A DNA stretch of 64,000 nt from Anadara kagoshimensis (lineage: Eukaryota; Mollusca; Bivalvia; Arcoida; Arcidae): contig CM037861.1 of NCBI GenBank assembly GCA_021292105.1, positions 29,899,674-29,963,673 of the forward strand, in the 5' to 3' direction. Shown here one piece after another: positions 1-64,000 of the stretch. Positions within the stretch are counted from its first letter, which is position 1, and each line of letters begins with the position of its first letter. The notes under the pieces were generated by a model that saw only the letters and a list, made by a program, of their open reading frames with translations, ran no database searches and had not been told where the DNA came from. The translations under genes and the position numbers were made by a program.

Positions 1-352
1 GCCCTAAACTAAACATTGGGAAAAATTATTAACTTTTTGTTCATTTTGGGAAAACTTAGACATCATTTTTGATGCCATTAATGATAAAATCACTGACCTC
101 TTCATCCCCAGAACTGGAATCGTTACTTTCAGCCACTGGGAATTTATAATTCTCATGATCACTTGTGAATCAGAATATAATCTTTTTCTGCTGCTAAGTG
201 TTTATCAGTGTTTAATTTACTTTTGTTTTCATTTAAAAACAACAGAATTTTCTAATTGGGAATTTTCTCAGCAAATTTTGGGAAAAAATCAATGTTTTTC
301 CATTGGGAAAGGGGCCGAATTTCGGCCCTAAATAGGCCCTTGATAAATCCCT
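1..352 (-). mobile_element. Internally deleted hAT-like element (partial)
   Basis: On the minus strand the terminus reads CAGGGATTTATCAAGGGCC from 352, a CAGGG end as in hAT elements, followed by the palindrome GGCCGAAATTCGGCC and scattered TTCCCAA motifs. Only about 180 bp inside lies the C-terminal end of a protein, so most of the coding region is missing. The other end lies outside the window. It cuts a SINE-C copy at 353. Confidence 0.5.
56..170 (-). pseudogene. C-terminal fragment of a transposon protein
   Basis: Open to TAA at 56-58, reading HENYKFPVAESNDSSSGDEE and then VSDFIINGIKNDV. The acidic, serine-rich tail is typical of hAT-type transposase C-termini. An upstream stop and probable frameshift (RKRLYSDSQ in another frame) show decay. 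It sits inside the CAGGG-ended element. Confidence 0.45.
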
Positions 353-398
353 GTATCCGTAAGTGTACGCTTTAGACCACTCGGCCACTGAGGGGCGG
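353..398 (-). mobile_element. SINE-C fragment (tRNA-like head)
   Basis: On the minus strand it carries the A box region TGGCCGAGTGGTCTAAAG. It is cut short by the hAT-like element and is the first of many copies of this family in the window. Confidence 0.55.
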
Positions 399-805
399 TT
401 CCAAGGAGAAATATCAAAACAACTTCAAATTGTTAAAACTTTATTTTTATAGAAATTTTTACCATAAATGAAAATTGCAAAATCAGAAAACAAATGCTTT
501 CACATTTTAGTTCTTGAAAACTTAAAAGGTTTTGTTATTTAACTTTTCCAGGAATGTCTGGGTGTACCCTACAGGACTTTCCATTACGATACTTAGATTA
601 AATTTAGCACCAAACCTCATTTGTGATTGATTGATTGATTAAAACGGTGATCTGGCAATGTTCCAAAACAATATTACACACTTCACATGTGCCCATAATT
701 TAATCATATTTTTAATCTTAAAACCACACATTTCCTAAGCTTTTATCAAACAGGAAATTCTCACTAATAAACAATAGTTACATTTAGTTTGAAAAAGTTT
801 TCACA
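399..805. other. AT-rich non-coding stretch
   Basis: No gene or element recognised; contains a short (TTGA)4 run near 622-640. Confidence 0.6.
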
Positions 806-1055
806 TTTGTAGCAATTTACATATGGCCTCAGACTGAAAGAATATTTTTGTAATTTATAACTTGTTGGCTTAGTAACAATTTTAATATGGCCTAAAAACG
901 AAAAGAATATTTTTGTAATTTATAACTTTAGGCTTAGTAACAATGTTCATATGGCCTCAAAACGAAAATAATTTTTTGTTATTTATAACTTTTTGGCTTT
1001 GTAACAATTAAAATACTAGTATGTCCTGAAAACTAAAGAAAATTTAGCCATACAT
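806..1055. repeat. Imperfect tandem repeat, about 65 bp, 4 copies
   Basis: Each unit carries ATATGGCCT, an AAAAGAATATTTTTGTAATT-like core and GGCTTAGTAACAAT. Copies differ by 10-20%. Confidence 0.75.
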
Positions 1056-1374
1056 CTTATAAGTTTTTGCCCAAGTAAAATCCTTAGCAGGCTGTTACAG
1101 TCATGTGATCTATGATATGAAAATTGCATCCATAATTAAAATTTTTAAAACTTCTTTTAAAACTTACAGCATCTTTTTTTAAATTTATATCAATATTCTA
1201 TATTATGATAAAGCATTCAAAGATTGGATTGGATTCAAATTGGAGTCAGATTATTAAAATACCTTTTTTATAAATGTCAGCTAGTTAAGTCGCATTGCAT
1301 TTTAAAATATTAAAATTTAGTAAAAAAGTTGTGACATATCTATGGAAATATACAGAAAGGGTTTTGTGCCACAG

Positions 1375-1574
1375 TCAAAATTCTTTCATTTATATCAAGG
1401 TGGTTGGTTTGTGGATAGTGGGGGAAACCAGAGTGCCAAAAGAAAATAAACAACCTTTGACAAACAGACTGACTAAACTTTCTTATAAAACAGGATTGGA
1501 ACCTAGGTGGTGAGAGGCGCTATGCTATGATCAGCAAGAGCACGCTTTAGACCATTTCAACCAATAAGGCTCCC
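1375..1574 (-). mobile_element. SINE-C copy
   Basis: Nearly full length, antisense to the plus strand. B box GGTTCCAATCC, degraded A box near 1545-1570, and body motifs GAAAGTTTAGTCAG and GGTTTCCCCCAC. Confidence 0.65.
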
Positions 1575-1783
1575 AAAGTATTCAAAGAGCATAATATTAC
1601 AGTTTAAATGTATGCATATTTGTTCAATGACTCAAACCTTTTAAAAATAATACATCCTATAAAATTTTCCAATTGATACAAGGTACCAAGGTACATAACC
1701 CCAGCTCAATAAATGAGTTTGACCAAACATTCCTTCCAGAAATGTTTTCAATAAATACAAGATACATCATTTCATCTCCAAAA

Positions 1784-1785
<2 letters not shown>

Positions 1786-1827
<42 letters not shown>
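1786..1827. repeat. (CA)n microsatellite
   Basis: About 20 uninterrupted CA units. Confidence 0.95.
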
Positions 1828-1837
<10 letters not shown>

Positions 1838-2152
1838 ATATAGTGATAGCATACATTATCACTGTGAAAACCATGCTCTAATTCTAAGTGTAAAAATTAT
1901 CTTAAAACACCAAACACCATACATGTTTCTCTATTGAACAAAACCTTTTAACTGTATTAGTATGTGTATTAAAAGCACAAGATATTGGCAACAACAACAT
2001 AGTTTATCATGCAATTCTTATTTCTAGAACTAAGAATCACTTAGTTCTGGTTCTGGACAATCAAAACAAACCACTAGGTTGGGCAAACCAGAGATTTAAC
2101 ATTTGTCAAACACTTGTCAACCCTAATAATAGTAACTAGGACTGTATTGATA

Positions 2153-2244
2153 TGGTAAAAAATATATTGCAATATATTGTCAACTTTGTGAAGTGTATGG
2201 TAAAAAATATATTGCAATATATTGTCAACTTTGTGAAGTGTATT
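2153..2244. repeat. Tandem duplication, 46-bp unit x2
   Basis: Two almost identical copies of TATGGTAAAAAATATATTGC... through CAACTTTGTGAAGTG. Confidence 0.85.
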
Positions 2245-2480
2245 AAAATATGTATTGAATAGGTTTTGCCACATTATTCTGAATATATATCATAAAATGT
2301 TATAACAATGACAAAATAACATTTAGGTTAGTACATAGTAATTTGACTATGACACAAAATTTTGTATCCCCAGAAACCTGATACATGTAACCCATATCAT
2401 GGTACCATGGGTATAGCATTTCATACCAGTTGTATCGGTGTACTGGTACTAGTATATTGTTAGAGCCCTAATAGTATCAT

Positions 2481-2880
2481 GAAATAAGTTTGTCATGCAT
2501 TAAATGAAACTTGTTTGTCAAAACTGACATGGAATTAGTTTGTCAAACACTAAAGGAAAAATGTTTGTCAAACTTGACATGGAATTAGTTTGTCAAACAC
2601 TAAATGAAACATGTTTGTCAAACCTGACATGAAATAAGTTTGTCATACATTAAATGATACGTGTTTGTCAAACCTGACATGAAATAAGTTTGTCATACAT
2701 TAAATGAAACATGTTTGTCTAACCTGACATGGAATTAGTTTGTCAAACACTAAAGGAAAAATGTTTGTCAAACTTCACATAGAATTAGTTTGTCAAACAC
2801 TAAATGAAACATGTTTGTCAAACCCGTCATGGAATTAGTTTGTCAAAATTTCTAAATAAAGCATGTTAGTCAATTTAATT
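2481..2880. repeat. 50-bp minisatellite, about 8 copies
   Basis: GGAATTAGTT recurs at 2531, 2581, 2731, 2831 with GAAATAAGTT variants at 2631 and 2681, an exact 50-bp spacing. Each unit has two TTTGTCAAAC motifs. It abuts a dispersed-element copy at about 2905. Confidence 0.9.
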
Positions 2881-2904
2881 TGTTATTAGTTTGTCAAACA
2901 CAAA

Positions 2905-3010
2905 ATGAATGAAATCAGGCCAGGCGTTCAGGAAGGGTAAGCACCTCCTGTCTAGCTAGCTACATCCGCCATGTTTGAAATCATAACTGAAAATGAAAGG
3001 AACATGAAAT
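2905..3010 (+). mobile_element. Dispersed element D copy
   Basis: Shares GGCGTTCAGGAAGGGTAAGC, CTAGCTAGCTACATCCGCC and a following AACTGAAAATGA region with copies at 45.3, 45.6, 47.5 and 61.8 kb. Confidence 0.55.
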
Positions 3011-3690
3011 TACGCAACATCAAATATATCCAGGATCATTTTGAATACAGAGACATCATTATGAATGAGGCTAAACAAAGCTTTTTTCCTTCAAGGAATT
3101 TATGTCTATTACCTTTACATTGTAGTGAATCCGGTCTCCAAATGTAAACAGTTTGAAATGTTTTAGAAAACACAAAATGAAACAGGTTTGTCAAAACAAT
3201 GACTCACAAGTGAGGTTTTTCTCTTTGAAATGATTGCAGTAGCCAAAAAATTCCATGGGAGCATTTTCCTTCCAGGAACCAAGCGCTCATTACATGGTGC
3301 CAGCCATTGAGCCAATAAATCTTATTTTGCAAACAGAAGACTATTTATTCATTATTCAATTTTACGCTTTCATTTAAAGATAATTTTTTGCCCTTCGTGA
3401 CAAAAAATGACCATGTAACATCAAGTCACATGTCAGTAAAAATACAAGACTGTAAATTGTTGTACTGTACTTTACAAAACTGTCAACACTTTTATTACAA
3501 AACAGAATTATTTTATCTAACAATGAGCTTATTAAACATTAAGAGATAGACTTGAATATGTGTGGGTGTTCAAATGAAATAAGTATATAAAGTGACAACA
3601 ACTTTCATGTTTGTTGTTGACAAAGTCTCAAATTTTGAGTTGTTCAAAATTAAAATTAAATGCAGTTTAGGGACACTAAATAAACCCTGT
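3011..3690. other. AT-rich non-coding stretch
   Basis: No coding exon or recognisable repeat family seen. Confidence 0.55.
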
Positions 3691-3708
3691 GTGTCTGTGT
3701 GTGTGTGT

Positions 3709-3739
<31 letters not shown>
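3691..3739. repeat. (TG)n/(GA)n microsatellite
   Basis: TGTG run followed by about 14 GA units. Confidence 0.9.
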
Positions 3740-3742
<3 letters not shown>

Positions 3743-4404
3743 GTTAAAAAGTAAACATGACAAGTAAATTCAGAGAATTGGAATCCCTCACCAGCAGATT
3801 TTTTGTGATTTGCACTTATGTTCAAAGGCCAATAACTACCATGAAAATGAGCAAACCAACAATATGCATATCTCCTTTCAATGTTGATGCTTTGCACCAA
3901 GTTTCAAGATATAGTGCTTCATAGTTTTGGAGAATTTGTGCAGACATTTATTTCAGATGGGTAAACACTCAAATTTAATATCCCTGTTTTTCTTAGAATG
4001 GAAAAGCAGCCTTGGAACTTAAATATGAATCTGAAAGTCAATGTTCCTACCCACCCACCTCCATACCCACACTTCACAACAGTTTTTACATATTCTAATT
4101 AAAGTGGTATGCAATACAAAAATGTAAATATTTCTTTCATGCTAATTTTTTTTGAAAATACAGCATCAATGTCTAATGTAATACAATGTAATAAAATAAA
4201 AAGAAGAATTTTTTCCTGAGGTTAATAGATTTAAATACATATTTCAACTTTACCAAGCACATTACCCATGTTAAATTATTCATAAATGCCACATTACTTA
4301 GTCATTTAATGCACCAATTTTTGGTGTGTGACATCAGATTTTTTGTCAGTTATATCCCATTTGGTAAAGCCAGATACCTGTGTCCTATAATAGTGTTACC
4401 ATAC

Positions 4405-4690
4405 TTTTTAACTACATGTACCATCTTTTTTGTGACCTTCAAAATGGATTTGAACTGAAAATTCACAGAGGCCACAGATCTCCTAATTTCAAATTGAACC
4501 TTAAATATTTAATGAATTCTCTAATATATCCTTAATATAAACACTCATTTTTTTATTTAAAAAAAATTAATGCAGACAAAGTTTCAAACTGTTTTTGCAA
4601 CCTCCAAAATGGATTTAAACTTTAGACAACTCTGAGTCTGGGGCCACATATCTCTTAATTACAAATTGAATCTATGTTTTGTGATTTAAA
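4405..4690. repeat. Imperfect duplication, about 185 bp x2
   Basis: CAAAATGGATTTGAACT and CAAAATGGATTTAAACT are each followed by a GGCCACA(G/T)ATCTC...AATTGAA segment. Confidence 0.6.
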
Positions 4691-5049
4691 TGTTTAAAGA
4701 AACCATTCAATTGTTTTAGACAAGTTACAGTTTCAGCTAAATTGTGGTCACTGTTCCACATTGAAAACCCTTTGAGAATAGTAGACAGCCTGTGGAATCA
4801 CAAAAGCAATGGTCTTTTTTCTACTGCTTGAAAACTCTTACACCCATAAGATTTCAGCAATGTCAATATTAAGTTAGAAGGTAGCCCAAAAGGTCAATGA
4901 CATAAAGCTGAATTTGTGATTGCCCCAAATCTAAAATTTCAATAATTTCTGTAAGAACATACTTGAAATTTATAAGACGTTGCTGGTCCAACTGAAAATG
5001 ACAGGTCCAAATTTATAAGACACCAACTGGTCTAGCTTCAATTAAAAGT

Positions 5050-5219
5050 TATGTTGTGAAACTGGAGTGCCTAGAGAAAACCACCAACCTTTGACAAGTA
5101 AATTGGCAAACTTTCTCACATATATAAGGATCTGCCAGAGTGGCATTGAAACAAAGGTGATGAGAGGTGTTGTGATTCTTAAGCCAGCACTTTAGACCAC
5201 TCAGCCACTGAGCCCCCCT
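5050..5219 (-). mobile_element. SINE-C copy, 3' truncated
   Basis: A box region TGGCTGAGTGGTCTAAAG at the plus-strand right end; body through GGTGGTTTTCTCTAGGCACT. Lies just downstream of the ten-exon gene, in the same orientation. Confidence 0.7.
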
Positions 5220-5293
5220 CAAAGTTGTGTATATTCCTGGTAATGCTCATATATTATTTAAAACATATATTTTGTAGTAGATTTAAATATGTT

Positions 5294-5481
5294 CAGTGAT
5301 TTCCCTTAAATTTGTAGCAGGAGATAGATTGACAAATCAGACAGGCCAGGAGGGGTCAAGAGGCCACCTATACCGAAAATGATTTTCAGGTCTTCTGGAG
5401 GCAATTTTATGAATTCTAAACTGCCAATTTGAAGTTTAGGCGGTCAAATCTGCCTGTTTCCGGTTCTTCAAGAAAACACTG
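5294..5481. mobile_element. hAT-like MITE
   Basis: 188 bp with CAGTGATTTCCCTTAAA at the left and its rough complement ending AAGAAAACACTG at the right, flanked on both sides by TATGTT (5288-5293 and 5482-5487). Confidence 0.55.
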
Positions 5482-5767
5482 TATGTTTAAACAGAACAGT
5501 TAAGGAGACTGAAAACAAAACTAATGGTTCTTAGAAAACAACAAGTACCACACATAAGTTTCAGTAATAGTAAATCAGTATTTTCAGTTAATTCAAACAC
5601 GTACAAATACTATAGATATATATAGATAAATACAAAAAAAAAACCATGTCAAAAACTACATGTGTCAAACATTATAATAACAAATAAAACTCAACAAGTC
5701 AACTATAACAACGAACTTTGAGAACAGAACTAGAAATAAAAAACGAAACGGTCACTCATTTTAAATA

Positions 5768-5877
5768 TTACATGTTGTTAATAAACTGCAGATAAATTGG
5801 TATTGTATAATACATAGCGTGCTGTTTGAAGTTTCCAAGGACAACAAGCATCCTCTTTTCTTTTGTTTTATTCCATG
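5768..5877 (-). CDS. Exon 10 (terminal)
   Basis: 110 bp after acceptor ATCTTTCCTAG, reading WNKTKEKRMLVVLGNFKQHA and then MYYTIPIYLQFINNM and TAA at 5768-5770. It follows exon 9 in phase (shared alanine codon). Confidence 0.85.
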
Positions 5878-8800
5878 CTAGGAAAGATTGCGACATGCAA
5901 AAATAATAATAAGATTAATAATAATCAGAATAATAATAATAATAATAATAATAAAACAATAATAATAATAATAATAATCTGGTAACATTTGGTGCAGCAG
6001 AAACTGTTTTCTTCTTTTAATTCAAACTAGATAACCATGCAATACGTAAGTCTGGACCATGCAAAAACCATGCTCAAAGCGTAAAGAACCCACCTTCTGT
6101 AGTAAGCACATAAGGAGTAGGACCAGTAGAGAAACTTTTAAATATAGTCATCTGATTGTAACACATTGTCTTAAAGTGTTGGACTACTAGCATGGAATTC
6201 AATGTCCTGTATTGCTTCAGTCTCATACCCTGTTGAAGAATCTCAAGCTGAAAATTGATAGTGATGGCATCTCATTATTTTAAACATTCTTGTTGCTATT
6301 AAGGAAACTGAAATGTTATTATTTTTTAATTTTGGTTTTTTATTTCTCATCTAAAATAGAAAGATAAAATAATAGATAGATGAAAGAAAGAAGAACAAAA
6401 AGAAGGAATACATACACAGTCAAAAAGGTTTGTTACTTGTAAGATGATGAGATGGTATTTATTTTGACTCTCAAACATTCAAACCATTCATATCGTCAGA
6501 TCATCATGCATAAGCTTTCTGATAACATGAAACAAACATTTCATCATTACCAGAATGTTTCAAGGATGTTAATAATGACAATAAACTGTGTAATTTTGAT
6601 GATATATAGATGTCCCATTATCTCAAGAAGGTATATAAACACTTCACAACACTTCACGTTGTGTTTGTGCCATTTATTAGGGGTCTCACTCAGGTCCAAT
6701 CTTGTGTAATGATGTTCAACTTGATACATGTATCACTTCTGTGTACCTTTTGTCTTCTTTAGCTTGTGTGGAAAAAACATTCACTGTCACAAAATGATAC
6801 TGCTGAATATTCAATAATGTTGTTTCCATGGAAAAATGTTAAAAAAATTTCAAATTCCAGCTATTCAGCTCAAAAAATTTAAGGTGTAGAGAAGAGTAAT
6901 GGTGTTTACCACCCAAGTCAAGATTATTTCACTAATATTTAGTCAGTCAGGTCTGGGATGATGGGAAAACCAGAGTACCTGATTGTACTTGGAGAAAACC
7001 ACTGACCTGAACAACTTTCTGACACCAAGATCTGTTGGAAGTTAGACAGCAAGACATTTTTTTATTCAAGTGCATGCAATTTAGATCATTTGGCCACTGA
7101 GTGCCTTGTTATTCCTTATCAAATGGAGAAAAAGCTTCAAGGGTATTGCAAAATAACTGGTTGAATCCCTTTATTTCAGAAATATGAACAAACAGGGTAC
7201 AAAAAAGGCAGAATTTTGTTTTTTTATTATTAATATTTACGTGAATCTCCTTGTTTCAAAAATATAAACAAATTGGGTGTATTGAGACAGAAAATTTTTA
7301 GTTTTTACTTAATGTTTGGGCAGAAAAGTTTTGATACCCATATCTTGTTTTAAAATCTATAGTATATATAAGTAGTAACAAGCTAGTATTTTATACAATA
7401 GTGAAAGGGGAAAACTGAAATTTCAGACTCAGCAGGAGATGTATTTAAAAGGGGGGATGTAGAAACAATGATGGGCTTTGTTTGTAAACCTAAGTTTGTA
7501 ACAAACATGGCAGGAAATTCGAAAGAAATTTCTAGTTAGGACAGGACCTGCAATATGGTCTTCTATTTGCCTGTCAAATATGTCTAGGTAATTGTGCATC
7601 AAGTATAATATACACACCTGTACAGAGATGACACAAGAGATAAGGAACAGTTAGATAGACACAGTGTTTAAATGATTCATTCTTATACATATATCTGTCT
7701 ACGGGTCACCGACTCCACTTAATTGTAATTTTTCCGGTTCACAGATTTTTTGCTAGATAACCCTTAATGAATTATTTCTTTCTATGGGTAATCTTTTTGG
7801 GTATTATTTAAAAAACACTTAATTTGGTCTTTGAACAATAAACAAAAATTCTATAAATGTGTCCACATAGGTATATAAATATATACATACATTCATTTTA
7901 AAATCTGCTAAAGGGGGTAGCCTTGCAATTAAAATCTACACCAATTAATATAAGGAAAATAGAAAAAAATACAAAAAACAAATTTTTATTTAAGTCAACT
8001 ACTGCTCAGTTAAGTGAAAATTAAACATACCAAATAATGTTTATAAAATACTATTTTTAGTTTTTAATAAGTAAATGGCTGATAATTGAAGAAAAGATTT
8101 TTAATGTACCATGGGTACAAATGAATACAGGGTATTTTCAAGACTTTAAAAATGTGTACCGTAACAATACAACATAAAACACAACATGTTTATTTAAAAT
8201 CTCCCCACTTTCATTTCTAATCTTAGATAACCTGAAGATAAAGCCCGATATTAGGATACTATAGTATTTACGATATTTACATTCAAATATTTACATATGG
8301 GTCATGAAATACTGTTCAATGGCTTGAAATATGACTTTCGATGAGAGTTTTGAACGAAAATTATGAAAAACGGTAAAAACATCAAAGACAAAATTTCCCC
8401 AAAATGGACATACGCAAAACAAAAATGGACATACCTGTTATCTGTGTATAACACCTTGTTGACAGGAGTATATAAAAGCCGAAATTGTCCTGAGTTTGTC
8501 AGAGAAAGTTGTAAATCATAAGAGATTCTAAATATATTAAACTGTGCAAACAGAAATATGGAAATCAAACATAACCGATACCCTTACTCACAGCCATAAA
8601 ACTCCCCTCAAAATCATATAGAGAACATAGCTGACATTTTCCTGATGAAAATTAAGGTAAGAAGACACAGGTAGATGAAAATTTACTCAGGTAAAGATAT
8701 AGCTTTATGACCTGGGGGAATACATCACCTGTGAAGTGGAGACCTTAGACAATTTGTATACATGTGACAGTACACATATATATACTATATGACTTTCACT

Positions 8801-11266
8801 AAATCAACTTGGGCCATCTCCTACACAACATTTTAAACACTTGAGGTCACTTCTTGTCCATATACTGACCTCTTTAGTTGTAAGTGGGAATAAAACATCT
8901 AAAGCTGACAGGAGACACCCAAACACTTTAACAACAACTACAGGAATTATAAGGGACAGATACATGTACCTGGCTTTTTATATAAAATTTAAACAAAGGC
9001 CCTCGTAACTGCATGCATTGCTTTGTCAAAAAAGAATAGATTGAAAGTAGAAGAAAAATATCTAAGTGCTGACAAAGTTATACATACCAAACACTTTTAA
9101 CAACAGAAATTATATATGGGGCAGATACAGATACCTTGCTTTTTATTTATATAAAACTTAAACAAAGGGTCTTGAAACTGCAACCAAAATTACTATTACC
9201 AGTTGAAAGTGGAATAAAAGTACCTTAAACCTGACAAAGAAGCGTAAAGTGAAATAAAATTATAGAGGGAGAGACCTTGGTTTTTTAATTATATAAAAAT
9301 TATCAGTTTAACAAAGGGGCCTTGTAACTGCAAAAACATCACTTTACCAAGAAAGAATAAATTGAAAGTGGATTAAAAATATCTTAAAGAAGCCCAAAAC
9401 GGGGAGAGATCTGGTTTTTTAAATTCAAAATAATCAGCTAAACAAAGGGCCCATAACTGCAACTGCATTAAAGATGATTCACTCGTTTAAATGATGGCGA
9501 CATACAAAGGAAATCGGTGTAAAACACACATAGTCAGTCATTGATGCTCCGGGATAATTATACAAATCAATAAAAAAAATTTTTTTGCCAATCCTAATAC
9601 ACTGAGTTCAAAATCAATACACATTAATGCTTAATATCAGTCTAAAAATAACAGCCAGGAACACTTGATTAAGTAAGAGATATCATCTCTTAATAAACGC
9701 TAACGACAACTGAAAACCGTGATGTAATGAAGACTGAAAACACAAAGGTGTAAACAAATAACTTAATTATTTATAAAATTCATACCAATCCCTAGTAATA
9801 ACACGTTAAATTTTCAACATGACAACTAAGAATTTATTTGAAAAAATGTACCCATAAATAGAAAGTTTATACATTAAAACACGGACTACACCTATATATA
9901 TATAGGTAGGTATATATATAAAAATATAAACATCATTTACATATTTTCATTGTAAAACTTACCGGTGCATATACCTGTGTGGTTAACAGCATGCCACTAA
10001 CCATTTATATAGATATAGTAGATGATGTATATATATATAAACAAAAGTTAAAACACGTTTTGAGTCTTCGGCAGCCTCAGAAACCTGTATGACTATACAG
10101 ATGATAACTCTGCCATCATGATAATGTCCATTTGATTATAAATCGATCCTCCTTTTGTACAGGTAGACAGACCGTGTTTATACTGTACACACAATCAGTG
10201 TAGTGGTGATAGTATAGTATAGTCATATATACACCTTGTCTCCCTCTCATGCAATAAGGTATTGTTGTCCTATGAACTCAGCTGAAATGGGTCAGGTAGA
10301 AATATAACAAACACAGGACCAGTCTCACCATCTGTCATACAGGTAGGGTAGGCAGGTCGTTATAATAAAGTCCTCTCCGTCAGAATATTAAAACACCTGG
10401 CACTTTAGAATTTAGTTAACTTAATCAAATTAAATTCCAATTAAAAATGTAATGTTTTTACTCAAATTTTTTTCCACTAAAGTAATACACAACTTGAAAG
10501 ATTATGTGATACCTGGATTTTAACAATATTTATGTATCAATACCTGGATCCTTTTACATATACACAGTACACACAAGACCCCAGGTGAATCAGGACTACA
10601 ACAGCTGAGTGTCAGTCATGCATGTTATCCCATATAAATTAAAACTGATTGAACACTTCGGACATGGACCAATGGTTAAACTACACTCGGGGACATATAA
10701 TACATTAGTTATTCACCCTCCAAGGTGAGGGAAAAATTCAATATTTTCTACAATAAATTTAATTAGATTACAGCATAAGCTTGATATATATAAATGGAGT
10801 GACATTTTATATACAAAATGTGAACGATTTTTTATATACAAAATGTGTATCAGAAAATGTACTTTTAACAAAAAGCGAAATAAGCTGTAGGTTATAATTT
10901 CTAAAACCATTAGACACAGAGTTAAATTTCTATAAAATAATCCTCAAGTTTGTGATATTAATTTAAGCATAATTTTGTAGCTTTTTAATAATTGATTCAT
11001 TCTTGTGAATCTTGGTTTTCTAGTGGGTTAAAAGGGTGTTTAAATTTCATGACATGCAAGTCAGAAAATAGGTCTTAATAAGGTTTTGTTCTTTAACTTT
11101 GTTTACAGTGCTAGGGCACTGGAATGCTATGTCATAAAACAGGCCAGGTCTTATGTACTTTAATGTTTTTGCAGTGCTAGTGCTAGAACACTGGAATGCT
11201 ATATCATATGCATAACACCTGTATAATTCAGTATAGAAATTAACAGTTTCCATGCAGCGGACAATC

Positions 11267-11313
<47 letters not shown>

Positions 11314-12772
11314 CAAAGTTCTATTTGGATGAAGAGCGTAGCAAGGACCAAACACCTGAACAGGTGAATGTAATGGAATATACAATCGGAAACAAATGAA
11401 ATGTAAATCAGTTGTAGCCACAAAAAAACAAACATAGAAACTAAATAAATTCTTGGAAACAATTAATACAAGAATGGAAATAACATGACAAGGGAAATAA
11501 CCCTGGTAATGAAATGTAAACTTAATCTTAAATCAAACTTGACCTGTCTATTATCAAGAGAAACTTACAGAAATGATCTGGGATGAACTGGACAATCTGG
11601 GACATATAACATGCTTGATAAATCTGAATAACCAATTAAAATTATTAAAACTGAAACAATGTCCCATTCTTTGTTGGCAAGAGCCAAACATAATCTATCT
11701 AACCACATAAAAGGTGAAGGCAAGGAAAACCCTGATCAATTGTAAGCAAGAACAAGCCGGTAACAAACATGTCTGTTTTATGCATATAGAACATGTCATA
11801 AACAACAAGCAAAACATAAGTTTTTGTTGAAACGAACAAGGTAAACCCAACATGATTTTTTTCTACTACATAAAATCTTTAATAATAAGGGTACAGTAAT
11901 ACAGTAATTGCAATTGTTAAACCTATCCCTTATCCAGTAGCTTAAATATTTGTCATGTCACTCAATAAACAAAAGAGAAATGAAATAAATAGGGTGTTCC
12001 GGCATAAATATATCCAGCTTGTTGTTCCAAGCAATTTGTGGACTATAAAAGGAAAAGTGTACAGAACCATTCATGTAATATTATATTGTAATAAAAATAT
12101 ACATACAAGTAACTTTTTATACCTATTTATATATAGACTTTCAAATTAAAAGCTCAAATGACTCTGTCCATTTTTTGCGGATGACAACACCATTAGTTTT
12201 ACAAATTTCATTTGAAATGATGGAAGAAGCTTCATTTTTCTTTATAGACTTTTTAATTAAAAGCTCAAATACGAGCTCTGTCCATTTTTTATGGATGACA
12301 AAACTTTCAATTTTATAAAAAATTTCATTTAAACTGATACAATTTTAAATGATGCAAAAAACATCATATTTCTTCATAGACCTTTTACCAATTAAAAGCT
12401 CAAATACCTGTCCATTTTTTGTGGATGTCAAAACTTTCAGTTTTACAAATTTCATTTAAACTGATAGAATTTGACTAATTGCATAATAAAATATTATGAT
12501 ATGCTTTTTTCCCTCCTATTTTTTACATTATATTTCATACATGAGTTCACAATTTTTGATGCATGAAATCATATGGAATTTATACACTGCATACACATGT
12601 TAAAACACTGCATATCAGATGTTTTAGTTGACACTTTTAAGTAACCTTAATACATGTAATGTATGTGTCTTGGAACTTCAAGACTTTGATAGAGAGGTGT
12701 GGCAAGAACTTGAAAGCTTTATTTCAAACTTAACTTGAAAGCTTTATTTCAAACTTAACTTGTTGATGTTGC

Positions 12773-12832
<60 letters not shown>

Positions 12833-15800
12833 TAACTGATTTGATCTGCTGAGAGAGTAAGACAGAGTGTATAACAATATGACCAGCTGGACGAACAATG
12901 GTGTTTAATTCCCCAGTCAAGATTCTATCACTTATATCAGGGAAGTCACTTCAGGAATGGTGGAGGAAACTGGAGTACCAGGAGAAACCACCAATCTACA
13001 GCAAGTGTACTGACAAACTTCTCATACTAGGATCTGTCCCAAGTGGGATTTGAACCCAGGTGGTGAGAGGTGATGTGATCTGCAAGTGCATGCTTTAGAC
13101 CACTAGACCATTAAAGACCACTAGAGATGGAATGATATGATATGAAATTTCATTAGTAAAGAGAGAAAGAGAGAAAAGGGATTAGAGGGAGAGAGAAAAA
13201 ACGATTAGAGGGAGAGAAAGAATAAGAGAGAGAGAGAGAGAGAAAGAATAAGAGAGAGAGAGAATAAGAGAGATAGGAGAGGGAAAGAGAGAGAGAGAGG
13301 GAGAGAGAGAGAGAGAGCATAAGCTTATTGATATATTGGTATTGGTATATTGGATAGAGATAAATAAAAAAGTCAAAATAACAAACACCAGACACATGAA
13401 TAAATGATGAGTAAAAGAATAAATTGTCATGAGAACAAATAAACAAACATACAACGCAAATTAATCCTGGCTGGATGCAGACTCCAAACATGGATTATAT
13501 CAAAACCAACCTTCCATGTATACACAAGTGATTACCAACTTAATGTCGAAACTTATTTACATTTTCTATTAATGAGTAAGACAAATGAGTTTTATAAAAC
13601 TAAGATTCAGCAAACAAATGGAAATATTGATTATATTTTCTAATAGAAGACAAATGTTTGAATAAATTTTTCCTTAAAAAATATGAATTATGGGACATTT
13701 TAAACCAGAAATCTGTATTTACCAACCCCCAACCCGCTCATCCTTATTTTTTTTTTAATTGGGACATAACTATTGATTACACATGTAAATATTCATTTCA
13801 TTTTTTCTTACAAGATAAAAATGGAAGAATGAGATGAGTATTTGAACCAGAAATCCTGCGGAATATAACTTCATGTATATATTTACTGAGCAATTCTAGA
13901 AAACTCCAAATTATTGATTTTCATTGCCATTATAAAAACTGGTGTCGTCACATTTATGGTGACTTGATATTCTTATTAAATGGCCATTAATAAATTGTCT
14001 AAACAGATGTTACAGAGAAAATCAATAAACGCCCTACAGACTTAAAAACAAAAGACTGAATAACTTAATATAACAAAATATGGAGCAAGTTCTGCACAAT
14101 ATAAGAACTAAAAAACTTTAAATTCTTAAAGCACATTTTTTATAATTTAAGCTAAAAAATTTACATAATTCCATACCTCACCAGAAATGGCGAAAATTGG
14201 TGCATTTTGTAACATCGCATACATGTGACACAACGGCACTAACTTTTGTACGATGCTGTTGTAATAAGCGAACAACAACCCAAACTCTGAACGGTCCCAC
14301 CTGTGCGAAATTACAGTTCATCAATAAGGTTAATTATAGCTTGAAACACTGCATACAGCTCTGAGTGTTGTTGCAAAACCACAAATTAAACTTAACACAC
14401 ATTAATGTAAAGTCACAGCACTTAATGAAGTGGAAATACAGTCCTGTATAAAATCTAATGTATAGTATGACACAGGAAGGATGTGGTGGTGTTAGGGGAG
14501 ATTTTTGGCCTAAGGTCATTTTTATTGATTTATTGTATTTAAGGTAACATAAAATCCTTGGTAATTATTATATTTAACCATCTAGTTTCCACTCAGCACA
14601 AATGCAAATTTACCCAACAGATTAGTACATTTTGTGCATACATCTATAAATACAGAGCTTTGCTTTGGCGACCAACATCTGTCTACAATGATTTTAATTA
14701 TCTTAATGGATATGAATATATCTGATACCTATATTAATATAGTAAAGTATTATGAGTATTCATAACCTATATGCTAGTTTTCCACAAATTAAAAATCATA
14801 AGTAGCCTAATTTCCAAAATTTGTGAATATGTAGTCCCTTTTGAAAGTATTTTTTCACAAAATTGGCAACATATGTTACTTTTTTAAAGAATTACAATGT
14901 ATTTCTCAGAAAGTAAGTAGCCAATGGTCATTTTTGGGTACCAGAAATGAAAATGTCAGCTTTTTTATTGAGCTTTGGGTTATTTATCCCAATATTTTAG
15001 AGTCTTCAAATCCAGGGTCTCTCACCGCTGTGAGTTCGAGTCCCGCTCGGACCACATGTGGGAAAGTGAATTTTCCTTGCCGTTGGCCTTTACTGATTCA
15101 CCTGATATCAGTATAATGGACTGGGGGAGTGGTACGCTTGTCTGCGGCGTACTGACTCTGTGAGCTAGCACGGTAAAGTCGCCCTGAGTGTGTGCTAGTA
15201 CAAGGCAGACCATACAACACACTCGCACTTCACATGCATACACAAAATTGTTCATAGATTAATCCATAGAGATTAATTAAATAGTTCTCGTCGCGAATAG
15301 CTGAAAAATTGCTGATGCGACGTTAAGCAACATTCAACCAACCAACCAACCCAATATTTTAGTTTCTTGATTGCTATCATGTCTGTGATTAACAGAAGCA
15401 GTGAGGAAGTTCTCTTGCCAATGGTTGGTGGATCAAGATCTCTGTGGACTTTCTGGATTCCACTATCCGCCCAGAAAAGGCAACCTTGATATAAATGAAA
15501 TAATCTTGATTGGGTTTTAAAAACATAATTCTATCCTACTTTGAAAAGACACCAACTGTAATAGTTGATTAGACAGCTGAACAAAGACCATATCTGATAA
15601 CCAAAAGCCATGGACACAAAGCTTCATCCATATATAACATGTAAACATTAAACTAAGTAAATTCTATGTTAAGAACACAACAACCTCTAATATACTGATG
15701 AGTTAAATCATTTCTGTTACCGTAAAACTGTTGATGCAAGATGAAATATCCCATATTTACGGCATCATCAAATAACATAGAGATTCAATATTTTAGTACT

Positions 15801-18800
15801 CTGAGTATCAAATGACTCAAGTTCAGATAAACATTTACAACAAGACCTGGGAGTAACAAGTTAATCTTGGAACTGATGGCAAATGCAGTACCAGTCAGTG
15901 TTAGTTCTAGAAGGGACCAATGGGGCAACTGTTCCCTTGTTTTGCTAAAATAACCCAATGTTAAGGCCTTAGTGGTCCATTTTTAACTTTACATAAATTC
16001 AAAATTATTGATTTTATGATGTTTTAGAGAAAAGTATTTAAAATGGTCCCTACTGAAAAATCCTAGATTGAGCACTGCCTAGTTCTTAATTGTCAGTGTC
16101 AAAGTCCAAGACATGTTGTTAGTTACTTCTATGGTGTGGTCAAATTGACCCAAACCTAATTCTAAATGCCAAACCTTTATTGAGAGGTAAGCCATTACAT
16201 TATGACAATATTATTGTGACAGAAATGGCCAGGAATGTCACTATGAAATAAGCAGCACTAATAAACCTACCAATAACTGCATGTGGGAGTAAACAGAGTT
16301 GAGTAATGGAGTTTTATAACTCAGTCAAGATTCTTTCAATTATATCTAGGCAGTAAATTGTAGGATGGTGGAGGAAACTGGAGTGCCCAGAGAAAAGCAC
16401 CATACTTCAACAAGCGAACTGACAAAGTTTACCACACTAGGATTTTTCCAAGTGAGATTTGAATCAAGGTGGTGAAAAGCACTGCAATTTAAATGTGCAA
16501 TTTAGAACCACTCAGCAACCGATACTCCTAAGTGAATACATAAAACCAATGCTAGAAGCCTAGAAATGGAGAATATCAGGTACTACGGAAGCTAATTTCC
16601 TGATACAGTTGCTCAACATTTAAGGCAATATATATTACATGTACTATTCAAGAAATGACATTCTGATCATGGTATTTCAAGAGGTAATGCAAGATAGTGT
16701 GGCATGTGCCAAATTCCATGATGGAATGATGGAAAAAGATACACATCAAAGGTCATGATCTCAAATGTCTTTCAATGGGAATTGCAATACAATTGCTTCT
16801 GCAAAGAAACAGTCATATTGTTAATATATGACCTTTAATTTTTGCAATAAATTGCAAACTGAAAATGACAGATTTAACAAGTTATAATGTTAGAAGTGAA
16901 ACAATTAATTGTATACCAGTACAGTGTATTTAAGCAATAAAGATGACAATTTGCCAGTTTATACTTTAACATGGCTGCCTGTAAATTTAGTTGACTCATT
17001 AAAGTGTGGGCGATGTGTAATATGTGTGTTGTACATTTTGTTTCTGTGTAATGCACATTGTTGTGTTGTTTTTAAGGAAAGGTGTCATCAATATCTGTAT
17101 CTACAGGATAGACTTAACTACACAATCACCAAACAGGATCCTGAATACAGTAAAACCCTGATTCATCGCCACCATTTGTGTGGTCAGATTTTGGCATTAT
17201 ATAGGGGTTAGGCAATAAATCCAGGGAAACTTATTAAGAAAAATATATAGGAAATACATTATGGGACTTCCAGCAAAATTTTTGTATCTTCGCCTTTAGT
17301 TGGCGGCATATCTATATATCTATATAAGTGAAATATTCTTGCCCGAGATGTTACACACCATTACTCAGCTCAAGTCATTATGGGACTTAAAAATACTGTG
17401 GCATTTGGCAAACTTATCAAGTGGCATTATAACTAGGTTTTACTGTATGTATATTTATATTTTTAACCACATACCATTTTGATAATTATCTGTCACCGGT
17501 ACAAGTAAAAGCTTTCTGTCACACTTCTTGAAAAGTCTGTTCACAAAATTTTAAAACACTTCTTTTTGTGTCATAAAATATTAGATAAACATTTGATAAT
17601 CTCCCAATCACTTCACCAAGAGTAATATTTTAACAGAATTTAAACACTTTTTGGTCTTTTTCGCTCACAGAACCTAGGAAAATATGTAATAATCTCCGAA
17701 TTGCGTCCTTTGACAGTGATATGACTAGAGATTCTTTTAGGACTTATCTCCTTTTCTCTCACAAAATATAAGAAAGCATGATAATTTCCAATTTTCTTAG
17801 AATATTATTAGATTTCTGCTTTTTCTCTCATAAAATATTTAGACAAAATGTGATAATATCCAAATTGCTTCTTTTTGTTGTTTTTTAAGACTTTTTTTCT
17901 CTGTTTCTCTCACAAAATATTAGACAACATGTGATAGTTTCTGAATGACTTCTTTATGTTGCTTTTTAAGACTTTTCTCCCTTTTCTTTCACAAAATATT
18001 ATAACACATGTGATAATTTCCGAATGACTTCTTTATGTTGCTGTAATGATATCAAAATGTCCTAGTAACATCCTATACATATATAAAATGTCCTGCAGTC
18101 AGAAAGAGAAGAAAACACTGTAGCTTCAAACTAAATAAAACCAGAGTGAAATCATCAAATAACAGAAATTAATATATCAAGACATTTCTATCTGCCACTG
18201 CCTAAATGATAATAAATGGAGAGAGGAAACATCATCCATCTTAGGGGTGGTTTATAAGTACTAGAGAGTAGCCCCTGGTCATTATCTGTCCAGTGTCTTA
18301 ATTCTGAAATGATATACCTAAAACCTCCAATGTCTCACAGCCAAAGGCTCAAACATTACCTTTGTTCTGTCATTACTAGTATGTATAGGTAACAACTTGA
18401 TTTTAATCATGTCACCTTTCATTTTTTATATCCCCAATTACCTGTAATTTATGACTTTCCTGTCCTTATTATCTATTTAAAAACTGTCCAATGTTTACAT
18501 TTGATGTGTTTTATTTATTTTTATTTATTTTTAGTTATCCTCATAATTTGGGTATTTATGTGTACATCATATGCAATAAAACATAACACAATAATTCAAG
18601 ATTGCATCATTTGAGTTTTCCAAGGATGAATTATGTCCCTTGTTGTTTACAACACATTGAAGCATCAACCATAACATAAGAACTATATGTTGACCATGTT
18701 ATGAAGGAGGCAAAAAATAGCATCTTGCATAATGCACTCAACAAGATATTTTGACCTTCACCATGTCAAGACTTAAAACAAACTGCCTGCATATATTATG

Positions 18801-21800
18801 AATTATGTCCCCTTTTTACAGCAAATTGTAGCAGCATTAATTACCACTTAAGATCACAGATATGTTGTCTTTGCAACGCTGGTGACACAAAAAGCATCTT
18901 GCATAATGTACCGGTGCTTAACAAGATATTTTGACCTTCACCATGTCAAGACTGTAAACAAATCACCTCCAGATATTATGAATTATGTCCCCTGTTGTTT
19001 ACAGGTAATTGGAACATCAACGGAAACATGTTGACTTTGCTACGCAGGTGACACAAAAAGCATAATCCACACAATAGGGTATTTTGTCCTTCACTAATCC
19101 AGATCAAGACTTGGAAAGACTCGTCTGCAAAAATTGCAGTGTTTCCGCCGTAGGTCGCCATTTTCGCACATTGCGAAAATTTTATCAAAGTGGCGAAAAA
19201 ATAATAAAACTGGCGAAACTTTTGGCAATAAAAATATTGCATTTTCCAATGGCTTCAGCATCCTTTAATGAACAGAGAACCAAAACAAGGTATAACATTT
19301 GAATACATTTAAATATGGTAAATGGAGAGGTTATGCAGTGAAGACCTTACAATCAATGTCCAACATCCATGCCAGTAGTCATGACATGAAAAGCTCCCCA
19401 ACCTTTGCCTTCAGCTAAAATGAAAGATGAAAGTTTTCCCACCTATGCCTTAAGCAGCAAGACTCAAAATAATCCAAGCTGGGCTGAATAGTATGTCCTT
19501 CTACATGAGCATTATCTGTTTGATTTCATTTTGCTCAAGTTTACCAGAAGTGCTGGTGTCTAAGGGCTGGGGTTAGTCTTGCAATGAAAAGGTTTCTATC
19601 CACAGGAGAATACTGTACTCCCCTTGAACCTTGAAAAGAGTAGAGTGGAGGAGAAGAGAGGTGGAGTAATGGTGTTTTACTCATCAGTCAAGATACTTAC
19701 ACTGATGTTGAGGCAGTCAGTTCTGTGATGGTGGAGGAAACTGGAGTGTCGGGGGAAAAACTACTGGCATTCAGCAACTGAACTGACAAAGGATCTGTTC
19801 CAAGAAGGATCTGAACCTACACAGTAAGAGGCACCATTGTCCAAAGGGCATGCTTTAAGCCACTTGACCATAGAGGCCCCTGAACCTGAAATCAGTACTG
19901 ACTGGAAAAGTTAATAAGCTGTGGACAGATTTTTAACTTGACTGACAAGATTTGAAAACCCTTATACATTCTCAATACTTAAGTAACTGTATAATAACTC
20001 CTAACCCCCTTACTGTTATATAAATGTGAAACATTCTTGATTACTGACAATAAAGTCCATAAACAGAATATTATTTAATTAATCACTCAACTATACCTAA
20101 TTATTCATTAGTTAATGCAACAATTATACAACCAAGTTTGTTGTAATTTATTTAAATGCACTGATTATTAAACTTTTAAACCTGCTGGGGAGTTAAAGAC
20201 ACACAGTATATAACTTAACGCCTCCCATTTCTAGGGTGAATTTAAAAGACCTTAAAAAATCCATAATAACGACTTCTACAGAGAAAACCTAACAGCTATG
20301 AACCCTTCATGCAAAATATTAAAACAAAATTTAATACCTTTTTAATTGCAACTGCTAAAATCATAACTCTAAAACAATTTTAATTTCTTTTTTCATACCA
20401 CAACTCAAATTGTAACTCTAAAACATTTTCATTTCTTTAAGAATTATCATTTAATGGCAAGTTATGGCCATAACTTCAATCATAGCACTAAACATTGTTA
20501 ACAACAGCAAGTAAACTTATAACTGCTTTCACGTTTCCATTTCTTTTAATATCGCTTTAATGACAACAACGAAAATCATTAATGTTATTTATTTTGTGTG
20601 ATTAAAACTATTCAACTTGTTCATACACGAAAATTAACATGCAACTATAGAGGAAAATCAAATCAAATTTAAACCTGGAATGAATTATTTTCTTGCGTGA
20701 CTTGTAATCAATATCAATCAATCAAGATGAATTAAGCTTGTAATTGAGAAATGATAAAACTTTATATGTATACAAGGTATTAATTTCCAATTTCTGATTT
20801 ATACTATATAATATATGTACATAAGGTATACGTTAAATATATACACATGATCTTAAAAATGGGTATTGTCTTTTAGAAGTCAAGCATGAATAAAAAAAAA
20901 AAAACTAACATATAATCATTATTTCTGATGAAAATGGATTACTTCTCTTTTTTTTAAATAATTATAAAAAATTGAAATAATCATGTACTTAATAATACTC
21001 TGTATGGTTTAACTGATGAAAACAATAGTGTTCGTATATTCACACAATTTTCAGGTATATGGTCCAAGTATTTAAGAGTTATCTCCCTTAGTTTTCAACA
21101 TTTTATATAATAAATACATGAGATTTATCTAACAAAATATCTCACTTTTGTCTAACAAAAACTTAAAACTATTTCAAAATCTATTTCAAAATCTTTTACA
21201 TTTGAAGTCACATTTTAAGAAAATACAAACAAATAAAAACAAATTTTGCCCTCTAGTTATAGAAAAGCTCTAAACCATCTCATTTGTCACGGAAAAAATT
21301 TCGGTGTACCAACAAATAAACTTGATCATATATAATTTTGACAGCAGTTACACTCACCTGAGTTTTGGATGTTGTAAAATTATAAACATTAGGTACGAAA
21401 AGAAATCTGTTGTTCACAAACAAAGAGCTTGAAGCCATAACCTTTCACATTAAAAATTTTATACTGAGATCATTCCATTTAAACAATAGGGTATTTCATT
21501 ACTGTTAGTAAAACTTTTCATTCAAGGGTACCTGTTAATATTCAAAGTTAATTCAGTTTCAGTCTTTAGAGATAAAATCATGTTCCTGCATAATAACTAG
21601 GGGCAAATTTATCACAAATCTAGACTTTAGTTTACACTTGGTTACAATTTTTAACTTTTACCAGCCATTTAAGCTAAAGAATCCAACCTGCATATTGCCC
21701 TGAACAAACCCCAAAAAGTCAAAATTTCTGCCACTTCACCAATAGCTGGTAACATCTCAATATAAGTGAAATATTCTTGACTGGGATGTAAAATCCCATT

Positions 21801-24800
21801 CAATCAATTAATCTAAAAACTCAAAATTGAAGCCTTATAATTAATTTCACTGCTGGTATTTATTACAATGCAATGTTTGAATTTCTTTGAAAAATATTTC
21901 TGTCTGTCCCAGTTTAAAGAAGTATTCTTACTTTGCTCAATCTGTAATTGTAAGCATTCTCTATAGTGACCACAGGTGACCTACTCTTTTTCGAACTCTT
22001 TAGAGGTGTCTTTACTGTCCACCAAGACAAGGGGCAGCGGTTTTGAGTCTTATCCAAAAGACTATACTAGTATTAAGCTTTTAACAGTTCTAGTAAGGAG
22101 ATAAAAATCATTTCAGAAAATGTGTAAGTCCCCACTGAGGTTCGAACCCACAACCCTCAACTTCGAAAGCCAGTGACAGCACCACTCGGCCATGTCCGCT
22201 TCTGTAAGATATACTACCGGTAGTAGATAAAAAGATACAAACACACTGCTTATCTTTCCTATCAGTGGTCTAAGTGACCCAAAATAAACTGTAATACCAA
22301 TGAACTGAAGCATTTTATTGAAACCCTTAGGAATAAATTCCAAACCTGCACATTTTACTTCTCTGTTTATCTTGTTTATTCATATCACATTGGAAGTTGA
22401 ACTCCATCCAATTCCTTTTAAAATATTCTAGGTTCAATGAATCTGCAGCTGGACTTATGCATTTATTTGATGGCCATGCAATGAATTCATCAATATGTTT
22501 CCATTCCTGGTAACCAACCTTATTTTAGCAATTTTGTGAGAAAATACTTTATATAAGCACTATACTTTTAAGTTTTGAAAATTTGGCTATAAATAATTTT
22601 AAATTTGTGAAAACCTAGCACCACTTTGGCCCATGACTATTGGTGTTATGGTTCAAACCAGAGGGTGGGGAATCAAACGCCTGACCTACAACCCACATAG
22701 GTGAACACCCTACTGATTGAAGAGCCAACACTACAACAGATTATCTTAGTCATATATACATGTGTATCTGATCTTCGGTTTTTTGTGAATGACATCATGC
22801 AGTGTAAGTACATAAATCGATATGAACTTTTTGATCTTTTAAAGAACATCAAATCTACCCACTACGACAAAATCTGATCTACAACTATACCTATAAGTGT
22901 TAAATAAACTAGTGCATAAATTACCTCAAAGTGACAGGTAAAAATACTTCAAAACTCACTCAAAAACAGTCTCAAGTATTTGACAGTCAAAATGTTGAAT
23001 GCAAGTCTTTGTGACTAGTTTTGAAGACATTTAGCATTAACCCTTGAATTTAAGAAAACAGGATTTTAATACAGGGTAAGCCGAAACTGAGGAGATTCAC
23101 TTAAGAGAAAGTGATTTGTAAAACAGATTCAAAATTTATTCAAAAATCCCTAGAAGCATTTGACTCAAATTGAGGGTCAAAAAGTTAAATACGACTTTCT
23201 GCAGTTATAAACAAGAATGCTACAGCCTTGGCCTCAATTTCACAAGCATGCCTTCACTAAAATTTTCTTTTAATTAAATCTGGCAAATTTGAAACCTTAA
23301 TAATTTTGTTAATTTTCAAGCTATTAGGAAATTTCAAGTGCCATATTTAGGACCATTCTACACTTATTACATATATATATTATATATATATATATTATAC
23401 ATGTATATATATTTTAACTTTTTGACTGTAGTACCGATAACATAAAAGATTTTCAAAATTGCCATTTGCAAGTAAAGAACAATCTTAGTTAAATAAGGAA
23501 TGATTGTGAAACTGGAGCCTGTTTTGCAGCAATACATCTCTGGACTTGTACAAATAGAAAATAGAAAACCAGGGATGTTCCGATTGTAGATATTACATTT
23601 CAGAAAAAGTTATCCTCAATCAAAATACCTGTTCAATTTATAACTTAACACTTTTGATTTACTAAATCATCTTTAATAATTCAAATTTCACTGTAAAAAA
23701 CAGGTCTAATAGGTGTTCAAATTAAAAACCCTTACATTATTAGGACATTTACTGTTTACTGTAAATAGAAATTCAAAATACTGGTACATAGAGCCCAACC
23801 TCTTGAATTCAGACATTGAAAAGATTAAGCCTCCTTTGATTGTTTGCCAACAATAACTTTCTAATCCTGTATTTGTGTGATCTGAATCAAAAGATTTAGA
23901 CTTGATTTGTTGACTTTAAAGGTACTAAGTAAAGCTATTTAATACAAACACCTTATTGTTACCTGGTTAAAAATAATCAACATATCCTCTACAAGATCAA
24001 ACACATTTATATATACAATGTACTACAGACCTGACCAAAGTTTAACACTGAACTAACAAAAAGTTTGTCTGTCGAGCGCTGGAGAAATAGTTTGCTAGTA
24101 GCCAAAAAAATGCCGAGAGATGGATAGCAGCTGCCAAAAAGCAACCGAGATACAGCTAAGGAGGGGCAAGATGAGCTGCCAATTCGGTAATTTTTCGTTA
24201 GCTCACTGTCAAATTTTCATCAGGTCTGTACTGTACAGGTATATAACTTATATTGTCTGGATTACATTGTCTAAACAATCATGTCATTTTTCTGTTATGA
24301 GATTATGTGTTAATAAGTCAAAAACCATGAAAAATATCAGATTTAATCTTTTATGAAATTTGATAAAAAAAAAACAAACCTCAAATCCCTTTAACTTTGG
24401 TTAAGTCATAATTAAAAATTTTGAGTTATAAAGATCTAATCAATTTAAAAAAAAAAAACCTCAATCTCTTTAACTTGGTTTTAAAACTCATAAATTGTAA
24501 GTTCGAATTTAAAGATCCAATCCATCAATTCATTAAAAAAAAAACTCCAATCTCTTTAACTCTACTTTTAAAAGGTTCACTGTAACAATTAACAATCAAT
24601 TTCACATTGTGCTATCAATTAACTTTTATTATCAAGGGCACGGTATCTTAAGATTTAAAGATTTTGAAATTCGATTAAAAAAAAAAATCTATTGCAATCT
24701 CCACAACTCTTTTTTATTTGAAATTCTTTGTGTAACAATAAACAATCAATTTTACGTTACACTCTTAATTAACTTTCAACAAGATTTACCACACAGTTAC

Positions 24801-27033
24801 AATTTAAAGATTTCAGAGATTAATAACAAAATCTAGCTCAATCTCCACAACTCTTTTCGTGTTTTTTTTTTTTTTAATTCTTCATGTAACAATAAACAAT
24901 CAATTCCACATGGTGCTATTAATTAACTCTCATCAAGAGTAAACTAATTTAAGATTTTAAAAGATTTTAAAGTTTGATTACAAAATCTATCTCAATCTCC
25001 AAACTGTTTTTTTATTTATTTATTTATTTTTAAAATTTCTCTAACAATAAACAATCAATTTCAAATTCAAAGAAATGTTTTTATATGCATACATTATTAA
25101 TATACAAAGACTTGTATCAAGTTTAAACTTATTTTTCATTTATTAAAGACAATTATTGTTTGTTTCTTAAATTTAAAAATGTTTACAGGTGCACAAAATT
25201 AGGACAAAGACATTTAATTTGAAAATATGATGTATATATTTATCAAGACCAGAGAGAAGGTCTAAAGGTTGTCATATGGATGCTGACAATGATACAAGAT
25301 GTATAGCATAATTAGCTCTTGTGCACTTAATGAAGGCCAGCTAAAGCCATGGAGCTTGACCAACTGAAACCTTACAAGACACTCTGGGCAGATTCTAACA
25401 TGAAGTTCACTTTGCCAATGGTCCATGGATTTCTCTAGGTACTTAGGTTTCCTACTGGCTGCAGGTAATCAGTTCAGGAATGATGGAGGAAACTGGATAC
25501 ATGTTGGGTTCTTTAGTGTGCGTACTAAGACACCAGACATTAGTTTTTAAGGTCTCTTCTGAAGAACTCATGACTCATTTCTAATTGGTGAGTGCTTGGT
25601 GAAAGAAAGGTAACCCCTTTTCTTCCTAGACATTTGCAGAAACAGTAAACCTGTTATATAAAGACTTCAAAGGGGGTTTAGTATTCCAACCCAATCTGTT
25701 ATGATGTGTACAAATGGCATAAGAGTAGGCATTTTGGCCAAAGTTGAACTTTGCATCTGGCTTATTGTCATAGTACATGTATTATGAAGAACCAAAGTTC
25801 ATTTCTACGTTGTTTCATGTTTCACTAGATATATTGCCAAACTCCTTTATAATGCCAAAATCAGACTGAACAAAGAGTGTCCATGAATCCAGGTTCGAAG
25901 TTTTATTGATATTTATTTCTGGAAGACCTCTATTACATTTGGGTAGTAAGTTTTCTTTCTGTTACTGTTGCCCCAGTGGCCTAATGGATAAGATGTCAGT
26001 GTACAAATCCAGAGTCTCTCACCGCTGTGAGTTTGAGTCCCACTCAGACCACATGTGGGAAAGTGAATTTTCCTTGCTATTGGCCTTTACTGGTTCACCC
26101 AGTGTCAGTATAATGTGACTGGGGGAGTGGTACGCTTGTCTGCAGCTTACTTACTTGGTGAGCTAGCACCTTAAAGATGCCATGAGTGCACGCTGGTATA
26201 AGGCAGACCATAAAACAAACTCGTACTTCACATGCATACAAGAACTTGTTCATAGATTGATCCATAGAGACTAATCGCGAATAGCTGAAAAATTGCTGAT
26301 GTGACATTAAGCAACATTCAACAACAATAACAACCAAAACTATAGCAATGATGATTTTGAGAACTTTTTATTTATCTATTTATTTTCTTCTTAGACTTTT
26401 TGCAGATATCTGTCAATATCTTCTGTCATAGGGATACAGGTGTCACCACAAACAGTTATTGACCAGGGATGGAAAATCAAGAAGAAAATAAAATCAGAAT
26501 ACTGGGACAAATAATTATATAAATTATAAATGAAGGTAAGGCCAAAAGTTTAAACTGGTATATATAATTACTGACCTAAATAACTAGAAAACTGAGTAAG
26601 TGTTTTAAGTACCCAGTTTTAAACTTTTAAAATGAGAGGGGTCAAGATACAAAGATGAATCATAATGGTTCAGAGTAAAAAGGAAGGGGATGCTTTAAAA
26701 CAGGATGTGTAGCTAGACTAAAATATCCTAAAACAAGGAAAATGTTACAATAACTAGTGTACTTTGTACTAGTATAATAATTCTAAATTAATAAAGCCCC
26801 AATTATCACTTCATAAAATTCTCTCAGGGCTCAAATTAGATTTTGAAACAGGGAGAAGTGACTTCTCCCTCAGCCATGATGAGGGAGAAGTTTTTCAAAA
26901 CAGGGAGAAGTTTTTCCGTCGCGAAATATAATACGCTGCCACGCATGCTCCAAGCTGTTTGTCTTTATAAATGGTAGCATCCCTATTTAAGACTTGCATA
27001 TTACATAAATGTAGAGAATCTCTTTTAAGAGCA

Positions 27034-27066
<33 letters not shown>

Positions 27067-30000
27067 CAGAGAGAGATAGAGAGAGACAGACAGAGAGAGA
27101 GAGAGAGCTGGTAACATATTTTACTATAGGAGCACTATATTCCCATTATTTTTTGAAAATTGGCAGTTTGCTTGCCACACATGAGTAGTTTTCTTCAGGC
27201 ACTATGCTTACATCCACCACCGACTGCCTTCATATAAATGAGCAATATTGACTGGAGCGTAAAACTCCATTACTTTACTCCACACTCTTCTTTTAAAAAC
27301 TTTTCAGAATATCTTTCTTACAAAGATATAGACTACTGCAGTAGCTAAGTTGATAGAGTGCTTGTTCCGTAGTGAGAGGTCGTGGGTTTGAACCCCAGTC
27401 ATGTCTGACCCCATATTAACTTGAAAGTGGGTAACGACTGTTCTTTTGCCAAGCACTCTGCATTACAAAATGAAAGTCATGGTTCTTTTGGATGGGAAAA
27501 AAAACAAGGTCCTGTGTAACGTTAGGCTTGGCACGATAAAGAAACCTGCTGTATAATGTCATCAGCACAACACACAATGTTTCTGCACCTTAACCTATAG
27601 CTGGCGACATCTTGATATAAGTGAAATATTCTTGACTGGAACATTTAAACACCATTACTCTACTCTAATCTCTTTTTAACAAATTTATAGAATATCTTTC
27701 TTACATGGATAGTAACCAGGTAAATTAGATTTAACAAAGGTAAAGAAACATGGGAACATGCAAAAGCAATTTATATATCAGTAAACATGTACACAAAACA
27801 TATCTACTGTCTCTTTCTAAACTTTATGAATTTATCATTATGCTGTAATAAGTTTCATCAGGATCTATAAGTTGCATCATACATCAGAACAAACATTTTA
27901 AAAGTCACATGTTTTAAATGGGATTGTGACACATGAAAATGACATCACATACATATATGTAACACAAGACACAGGATTTAAAAACGAGGGGTGTTTGATG
28001 TGAGTTTAACCAGAGAGTAATGGTATTTTGCACTCCAGTCAACAGTATTTCACCTGTATCAAGGTGCTCACTTCCTGGAAAGTGGAAGAAACTCGAGTGA
28101 CCAGAGAAATGAACAAGGGAACTGATTAATTTTCTCACATTAAGACCTGTCAGAGGAAAATCTATTCTAGGTGGTGATAATTCTTGTAATACTGTATATG
28201 AGCTAGCATTTTAGACCATTTGGCACTGCGAACATTTTAGACTACTTGGTCACCAAGGACTTATTTGTAATGCTATGTTGCTACACAAACATTCTATTTT
28301 TAGCACCAAATAAGTAGCATAAACGCCTTAACGACACAATAAATGAAATAATTTTTTAGTCAAATAATACATAACACACATGAATGGAATAATTTTTTAG
28401 TCCAATACTATATAAGTTAATTACACAGAGCTTGATGGTTTTAGCTGCAACTATGTTCAAACACGCTGTAATAAATACGGTGGTAATTTAATAAAGTAAA
28501 AATCATGACAACAGTCACAAGTGTTAAAAAAATTAATAATAGATTTCTGTTATCCCATTTGTCAATTCCCAAGAGAAAGTTCACAAATGGAAAATGAAAA
28601 ATTCTACTACTGCAAGCTATCAATTCTAAAAACAGGACCAGCCAGCACTTTACTCATGTGAAATATTTTTATTCCGCTCACTCATCAAAAAATGTTACAA
28701 AAACTACATCGAAGCCATAAAACAGAATCAACATCTAGTGGAATGATCCTGATACAATTACTCAGTGATCTCCGTAATAAAATCTATCAAATTAAGGACT
28801 ATAGTCAATCGATCAGAAAATCCCTAGAGTATAAAAACGCACTCTGATTTGTCAAAACCTGTAATGTTGTGGAAAGTGCTTGTTCAGTGTTCTTAAGAGA
28901 ATTAACGTCTAGAGGTTTTAGTACCTTGGCTACCATTACGTACGTAGGTACATACTTGGAATTTGAAACGGCAGATAATATTCTCTTTTCTATTAATAAT
29001 ATATATACATTGTAGATCAGTTTGAGGTCTAAATGGAAGTAGAAGATCAAGAACAACTGTGCAAGGTTTTATTTGTAATCCTTACCAGGGTTAAGCACAA
29101 AGTAACATTAATGCTAGATTTCTACATATTACAAATATGAAATTATTAGTAGCCCAATTGCCAAAAATTGCGAAATATAGTCTTTTTTATAGTATTTAAT
29201 CCACAAAATTGATAAAATAAATTACTTTTTGAGAGAACTTCTTGTGGATTACAGGTAGTTGCCAATGAAGATTATGTCTACCAAGACAGGAAGAGTACTG
29301 TGCAAGCTTTTATTTGCAATCTTCAGAATTGTCCTTGTGTAACAATATTATAAAGACAAGCAGTGCTGAAATACAATGGCCATCAATAATGGCCAAAAGA
29401 TAGCAAAGGTGCTCCAAGTTCCAACCCACAGTTTAGGTGCATTGGAAAAATGTTGTTCTATGCCCCAGTCAAGATTCTATCACTTATCGTGGAAGTCATT
29501 TCTGAAATGTTAGAGGAAACTGGATTGTGCAAAGAAAACCACTGACCATCAGCAAGTGAAGTGATAAACTTTTTCACACTAAGATCTGCAAAAATCTGTG
29601 GCTTAGACTTTAAAAGCCACAAAAACAACAAACAGGTTCTTTAAAATGTTCTTATTTTAAAACCCACAAAACTGTTAATTTAGAAATGGAAAGCATGGAC
29701 TGATATTTCAAGGTTGCAACAAATACATGAATAATAATATAAATAAACAAAGAGTCCCTCAACCGAGTAAATATGTCTGATGCATCATAAAACACACTAA
29801 ATATAATTACATGATAAATTAATTGCCCAGTAACAAGTGTCTGCAAACTACATGCATTTAATACTTCAACTAAATTGTTGTACATGCAGATATATATATA
29901 TATATCTAAAATAATTTACACAAACACACAAAAATAAGCTTGTATATTTTCTACCAAACAACCATACCGTAATACAGCAATGTAAAAAAATACCTCAAAA

Positions 30001-33000
30001 CTCAGAAAAACTAACACAGATTATAATACAAAAATGCTGCTTTTGTACAGAAACAAGACTCATTGTCAATTTTTTTTTTAAAATTAAAAAAGAAATCAAA
30101 AGACTATGCTATATGTATTAAAGGGAAAACTGAAATATTGGTTAACGATAGTAAATGCATGCTCGAGGTAGAAAGAGGATGCCTGTTTGTGTGTGTGTGT
30201 GTGTATGTCATACTAAGACATCTTGTAGCCATTAATACACCTTTTTTACTCTAAGACAATTTGTACCAAACCCGAGACAACCTGTATCCAAAAAAATTTA
30301 AAAAAAAAACAAAAAAAAAAACAGATCTTTTTTAAAAGAAAATTTAGAAGAACCTTGGGTATTACATGTAGTTGTCCAGAAATTATGTGTGTATGTGTGT
30401 GTTCATCGATTCACCTCACACCCCCATTAAAGTGAAATTGTTGCCTAAACCTGTACCAATGTCCTTATATTCTGAAATTCAAATTCAAGTATTTATAAGA
30501 GCTTAAAGTATATTTGTAGCAAAAATGTGATAAAATTAACATATGATCTCTTTGTTACCAGTACATACAAAATGTACATGCATACTTGAAGATAGATACT
30601 TTTTGTCAAGGATTCTCCATGTCCTTGAAGAGGGCAATTAAAGTACAACTTATTATTGAGATTTACTCATGTATATATACCGTAGTATAAATACATATTT
30701 CAAGCATCTTAGCAACATGTCACATTTTCTTTAAGTAAAATCATATCTAACATGAGTCAGTGTTCATTTTAGAAAGGCCCATGGAGTCACCAGTCCCTTA
30801 CTGCCAAATGATGAGATCCCAATGTTAAGCCCAATTCAAGTGTTCATTCTAGAAGGGGCCACTGTGTCACCGGTCCCTTATTGCCAAATGATGAGATCCC
30901 AATGTTAAGGCCTTAATTGGTCCTTTTAACATTATGAAGGGTTCATTCTAGAAGGACCATCGGTCCGTTAATTTGCCAAATAATCCCACTCTTAAGGCCT
31001 TAGAGGGCCAGGTTTCACATAATGTGAATGCAAAAATATTGATGTGTACTGGTTTTTTAGAGGAAAGTTTTTGAAAATCACCTCATCTAAAACTTTTTAG
31101 ATTGAACACTGTAACATGATGGTCTATATACTTATAAAAAAATCTAAATAAAAGAACATGGAATATAGGTTGTTTTTTTTCAAAAGTTGGTTCCAGAAAA
31201 TTTGCAGCATGTGTCATAATCTGTATTATCTTTAAATACATGCACTGTGGACAGATAACTAGATCACTGCCGTAAACAGTAAACTTGATGATGACTGCCA
31301 TAGACAGAAAACTAGATGACTGTCGTGTTAAAATCTTACCCTTTGTCATGCCTTAACTCTCTTGTCAAATCATCTGAAAATTTAATGGCCACTAAATACA
31401 TTAAAACTAATTTTCAAATGACTTTATTTTTAGTTTCCTTCTAAGACTTAAGTCTAAATAGATTTTCTCAGACAACTGGGACATTTTGTAACATAATTAT
31501 CAACTAGAAAGGATTTCTATTTCTTTAGTGCTAATGCAACTTTGTCTTCAGTAGGTCAATCAGAAGCAATTTTGCAAATTACACCAGACAATATGTGCTT
31601 CAAATGTTTACTGCAAGAGGATTTTAAGATCTCTGAGGGTTATGATCGAGATATTTTAGTTTATTGAATAAACACCTATTAGAAAAGAAAATGAATGTAA
31701 AAATCATGCCACATGTTTCATTGTAAAAGTGTACCCATTATACATATTTAGGACATCTTGTTCAATTGTTGCTGCTGTGACCATGCTGATATATTGGCAA
31801 AATTGAATCCAGTATATAGATAGTCCATTTAAGAGTCTTGTGCACCAATGTGAGTCTGAACTTTTGCACTAAATCTATTATATGCAGTAGATGTAATGCA
31901 TTACAGTAAATCTGGTTGTCTCTCAGATATTAGGTATGGTAGGAATAAGAAAACTTGTTGTAAAGTTTAACATAAATTTTATGTGATACTGACGGCACCA
32001 GAAATTAAAACATATAAACTGTTTCACTTCTATTCCATCTTATGATATGTACATGTACAGAAGTACGGTACTAGAAACTTTGGTTGGCAAAAAGTCAGAA
32101 GCACTGATTTGTGTTAACAGCACCTCTTGATCTCGCCTTCTAGGCTCGAATACCAAAATGACAGGTTCTAGTGCTAGAGAGTTTGTCAGTTCCCTTGCCC
32201 ACAATCAGTGGTTTTCTTTGGGCATCCCAGTATCCCCTCACCATTTCACAACTGATCACCTCCATATATATGAAACAACCTTCACAGGGATGTAAAATCC
32301 TAAACAGGCAGGTCCTAGTGCTAGAAAGTTTGTCAGTTCCCTTGCCCAATGATCAGTGGTCTTTCTCTGAGCATCTCATTTTCGTCTCACCATCCAACAA
32401 CTTATCACCTCCAAATATACATGAAACAACATTCACAAGGGGCATAAAACCACACTATTCTACTTAATTCCCAAAGTACCCATTATTTTCTGCCTTTAAA
32501 ATCATATGGTTTATTTTCATATATTTGATATGAATATAACTGTTTTGATTGCATTCCATCACAATATTGATTATTTAAACTTAGGCATCTATTTGTTTGG
32601 AAATTCCCTTGGTAGAAATCTTTTTTCGATATTCAATACTAACTGTAGAGTATGTTTTTGCCAATGTTATGTAACCTAAAGTTTTTAATTTCCATTTTAC
32701 AAATAAATACAAGAATCGTAACTCTTTCCATAATACAGAATTGCCCTACATATGCATACTAAAATAACAATAATGGGATTTTTAACTTAAGCAAGACCAT
32801 AAAAGTTAGGAATAAAATTATTACAAATCCATATAGAGACCTACTGAATTGTTCGTTCTCAGACATGTCTATTAAAAGCAGCTGAGAGAGGTAGTTTTCA
32901 GATTTTCGTCAGTGAAGTAGAATAATGGTATTCAACAGCTTTCACTTTTAACAAGGTGGTCCGATCTGAGATGGTAAAGGAAAACCGGGATACATAGAGA

Positions 33001-36000
33001 AAACCAAAACCTTCAGCAAACAAACTGACAAACCTTTTCATGAACATTAGGATTGTTCCAAATTTGGATGTAAACCAAGGTGAAAAGAGACACTGTGATA
33101 TGTGTAAGCACATGTTTTAGACCAACATCCACAATGGGGGAAACCTCGGACAACAAGGTCCATTTCCTGGACTATGTCTTACCCAATGTTTTAAAATTGC
33201 TTGGTTCTTCTGCAACATTGAAACTAGCTAGCCTAACATTTACCTGTCCTATAGCCCAAATACATGTACAAAATGTTTCAGACTTTAAAGAGCTAAAAGT
33301 TCTACCTGTCTCCATATTAAGCAGACAGACCATAAACCTATAGAACCAGTGTTCATTCTAGAAGGGACATTGGTCCCTTATTTTTTCAAATGACCCCATT
33401 GTTTAAGCCTAAGTTGGCCAAATTTAACATTTTAAGAATCCAAACATATTGGTGTTATGGTGTTCAGGAGGAAAGGTTTGTGAAAAGAGCCAAAGGATTT
33501 GAAAAAAGGTCCCTTCTGAAAAATCCAAAAATTGAATGCTGTTAAGACTGAAGCTATGAACTCTTTCCATGTCATGCAGGTATCTTTTTTCCCACAATGA
33601 GATGTCAAAGACCTTTTTTTCAATGAACTAATTGGCCCTGCAACGTCTGGACTATTGTACCCAACTTTGTCTGTAACGGTAGCATCAATGTAAATTAAAG
33701 TTTAATATTTAATCAGTAATCATTACATAATGACAGTGTATTCCCAGACACAAGGGTATCAAAAAACCATAAATCGGACTGTAATTCATTCTTTAACAAC
33801 GAAACAGGGAGAATGTTTCCAATCAAATTCTGGTGTAATTTTCAATTTTAAAACACGAAAATAAAAATGATGTATTGAACTATAAAACTGTTCTGCTGTA
33901 ACTTTCACTTTCAAACAGGGAAATAAAAATGTTATATATATACTGGTGTGTTCAGCTACATGTACATAATGGTACTTTCAAGTTTAAAGCATACATATAA
34001 AAATGTTTATATGTTAATAATACTGTCATGGAAGAGGATGTTGAATGCCATTCATTGGACATTTATAGTTAATATCATTTGTTATTTTATTACATATTCA
34101 GTCCATTGAAAATTAATTCAAAGAACCATGTAAAATTGCCTCCATCATTCATGTTGAAGTATGGAACAAACAGAATTGCATTCTCTCAGTGCCATGATCT
34201 CATTACCTAGGTTTAAATCCCACTCAAAACATATTTTGGTTTTAGAAAATTATTCCAAGGACATGCCAAGGGTCAATGAATACTCTGGTTTCCTCCAATA
34301 TCCAAGAACTGACAATCTGGATTATAAGTGAAAGAATCCTGATCAGGGTGTAAAATACCACTCCACTCAGTGTTTCTCATAACCTAGGTTAAAATCCCAC
34401 TCCTGGAGAATGGTTTTTGTGTGGCATGGAGAATGATTTTGTGTGGCATCACACTCAGAGAATGGTTTGAGTGGCATCAGTCTTAGAGAATGGTTTTGTG
34501 TGACATCACACTCAGAGAATGATTTGTGTGATGTTACATTCTGAGATTGATTTTGTGTGTTGCAGCACTCATGTTTCATTTTTAATCTTTTCTGAATTTT
34601 AACTGATAGTACATCAGGGCTTCTGTAAGACCCTTCAGACTATGTTTTGAGATTTTGTTGAAAGTCAATTTGACCCCTAAAGTCATGGATAAAATAGAAT
34701 CCTTATTTACTGAGATAGAACTGAATGGACACTGTACGGTACTGTGTAATTAACAAGCATGCACATGCATCTGTTTATAAAAACTAGATTCAATGTTAAA
34801 GAATAGCAAGTTGAACTTCCAGTCACACCACTGATCAGATGATTACAAATCCAGTGGCATCAAAACTTTAATAAAATCATAGTTTGTCAATGTCCAACTC
34901 AAAACCTCAAGGGACAAGAAACTTAATGATTAGATTGATCATCCATTGTCTGTAGACAATAACGACAAAAACTTAAGCAGCAATAAGCCATTTACACTGT
35001 CCTATAGTCCTGATTGTGTTCCATAAATCTATAAATCAAACTAGAGACCAAGTCATTACACATTTGGGCCATTTCGATGTTGTCTGTTCTACAGACCTGA
35101 TTGTGTCTACGGAGACCAAGCTATTATACATTTAGGCCATTTCGATGTTGTCTGTTCTACAGACCTGATTGTGTCTACAAGTCAAACTCGAGGAGACCAA
35201 GCTATTACATATTTGGGCCATTTTGATGTTGTCTGTTCTACAGACCTGATTGTGTCTATGAGTCAAACTCAAGGAGACCAAACTATTACACTTTTGGGCA
35301 ATTTTGGGATGTTGCCTGCTCTACAGGCCTGATTGTTTAGCATGGACCTATAAATCAAACTAGTAGCCAAGCTATTACACTTTGGACCATTTTGGAATGT
35401 TGCCTGTTCTACAGGCCTGATTGTGAGGTCTACATATCAAACCAGGGTCCAACCTTTTACACATTTGGGCCATTTTGGGATGTTGCCTGTGCTACAGACC
35501 TGATTGTGTAGTAAGAGTCTATAAATCAAATCAGGGACCAAGCTATTATTCATTTGTGCTATTTTGGGATGCTGCCTGTCCTACAGTCCTAACCATGTAA
35601 CATGGGTCTATAAATCATACTAGGGACCAAGCTATTACACATTTGGGGCGTTGATGGGATTATAATAAGACATTTGACACATTCTGAGAAATTGACATTC
35701 ATAAATAATTGATTACAAGGAATAATTTGATTACAAGCCACATGTTACTGGTAAAAGTGTGACAATGGTTTAGGTTACCATGCATACAAAGTGTAGATCT
35801 ATTAAATTACAACACAGATGCCCCACCTGCAGCAATTAACAGTTTTATAATTAAAGGTCATTTGGTTATTTAAATTTTAGTCAAATATAGAACTGGAGGG
35901 GATAAAAAGAATTTATAAGTAAATAAACAGCAATGACAATGTTTCTTTGTCTCTGTTCTGTCATACAAACACTGCGGCAAATTAAGAATTTAAATTAGGA

Positions 36001-36877
36001 ATTTTCTACAAAACTAAAAAGGATTTAACAAATAAGCCATCTTAACTGTCTCTATGTTGATAGGATCTTTTTATGTTATATCAATTAGTATACAGTCCAA
36101 CCTGTCCTAAAAGACCACCTTTATATAAGGACCACCTGCTTATAGTTATACGGGCCAGTGGAATTGTATCCCAATTGTTCTTTATTCATATTATATGAAC
36201 CTGTATATAAAGGCCACCTGCCCATAAAGGCCACTTTTACTGGTTCCCTTGGGTGGCCTTTAATGACAGGTTTAGCTGTATATGATTTTACCAAAATTAT
36301 TACCTACTGTTACAATATTGTTTTACCAGTCTGTCACTGTCAGTGTGTAGATGTATGTCAGTTTTTCTAATGTGTATTTCTTAATTCCATAAATGTATAT
36401 TTCTTAATTTCATAAATTAAAATTTTAACTCACAACATTTTAGATAAAATTTATTCAAGAAATAAATAATAAGAAATAAAACATGAAAACTAAAATCTTC
36501 TATCTACAAGGACACAGACATGTCTTTATACAATAATGGGATTTAAGACACCTTTTAAAACTCTAATAAACCCAAAGTTAAAGTAAATATTTCAGTAAAA
36601 TGACAGGTGGTTGGTCTTTTATCAACATGCGTTATCTCAAATTTTAACAGAATGACAACAAACAAAAGAAAATATTTTGATAACGTTTAACATACCTCCC
36701 TGCTAGCTTCATTTTCCTTGTTTTCTTCTCGACTGCCATTTAAATAGGATGTGTCATGGTTGAGCTTGACTTTGACTGAATTCCTCTAAAATCATTCCTA
36801 AATAATTTGACATCATCTTTTATCAACAGTCCATTTTCTGGAACATGTGTTGCAGGAATATCCAAAACATCCGCCAT
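5768..36877 (-). CDS. Ten-exon gene, uncharacterised protein of about 340 aa
   Basis: Joined on the minus strand from exons 36696-36877, 22359-22506, 21358-21406, 14182-14300, 11569-11623, 8592-8630, 8455-8527, 7548-7617, 6094-6270 and 5768-5877. Each intron starts GT and ends AG, and all nine junctions match in codon phase. The sum is 1022 bp, one base short of 341 codons. The missing base lies in exon 1, where the frame shifts once. The start ATG (36875-36877) has G at -3 and +4, and the end is TAA. The N-terminus (residues 1-61) is polar and acidic, ending in the stretch SREENKENEASRE. The rest looks helical and globular, with hydrophobic helices such as NFFSYLMFIILQHPKLRW (about 111-128) and YVLYMILRGVLW. 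The C-terminus ends YTIPIYLQFINNM. I see no catalytic motif, signal peptide or clear membrane segment and recognise no family. No AATAAA is seen within 500 bp after the stop. Gene reality is well supported; function is unknown. Confidence 0.85.
5925..5978. repeat. (AAT)n microsatellite
   Basis: Interrupted run of AAT/ATA units within intron 9, about 50 bp upstream of exon 10 in the gene's direction. Confidence 0.9.
6094..6270 (-). CDS. Exon 9
   Basis: 177 bp, beginning in phase with exon 8 as DAITINFQLEILQQGMRLKQ and ending TPYVLTTE at donor GAAG|GTGGGT. The acceptor ATAATGAG lacks a good pyrimidine tract. An alternative acceptor (CAATTTTCAG) at 6248 would start the exon at LEILQQ, but then exon 8 would need a phase-0 donor. 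The body of the exon is clearly coding. Confidence 0.8.
6893..7107 (-). mobile_element. SINE-C copy in intron 8
   Basis: From the GTAATGGTGTTTACCAC tail to the GGCACTCAGTGGCCAAATG head, with an internal insertion of T-rich sequence near the B box. Confidence 0.65.
7548..7617 (-). CDS. Exon 8
   Basis: 70 bp encoding VCILYLMHNYLDIFDRQIED then HIA. It has the best acceptor of the gene, a long pyrimidine-rich tract ending CATCTCTGTACAG. Donor GCAG|GTCCTG is weaker. Confidence 0.7.
8455..8527 (-). CDS. Exon 7
   Basis: 73 bp reading ISYDLQLSLTNSGQFRLLYT and then PVNK. The acceptor TATATTTAG is chosen for phase; a better-looking one lies 18 bp upstream (TTTGCACAG) but gives a stop in the joined frame. 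The donor used is AACAAG|GTGTTA. A stronger donor (AACAG|GTATGT) lies at about 8436 and would break the phase with exon 8, so this boundary is the least certain. Confidence 0.6.
8592..8630 (-). CDS. Exon 6 (39-bp small exon)
   Basis: Acceptor AAAATGTCAG, strong donor TGGCT|GTGAGT. Encodes YVLYMILRGVLW plus shared codons at both ends. The length is a multiple of three, so skipping it would keep the frame. Confidence 0.75.
8880..9470. repeat. About 160-bp imperfect tandem repeat, 3.6 copies
   Basis: Units share GAAAGTGGAATAAAA, TTTTAACAACAGAAATTATA, CTTTTTATATAAAA and TTAAACAAAGGGCC...TAACTGCA. Moderately diverged. Lies in intron 5. Confidence 0.75.
9475..11265. other. Intron 5 sequence without recognised elements
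   Basis: AT-rich with scattered TATA tracts (9893-9925, 10030-10040). A stretch on the minus strand near 10000-10100 is open (VSEAAEDSKRVL...) after an acceptor-like ATAGTCATACAG but lacks a donor, so it is not called. Confidence 0.5.
11271..11310. repeat. (CA)n microsatellite
   Basis: About 20 CA units in intron 5. Confidence 0.95.
11569..11623 (-). CDS. Exon 5
   Basis: 55 bp, acceptor GGTTATTCAG, strong donor ATTTCT|GTAAGT. In phase it reads LSSMLYVPDCPVHPRSF. A second frame is also open, so the frame is chosen by the neighbours. Confidence 0.75.
12135..12475. repeat. About 115-130-bp tandem repeat, 3 copies
   Basis: Each copy has ATAGAC(T/C)TT, AATTAAAAGCTCAAAT, CTGTCCATTTTTT and GGATG(A/T)CAA. 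Intron 4. Confidence 0.8.
12776..12832. repeat. (GA)n microsatellite
   Basis: Nearly pure GA run with one AAG interruption. Confidence 0.95.
12895..13118 (-). mobile_element. SINE-C copy, nearly full length
   Basis: One of the best preserved copies: tail with CCAGTCAAGATTCTATCACTT complement, body CTCCAGTTTCCTCCACCATT, B box GGGTTCAAATCCC, A box region GTGGTCTAAAGCATGCACTT (all read on the minus strand). Same orientation as the host gene. Confidence 0.8.
13158..13318. repeat. Degenerate (GA)n tract
   Basis: GA-rich with AAAGA/GGAGA interruptions; the ORFs through it (leucine/serine repeats) are artefacts. Confidence 0.9.
14182..14300 (-). CDS. Exon 4
   Basis: 119 bp encoding WDRSEFGLLFAYYNS through APIFAIS. 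Acceptor TTTCGCACAG, donor TTTCTG|GTGAGG. A second GT five bases on (GGTGAG|GTATGG) is possible but would break the phase with exon 5. Confidence 0.85.
14795..14935 (+). repeat. Dispersed repeat E
   Basis: Shares AGTAGCC(T/C)AAT, ATATAGTC-like, CACAAAATTG and TTACTTTTT...AATTACA motifs in the same order with 29145-29270. Confidence 0.5.
15001..15349 (+). mobile_element. SINE-A copy with perfect target-site duplication
   Basis: 349 bp flanked by CCCAATATTTTAG at 14988-15000 and 15350-15362. The tRNA part is 5' truncated but the B box GAGTTCGAGTCCC remains. Then come the body (CTGGGGGAGTGGTACGCTTG), the core GCTGATGCGACGTTAAGCAA and an (ACCA)n tail. About 80% like the copy at 25966. Confidence 0.85.
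15400..15525 (+). mobile_element. SINE-C 3' fragment
   Basis: Matches the body and tail (TGCCAATGGTTGGTGG, CCACTATCC, TTGATATAAATGAAATAATC) but lacks the tRNA head. Confidence 0.55.
15896..16077. mobile_element. hAT-like MITE, family H
   Basis: CAGTGTTAGTTCTAGAAGGG at the left and CCCTACTGAAAAATCC...GAGCACTG at the right. Full-length relative of 33347-33541. Confidence 0.6.
16300..16530 (-). mobile_element. SINE-C copy
   Basis: Head degraded (GGTTGCTGAGTGGTTCTAAA), body well kept (CTCCAGTTTCCTCCACCATC). Confidence 0.7.
17146..17447. mobile_element. MITE with a nested SINE-B fragment
   Basis: Ends TACAGTAAAACC and GGTTTTACTGTA form inverted repeats. The interior holds a SINE fragment (17270-17375). 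Confidence 0.65.
17270..17375 (+). mobile_element. SINE-B 3' fragment, nested
   Basis: 5'-truncated insertion flanked by perfect 13-bp duplications CATTATGGGACTT (17257-17269 and 17376-17388). Ends with the family tail ATATAAGTGAAATATTCTTG. Confidence 0.8.
17540..18050. repeat. About 80-110-bp tandem repeat, 5-6 copies
   Basis: Recurring CTCACAAAATATTAGACAA, TGTGATAATTTCC, GACTTCTTTATGTTG and TAAGACTTTTCTCC; copies decay toward the left. Intron 3. Confidence 0.75.
18627..19100. repeat. About 175-bp tandem repeat, 2.7 copies
   Basis: TGAATTATGTCCC starts units at 18627, 18799 and 18979, each followed by GATATTTTGACCTTCACCAT or a close variant. Confidence 0.8.
19655..19880 (-). mobile_element. 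SINE-C copy
   Basis: On the minus strand GGCCTCTATGGTCAAGTGGC starts the head and GTAGGTTCAGATCC is the B box region. Full body and tail. Confidence 0.75.
19900..21350. other. Intron 3 sequence without recognised elements
   Basis: AT-rich. A few short A/T runs (20890-20905, 20947-20957) and AATAAAACAA-like simple sequence. Nothing coding seen on either strand. Confidence 0.5.
21358..21406 (-). CDS. Exon 3
   Basis: 49 bp between acceptor GTGAACAACAG and the strong donor CTCAG|GTGAGTG. It joins exon 2 (phase 1) and exon 4 (phase 2) in the frame FFSYLMFIILQHPKL. Another frame from an ATG at 21438 is also open, but it does not join exon 4 in phase. Confidence 0.8.
21715..21806 (+). mobile_element. 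SINE-B 3' fragment
   Basis: CACTTCACCAATAGCTGG(T)AACATCTCAATATAAGTG followed by TTCTTGACTGGGATGTAAAA, the standard tail of the family. Confidence 0.7.
21945..22065 (-). repeat. Dispersed SINE-tail-like repeat R
   Basis: Inverted relative of 47030-47160: shares CTAATTGTAAGC, CCACAGGTG(G/A)CCTA, TTTTCGAAC and AGAGGTGTCTTTA. The GGATGAGAC-type motif of the 47-kb copy is common in mollusc SINE tails. Confidence 0.6.
22128..22205 (-). mobile_element. tRNA-like SINE head
   Basis: On the minus strand: A box ATGGCCGAGTGG, 34-bp spacing and perfect B box GGTTCGAACC. The extended region and lack of a clean cloverleaf argue for a SINE relic rather than a tRNA gene. Confidence 0.45.
22359..22506 (-). 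CDS. Exon 2
   Basis: 148 bp, open throughout, phase 0 in and phase 1 out. Begins EWKHIDEFIAWPSNKCISPA after acceptor TTACCAG and ends at donor AGAGAA|GTAAAA. The neighbouring frames contain stops. It is separated from exon 1 by a 14.2-kb intron rich in repeats. Confidence 0.85.
22645..22735 (-). mobile_element. Diverged tRNA-like SINE head
   Basis: On the minus strand GGCTCTTCAATCAGTAGGGTG (A box region) and GCGTTTGATTCCCC (B box). Confidence 0.4.
22985..23215. repeat. Imperfect duplication, about 190 bp x1.2
   Basis: CAAGTATTTGACAGTCAAAA and GAAGCATTTGACTCAAATTG with following AAAA(T/A)GTTGAATGC-like sequence. Confidence 0.4.
23230..23520. mobile_element. MITE family G
   Basis: Inverted ends GGCCTCAATTTCACAAGCAT and GGAATGATTGTGAAACTGGA...CC. 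Same family as 43795-44279. Interior has an (AT)n tract at 23371-23412. Confidence 0.65.
23371..23412. repeat. (AT)n tract
   Basis: Nearly pure AT with ATTATAC interruptions, within the MITE. Confidence 0.85.
24022..24238. mobile_element. MITE family M (mariner-like), diverged copy
   Basis: Ends CTACAGACCTGACCAAAG...GTTTAAC and AATTTTCATCAGGTCTGTAC, flanked by TA. Internal TCGAGCGCTG and GCTCACTGTC match other copies at 40-48 kb. Confidence 0.65.
24580..25065. repeat. About 152-bp tandem repeat, 3-4 copies
   Basis: AACAATAAACAATCAATT recurs near 24585, 24734, 24888 and 25043, each followed by ATTAACTTT(C/T)A(T/A)CAAG and CTCAATCTCCAC. Confidence 0.75.
25495..25625 (-). mobile_element. SINE-B fragment
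   Basis: Matches the middle of 41825-42168: GGGTTCTTTAGTGTG, CTGAAGAACTCATGACT, GAGTGCTTGGTGAAAGAA. Confidence 0.55.
25966..26332 (+). mobile_element. SINE-A copy, full length
   Basis: tRNA-derived head with A box GTGGCCTAATGGATAAG and B box GAGTTTGAGTCCC, about 240-bp body (GGGGGAGTGGTACGCTTGTC), the core GCTGATGTGACATTAAGCAA and a (CAA)n tail. It gives the 5' part missing from the 15001 copy. Confidence 0.85.
26825..26930. mobile_element. hAT-like terminus with repeated GGGAGAAG
   Basis: CAGGGCTCAAATTAGA is a hAT-type end; followed by CAGGGAGAAGT(G/T), repeated three times, including an inverted ACTTCTCCCT. Confidence 0.35.
27030..27108. repeat. (GA)n/(GACA)n microsatellite
   Basis: GA run with GACAGA interruptions. 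Confidence 0.9.
27335..27668 (+). mobile_element. SINE-B copy, full length
   Basis: Head GCAGTAGCTAAGTTGATAGA (A box region) and GTGGGTTTGAACCCC (B box), middle with GGGTAACGACTGTTCTTTTG, then ACCTATAGCTGGCGACATC and the tail ATATAAGTGAAATATTCTTG. Reference copy for the family. Confidence 0.85.
28010..28255 (-). mobile_element. SINE-C copy, diverged
   Basis: Tail GTAATGGTATTTTGCACTCC at the plus-strand left; head region with TTTTAGACCATTTGGCACTG at the right. B box largely lost. Confidence 0.6.
28260..29090. other. Intron 1 sequence with two open minus-strand frames, not called
   Basis: Frames of 60 and 83 codons are open on the minus strand (28441-28623 and 28805-29056). Neither has matched acceptor and donor, and neither extends the ten-exon gene in phase. 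Confidence 0.4.
29145..29270 (+). repeat. Dispersed repeat E
   Basis: Second copy of the repeat at 14795-14935, about 70% alike. Confidence 0.5.
29440..29590 (-). mobile_element. SINE-C 3' part
   Basis: Tail and body present (CCCCAGTCAAGATTCTATCA on the plus strand), head missing. Confidence 0.65.
30758..31111. mobile_element. hAT-like MITE, family H, with internal triplication
   Basis: CAGTGTTCATTTTAGAAAGG at the left, TTTTTAGATTGAACACTG at the right. Between them the first 85 bp are repeated three times (starts near 30758, 30839 and 30937, each with TTCATT(C/T)TAGAA and CCAAAT(G/A)AT). Confidence 0.65.
32150..32465 (+). mobile_element. Tandem pair of SINE-C fragments
   Basis: Two 155-bp copies in a row (about 32150-32312 and 32313-32465), each from TAGTGCTAGA(G/A)AGTTTGTCAG to TGAAACAAC(C/A)TTCACA(G/A)GG. 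Heads absent. Confidence 0.65.
32915..33140 (-). mobile_element. SINE-C copy
   Basis: Full length but diverged; head with GTTGGTCTAAAACATGTGCT on the minus strand. Confidence 0.65.
33347..33541. mobile_element. hAT-like MITE, family H
   Basis: CAGTGTTCATTCTAGAAGGG at the left; GGTCCCTTCTGAAAAATCC and GAATGCTG at the right (the outer inverted end has one change). Confidence 0.6.
34160..34380 (+). mobile_element. SINE-C copy, diverged
   Basis: B box TAGGTTTAAATCCC, body CTCTGGTTTCCTCCAATATC, tail ATAAGTGAAAGAATCCTGAT and CAGGGTGTAAAATACCA. Confidence 0.6.
34405..34562. repeat. About 30-bp minisatellite, 5 copies
   Basis: Variants of GAGAATG(G/A)TTTTGTGTGG/A and CATCACACTCA. Confidence 0.75.
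34985..35655. repeat. About 70-100-bp tandem repeat, about 8 copies
   Basis: Units share CAAGCTATTACACATTTGGG, CCATTTTG(G)GATGTTG(T/C)CTG, CTACAGACCTGATTGTGT and a variable ATAAATCAAACTAG(G)GACC link. Confidence 0.85.
36091..36280. mobile_element. MITE with TACAG ends
   Basis: Inverted ends TACAGTCCAACCTGTC and GACAGGTTTAGCTGTA, with inner AAGACCACC / GGTGGCCTT. The GACCACCT(T/G) motif recurs near 51.44 kb. Confidence 0.65.
36696..36877 (-). CDS. Exon 1 (start codon), with a frameshift
   Basis: Starts MADVLDIPATHVPENGLLIK. This frame hits TAA 46 codons in. The frame that joins exon 2 in phase is open only from about 36780 downward and reads through LNHDTSYLNGSREENKENE to the donor AG|GTATG at 36695. 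One base appears to be missing between about 36770 and 36790, either as a real indel or a sequence error. No ATG exists in the second frame, so an alternative start does not explain it. Confidence 0.8.
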
Positions 36878-37200
36878 GACAAATGTTCAACAACAACACA
36901 AAACAAAATGCCAAAATTATGCCTACAAATACAAGATCCAAAACGATATAGACTCGTACCCAAAAATAACTCTTAATAAGTCGTGACAGTGATACAGCGC
37001 ATAATTATAATACTATTCAGTTCTTCCGGAAAACATCCGGCCTTAACTAAAGTTTAAATCTGCCTCTTCCTACTCGTGAAGGTATTTACATCCACTCAGC
37101 TGCTGTGACATGAGATAGATCCAAACCCCGGATGTAAACTCTGGTTGCATGTTTTGTTTTTCCGCTCTGTGCGTGAACAGTGCCCCCTAACGGTGATGAA
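36878..37200 (-). promoter_or_regulatory. 5' UTR and likely promoter of the ten-exon gene
   Basis: Directly upstream of the start ATG. On the minus strand it contains CCGGAAG (37023-37029) and CCGGATG (37034-37040), both ETS-type core sites common at TATA-less promoters, in a locally CpG-richer stretch than the surrounding DNA. An acceptor-like GTATTTGTAG ends near 36930 and could receive an upstream 5' exon. The transcription start is not visible. Confidence 0.5.
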
Positions 37201-37754
37201 GTTAGGTTTTTAATTAGCGTGAGATAAGAATCGATCAGAACTATAGATTTTTAACTTATGATTCTCCTCATAATAAATGCAGGTTCATTAATCATTATTG
37301 GGTCCCAGGTCGAGATTGAATTAATCTCTGAATGGAAAACTTTGTGGTAGTTGCGATTGATTTTATTCCGCGTACAAAAGAAAAGGTCACTATCTAATGA
37401 CTTTCTATTGTTGAAACGAAAGAGAAATGTTTAGAAATTTTAAACATATTTCTCTCTCTAGATTTAACGTCACACTTAAAAGTTTGATTTTCTATGGTGT
37501 TTAAACAATCTTATTTATAAGATAAGTAGTGGTTTCAGTATCAGATAGCTTGCATTAATATAATTCTGTATTTATTTAAAATAACAATATTACCGTTGTT
37601 TGATTGTAACAGCGACAGGTATATATAATGGAATTATTATATGTCACTTGGTAAAAAATTCTATTAAACTTAAGTTTTAACAAAACCATATTGTTGATGT
37701 AATGATCGTTTTTTCTGTATAGACATGTCACATTCGGAAATGACACAACCGCCT

Positions 37755-37905
37755 GGCCCTCTCATCCACTTCAGGGATGGTGGAGGAAACCGGAGTGCCC
37801 TGAGAGAAAAACCTCCAACCTTTGGCGAGCGAACTGACAAAAACTTTCTCACTGTAGGATTCGAACCTAAGCGGACAGATGCACTGGGTACTGTGATCCT
37901 TAAGC
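37755..37905 (-). mobile_element. SINE-C fragment beside a (TC)n tract
   Basis: Body and B box (TAGGTTCGAATCC on the minus strand) are well kept; the head runs into the microsatellite. Confidence 0.7.
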
Positions 37906-37919
37906 CCTCTCTCTCTCCG

Positions 37920-37980
<61 letters not shown>
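37902..37980. repeat. (TC)n microsatellite
   Basis: About 35 TC units; gives rise to spurious Ser-Leu and Arg-Glu ORFs. Confidence 0.95.
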
Positions 37981-37983
<3 letters not shown>

Positions 37984-38547
37984 TGATGCTGATGATGGCC
38001 CCTTCTCAATTTGACTCGGAAGATTAGAACCTAAGACCAAACTATGTCATACTGGACTATATAGGCGTATATATATTACCCCCCATAACTCTTATTTAAG
38101 CTTATTTAAGGAAATGAAATTGAAAAGCAGACATTGATTGTTTCAGAAAAAAAATAAGATGGAAAAGAAGAAAAAACAAAAAATAAAAAAAAATAGAAAA
38201 TGAAAAAAAACCTTTCGTAAAAAGTTTCTTTCTTGAACTTGAAAAAAAAGGAAGGGCAATAAAAAAGACAACCGTCAGTGGGCAACTGCAGGCGTTATTC
38301 TGACAATGGTCATCATTAATTAAATGCGTAGATATAACTTAGAAAATTAGTTTTCACACGAATATCCGCTAAATAGAATGAAAACGTAATTATGTTGTAT
38401 TAAATGATAAAACGAGAGACTCAAGATACTAAATAATTAAACACAGGAAAGAACATGATATCAGTGCATGGTTTTAAGGGTTTATTTCCTTGAGCCGGAC
38501 GTTCTCTGTATCAGCCAGTACAAAGAACAATTCTACTTCGAGTTCAT

Positions 38548-38573
38548 AACTCTCTCTCTCTCTCTCTTCTCGA

Positions 38574-38616
<43 letters not shown>

Positions 38617-38617
38617 C
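38548..38617. repeat. (TC)n and (GAAA)n microsatellite
   Basis: Short TC run then about 11 GAAA units. Confidence 0.95.
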
Positions 38618-38708
38618 CTCGGACATAATAATAATAAGCATGTTTTCAATGGTTTATTTCCTTAAGGTTCGGCCAATAGAAAAACAATTCTATAATTTCA
38701 TAACACGT

Positions 38709-38723
38709 GCACACACACACACA

Positions 38724-38760
<37 letters not shown>
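38709..38760. repeat. (CA)n(TC)n compound microsatellite
   Basis: CA run passing directly into a TC run. Confidence 0.95.
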
Positions 38761-38764
<4 letters not shown>

Positions 38765-38879
38765 TTTATTATCTGTGTCCATATTTATGCTATATCAACT
38801 ATACATTATGTATACATGTTTTTCATATAGCATATGTACACAATGGAACGAGGATAAGAAAGTCAAAAATTATTTCAAA

Positions 38880-38941
38880 ATAAAATAAATAAAATAAATA
38901 ACAAATAAAAAAAAATAAATAAATAAATTAATTAATTAATG
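38880..38941. repeat. (AAAT)n simple repeat
   Basis: AATAAAT units ending in ATTAATTAATTAAT. Confidence 0.9.
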
Positions 38942-39001
38942 TTTCTCCAAAAAAGTAATATTTTATCTCATATTTTATCCAACGAATTTTACACGACTTA
39001 C

Positions 39002-39110
39002 CTTTCAAAATCCAACAGTTTCAGAAACCACCAAATATAATTTGTGTTTACACTTGTAACATTATTGGGCGTGACTGTTCAGCCATTGTTTATTATTGAA
39101 AACTTTCAAA
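39002..39110 (-). other. Candidate untranslated first exon
   Basis: Minus-strand stretch ending in a strong donor, TTGAAAG|GTAAGTCG (intron from 39001). It contains ATGGCTGAACAG in good context, but that frame stops after 12 codons, so it would be 5' UTR with a short upstream ORF. It could splice to the acceptor near 36930 as an alternative first exon of the ten-exon gene. Prediction from splice signals only. Confidence 0.3.
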
Positions 39111-39396
39111 CGTTTGATTTTCTATGAAATTACTAGTAATAAACGATTTATTCTAAGTTGTCACGCGATCATTAGATATATGAATTTATGTAAAACTTGC
39201 ACGACTGGGATTTATGGTTACTGAAATGATTTGATTATCATTTTCCGAATCCGAATCCAAGATCTCTACCTAGCTATAAAAAAGAAAGCATACAGATTTG
39301 GACAGCATGGACCCGAACCATTCGAAACTATGAATACTTCCAAAGCTGTCAAATGCTGAGGTATTGTCAAGATGATTTTCTGAAATATTCAAAATT

Positions 39397-39397
<1 letters not shown>

Positions 39398-39434
<37 letters not shown>
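39398..39434. repeat. (AAT)n microsatellite
   Basis: About 12 ATA/AAT units. Confidence 0.95.
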
Positions 39435-39436
<2 letters not shown>

Positions 39437-39504
39437 TACATGTTGTTGGTGCAGAGGCGGTAAGCACACAAAAAGTTACTGTTTCAGAGATGTGTGTGTG
39501 TGTG

Positions 39505-39715
39505 AGGGGGGTGGTTGAGTGGTCTAAAGCACCAGCCTACGGACCACAGTGCCTCTGAGCGCCTAGGTCCAAATCCAACTTGGGACACATCCTAGTGTGA
39601 GACAGTATCAGTTCGCGGTGTTTTTTCCATACACTCTTGTTTCCTCCACCATCCCTGAATAGACCGTCACGATATCATCGGAATAGTTTTTACTGGGGCT
39701 AAATTACTCTATTAT
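39505..39715 (+). mobile_element. SINE-C copy, sense
   Basis: Head GGTGGTTGAGTGGTCTAAAG with B box TAGGTCCAAATCC, body CTTGTTTCCTCCACCATCCC, tail with TTTTTACTGGGGCTAAATTA. The family read in its own direction. Confidence 0.75.
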
Positions 39716-40020
39716 TATTGACTCTATAACTCAAATTCGCCAGTAATTTTTGGTAATTTTGTTGTTCCTTTGTTTCAAAATGTAGCCATTCTTTCAGACA
39801 AAATGACTAATTTTGATAAAAAAAAATGTTTATGGCACGCGCTGTTATTTACATAATGTTGGTTAAGATCTCTAATTTTTATCTGATATATGTACTTCAT
39901 TGTGGGTAATTTTGATAAATGGCTAGATTAAACAACTATTAACATTCTGTGTATAAATACATTCTTTAAAATCATTATACGGTTCATTCCTTCAGTTTAA
40001 CCACCCATTGCGCACCATGC

Positions 40021-40238
40021 ACAGTACAGACCTGTCAAAAAGTTAACATTGTGCTATCAAATTAGTACCGAATCTGCAGCTCGTCGTTAGCTTCATTTTG
40101 ACAGTTTTTTCGCAAACTGCTATCCATCTTTCAGATGTTTTTCGATTACTAGCTATCGATATCTCGGTCACTCGACAGTCGAGCCTCGACTCCTTTTTGT
40201 TAGCTGTCGTGTTAAACTTTTCGACAGGTCTGTACTGT
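40021..40238. mobile_element. MITE family M copy
   Basis: Inverted ends ACAGTACAGACCTGTC and GACAGGTCTGTACTGT. Its left half continues with TAGTACCGAATCTGCAGCTC, the same order of motifs as the satellite unit at 50.3-51.3 kb. Confidence 0.8.
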
Positions 40239-40599
40239 GTATACCGTAGTAGACATATTATACATATATTATGTTTTAAATTTTAAAAAAAGAAATATTA
40301 TGCTCAATGTTAAGTTAAAATTCTATTAACGATTTATGTTCAAACATTGAGTAAATATTGATAGAGATTTCATCGTGTCTCTTTGGTCTCATCGGGGTAT
40401 TGAGACCTTCAAATATTTATCATCCAAAAAGCACATCATAGTAATTGTTTTGTGATGTTTTGTGCTCGTATTTGGCAACTTTAAGTCTACTCAGCGAAAT
40501 GTACAAGGCTATCTACCGCATTCTAAATAAAAAGTGCAAATATTTACCCGGCCAAAAAAGTTTATTCGCATACAGCTGCACAGACAGTAAGACTGTATA

Positions 40600-40918
40600 C
40601 AACGGTCTCATAAGGATGGCTCAGTATGTGGGTGGTTGGGGGTTCAACTTCTGGCTAGGCTTGACGGAGATTGAAAATAAGTGGTGACGGTTCTTTCGTG
40701 AAGCACTTGGCATTAAGAAAGAAAAGTCAGGGGTCCTTCGAAAGAGACCGTAGAAACCGATGCCCCGTATCGCGGTAGACATTGAAAGTTAAAGAACCCA
40801 CATGCTAGTCTTGAATGCATTGAAAATGTCAAAAATTCTGTCACTTCAATATTATCTGGTGACATCTCAATATAATTGAAAATATTCTTGACCGGGGCGT
40901 AAAACCCCATCCAATCTC
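40600..40918 (+). mobile_element. SINE-B-like copy with altered middle
   Basis: Head GGATGGCTCAGTATGTGG and GGGGTTCAACTTC, then GTGGTGACGGTTCTTTCGTG, an extra middle segment, and the family tail ending TTCTTGACCGGGGCGTAAAA. Confidence 0.65.
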
Positions 40919-41048
40919 ACATACAACTGTTGAAAAAGGATGTCATAAGAGACAGGAAAGGGTTTGCCAAAGGCTTAACCAGAAGTATCAACAACCATTT
41001 GTTTTCATCCGGTTGTGTTTTAAACCATTAAACGGGGAATTATAACTA

Positions 41049-41263
41049 CAGTACAGACCTGTCGAAAGTTTAACACCAAGCTAACGGATTCAGTTCCGAA
41101 TTGACAGCTCATTTCGGCTTCTCATCAGCTATATCTCGACAACTCTGCGATCTATCTCTCGGTCGTTTTTTGTCCACTTGCTACCCGTATCTGGGCCGCT
41201 CGGAGGCCAAACTTCGGCTCTTTTTCATTAGATAAGCGTTAAACTTTCGACAGGTCTGTACTG
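41049..41263. mobile_element. MITE family M copy, well preserved
   Basis: About 27-bp inverted ends (CAGTACAGACCTGTCGAAAG...TTTAAC and complement) flanked by TA on both sides, as expected for Tc1/mariner-type target sites. No coding capacity. Confidence 0.85.
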
Positions 41264-41675
41264 TACGTTTGGCGGGTATGTACATGCTTATTTGTGCACT
41301 TGCATTGGTTCCATGAGTTATTTTTAGAAAATGTATTCATTAAAAATAGCATTTCAACTGATACCCGGAGTCTTCTCGATATAAGTGTTAAAATATCTTT
41401 ATATCCTGTCGTAAAAAAACCTATTAAACTAATCTACCACAATGCTTTAAAAACTATTTTTAAGATTTACTTCCATAAGAACTTCAATATTTAGACAATA
41501 AACAATCCAAGTCTTTAACTTAATGTGAGTTTAGACCTAATAAGTCACCTCTGACGGAAAAACAAACATTTAATGTTGAAATAAGAAATCCTGAAACTGT
41601 TTACTTAAGTTATTCCAAATCGATCAGGATAATCCAATACCATGTCACATAACCTTTATCCTTACAACACATATA

Positions 41676-41778
41676 CACAATACAGGCATGTCGAAAGTTT
41701 AACACTGAGCTAACGAAAAGAGTCAAAACTCGGCTGTCGAGATATCGATACCTAGTGACCGAAAAACTGTCGAGAGAT
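41676..41778. mobile_element. MITE family M, truncated copy
   Basis: TACAGGCATGTCGAAAGTTT and AACACTGAGCTAACG, broken off where the next copy begins at 41780. Confidence 0.7.
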
Positions 41779-41779
41779 A

Positions 41780-42279
41780 CAGTACAGACCTGTCGAAAGT
41801 TTAACACTGCGCTAACGAAACGAGTTGAGTTGAGTTGAGTGTTTTTAACGTTCCAGTCAAGAATATTGTACTTATATATCAAGACGTCGCCAGCTATAGG
41901 CGAAGATGCAGAAATTTTGCCTGTGCGTTGCGCTGATGGCATTATACAGCAGGGTTCTTTAGCGTGTCAAGTCCACCATGACACGGGACCTTGTTTGTTT
42001 TAAGTTCCCATCCGAAAGAACCGTGACTTTTATTTGGTAATGCCGAGTGCTTGGCGAAAGAACAGTCACTACCCACTTTTAAGTCTTGGGTCAGACTCGG
42101 CCGGGGTTCGAACTCACAACCTCCCACTTACGGAGCAAGCACTCTACCAACTGAGCTATCGCAGCGGTCGCTAACGAAAAGAGTCGAAGCTCGGCTGCCA
42201 AAATATGCCAGTCGGCAGCCGAGCTTGGACCCCGTTTCGTTAGCTCAATGTTAATTAAACTTTGGACAGGCCTGTACTG
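41780..42279. mobile_element. MITE family M copy split by a SINE-B
   Basis: Left end CAGTACAGACCTGTCGAAAG, right end GACAGGCCTGTACTG, TA on both sides. The interior is interrupted at 41825-42168; without it the MITE is about 140 bp. Confidence 0.85.
41825..42168 (-). mobile_element. SINE-B copy nested in a MITE
   Basis: Flanked by 15-bp duplications with one mismatch, CGCTAACGAAACGAG (41810-41824) and CGCTAACGAAAAGAG (42169-42183). On the minus strand: A box GATAGCTCAGTTGGTAGAG, B box GAGTTCGAACCCC, middle ACTGTTCTTTCGCCAAGCAC, and a (CTCAA)n tail. Low divergence suggests a fairly recent insertion. Confidence 0.9.
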
Positions 42280-42624
42280 TATGTAAATAAACACCTCACA
42301 AAACATTTGTTCTTTAAACGTATACTATTTTTTTATTGTAGTGTTTGTTGGTACTCATTTTACAGCGCTAATTAAATTTGATTGCATTTAAAAGAAATCT
42401 TGAGTTTAATGTTTTATTAATAAAAAAAATTGAACATATAAAGTTTCGAAATATTAAGGAATCTTTCTCGATCTAGCAAAAATACTAAAATGATTTTTTG
42501 AATTCATATATCTCGAAAAAAAAAAAAAATTATTTTTGGAAACTAAACAAAAGAACCTTCTTTTCGTTCCAGATTCAAGATTTATAACATGTAACTTTAT
42601 TACTGCACTGCGTACATAAGTGGG

Positions 42625-42955
42625 AGGTTTTAAACGTTCCAGACAAGAATAATTAAATCGAGACGTCGCCAGCTATAACAGAAGGCGCAGAAATTTTGCC
42701 TGCATGTTTTGCTGATGGCATTACACAGCAGGGTTCTTTATCATGCCACGTCTACCGTGACACTGAGCCTCGTTTATTTTAAGTTCCCATTCGAAAGAAA
42801 CGTGACTTTCATTTCGTAATGCCGAGTTCTAGCGAAAGAATAGTCACTGCCCACTTTCCGAAGTCTTGGGGCCAGGCTTGGCCGGGGATCGAACTCATAA
42901 CCTCCCACTAACGGAGATAACACTCTACCAACTGAGCTACAGTGGTCCAAAGTAG
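42625..42955 (-). mobile_element. SINE-B copy
   Basis: Minus strand: GTAGCTCAGTTGGTAGAGTG (A box region) and GAGTTCGATCCCC (B box), full middle and a tail near AACGTTTAAAACC. About 85% like the 41825 copy. Confidence 0.85.
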
Positions 42956-43115
42956 GAGTGAAGTAGTATTTTTAGTCTTATATCAAGGCGCCGCCAGTTT
43001 TGGTATGGTGGAAGAAACCAGAGTGCCCGAAGAAAACCGCCGACCTTAGGCAAGTGAACTGACAATCTTTCTCCCTCTAGGATCTGTCTGAGAAGGATTC
43101 GAACTTATGCGATGA
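42955..43115 (-). mobile_element. SINE-C copy
   Basis: B box AAGTTCGAATCC, body GGCGGTTTTCTTCGGGCACT and GGTTTCTTCCACCAT on the minus strand. Follows a SINE-B directly. Confidence 0.7.
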
Positions 43116-43371
43116 TACGTCAAAAATAGGGAATACAGGAGTACAATCAGTCGTCTTAATGCTTACTATGTTTTATTATTCCACTCATTTTTACATTTAA
43201 TCTAGGTAATGCAACAAAACCATTTTCCCCATTTATCCCAAAATAATTTGTCCCCAGGTTCTGGATGACACAATTCAGATTAAATTGACCTAAATAGTAA
43301 CATAATACCATGGGTTGAATGCAAAGATGCTTGATATGGTCAGAGACATAGGATCATGTTTTTGACAGTAT

Positions 43372-43431
43372 TGTCATGTGCTATTTTTTTAATTTCTATT
43401 AAAATAATGCATTCAAAAACAGCACATGACA
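43372..43431. repeat. Hairpin repeat P, copy 1
   Basis: 60 bp, TGTCATGTGCT...AGCACATGACA; partly mismatched inner stem, subtype with GCTGTTTTTGAAT in the right arm. Confidence 0.85.
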
Positions 43432-43437
43432 ACTAAT

Positions 43438-43496
43438 TGTCATGTGCTACTTTTGAATTTTTATGAAATAATATAATTCAAAAGTAGCACATGACA
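43438..43496. repeat. Hairpin repeat P, copy 2 (perfect stem)
   Basis: 59 bp with a perfect 21-bp stem (TGTCATGTGCTACTTTTGAA plus T) and a 17-base A/T loop. Six bases from copy 1. Confidence 0.9.
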
Positions 43497-43794
43497 GTAT
43501 CAAGAACCGTGTTTGAATAAAATGATAGAGATTTAAAACTTCACGAGGAAAACAGTTTTTGAAGCTAAACTGACCTAGTTTACACCGAGACATGAGATAT
43601 AAAAAAAAATATTGATTTTTTTTTCTGACGTTACAGCTTCAAAAAAAAAATATGTATAAAACATAAAGATAACACAGAGATGAAACACTGACTAAGTAAT
43701 AGCCTAAAGGGTTATTTCGACAACAAGCATGTGTGATGTCAAAAACAAATGATACTGGTGAAATCATAGAACATTTTCTCTGGGTTATATTACC

Positions 43795-44034
43795 AAGCTC
43801 CAGTTTCACAATTATTTTTAAAGCAAGATTTTCCTAAGTTAAGCAAATTTTGACATTATTTTCTGGGAAAAATGAATAAGCATTTTTGACAAATATAAAT
43901 AAACATTTTATAAGCTTTAAAATGGCACCTTAAATTCCTGAATAACTTCCAAATTAACGAAATTATTAAGTTATAAAATTGCCATATTTAAGTTAAGGAA
44001 ACCGTAGTCAAGGAATGATTGTGTAACCGGGGCC
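43795..44034. mobile_element. MITE family G copy
   Basis: Inverted ends AGCTCCAGTTTCACAATTAT and GGAATGATTGTGTAACCGGG-GCC. Confidence 0.75.
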
Positions 44035-44279
44035 TTGCCCAGTTTTCATTCCTTAGCTACGATTTTCCTTAACTTAATTTTACTCATTTTTGGCAATCTC
44101 TTTTGGTGCTATGATGGAACATTTTTGTCAGAACCAAATATAAATGATACAAAATAGAAGTGATCTTTAAAATGACACCTTATATTTCTGAATACTATAA
44201 CAATAGAATTATCAAGATTTCGCCAAATTTAAGTGAAGACCGACAATCTTAGTTAAGGAACGATCGTGAAACAGGAGCC
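44031..44279. mobile_element. MITE family G copy, adjoining the previous one
   Basis: Begins GGCCTTGCCCAGTTTTCATT and ends TTAAGGAACGATCGTGAAAC-AGGAGCC; shares the junction GGCC with its neighbour. Confidence 0.75.
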
Positions 44280-44545
44280 AACCAATCCCTGATTCAATAT
44301 TATACGTACCGTCGTAACTAAGGTTTGCCGATAAGAGTTTCCTATTAAATTATATGTAAAATTTTTGAAAAATTATTTTTCATAGAAATGTTTAAAATTG
44401 CTTGATTCCGCCGTTTTTAGTGTTTTTAATCGATATTCAAATTTTAGTGGAAGGTACATATGGAACTCTTTCCGATTTGCCTTAGCTTAAATTGAGCTTT
44501 TGCCATTCTCTCATGGAACTACGAATAAAATATTTTTGACAAAAC

Positions 44546-44599
44546 TGTCATGTACTACTTTTGAATTTTTATAAGATAATCCATTCAAAAATAGCATGC
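44546..44599. repeat. Hairpin repeat P, decayed copy
   Basis: CTGTCATGTACTACTTTTGA with a right arm broken after AATAGCATG. Confidence 0.65.
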
Positions 44600-45289
44600 T
44601 AATTTTGAATGCATTGTTTTATATAAAAAAAACCAATGTAACACAAGAAAAAATTAATTGAAAAATATTTACGTTAGCTAAAACCATAAATCATTTCAGA
44701 CAATTTTGATTTCCTCACCATTTCTCCCAAGATTATGGTATGTTATTTTACCGGCGGCCAAATCAGAAAATCACATCAGAAGATCTAAAATTGATGATGA
44801 AGATAATGATAGCTTTTTCTAGGGTCTGGATGAAGTGAAAGATTTTAAATATTAACGAAGAAGAAAAGCATTTGAAGCGAATATTGGCATTAGGCGTAAT
44901 AAATATTGATTTCATTTCTAGATACCACGATGCTTTACATCTTCAAAACCATAAAGGGATAATCAGAGAGACTGTACAGTGACAAATTAATCACCTCCAG
45001 GATTTCTGCGACACCAAATAAAACAATAAACTGATTAGAAGAATTCTGAACATTTTTTCAAGGTTATAGCACCAATCCTTATTCAGAACAAAATCAGTTT
45101 CCAACAATTCCTGGTGAAAACTTTAACAATCAAATTACAAATCATTTTTCCAGAACAATTTTTGGAAATTCCTGATAAAAAACCGCGACAATTAAATTAT
45201 ACAAATTTTGAATTTTCTGGTTTATAGCATCAATCATTTTTTTCCAAGAAAAATGGTTTCAACAATTCCAGGCGAAAATGTGACAAAAC

Positions 45290-45465
45290 AATCAAAAACA
45301 ATATACTAACCCATGTCCGAATTACAATTTCAAGTAAAAACTGACAAGTTAGGTTAAACACGTGAACTTCCACCAGGTAAGTGAGGCCGGGTGCTCCGGA
45401 AGGGCAAACATCTTCTATTTAGCTTGCTACACCCGTCACGTGTGTAACCAAAAAAGAGTGAAAGG
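45290..45465 (+). mobile_element. Dispersed element D copy
   Basis: CCATGTCCGAATTACAATTT, GTGAACTTCCACCAGGTAAG, GGCCGGGTGCTCCGGAAGGG, TAGCTTGCTACACCCGTCAC. Forms an inverted pair with 45545-45710. Confidence 0.7.
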
Positions 45466-45544
45466 TGATTACAAATTCCATGTGTAAAACAAGGGACATT
45501 AGCTGGAAAAACGAACTTATCCTGACTGGATATGTTTGACGTCC

Positions 45545-45702
45545 ATGTTGCAGATTCTTTTCATTCTCAATTTTAATTTCACACTTGGCAGGTGTATTTA
45601 GCTAGACGGGTACTTACCTTTCCAACCTACGGTCTCACTTCCATTGTCGAAGTTTCATGTGTTTACTTAATTTGTCGGTTTAAAAGTTTTTTCTTTGCTT
45701 TT
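45545..45702 (-). mobile_element. Dispersed element D copy, inverted
   Basis: Complement of the 45290 copy (CTTGGCAGGTGTATTTAGCT, CTTACCTTTCCAACC, CACTTCCATTGTCGAAGTTT), running directly into the 47-bp minisatellite. Confidence 0.75.
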
Positions 45703-46587
45703 GGGATTGTGGTTTGAACATGGACCGGTATGTTTGTGGTTAACTTTTGGAATTGTGGTTTGAACATGGACCGGTATGTTTGTGGTTGACTTTTGGGATT
45801 GTGGTTAAACATGGACCGGTATATTTGTGGTTGACTTTTGGGATTGTGGTTTGAACATGGACCGGTATGTTTGTGGTTGACTCTTGGGATTGTGGTTTGA
45901 ACATAGACCGGTATGTTTGTGGTTGACTTTTGTAATTGTGGTTTGATCATTGACCGGTATGTTTGTGGTTGACTTTTGGAATTGTGGTTTAATCATTGAC
46001 CGGTATGTTTGTGGTTGACTTTTGGGACTGTGGTTTGAACATGGACCGGTATATTTGTGGTTGACGTTTGGGATTGTAGTTTGAACATGGACCGGTATGT
46101 TTGTGGTTGACTTTTGGGATTGTGGTTGAACATTGACCGGTATTTTTGTGGTTGACTTTTGGGATTATGGTTTGAACATGGACCGGTATGTTTGTGGTTG
46201 ACTTTTGGGATTGTGGTTTGAACATGGACCGGTATGTTTGTGGTTGACTTTTGGGATTGTGGTTGAACATGGACCGGTATATTTGTGGTTGACTTTTGGA
46301 TTGTGGCTTGAACATGGACCGGTATATTTGTGGTTGACTTTTGGGATTGTGGTTTGAACATTGACCGGTATGGTTGTGGTTGACTTTTGGGATTATGGTT
46401 TGAACATGGACCGGTATGTTTGTGGTTGACTTTTGGGATTGTGGTTTGAACATAGACCGGTATGTTTGTGGTTGACTTTTGGAATTGTGGTTTGAACATG
46501 GACCGGTATGTTTGTGGTTGACTTTTGGAATTGTGGTTTGAACATGGACCGGTATGTTTGTGGTTGACTTTTGGGATTGTGGTTGAG
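45703..46587. repeat. 47-bp minisatellite, about 19 copies
   Basis: Unit GGGATTGTGGTTTGAACATG-GACCGGTATGTTTGTGGTTG-ACTTTTG. Copies differ by a few substitutions and 1-bp gaps. The first unit is the edge of element D. Confidence 0.95.
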
Positions 46588-46645
46588 CATGGTCCTCGGT
46601 GACCGATAGGTTTACGGATCACATCGTCTAGGTTCGAATCCCAAT
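46588..46645 (+). mobile_element. SINE-C head fragment
   Basis: GGTCCTCGGTGACCGATAGG and B box TAGGTTCGAATCCCA, joined to the minisatellite end. Confidence 0.5.
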
Positions 46646-46844
46646 GGGAATTTTTCAAAATATAAAGTATTTCAAAAAATCAGATATGTATTGTTGTATG
46701 TACAACGCACACTTGTATGGTGTTTTTTCTTCATTACGTGTTAAAAAGAAGAAGAAAATGTATTTTTCCATTAAACAAACTTTCTTCTGGATAATAATGA
46801 TTGTCCTATGTAGAAGAAATGCTTGAAATTATTTCTTTATAGTA

Positions 46845-46897
46845 CCATGACTGAATACTTTTGAATTGTTATGAATAATGTATTCAAAAGTAGCTAT
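46845..46897. repeat. Hairpin repeat P, decayed copy
   Basis: ACTGAATACTTTTGAATTG and its complement around ATGTATTCAAAAGTAGC; outer arms changed. Confidence 0.6.
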
Positions 46898-46954
46898 TTT
46901 AAGTGCATCATTTCATAAGAATGGTTAAGACCCACATAACAATGAACTCGACCA

Positions 46955-47399
46955 GGGCACGGTTGTTCAAAACCCTCTTAAGCTTAAGCTTACTGGAGCT
47001 GTAAAAAGCTAAATACTAGAGTAGTCTTTCGGATGAGACTCAAATCCGAGGTATCGTGTCTCAATGCATGCTAAAGACACCTCTGTAGTGTTCGAAAACT
47101 AATAGGCCACCTGTGGCCGCTACAGAGGAAGCTTACAATTAGAAACGATTGAAACAGACTGAACAAGAAGATAAAATTGATATGGGTCAGTGAAAATCCA
47201 AATTGTTATTAAATTTCAAAATATTTTATATTTAAATACAGTTTTGACTTACTGTTTCTATTTCATAATAACTATTGTACGTGCTGCCAATAACGTTTAA
47301 ACAGAAGTTTCGGAAACACTGCCTAAAACACAAAATACTATTTTGGCTAGCCAACTGGTTAAGCTAACAGAGCTTTAAACAATCGGGCCAAGATGGATA
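46955..47399. mobile_element. MITE with nested repeat R
   Basis: Inverted ends GGGCACGGTTGTTCAAAACC and GCTTTAAACAATCGGGCC. Repeat R (GTCTTTCGGATGAGACTCAA to CTTACAATTAG) sits at 47030-47160. Confidence 0.6.
47030..47160 (+). repeat. Dispersed SINE-tail-like repeat R
   Basis: Carries GTCTTTCGGATGAGACTCAA and AAAGACACCTCTGTAGTGTT; inverted partner of 21945-22065. Confidence 0.65.
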
Positions 47400-47489
47400 G
47401 TTAATTATTTTTACGTGAAAGATCTTTCAAAATGATTTTAGAAAAAAATAAAAAATTCAGGATTGGCATGGATATTTTTGACGTCTCAT

Positions 47490-47690
47490 AGTATCATGTT
47501 CCTTTTACTCAATTTTGGTTACACACTTGGCGGGTGTAGCTAGCTAAACAGGAGTTGCTGACCCTTCCGGAGCACCCGGCCTCACTTCCCTGGTGGAAGT
47601 TCACATGTTTAACCTGATTTGTCAGTTTCAGTGTTTAATTTGCTTCTGGATTGTGATTCAGACATGGATTAGTGTGTTTGTTTTTTATTT
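47490..47690 (-). mobile_element. Dispersed element D copy with a single edge unit
   Basis: CTTGGCGGGTGTAGCTAGCT, CTTCCGGAGCACCCGGCCTC, GTGGAAGTTCACATGTTTAA and then one copy of the minisatellite-like edge (GGATTGTGATTCAGACATGG). Shows the state before amplification. Confidence 0.75.
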
Positions 47691-47790
47691 AATTATAAAA
47701 CATAAAATCAATCTGTAAATATTTTTGGGAAATTCATACTTGTCAAAAAGAAGAAAGAAACAGATAGAGGAAAGGGGAAGGAAAAGACAA

Positions 47791-47930
47791 AATCCGAGCT
47801 TAGGAAACAAATGTAATATTTCATAAGATAAGGGGACTATTTTCGTCGAATTTTACAAAATCCGAGCTTAGGAAACAAATGTAATATTTTATAAGATAAG
47901 GGGACTATTTTCGTCAAATTTCTCGGAAAC
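47791..47930. repeat. Tandem duplication, about 65-bp unit x2
   Basis: AAATCCGAGCTTAGGAAACA and ATAAGATAAGGGGACTATTT appear twice in the same order. Confidence 0.85.
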
Positions 47931-48157
47931 ATGTGCAAATTACCAGATAAATAATGTGACACCAGGGTTTTATTTTTAAAAGCAGGAAAAAGGTTACAAA
48001 CATAAATTTCAAAATTCATAAAGATTTAAGATTATTCATATCAACAGGAAAAGGTTAAAAAACCGTAATTTTTAAAATTCATTAAAATATAATTCTGTCT
48101 TTTAAAAGGAAATGCCCTTAAAAAGAAAAATGGCAGTTAGTCTTTTTTCTTTCTTAT

Positions 48158-48222
48158 TGTCATGTGCTACTTTTGAATGTATTACACGTTATATCATAAA
48201 AATTCAAAAGTAGCACATGACA
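48158..48222. repeat. Hairpin repeat P, copy
   Basis: 65 bp, subtype GCTACTTTTGAAT on both arms, longer loop. Confidence 0.9.
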
Positions 48223-48259
48223 GTATTCAATGACAGCCGTTAGCCACTGTTGTTACTTT

Positions 48260-48320
48260 TGTCATGTGCTGTTTTTGAATTTCTATTAAAATAATGCATT
48301 CAAAAACACAGCACATGACA
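48260..48320. repeat. Hairpin repeat P, copy (GCTGTTTTT subtype)
   Basis: 61 bp, both arms carry GCTG(TG)TTTTTGAAT; the right arm has an extra CA. Confidence 0.9.
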
Positions 48321-48689
48321 CTTTCAATACGTCTCAGTCATGGAATACAACTTTCTTACAATTTTATATTCAAACTGTTTGTACACAAAAACTGCATGTA
48401 GCGAGTTGTAAATTTGTCTATATATTCATGATGAGTGGAGGTTTATTCCGTAACATTAAACACCAAATATTAGGTTAAAAGACTTTCAATTATGTACACT
48501 CAAAAACATATTACATGGACTTAGTTGTCACATAAAATCACAGTGTGTACCGTTATATAGCCAATTTGTAAAAAGCTGGCTTAGAGGAATGTAATCGTCA
48601 TGTGTCACATTAGGATAGCCAATTCATTCTATTGATTCGCACGAATACAACATATTTTTCGTTAATTCTCCTCTAATTCCTTTGGAATA

Positions 48690-48897
48690 CAGTACCGACC
48701 TGTCGAAAGTTTAACGCTAAGCTAACTGAAACTTCGCCCTGCTGAGTAGAGAAGCCGAGGTATGGATAAATCGCCAGTGGTTGAAATGCCGTCGAGAGTT
48801 TTTATATCACCTGTCGAAAAGACTGACGAGGGGTAAAGATGAGTTGCCGATTCGACACTAGACGTGACCGTAGTGTTAAACTTTCGACAGGTCTGCA
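48690..48897. mobile_element. MITE family M copy
   Basis: CAGTACCGACCTGTCGAAAG and CTTTCGACAGGTCTGCACTG ends; internal GTCGAGAG and GCTAACTGAAACTTCG. Confidence 0.8.
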
Positions 48898-49169
48898 CTG
48901 GCTGTCTCCTCACATTAAAGAACCCATTTCCATGGTTGCATCAACCAACTATTAAGCTATGTGAAGTGGCGATGAGATAGAAATAAAACACTCTAATCCT
49001 GTATAGATGTGACAGGGATGTTCGGGGAAATAAAAATGTGGAAAAATCACCTAAGTGGAGCTTGAAACTAGAACAGTGGTAGGCAATAAAGGAATTATGT
49101 TGGCAAGAGGACACCCAAGGGAACGCGTTTACACCACATGTATATAAAAATAACCAGACGTGTTTGGGT

Positions 49170-49700
49170 ATTAGGTATGGTGGCTGTTTTGTGCCATTTC
49201 GTCTTTTTTGCGTTAAGTTTACTTGATGGCAAAATTACATTTTAAGTTATTATGTGTTTTCGTGTTTAAAAAATATTTTCGTTTTTCCGCATCGAAGCAC
49301 ACATCTTGCGAAAAGATAACGGAATGGCACAAATTGGTTACCATATAATTTTCACCTGATGGTCTGTTCGGGTATGTGTATCTTGCGAAAAGACGAAACC
49401 GCACATACTGGCTATCATGTTTTGTTTATCTGGCAATCTGATCATTTTCAGTTGATTTTTTGTATATCCTTGTTTTCAAGATAGATTTTTGAAATATCAC
49501 GAACTGGTTCCAATATTTTGTTCATCTATGATCTTTATCAACTTGCCAATTGTTCGTGCTTTAGTTTTTCCGCCCGCAAAAAGATGAAATGGCACGAACT
49601 GGCTACCATAATTTTTTATCATGACGATCTATTTCTGTCGATATTGATATTATTGTTTATCCTCGTTTTCAAGGTAGATTATCGATTTGCGCGTGTGAGT
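49170..49700. repeat. Imperfect tandem repeat, about 130-150 bp, 3-4 copies
   Basis: GCGAAAAGA(T/C)(A)ACG, GGCACAAATTGGTTACCAT-type and TTTTCA(A)G(T/A)... motifs recur around 49170, 49310, 49390 and 49560. Confidence 0.55.
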
Positions 49701-49851
49701 GCATGACAATATAGGATGATGAGCTTTATACCACAATAAAATACAAATTATTCTTTTTATTGAATAATTAATTAATATCAAACAAATACACTAGTCATGT
49801 GTTTTCTAATTCCCTTAAGCTTTCAAGTGTTATAAAAAACTTAAAGAATTG

Positions 49852-49855
49852 GTAT

Positions 49856-49886
<31 letters not shown>

Positions 49887-49940
49887 TTTTATTTATTTAT
49901 TAGGTGTTATCCAATTTTCTAAAGGTTTAAAGTGTTTAAT

Positions 49941-49983
<43 letters not shown>

Positions 49984-49985
49984 TT
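49852..49985. repeat. Two (TTTA)n tracts
   Basis: About 49852-49902 and 49938-49985, separated by TAGGTGTTATCCAATTTTCT; the outer flanks of the two tracts are alike (AAGTGTTATA(C/A)AAAAACTTA). Confidence 0.9.
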
Positions 49986-50260
49986 GTAGATGTTCGGTTA
50001 TCTTATTTTCTAAAGCTTTCAAGTGTTATACAAAAACTTACAGAATTGTTATTTGTTCCTTTATGGTTTGTTTATTTTTATTTGTTTGTTTGTTTATTTA
50101 TTTGTTCCTTTATTTATTTATGCTGTTTGATTCTTTGTTTATCCATGTAATGATTGATTAAAAGTTTTTTTTGTCTTAGGTTTGTTGACTACATGTCATT
50201 AGGGACAACTTTTGATGTATAATTAAAATAAAACATTAACACACTTATAATGAACCGAAC

Positions 50261-51288
50261 ATACAGTGCGTTTAACACGTATAGCCAACGAATTGGTACC
50301 GAATCCGCACCTCGTTAGCTACAGTGCAGACCTGTCGAAAGTTTAACACATAGCTAACGCCCGGGATTGGTACCGAATCCGCAGCCCGTCAGCTTCAGTG
50401 CAGACCTATCGAAAGTTTAACCCTGATAGCTAACGTCCGGGATTGGTACCGAATCTACAGCTTGTTAGCTACAGTGCAGACCTGTCGGAAGTTTAACCCT
50501 GATAGCTAACGTCCGGGATTGGTACCGAATCTACAGCTTGTTAGCTACAGTGCAGACCTGTCGGAAGTTTAACCCTGATAGCTAACGTCCGGGATTGGTA
50601 CCGAATCCGCAGCTCGTTAGCTACAGTGCAGACCTGTCGAAAGTTTAACGCTGATAGCTAACGCCCGGGATTGGTACCGAATCCGCAGCCCGTCAGCTTC
50701 AGTGCAGACCTGTCGAAAGTTTAACACATAGATAACGCCCGGGATTGGTACCGAATCCACAGCTCGTTTGCTACAGTGCAGACCTGTCGAAAGTTTAACA
50801 CATAGCTAACGCCCGGGATTGGTACCGAATCCACAGCTCGTTAGCTACAGTGCAGACGTGTCGAAAGTTTAACACATAGCTAACGCCCGGGGTTGGTACC
50901 GAATCCACAGCTCGTTAGCTACAGTGCAGACCTATCGAAAGTTTAACACATAGCTAACGCCCGGGATTGGTACCGAATCCACACCTCGTTAGCTACAGTG
51001 CAGACCTGTCGAAAGTTTAACACATAGCTAACGCCCGGGATTGGTACCGAATTCACAGCTCGTTAGCTACAGTGCAGACCTATCGAAAGTTTAACCCTGA
51101 TAGCTCACGCCCGGGATTGGTACAGAATCCGCAGCTCGTTAGCTACAGTGCAGACCTGTCGAAAGTTTAACCCTGATAGCTAACGCCCGGGATTGGTACC
51201 AAATCCGCAGCTCGTTAGCTACAGTGCAGACCTGTCGAAAGTTTAACCCTGATAGCTAACGCCCGGGATTGGTACCAAATCCGCAGAC
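50261..51288. repeat. 74/76-bp satellite derived from MITE family M, about 13.5 copies
   Basis: GCAGACCT starts recur at 50326, 50400, 50476, 50552, 50628, 50704, 50778, 50852, 50926, 51000, 51074, 51150 and 51226. The unit is TACAGTGCAGACCTGTCGAA-AGTTTAAC plus GCTAACGCCCGGGATTGGTA-CCGAATCC(A/G)CAGCTCGTTA. It equals the end and left interior of family M. The two lengths come from CACATAGC versus CCCTGATAGC. Confidence 0.95.
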
Positions 51289-51484
51289 TGGTGTGAAGCT
51301 AGCCCGCAATTCTAGCCCGCAATTTTTTCATATATCATCAAGCGGGCAATTCAATTTTATTTAAATACGGTTAGTCCTAATATCATTCGATTTATAAATA
51401 TTTGATATTTAGGGCGACCTGCTATTGCACACAACTTTTTATAAAGACCACCTGTATATTAAGACCACAGGAACCGTGATTCTA
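51289..51484. other. Spacer between the two satellites
   Basis: Begins with a duplicated CTAGCCCGCAATT and an inverted AGCGGGCAATT, then a fragment of the GACCACCTGTATA-type MITE (about 51410-51475) like that at 36.1 kb. Confidence 0.6.
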
Positions 51485-54400
51485 AGTGTGATTACGAAAT
51501 TACGCATAGGGCGTAAAATGAGTTTTCCCCATCTAGGCCTTTTAACCACGGGTAGATCTATCCAATTGCAACATTTGGTGAAAATTTCAAGAACCCTAGA
51601 GGGGTAGAACGGGTCTTACGAGAGCTCAGAAGGACCATACCCCCCTTTTGATTGTGATTTCGTAAGGACCTGCTACGTTTGAAGTAGCGTACACAGAGAA
51701 AATGCGTTTCCCCATCTAGGCCTTTTAACCACGGGTAGATCTATCCAATTGCAACATTTGGTGAAAATTTCAAGAACCCTAGAGGGGTAGAACGGGTCTT
51801 ACGAGAGCTCAGAAGGACCATACCCCCCTTTTGATATGTGATTTCGTAAGGACCTGCTACGTTTGAAGTAGCGTACACAGAGAAAATGCGTTTCCCCATC
51901 TAGGCCTTTTAACCACGGGTAGATCTATCCAATTGCAACATTTGGTGAAAATTTCAAGAACCCTAGAGGGGTAGAACGGGTCTTACGAGAGCTCAGAAGG
52001 ACCATACCCCCCTTTTGATATGTGATTTCGTAAGGACCTGCTACGTTTGAAGTAGCGTACACAGAGAAAATGCGTTTCCCCATCTAGGCCTTTTAACCAC
52101 GGGTAGATCTATCCAATTGCAACATTTGGTGAAAATTTCAAGAACCCTAGAGGGGTAGAACGGGTCTTACGAGAGCTCAGAAGGACCATACCCCCCTTTT
52201 GATATGTGATTTCGTAAGGACCTGCTACGTTTGAAGTAGCGTACACAGAGAAAATGCGTTTCCCCATCTAGGCCTTTTAACCACGGGTAGATCTATCCAA
52301 TTGCAACATTTGGTGAAAATTTCAAGAACCCTAGAGGGGTAGAACGGGTCTTACGAGAGCTCAGAAGGACCATACCCCCCTTTTGATATGTGATTTCGTA
52401 AGGACCTGCTACGTTTGAAGTAGCGTACACAGAGAAAATGCGTTTCCCCATCTAGGCCTTTTAACCACGGGTAGATCTATCCAATTGCAACATTTGGTGA
52501 AAATTTCAAGAACCCTAGAGGGGTAGAACGGGTCTTACGAGAGCTCAGAAGGACCATACCCCCTTTTGATATGTGATTTCGTAAGGACCTGCTACGTTTG
52601 AAGTAGCGTACACAGAGAAAATGCGTTTCCCCATCTAGGCCTTTTAACCACGGGTAGATCTATCCAATTGCAACATTTGGTGAAAATTTCAAGAACCCTA
52701 GAGGGGTAGAACGGGTCTTACGAGAGCTCAGAAGGACCATACCCCCTTTTGATATGTGATTTCGTAAGGACCTGCTAGTTTGAAGTAGCGTACACAGAGA
52801 AAATGCGTTTCCCCATCTAGGCCTTTTAACCACGGGTAGATCTATCCAATTGCAACATTTGGTGAAAATTTCAAGAACCCTAGAGGGGTAGAACGGGTCT
52901 TACGAGAGCTCAGAAGGACCATACCCCCTTTTGATATGTGATTTCGTAAGGACCTGCTACGTTTGAAGTAGCGTACACAGAGAAAATGCGTTTCCCCATC
53001 TAGGCTTTTAACCACGGTAGATCTATCCAATTGCAACATTTGGTGAAAATTTCAAGAACCCTAGAGGGGTAGAACGGGTCTTACGAGAGCTCAGAAGGAC
53101 CATACCCCCCTTTTGATATGTGATTTCGTAAGGACCTGCTACGTTTGAAGTAGCGTACACAGAGAAAATGCGTTTCCCCATCTAGGCCTTTTAACCACGG
53201 GTAGATCTATCCAATTGCAACATTTGGTGAAAATTTCAAGAACCCTAGAGGGGTAGAACGGGTCTTACGAGAGCTCAGAAGGACCATACCCCCCTTTTGA
53301 TATGTGATTTCGTAAGGACCTGCTACGTTTGAAGTAGCGTACACAGAGAAAATGCGTTTCCCCATCTAGGCCTTTTAACCACGGGTAGATCTATCCAATT
53401 GCAACATTTGGTGAAAATTTCAAGAACCCTAGAGGGGTAGAACGGGTCTTACGAGAGCTCAGAAGGACCATACCCCCTTTTGATATGTGATTTCGTAAGG
53501 ACCTGCTACGTTTGAAGTAGCGTACACAGAGAAAATGCGTTTCCCCATCTAGGCCTTTTAACCACGGGTAGATCTATCCAATTGCAACATTTGGTGAAAA
53601 TTTCAAGAACCCTAGAGGGGTAGAACGGGTCTTACGAGAGCTCAGAAGGACCATACCCCCTTTTGATATGTGATTTCGTAAGGACCTGCTACGTTTGAAG
53701 TAGCGTACACAGAGAAAATGCGTTTCCCCATCTAGGCCTTTTAACCACGGGTAGATCTATCCAATTGCAACATTTGGTGAAAATTTCAAGAACCCTAGAG
53801 GGGTAGAACGGGTCTTACGAGAGCTCAGAAGGACCATACCCCCCTTTTGATATGTGATTTCGTAAGGACCTGCTACGTTTGAAGTAGCGTACACAGAGAA
53901 AATGCGTTTCCCCATCTAGGCCTTTTAACCACGGGTAGATCTATCCAATTGCAACATTTGGTGAAAATTTCAAGAACCCTAGAGGGGTAGAACGGGTCTT
54001 ACGAGAGCTCAGAAGGACCATACCCCCCTTTTGATATGTGATTTCGTAAGGACCTGCTACGTTTGAAGTAGCGTACACAGAGAAAATGCGTTTCCCCATC
54101 TAGGCCTTTTAACCACGGGTAGATCTATCCAATTGCAACATTTGGTGAAAATTTCAAGAACCCTAGAGGGGTAGAACGGGTCTTACGAGAGCTCAGAAGG
54201 ACCATACCCCCCTTTTGATATGTGATTTCGTAAGGACCTGCTACGTTTGAAGTAGCGTACACAGAGAAAATGCGTTTCCCCATCTAGGCCTTTTAACCAC
54301 GGGTAGATCTATCCAATTGCAACATTTGGTGAAAATTTCAAGAACCCTAGAGGGGTAGAACGGGTCTTACGAGAGCTCAGAAGGACCATACCCCCCTTTT

Positions 54401-55660
54401 GATATGTGATTTCGTAAGGACCTGCTAAGTTTGAAGTAGCGTACACAGAGAAAATGCGTTTCCCCATCTAGGCCTTTTAACCACGGGTAGATCTATCCAA
54501 TTGCAACATTTGGTGAAAATTTCAAGAACCCTAGAGGGGTAGAACGGGTCTTACGAGAGCTCAGAAGGACCATACCCCCCTTTTGATATGTGATTTCGTA
54601 AGGACCTGCTACGTTTGAAGTAGCGTACACAGAGAAAATGCGTTTCCCCATCTAGGCCTTTTAACCACGGGTAGATCTATCCAATTGCAACATTTGGTGA
54701 AAATTTCAAGAACCCTAGAGGGGTAGAACGGGTCTTACGAGAGCTCAGAAGGACCATACCCCCCTTTTGATATGTGATTTCGTAAGGACCTGCTACGTTT
54801 GAAGTAGCGTACACAGAGAAAATGCGTTTCCCCATCTAGGCCTTTTAACCACGGGTAGATCTATCCAATTGCAACATTTGGTGAAAATTTCAAGAACCCT
54901 AGAGGGGTAGAACGGGTCTTACGAGAGCTCAGAAGGACCATACCCCCCTTTTGATATGTGATTTCGTAAGGACCTGCTACGTTTGAAGTAGCGTACACAG
55001 AGAAAATGCGTTTCCCCATCTAGGCCTTTTAACCACGGGTAGATCTATCCAATTGCAACATTTGGTGAAAATTTCAAGAACCCTAGAGGGGTAGAACGGG
55101 TCTTACGAGAGCTCAGAAGGACCATACCCCCCTTTTGATATGTGATTTCGTAAGGACCTGCTACGTTTGAAGTAGCGTACACAGAGAAAATGCGTTTCCC
55201 CATCTAGGCCTTTTAACCACGGGTAGATCTATCCAATTGCAACATTTGGTGAAAATTTCAAGAACCCTAGAGGGGTAGAACGGGTCTTACGAGAGCTCAG
55301 AAGGACCATACCCCCCTTTTGATATGTGATTTCGTAAGGACCTGCTACGTTTGAAGTAGCGTACACAGAGAAAATGCGTTTCCCCATCTAGGCTTTTAAC
55401 CACGGGTAGATCTATCCAATTGCAACATTTGGTGAAAATTTCAAGAACCCTAGAGGGGTAGAACGGGTCTTACGAGAGCTCAGAAGGACCATACCCCCCT
55501 TTTGATATGTGATTTCGTAAGGACCTGCTACGTTTGAAGTAGCGTACACAGAGAAAATTACTTTCCCCATCTAGGGCTTTTAATCACGGGTAGATCCATC
55601 CAATTGCAACATTTGGTTTTCAAGAACCCTAGAGGCGAAGAACGGGACTAACAAGAGCTC
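51485..55660. repeat. 184-bp satellite, about 23 copies
   Basis: CCCCATCTAGG recurs 23 times from 51527 to 55565, spaced 182-184 bp. The unit has GGTAGATCTATCCAATTGCA, GGTGAAAATTTCAAGAACCC, ACGGGTCTTACGAGAGCTCA and a short hairpin GCTACGTTTGAAGTAGC. Inner copies are almost identical; the first and last copies are clearly diverged. No long ORF. Confidence 0.97.
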
Positions 55661-57590
55661 GGAATTACTATGATAACTAGTTTTCTGTTTTTAATTACAT
55701 GGAATGTTGGAAATCATATTTCCAACATTTATTACAAAATGTAACAAGTTGAAAAACTAAATACAATGTTTATTTATTTTAACCATAAAATAAAAATTAT
55801 AGTGTCGATGTAAGAAGAAACTGCATAATTATGCACCAGGTGTACCTTTTCAAACGCATTATGGCACATATAAAAAGTTTACAGAATTAATCAAAGTACT
55901 GAAAGTGCTCTATGTATTAGGTTGACTATGAGTTCTAAACGGCAAATACAACATCACCATTTACTTATTCTGTAACCATAATTATAATAAAACAACTAAT
56001 ATAAAACATGTTTATTTAAGCGATAGATACATATACTCATAATCGTCTGTTTAAATGATATGAATTTAACGTTTCCAAGTACGTTTAAACAATTTTAAGT
56101 GTAGAAATGTTGTCCGTTTATTTTAAATGTGGTTTTATGGAATTAATTTTGTAAGTTAAATTTTTATTTGGTAAATAATTAATATGAGAGTAAATTCTAA
56201 AACCGTAATTTATATGCAAAATCTGATGTTTTAAATTTCATTGATAAGTGTCTATTCTGTCAAGATGTTAGGACAATGACGTCAATGATAGGTTAAATCT
56301 GGGTGTTGGATGTACACAAACGACTCCAGGATTATTTTCACAACAATATTACACCATATGAACTATACCTATAGTGGGTTACTATATACATGTATATATA
56401 TAACTATGTTATTTAATGATGTATGACAAATTTCAAATAAATTCATTGAGAAGATATAATTGTTTTTTACCCCTAAATCATTCAGCCACACCGTATGAGG
56501 AAACACATAATTAAAAGTATGTGATGTAATGTTAAATTCTCAATGTATTAATATTTCAAAACTAAACCGAGTGACGAATGCATTTTCTCATTTTGGCACT
56601 GTATCTTTAAAACAGTCATTGCAAAACAATAATATGTAATAGTCTGGCTGACAACTCTATTTTTATGCTTAAATTTACATTTGATGATATTTTTGTCAAT
56701 GGTCAATAACTGACAATTCATTCTGAAATTTTTGCTTGGGATACATATAGTGGTTTTAGAGTGGATTCCAATCCAGATGTTACGATGTTAAGTCATTTTG
56801 GTGTCAAAGGTTCAAATAAGTGTAATTCTAACGATCATTTCATTCGAATACTTATATAAAACAAGCAATATGAGTACCGGAAATAAGGAAATTGTGGTTG
56901 TAGTTTAACATTTTGTTTATATAACACCCGCTTTGAAAGTGCCAAAATCACATATATTTTAAAAAGAACTGTCAATATTAAGCGTTAACGTGTACATGTA
57001 ACTGAATACTGATGTCTTGAATACAATGCTTTTGTCTAACGTATATCCTAATTTCTCAATGACACTTTTTCACAACCATTAGAGTCTAATTATAATTCAG
57101 AGAAAGAACAGATTTAACATTAAATCTCAATTGGGTAAAAGTTGCAAAACATTTCAAATAAATAAATCTTAATCCTAGTGTAATTGTTCTGCAAACAACT
57201 AGACGCGCACTTGTTTGAATTACTGGGTACACCTTTAATAACTAAATAACTGACTGACGAATTACGGTACATCACTATTGATGTTTCTGATGATGTTTAT
57301 TATGTAACGTAAACTACAGACGAGTTTTTGTAAGATAAATAATTGAATGACATATTCCACTGAACAAACTCGAAAAGTAATCGCACATTAATTACACTAC
57401 ATATTTTTATAGCTAAATTACTAAGGCGACATTTTGTTCTAGCTAATGCTTGACTTGAGTTTCACTTACTAGTAATGTGATCATCAGAATAAATGTAATA
57501 AAAATGTTAAATATCTAGTGTTTAATTAATAAAGATAATTAAAATGATTTCAGATTGTATAAAGAATATCGTTATTTCAATGAAACCGGA
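55661..57590. other. AT-rich stretch without recognised features
   Basis: No coding exon, SINE or MITE could be recognised on either strand; the least repetitive part of the window. Confidence 0.55.
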
Positions 57591-57594
57591 TGAC

Positions 57595-57775
57595 TTACTT
57601 TTGTATTCCGTTTTATAATAAGACACCTTGTTCAGTTAGTATCAAAACTAAAAAACATTATTTAGCGAGTATCAAAATCAAACACCTTATTCAGTGAGTA
57701 TAAAAACACCGTATTCAGAGATTGACAAAATAAAAACACACTAGCGAGTGTAAAAACCCTTATACAGTGCTCTAA
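57595..57775. repeat. About 30-bp degenerate repeat, 5 copies
   Basis: Variants of (T/A)GCGAGTATCAAAA and ACACCTTATTCAGTGAGTA. Confidence 0.6.
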
Positions 57776-57894
57776 ATATTTTTATTTCTCTGTATATGTT
57801 ACAGAACAGAATTAAAAGGCATTAACAAAAACAATTTATACACACATCTATTATTATAACAACTTATAAATCCCACAATCTTTTAAGGTATATC

Positions 57895-58012
57895 CATACC
57901 ATGGTGACGTCGTCGTTTTGTGCGTAAGGACAAACTCTCCGATTTTACGTCTTTCTACCTATGACGTCACGAATAAATGGTGTTCGGCACCTACCGAATT
58001 ATGGCGGGACGC
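57895..58012 (+). promoter_or_regulatory. CpG-rich promoter candidate with CRE sites
   Basis: About 13 CpG dinucleotides in 120 bp in an otherwise CpG-poor, AT-rich region. Contains TGACGTC (57905-57911), the full CRE palindrome TGACGTCA (57962-57969) and ATGGCGGGAC (58001-58010), which resembles YY1/E2F sites. Orientation is inferred from the possible exons downstream on the plus strand. Confidence 0.4.
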
Positions 58013-58358
58013 TCTAATGCGTATCATTTAGAATAATTATCTGCATTCACAAAAGCTTATAATTCACAACACCAATGTTGTGTATTATTTTTAAAGAACA
58101 AAATGTATAATTTAACGGAAATAAGGAAGATCTACACTTTTGAGGGCGCAAATCTAAATATTTGAAAGATTTGAGAACGTCGTTTAAAATTTGAGGTACT
58201 GTGTTTTATATCGCTGCTTTATGTGACTTTTTGGGAGAAGGGTTATTCAAATAAAAATAGTACGACGCAAACGCACGGTTGTTCAATAAACATACTTCAT
58301 AATAATTTTTCTCAGTGTCAAATTTTGACTATGCTCTTGTATTTGCTTTTCATTTCAG

Positions 58359-58426
58359 CGGCCTAGAATCAAGAACCCTTCATCAATGTATACGACTCCT
58401 CTTTCCAATTTAATTCGTTGGTATTG
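58359..58426 (+). CDS. Possible small coding exon
   Basis: 68 bp between a good acceptor (TTTGCTTTTCATTTCAG) and donor TATTG|GTAAGGG. One frame is open throughout: RPRIKNPSSMYTTPLSNLIR then WY. It joins the next candidate (58789) in phase. No upstream coding exon was found, so it could also be an untranslated exon or chance. Confidence 0.3.
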
Positions 58427-58788
58427 GTAAGGGTTGCTAGGGGTACAGATAATATGGTATTTCAAATTCGTTTTGTTTTGCAAAGCCAAATAGCTCATTA
58501 TCACTGTTTTTGCTTATTTGTTAACACCAAACGAAAAACATTGAGTTTAAAATTGTATCCTAGGACATTAATGGTGAGTTCTTATGTAAGGAATAAGGTT
58601 TCTAATCTTGGTTTTGATTTTAATGCAATTTTATGAAAAAAGTAGCTTGACTACCCTCTATTTTTTCTAAACTTATATATTCATGCGCAACACATGTTAA
58701 AATCAGCGATCGTATTTTTATAAAACATCAAAATAACGAAAGGGTGTTACTTTTAGTTTTCCGAAATTTTAATGTTCTTTCTTGATAG

Positions 58789-58821
58789 GCGGCGCAGTAG
58801 AAAAATACCGCATGTCCGGAA
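58789..58821 (+). CDS. Possible 33-bp coding exon
   Basis: Follows acceptor TTCTTTCTTGATAG and ends GGAA|GTAAAA, the same donor type as exon 2 of the other gene. In phase with the 58359 candidate it adds RRSRKIPHVR. A possible last exon from 58957 (WRFRIFLSILNTYLEILAC, then a stop) overlaps a CTCF-like motif and is not claimed. Confidence 0.25.
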
Positions 58822-58950
58822 GTAAAATCAATTAGTCCAAATTATCTTTATGACATAATGTTAAATTTAAATGCAAGACTCTTTTGGATTCTAAGCATGG
58901 CAAAAAGTATTAAAGCTTATTATTTTTGACCATTTATGTCGTGAAAATGT

Positions 58951-58965
58951 CCACCAGATGGCGCT
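58951..58965 (+). promoter_or_regulatory. CTCF-like motif
   Basis: CCACCAGATGGCGCT matches the bilaterian CTCF core pattern CCAC(C/T)AG(A/G)(T/G)GGCGC. It lies between the candidate promoter and exons and the LINE/transposon block. Confidence 0.4.
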
Positions 58966-59315
58966 TCAGAATTTTCTTAAGTATTCTGAATACCTACCTT
59001 GAAATTTTGGCATGTTGAGTGGTTAATGCCCATGTACAACATATTAAAATTTCAAAATATGTTTTCAATGTATGGGCCTACCTCAACATGTTCCCAGTTT
59101 ATTCTAATTTTGTGTGCCCTTGTCGTGGAATACTGATATATGGAATACATTTCGATCTGTTTGTAGAGACACATCTTTTCTATTGCAATATTGTATTGGG
59201 GAAATGTATTGGACATTCTACATATATGGATATACTATTTAATTATTAAAATGCATAAATGAAAAATGCCAAAAATGATTACTTTGTGCTTCTTTCCAAA
59301 TAAACATTATTTACT

Positions 59316-59664
59316 TCATTTTCTATAATCACGTGGGATTTGATTTTTATCTTGATCGAAAAATATGTTTAATATATTTGTTACATACTGACATTCTAAA
59401 AATAAATGTTGTTCAGTTTCTTTAACTTTCCAACAAAAACTGCATAGTTCAGTTTCAAGAAGCTTGCATTTCATTGTTCGGCTGCTTATAAAATTAATAT
59501 TGTGTTTAATTTTATACTGGAAATCTTGATTTTTTGTTTCATCGGTGACAAGAAAACATAATTAATCAACACATCCAATCTCTTATTTTTGTGCAAAATT
59601 TCTAATTTCTTTTAGATATATATGTAAAACATTTTGGAAACTATTTTCCTTTATTTCAATTTTA
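59316..59664 (-). pseudogene. LINE reverse-transcriptase ORF, C-terminal part
   Basis: Minus-strand frame reads FLVTDETKNQDFQYKIKHNI, then CSFCWKVKETEQHLFLEC and a stop at 59316-59318. The CxxC...ETxxHLFxxC pattern is the zinc-binding region that follows the reverse transcriptase in non-LTR elements (zf-RVT type), and the spacing resembles L1/Tx1-like LINEs. Two in-frame stops lie upstream (near 59540-59580). The ORF continues at 63487 beyond the inserted element. Confidence 0.8.
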
Positions 59665-60405
59665 GTCAGGGGGCAGATCCCAAAAATGTGACACCCCCTA
59701 AACTTTTTTGTTAAAAGCAGGAAACATGGTGGATCTTATTGTCCTATATGTACTTAGTCACGCTAGGTATGTTTCCACCTTGACATTTTCCGTGTAATGA
59801 AAATATGGCTGCCAATCCAAGATGGCCGCCAAAAAAGATAATTTAAGTATAAAAATTTAATATCAAATCAACCACTAAATCTTTTTAGTTGCAATTTGGT
59901 ATTTTATCAATTAAATATTTATACTAATTTTCTATAATAAACATTGGTTGTAAAATTCAATATGGCCGCCATTTTCAAGATGGCCGACTTATTATTATCG
60001 CGCTGCATTTGAAATCTAATACGACAAAGGACGTCATTATTTTATGACATAAAACCAATGTATTGTATTTAATATACATGTACTTAGTTAAGCTGGGTTT
60101 GTTTCCACCTTGACCTTTTTCTGTTTAATGAAAATATGGCTGCAAAATCTAAGATGGCTACCCAAAAAGATAATTTAAGTATAAAAATTTAATATCAAAT
60201 CAACCACTAAATCTTTTTAGTTGCAATTTGGTATTTGATCAATTAAATATTTATACTAATTTTCCATGAATTAACATTGGTTGTAAATTTCAATATGGCC
60301 GCCATTTTCAAGATGGCCGACTTGTAATCATCGCGTTGCATTTTAAATCAAATACAACAAAGGATGTCATTATTTTATGACATTAAACTAATGTGTGTAT
60401 GTTAC
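59665..60405 (+). repeat. Left terminal inverted repeat (2 x 330 bp)
   Basis: TACTTAGT anchors at 59751 and 60081. Each half has GTTTCCACCTTGAC, AAAATATGGCTGC, AAGATGG(C)C and ATTCAATATGGCCGCCATTT-type sequence. Confidence 0.85.
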
Positions 60406-61500
60406 ATATTATGTGAAAATATTATCAGTACTGCTCTTTAAACTTATTTTATGTAAATTAAATAATTTAAATAACGAAGCCAAAACATTTTTCAAGTTTT
60501 CAATAAATAACATTTGAATTAATTTAATAGCTATGACTTTTGATGTCTGCAATAAAAAATAGTCCTCTCGCTTATTCAAACATTTAAAGAGGTCCAACAG
60601 CAACATAATTAACATCCACAAGCACCTTGCAGCAATATATTCTATACGTATATCCCTTATATTTATTATATAAGTATGATCAGAATATAACATATTTCCC
60701 CGGTTCAACAATTCAACAGCTATAAATATAGAATTGAACAACAATCTTTTATTTCCAAAATATTAAAACAAAAACCAAGACCATAACAAAAACATCTACA
60801 TGGCTACAAAGGATAAGCCTTTGACCATTATCTGTTTCTTTGGCTTCTTTGGCACAAAGAACAATTCTTATGTCTGCCTCTTTATGATTTGCTCAAAGAC
60901 CTGATTCACTCGGCCAGTACTCGAGAATGTAGTATCGCATCCAAAAAACCTAACTGAACCATTAATTGCTTGCCATATACCATTTTGTTTATCTGATTTG
61001 ATATAAAACTAAAAGAATCAGATTCATTCTTTATTCTCGTCATATGTACGTATATTGAATTATTTCATTTTTCAACTTTCCATCTCTATTCTGGAGTACA
61101 TGTATTATTCTTAAAATTGAATTATTCTCACCAGTCCTTACTGATTTTAATGCTCTATGATTGTGATTTGTGGATGGATTGTTGTGTTTTTGATTTATTT
61201 TTTTCTTGTCAGACTTTATAGAATGCTCAAAATATCAATCAAACAAAACATCTACTTTATCACTATTCCTGAAATAACATTTTGTTCTATCTGCAAATCT
61301 ACAAAGTTGTCAAAGGTTTGTGCATTGGCGTTTTCCGAATGCAGTTAACCAATGTCATAATTTCTAGTATGGTACAAATCGTTATACCTTTTTCTGAACA
61401 TTTCTGGATGACATCATCAACCTGTGGCTACATCAGATGTTTGTTGATTGGTCGTAAACTACCTGATGATGTTACGTAGACTACACTTATGCCTTTTTGT
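60400..61500 (-). pseudogene. Broken gene of an uncharacterised metazoan family (HEEADTRI / DTDVLVLL type)
   Basis: Minus-strand pieces in order: QLCRFADRTKCYFRNSDKVD then VLFD, a stop, and YFEHSIKSDKKK (61190-61309); SNQINKMVYGKQLMVQLGFL (about 60950-61010); NHKEADIRIVLCAKEAKE and HVDVFVMVLVF (about 60770-60889); and a 111-codon open frame 60409-60744. These match the layout of proteins common in cnidarian and mollusc genomes with HEEADTRI and DTDVLVLL motifs, which carry no established function. Several stops and frameshifts, so not expressed as a full protein. Confidence 0.65.
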
Positions 61501-61779
61501 CCAGTATACCACTATCACCGTTACCTCTTCCTGCTTTCACTGGCACAATGATATTATTTAGCAATTATTGTTTTGATTTTTGAAACTCCATATCGCTACC
61601 GAAAAATATAAAGACCTGTACGATTATATATGGTACGACATTGGTTAGCAGCATTGGAAAACCACAATATGCACTTTGAAGATTGTCTCGCAGCAACCAC
61701 AAAGTATCGTTTTAGAAAATAGCGTTAGAGTAGATTGTTTGCTTTTATAAAGGCTTGAACCAGATGAAAAGAATAAAAA

Positions 61780-61920
61780 CAAACATACCAATCCATGTCA
61801 AAATCACAATTATGAAGCAAAGCAAAAATCTTGAAACTTTCAAATGAAGTTTAACACAGGAACATCCACCAGCGAAGTGAGAACAAGTGACCTGGAAGGA
61901 TAATTAAGCACCCCACATTT
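61780..61920 (+). mobile_element. Dispersed element D copy
   Basis: ACATACCAATCCATGTCAAA, GAACATCCACCAGCGAAGTG and GGAAGGATAATTAAGCACC; inside the foldback-like element, with a single edge unit. Confidence 0.6.
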
Positions 61921-61944
61921 TTAGAAAGAAAGGAACATGGAACT

Positions 61945-62160
61945 TTGGGACACCACATATCCATGGTATTTTCCGATACAGAGTCACCATACTATATTGT
62001 GATGACAGCCATGAAACTTTATGAGGGCCTTAATAAGCCAAGGCTTGCGCTATCCCTCATCAACAATTCATTTGTAAGCAGTTTGACCGTAGAGAGATGG
62101 AATTCCATGTTGCCTGAGAATTTGAACAATTTTATAAATATGGGGAAGAATAAGGCTTAA
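61945..62160 (+). pseudogene. 71-codon open frame, unassigned
   Basis: Reads TESPYYIVMTAMKLYEGLNK, PRLALSLINNSF and WNSMLPENLNNFINMG. Lies just before a stretch homologous to the minus-strand pseudogene, so it may be another piece of the same family, but I could not match it. Confidence 0.3.
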
Positions 62161-62400
62161 TTGACTAGTTTTGTATCAAATGAGTTGAGCAAGGAAGTAC
62201 TTGGCAAGGAGTCAGTGGTTATTGGAGGGTTGCGGATCCAAATACTACATTCTCGAGTTCAGTGCAGTAACATCAGGTCCTTGTGCAAACTATAAATGCG
62301 CAGACTCAAGACTTGTTGCTTATTCAGAGTGAGATGGATAGATGGGAAGTGTTCAAACTAATCACAGAACTTGAAAACTCTGAACTGAAAGCTTATGAAT
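62160..62400 (+). pseudogene. Second, inverted remnant of the same gene family
   Basis: SNELSKEVLGKESVVIGGL and ILHSRV parallel SNQINKMVYGKQLMVQLG and ILHSRV on the opposite strand near 60950. At DNA level ATACTACATTCTCGAGT is shared exactly, followed by AACATCAGGTC and ATAAATGCGCAGAC-type matches. Confidence 0.6.
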
Positions 62401-62796
62401 ATACGATAAAGTCGGCAATGTTGTTATCAATTGTAAATTCTTTTGTTTGTAATCTATTTTAAACTACATGAACTTCACTGTCATATGTTCCGTCATTGCC
62501 ACGTTACAAGATGTGTTCCGGCCATGCAAATAAAACACAATAATTATCAGAAAATAGTTAGGAATCTATGATTTTTTCCTAGTTAAAACTACCATTAACT
62601 CTTGTGAGCAGTTGGGAAACTGGCCTACAATATTTATGAATGTGGAATTGTTGAATCTTTATGGTGTTTGTGCAGTTTTATTATTGTGAAAAACACATTC
62701 TACTGCACAGTTGTTTGTGGAAGTGAATGATGTCGGTGTAAAAAGTTTTTGAAGAGAGTCAGTTAACTAGTATATAACAATTCAATATATTAGTTT

Positions 62797-63486
62797 ATTG
62801 TATTAAAACAATGCAGCGCGGTGATTATTAGTCGGCCGTCTTAAGAAATGGCGGCCATATTGAATTTTACAACGACAGTTTGTTCATGAGAAATTAATAT
62901 AAATATTTAATTGATCAAATATCAAATTTCCACTCAAAAGGTTAAGCAGTTGATTTGTTATTAAATTTTCATTTTAAAATTTTTTGGTGGCCATTTTGGA
63001 TTTGGCAGCCATATTTTCGTTAAACGGAGAAGTCAAGATGGAAACATACTTAGCCTAACTAAGTACATATATATTAAATGCAATACATTGGTTTTATCTA
63101 ATAAAATAATGACATCCTTTGTTGTATTTGATTTAAAATGCAGCACAATGATTATACGTCGGCCATCTTGAAAATGGCGGCCATATTGAATTTTACAACC
63201 AATAATTATTCACAGAAAATTAGTATAAATATTTAATTGATAAAATACCAAATTTTAACTTAAATGGTTAAGTGGTTGATTTGATATTGAATTTTTATAC
63301 TTAAATTATTTTTTTGGCGGCCATCTTGAATTGGTAGCCATATTTTCATTAAACGGAAAAAGTCAAGGTGGAAACATACCTAGCGTGACTAGTACATATA
63401 GGGCAATAAGATCCACCATGTTTCCTGCTTTAACAAAAAAGTTTAGGGGGGTCAAAAGAGGCTACTTTTTGAGATCTGCCCCTGAC
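62797..63486 (-). repeat. Right terminal inverted repeat (2 x 330 bp)
   Basis: Complement of the left repeat; (C/G)TA(A/G)TACATA anchors at 63058 and 63387. About 85% like the left repeat by eye. Confidence 0.85.
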
Positions 63487-64000
63487 TATTTAGTTATAAA
63501 CTATTTCTGACTTCTCTAAGCGGATTTTCTTGTAGCTGGATTGCACTTTTCCAGATTTCCGGAATTGTATCAATCAAGGTGTATAATTTAGATTATTAAT
63601 ATTAAAATCAAACTTAGCTGTAAACTCATTATAAGACATAATATTTCCTTCATCATTTGTTAAAACCTTTATAAAATTAATATTTTCTTTGCCTACATTT
63701 TCCAAAAGTTTTATTTTTTTAATGTTAGGATTTACCAGAGATATTGTGACATTACGTCATTTGTGTTTGTGATGTAATTATTTGGTAATTGGCCCATGCA
63801 GTGATCACCGATCACCAGAACTTATTAATCAACGGTGTGATTGAAGCAAACCCATCTTTAAAAACATTAGCACCCTCGCACTCTTCGAGATCATCCAGAA
63901 GCAGACATTTCCATGGTAAATGGCAGAGCGGATTTTCTGCACCCATGAAATCTTTTGACAAAAGAACTTGATATGGGATACCTTTAAACTACCTTCATCA
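63487..64000 (-). pseudogene. LINE ORF, upstream part, split by an insertion
   Basis: Minus-strand pieces in several frames: SLKVSHIKFFCQKISWVQKI, then VFKDGFASITPLINKFW, ANYQIITSQTQMT, KVLTNDEGNIMSYNEFTAKF and IDTIPEIWKSAIQLQENPLR. Order and wording fit the region between reverse transcriptase and zinc motif in L1/Tx1-like elements. At least three stops and two frameshifts. It runs off the window end. Confidence 0.75.

Follow-up and report, generated by a model that had tools for sequence, protein, structure and literature searches.

Internal tandem expansion of one end of a putative Tc1-type MITE in Anadara kagoshimensis, and related arrays elsewhere in the genome

How does the end of a short transposon come to be repeated in tandem, and is the product a satellite? 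The question is raised by 64,000 nucleotides of the Anadara kagoshimensis genome (the window; assembly GCA_021292105.1, contig CM037861.1, positions 29,899,674 to 29,963,673 of the forward strand), in which a first-pass annotation had proposed that the end of a MITE family had become an array of 74/76-bp units. The conversion of transposons into satellites is usually inferred from its end products, whereas here a single MITE family is present in one genome as monomers, as a dimer, as arrays of middle size and as one long array.

The MITE family and the array in the window

Eleven full copies, picked by hand from the window and from sampled loci, align as one MITE of 208-269 bp with matching ends, and have the TIRs and short body of a Tc1/mariner-type MITE. 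One end (X) reads ..CAGCTCATCTCG..CTCGTTAGC-TA-TATCTCG, and the other (Y) reads ..GTCGAAGCTCGG..GATATGGATAGC. As expected of a TA target duplication, TA adjoins 17 of 37 non-array tips against a background of 9.2%, a count that leaves out the array units of the window and of L022 (C7:25.0 Mb) and the inner dimer tip at 41785; the remaining 20 tips carry other dinucleotides, CA in seven. Assignment to the Tc1/mariner type is suggested by the TA and by the tip sequence, which presumably resembles that of Tc1-like fish elements. A text search of the literature with the tip CAGTACAGACC found no transposon paper by title, which is not proof that the family is undescribed. In the 1.115-Gb genome the core of the TIR, with up to 2 mismatches allowed, matches 39,601 times in forward and 38,414 times in reverse orientation (about 78,000), the reversed pattern giving 2 and 5, and exact tips number 19,987.

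At least five dispersed copies had been claimed within 27 kb, and five indeed lie between 24019 and 48902 of the window:

24019..24235, minus strand: full MITE copy, more diverged
40021..40238, plus strand: full MITE copy with interior TACCGAATCTGCAGCTCG
41047..41265, plus strand: full MITE copy with TA at either side; interior CATCAGC-TA-TATCTCG uninterrupted
41676..42284, plus strand: dimer stage, a MITE copy whose left end is doubled in tandem, with a single right end and an internal SINE
48688..48902, minus strand: full MITE copy

The uninterrupted interior of the copy at 41047 matches the point where the array units are cut. In the dimer at 41676, the left ends are 102 bp apart and join at GAGAGA-TA-CAGT, and it is CA rather than TA that stands before the outer left tip. 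A SINE-like sequence with, by eye, a tRNA-like end lies in two MITE copies (window ~41825-42170 and L033 ~2490-2820), starting with GAGTTGAGTTGAG in both, and a similar sequence stands at 42654-42939 of the window. Two minus-strand ends of locus L014 (6236 and 6391, 155 bp apart) carry the MITE tip with a different interior (GTTTGGACAGGTG..), and could belong to a related family or to another end array. At 45338-47628 of the window, inverted arms of 128 nt (88% complementary) surround a 46-bp tandem array (45698-46592), perhaps another element with an internal tandem array.

The array itself, and the insertion that interrupts it, comprise the following features:

50262..51286, plus strand: left half of the tandem X-end array, a shortened first unit and 13 core-bearing units
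50262..50267, plus strand: outermost left tip of the composite MITE, TA + CAGT, read directly from the sequence
51278..51286, plus strand: 9-bp target duplication AATCCGCAG of a large element, with its second copy at C5:29975406
51287..64000, plus strand: large inserted element, left 12.7 of 24.4 kb; the element ends at C5:29975405, outside the window
51515..55664, plus strand: 184-bp tandem array in an arm of the large element (TRF: 22.6 copies, 99% matches)

The 74/76-bp array is present where the first-pass annotation had placed it: TRF reports 50292-51286 (period 76, 13.2 copies, 93% matches), preceded by the shortened first unit, in which part of the core is missing. Core-bearing units of the left half are spaced 74 or 76 bp, and the 13th is cut by the insertion. 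With up to 3 mismatches allowed, the TIR core CAGACCTGTCGAAAGTTTAA has 24 matches in the window, of which the array contributes 13; 100 shuffles gave none. The TIR is part of the unit, as had been said, but the unit starts 7 bases ahead of the 20-mer quoted for it, at TACAGTG, which is the element tip. Its interior is shared with the copy at 40021-40238, as also claimed (alignment score 74), and slightly better with the copy at 41047 (80). The average likeness between units of the locus is 92-95% by one measure, whatever their separation, and 87-92% by a second, in which gaps and a 45-bp unit are counted; any excess between neighbours is slight. Block structure inside the array is weak: only lag 1 of lags 1-18 gave p<0.05 (0.024, uncorrected), lag 16 giving p=0.12.

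The extent first given to the array holds at its start, but position 51286 is an interruption by a 24,446-bp insertion rather than an end, so that the window shows the left half only. The remainder begins at C5:29975406, beyond the window, and the best matches in a search with two units were the window array and, 25 kb downstream, C5:29975426-29976222. Read as its reverse complement, the sequence left of the right half is that found right of the left half; the two flanks are the arms of one inserted element, with AATCCGCAG at each side. In an alignment of 226 bases with 5 mismatches and 2 gap columns, the arm ends are 97.8% identical; farther in than ~230 bp, the 1.48 kb compared is made up of the 184-bp repeat in both arms. 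With the flanks joined as in an empty site, the plus-strand cores form one run whose spacings are mostly 74/76 bp through the joint, and the tandem array predates the insertion of the 24.4-kb element into it. The joined run has 26 plus-strand cores, 25 in X-ends and the last in a nested MITE copy; with the shortened first unit, the locus has 26 X-ends.

The inserted element seems to belong to a family of large elements, foldback-like or MULE-like, that is young. Among 271 candidates, 40 scored matches to its 200-bp end have 97-100% identity, and facing pairs of this end at C3:68.31, C16:33.47, C12:9.31, C9:30.65 and C5:40.62 Mb, spaced ~7, 13, 21, 24 and 37 kb, respectively, are candidate single elements. 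One ORF of at least 80 aa is listed in the part that lies in the window.

Composite plan and recurrence across the genome

The two halves together lie in one copy of a TA-flanked MITE of ~217 bp, which starts with an outer left tip, continues through the tandem ends into a body that holds a nested MITE, and closes with a single right end of its own. It is the X-end of this putative Tc1-type copy that has expanded internally to give the array, each unit starting at the tip (TA-CAGT) and stopping at an interior TA some 74-76 bp in. Unit 25, the last X unit, is diverged; it reads GTTAGC-TA, and at this TA a nested MITE copy, with a SINE inside, is inserted Y-end first; after the right tip of the nested copy come TA-TATCTCGG and then the host MITE body and right end. 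The host MITE thus has 26 left ends and one own right end. The nested copy occupies the same kind of interior TA as the cut point of the units; its opposite orientation excludes it as the array's seed.

The proposal that a MITE end had become a satellite therefore holds for the unit, a tip-to-interior MITE end repeated in tandem, and the array is seen together with its source element; it is, however, still embedded in a MITE copy. A stand-alone satellite was rejected, as the right half continues into the MITE body and right end. Units are head-to-tail, as in classical satellites, but the array is ~2 kb long and inside a MITE copy, whereas classical satellites form long arrays independent of their source. 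Foldback elements have tandem repeats in both inverted arms, which is not seen at this locus; at C1:824-828 kb, 43-bp units lie on the plus and then the minus strand, as in a foldback, according to hit positions and a reading of the left part.

The same plan, many copies of one end and one closing right end, was found at three other places read end to end. At L022, the array opens at a MITE tip with TA and has 27 chained cores, found with up to 6 mismatches and spaced 90-91 bp for the most part, followed by the MITE body, one right end and TA. The composite at C7:15.9 Mb has units of 69 and 82 bp. At C13:35.50 and 35.66 Mb the units are of 82 bp, the MITE interior is nearly gone, and TA adjoins both tips; these two share a left flank and are therefore a duplicated pair rather than two jumps.

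Arrays of the same end at other loci have units of 43, 63, 69, 82, 85, 90 and 97 bp, and a unique event was accordingly rejected. The longest array seen, C1:6593699-6612610, extends over ~19 kb with 96-97-bp units. In 20 stretches of 10 kb at positions fixed beforehand (10 and 25 Mb of C1-C10), cores at up to 4 mismatches were present in six and an array in one (L022). Genome-wide, direct pairs of the exact 17-base core number 2,152 (934+1,218) at gaps of 20-50 and 3,019 (1,259+1,760) at gaps of 51-80, the latter also counting next-but-one units of 43-bp arrays. These 5,171 pairs are not independent, because one array yields many. Chance clustering of independent copies was rejected, as outward-facing control pairs occur at 10 and 11 sites in the two gap ranges (21 in all). 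Among the direct pairs listed, all on C1, there are at least 19 places in the first 32.3 Mb, in ~12 clusters, some with a single pair.

The 76-bp array appears confined to its locus: among the listed matches, the best scored of 387, only its two halves reach 91% identity, the next locus having 83%. Since at least 91% is reached only here among the matches listed, against ~78,000 core matches, this array is rarer than the MITE, so that, as far as tested, it is not the more widespread of the two, which would have spoken against the first-pass annotation. The survey of other loci which that annotation had called for therefore gave a divided answer, the 76-bp type being at this locus alone among the matches listed and same-end arrays of other lengths being present at many loci.

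Junctions and the origin of the first join

Unit joins are readable in 12 locus groups, the 97-bp array not being counted, and fall into three kinds (eight, two and two groups):

TA plus tip: C5; C13 group; C7:15.9; C1:22.98-23.0; C1:23.09; C1:5.03/5.11 (full tip placed by position in the exact-tip search); C1:0.824; window 41676
Tip without TA: L022 (C7:25.0) at GTGG|CAAT; C1:12.53/13.33 at GAGA|CAGT
Off the tip or unclear: C1:7.68/7.70 (AGT; 63-bp arrays); C1:9.44

As the first five groups with TA plus tip (C5 to C1:23.09, X-type) may share one ancestral join, the independent joins of TA plus tip are perhaps only four. Three joins of the window locus read GTCAGC-TT-CAGT instead of GTTAGC-TA-CAGT. 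All four typed X-type unit consensuses end in TTAGC before the TA; those of C13 and C1 align so as to end at the interior GC-TA of the full copies (CTATAT in 7 of the 11), and those of C5 and C7 have shorter interiors, aligned 13-18 columns earlier.

Genome-wide, the left junction word CGTTAGC-TA-CAGTACAGACCTGTC has 209 matches against 0.6 expected, and the right junction word GACAGGTCTGTACTG-TA-TATCTCG has 64, in 32 loci, against 1.2, both expectations being calculated by base composition from the 19,987 exact tips. One hundred of the left-word matches represent at least 40 loci (chained within 5 kb), 27 single and 13 multiple, the latter with spacings that include 59, 75-76, 82, 85, 88, 91 and 177. 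Six of the 32 right-word loci are multiple and are themselves arrays, with spacings of 78-94 or multiples. A scrambled word gave four matches, one of which lies inside the array at C1:5.11, so that this control is not a pure null. The right word can arise at either MITE end and is thus no proof of one kind of event. Within the same 100 left-word matches, left and right words stand in the order of a complete nested insertion at C5 (529 bp apart) and at C8:10.168 Mb (685 bp).

That the junctions are mostly an interior TA plus the exact tip suggests joins made by a transposase and followed by exchange. A Tc1-type transposase cuts at the tip of its element and joins it at a TA. The cleaved tip of one MITE copy would have been joined to the interior TA of another, the donor being either a nested copy, with the outer left end and the inner right end acting as a new pair, or a sister chromatid that carries the same end. 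Such a join would yield two left ends and one right end, and unequal exchange or slippage between the tandem ends could then have raised the number, to 26 at C5 and to other numbers elsewhere. The tip-to-TA joins, the many left ends with one right end, and the nested insertions at such a TA fit a start of this kind. Each unit carries the element tip and, presumably with it, a transposase-binding end. We take a transposase-made first join with later exchange as the main explanation, and as a whole it has about an even chance of being correct.

The main rival dispenses with the transposase: replication slippage, or duplication through microhomology, would have doubled a MITE end, the TA being a chance homology of two bases, and unequal exchange would have followed. 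Against it, the units of ten of the 12 locus groups begin exactly at the element tip, base expectation is far exceeded by the junction words, and the units of the four types compared with full copies showed no recognisable host flank. In its favour, the 63-bp arrays at C1:7.68/7.70 join at the microhomology AGT, which slippage explains equally well, the joins of L022 and C1:12.5 lack TA, and the five X-type groups may be a single event. Slippage probably explains some arrays, and as the general explanation it is a serious possibility that falls short of probable. Alternatively, a tandem end may be an old trait of one MITE lineage, its composites having spread by transposition with little recurrent birth of arrays. 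Identical junctions in X-type units at C5, C13, C1 and C7 would agree with this, as would the C13 composites that retain both tips with adjoining TA; yet that pair arose by duplication, units of 43, 63, 85, 90 and 97 bp apparently derive from other interior points or from the other end, and the 76-bp unit is at C5 alone among the listed matches of at least 91%. Such an old lineage is improbable. Least credible, with a very small probability, is that neighbouring MITEs were joined as stem-loop hybrids during replication, or that a circular element was copied as a rolling circle. Both are proposed in reviews for MITE or transposon arrays, and many left ends with one right end resemble the Helitron arrays reviewed there; the present element, however, has TIRs and TA flanks, not Helitron ends, and as there described neither process predicts a junction at an interior TA.

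Starting from transposase-made joins, a wider reading can be offered tentatively, and is rather doubtful as a whole: this Tc1-type MITE family would repeatedly turn its own ends into arrays, the transposase joining cleaved tips to a favoured TA within the family, and the composites, keeping both tips, could move. If true, the passage from MITE to satellite would feed itself, with the monomer, the dimer, ~26 units and ~19 kb in one genome. As there are many separate arrays with readable junctions, models of transposase-made joins, slippage, stem-loops and rolling circles can be tested by the positions of breakpoints.

Comparison with known systems

The Xstir satellites of Xenopus, derived from the MITE Xmix (Hikosaka and Kawahara, 2004, as summarised in PMC12628747 and PMC9659126), are similar in that the MITE, the tandem array and composites of MITE plus array coexist. 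Their source is the TIR according to one of these reviews and internal MITE sequence according to the other (PMC12628747, PMC9659126). Unlike Xstir as there summarised, the present arrays have several unit lengths, apparently come from both ends of one family, and mostly have junctions of tip plus interior TA. Tetris of Drosophila virilis, a foldback-like element with ~220-bp repeats (TIR-220) in its TIRs (Dias et al., 2014, PMC4079207), likewise has repeats inside a non-autonomous element that share part of its terminal domain and expand into satellite-like arrays. In contrast to Tetris as described, a putative Tc1-type MITE is involved here, one end is expanded in the four arrays read end to end, and the tip is within the units. 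In Xenopus tropicalis, miDNA4 is a Tc1/mariner MITE with an internal array of variable copy number (Scalvenzi and Pollet, as summarised in PMC12628747 and PMC9659126); its tandem repeat is reported there as captured, whereas the repeat here is the element's own end.

Ac of maize is a hAT element. Its alternative transposition (PMC3744419) likewise yields tandem direct duplications from transposon ends; unlike here, the part of that work considered describes no satellite arrays. Another parallel is offered by the transposon dimers formed through insertion-site preference (McGurk and Barbash, 2018, as summarised in PMC12628747), where transposition makes the first tandem copy and exchange expands it; those dimers, as summarised, are of whole elements at one target site, whereas truncated ends are joined at an interior TA here. 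Satellites derived from MITEs or TIRs, arrays inside MITEs and dimers made by transposition are thus known, as far as these sources describe them (PMC12628747, PMC9659126, PMC4079207, PMC11136912). Joins of tip to interior TA may already have been reported; what the present family adds is the recurrence of the arrays, together with the TA/tip junctions.
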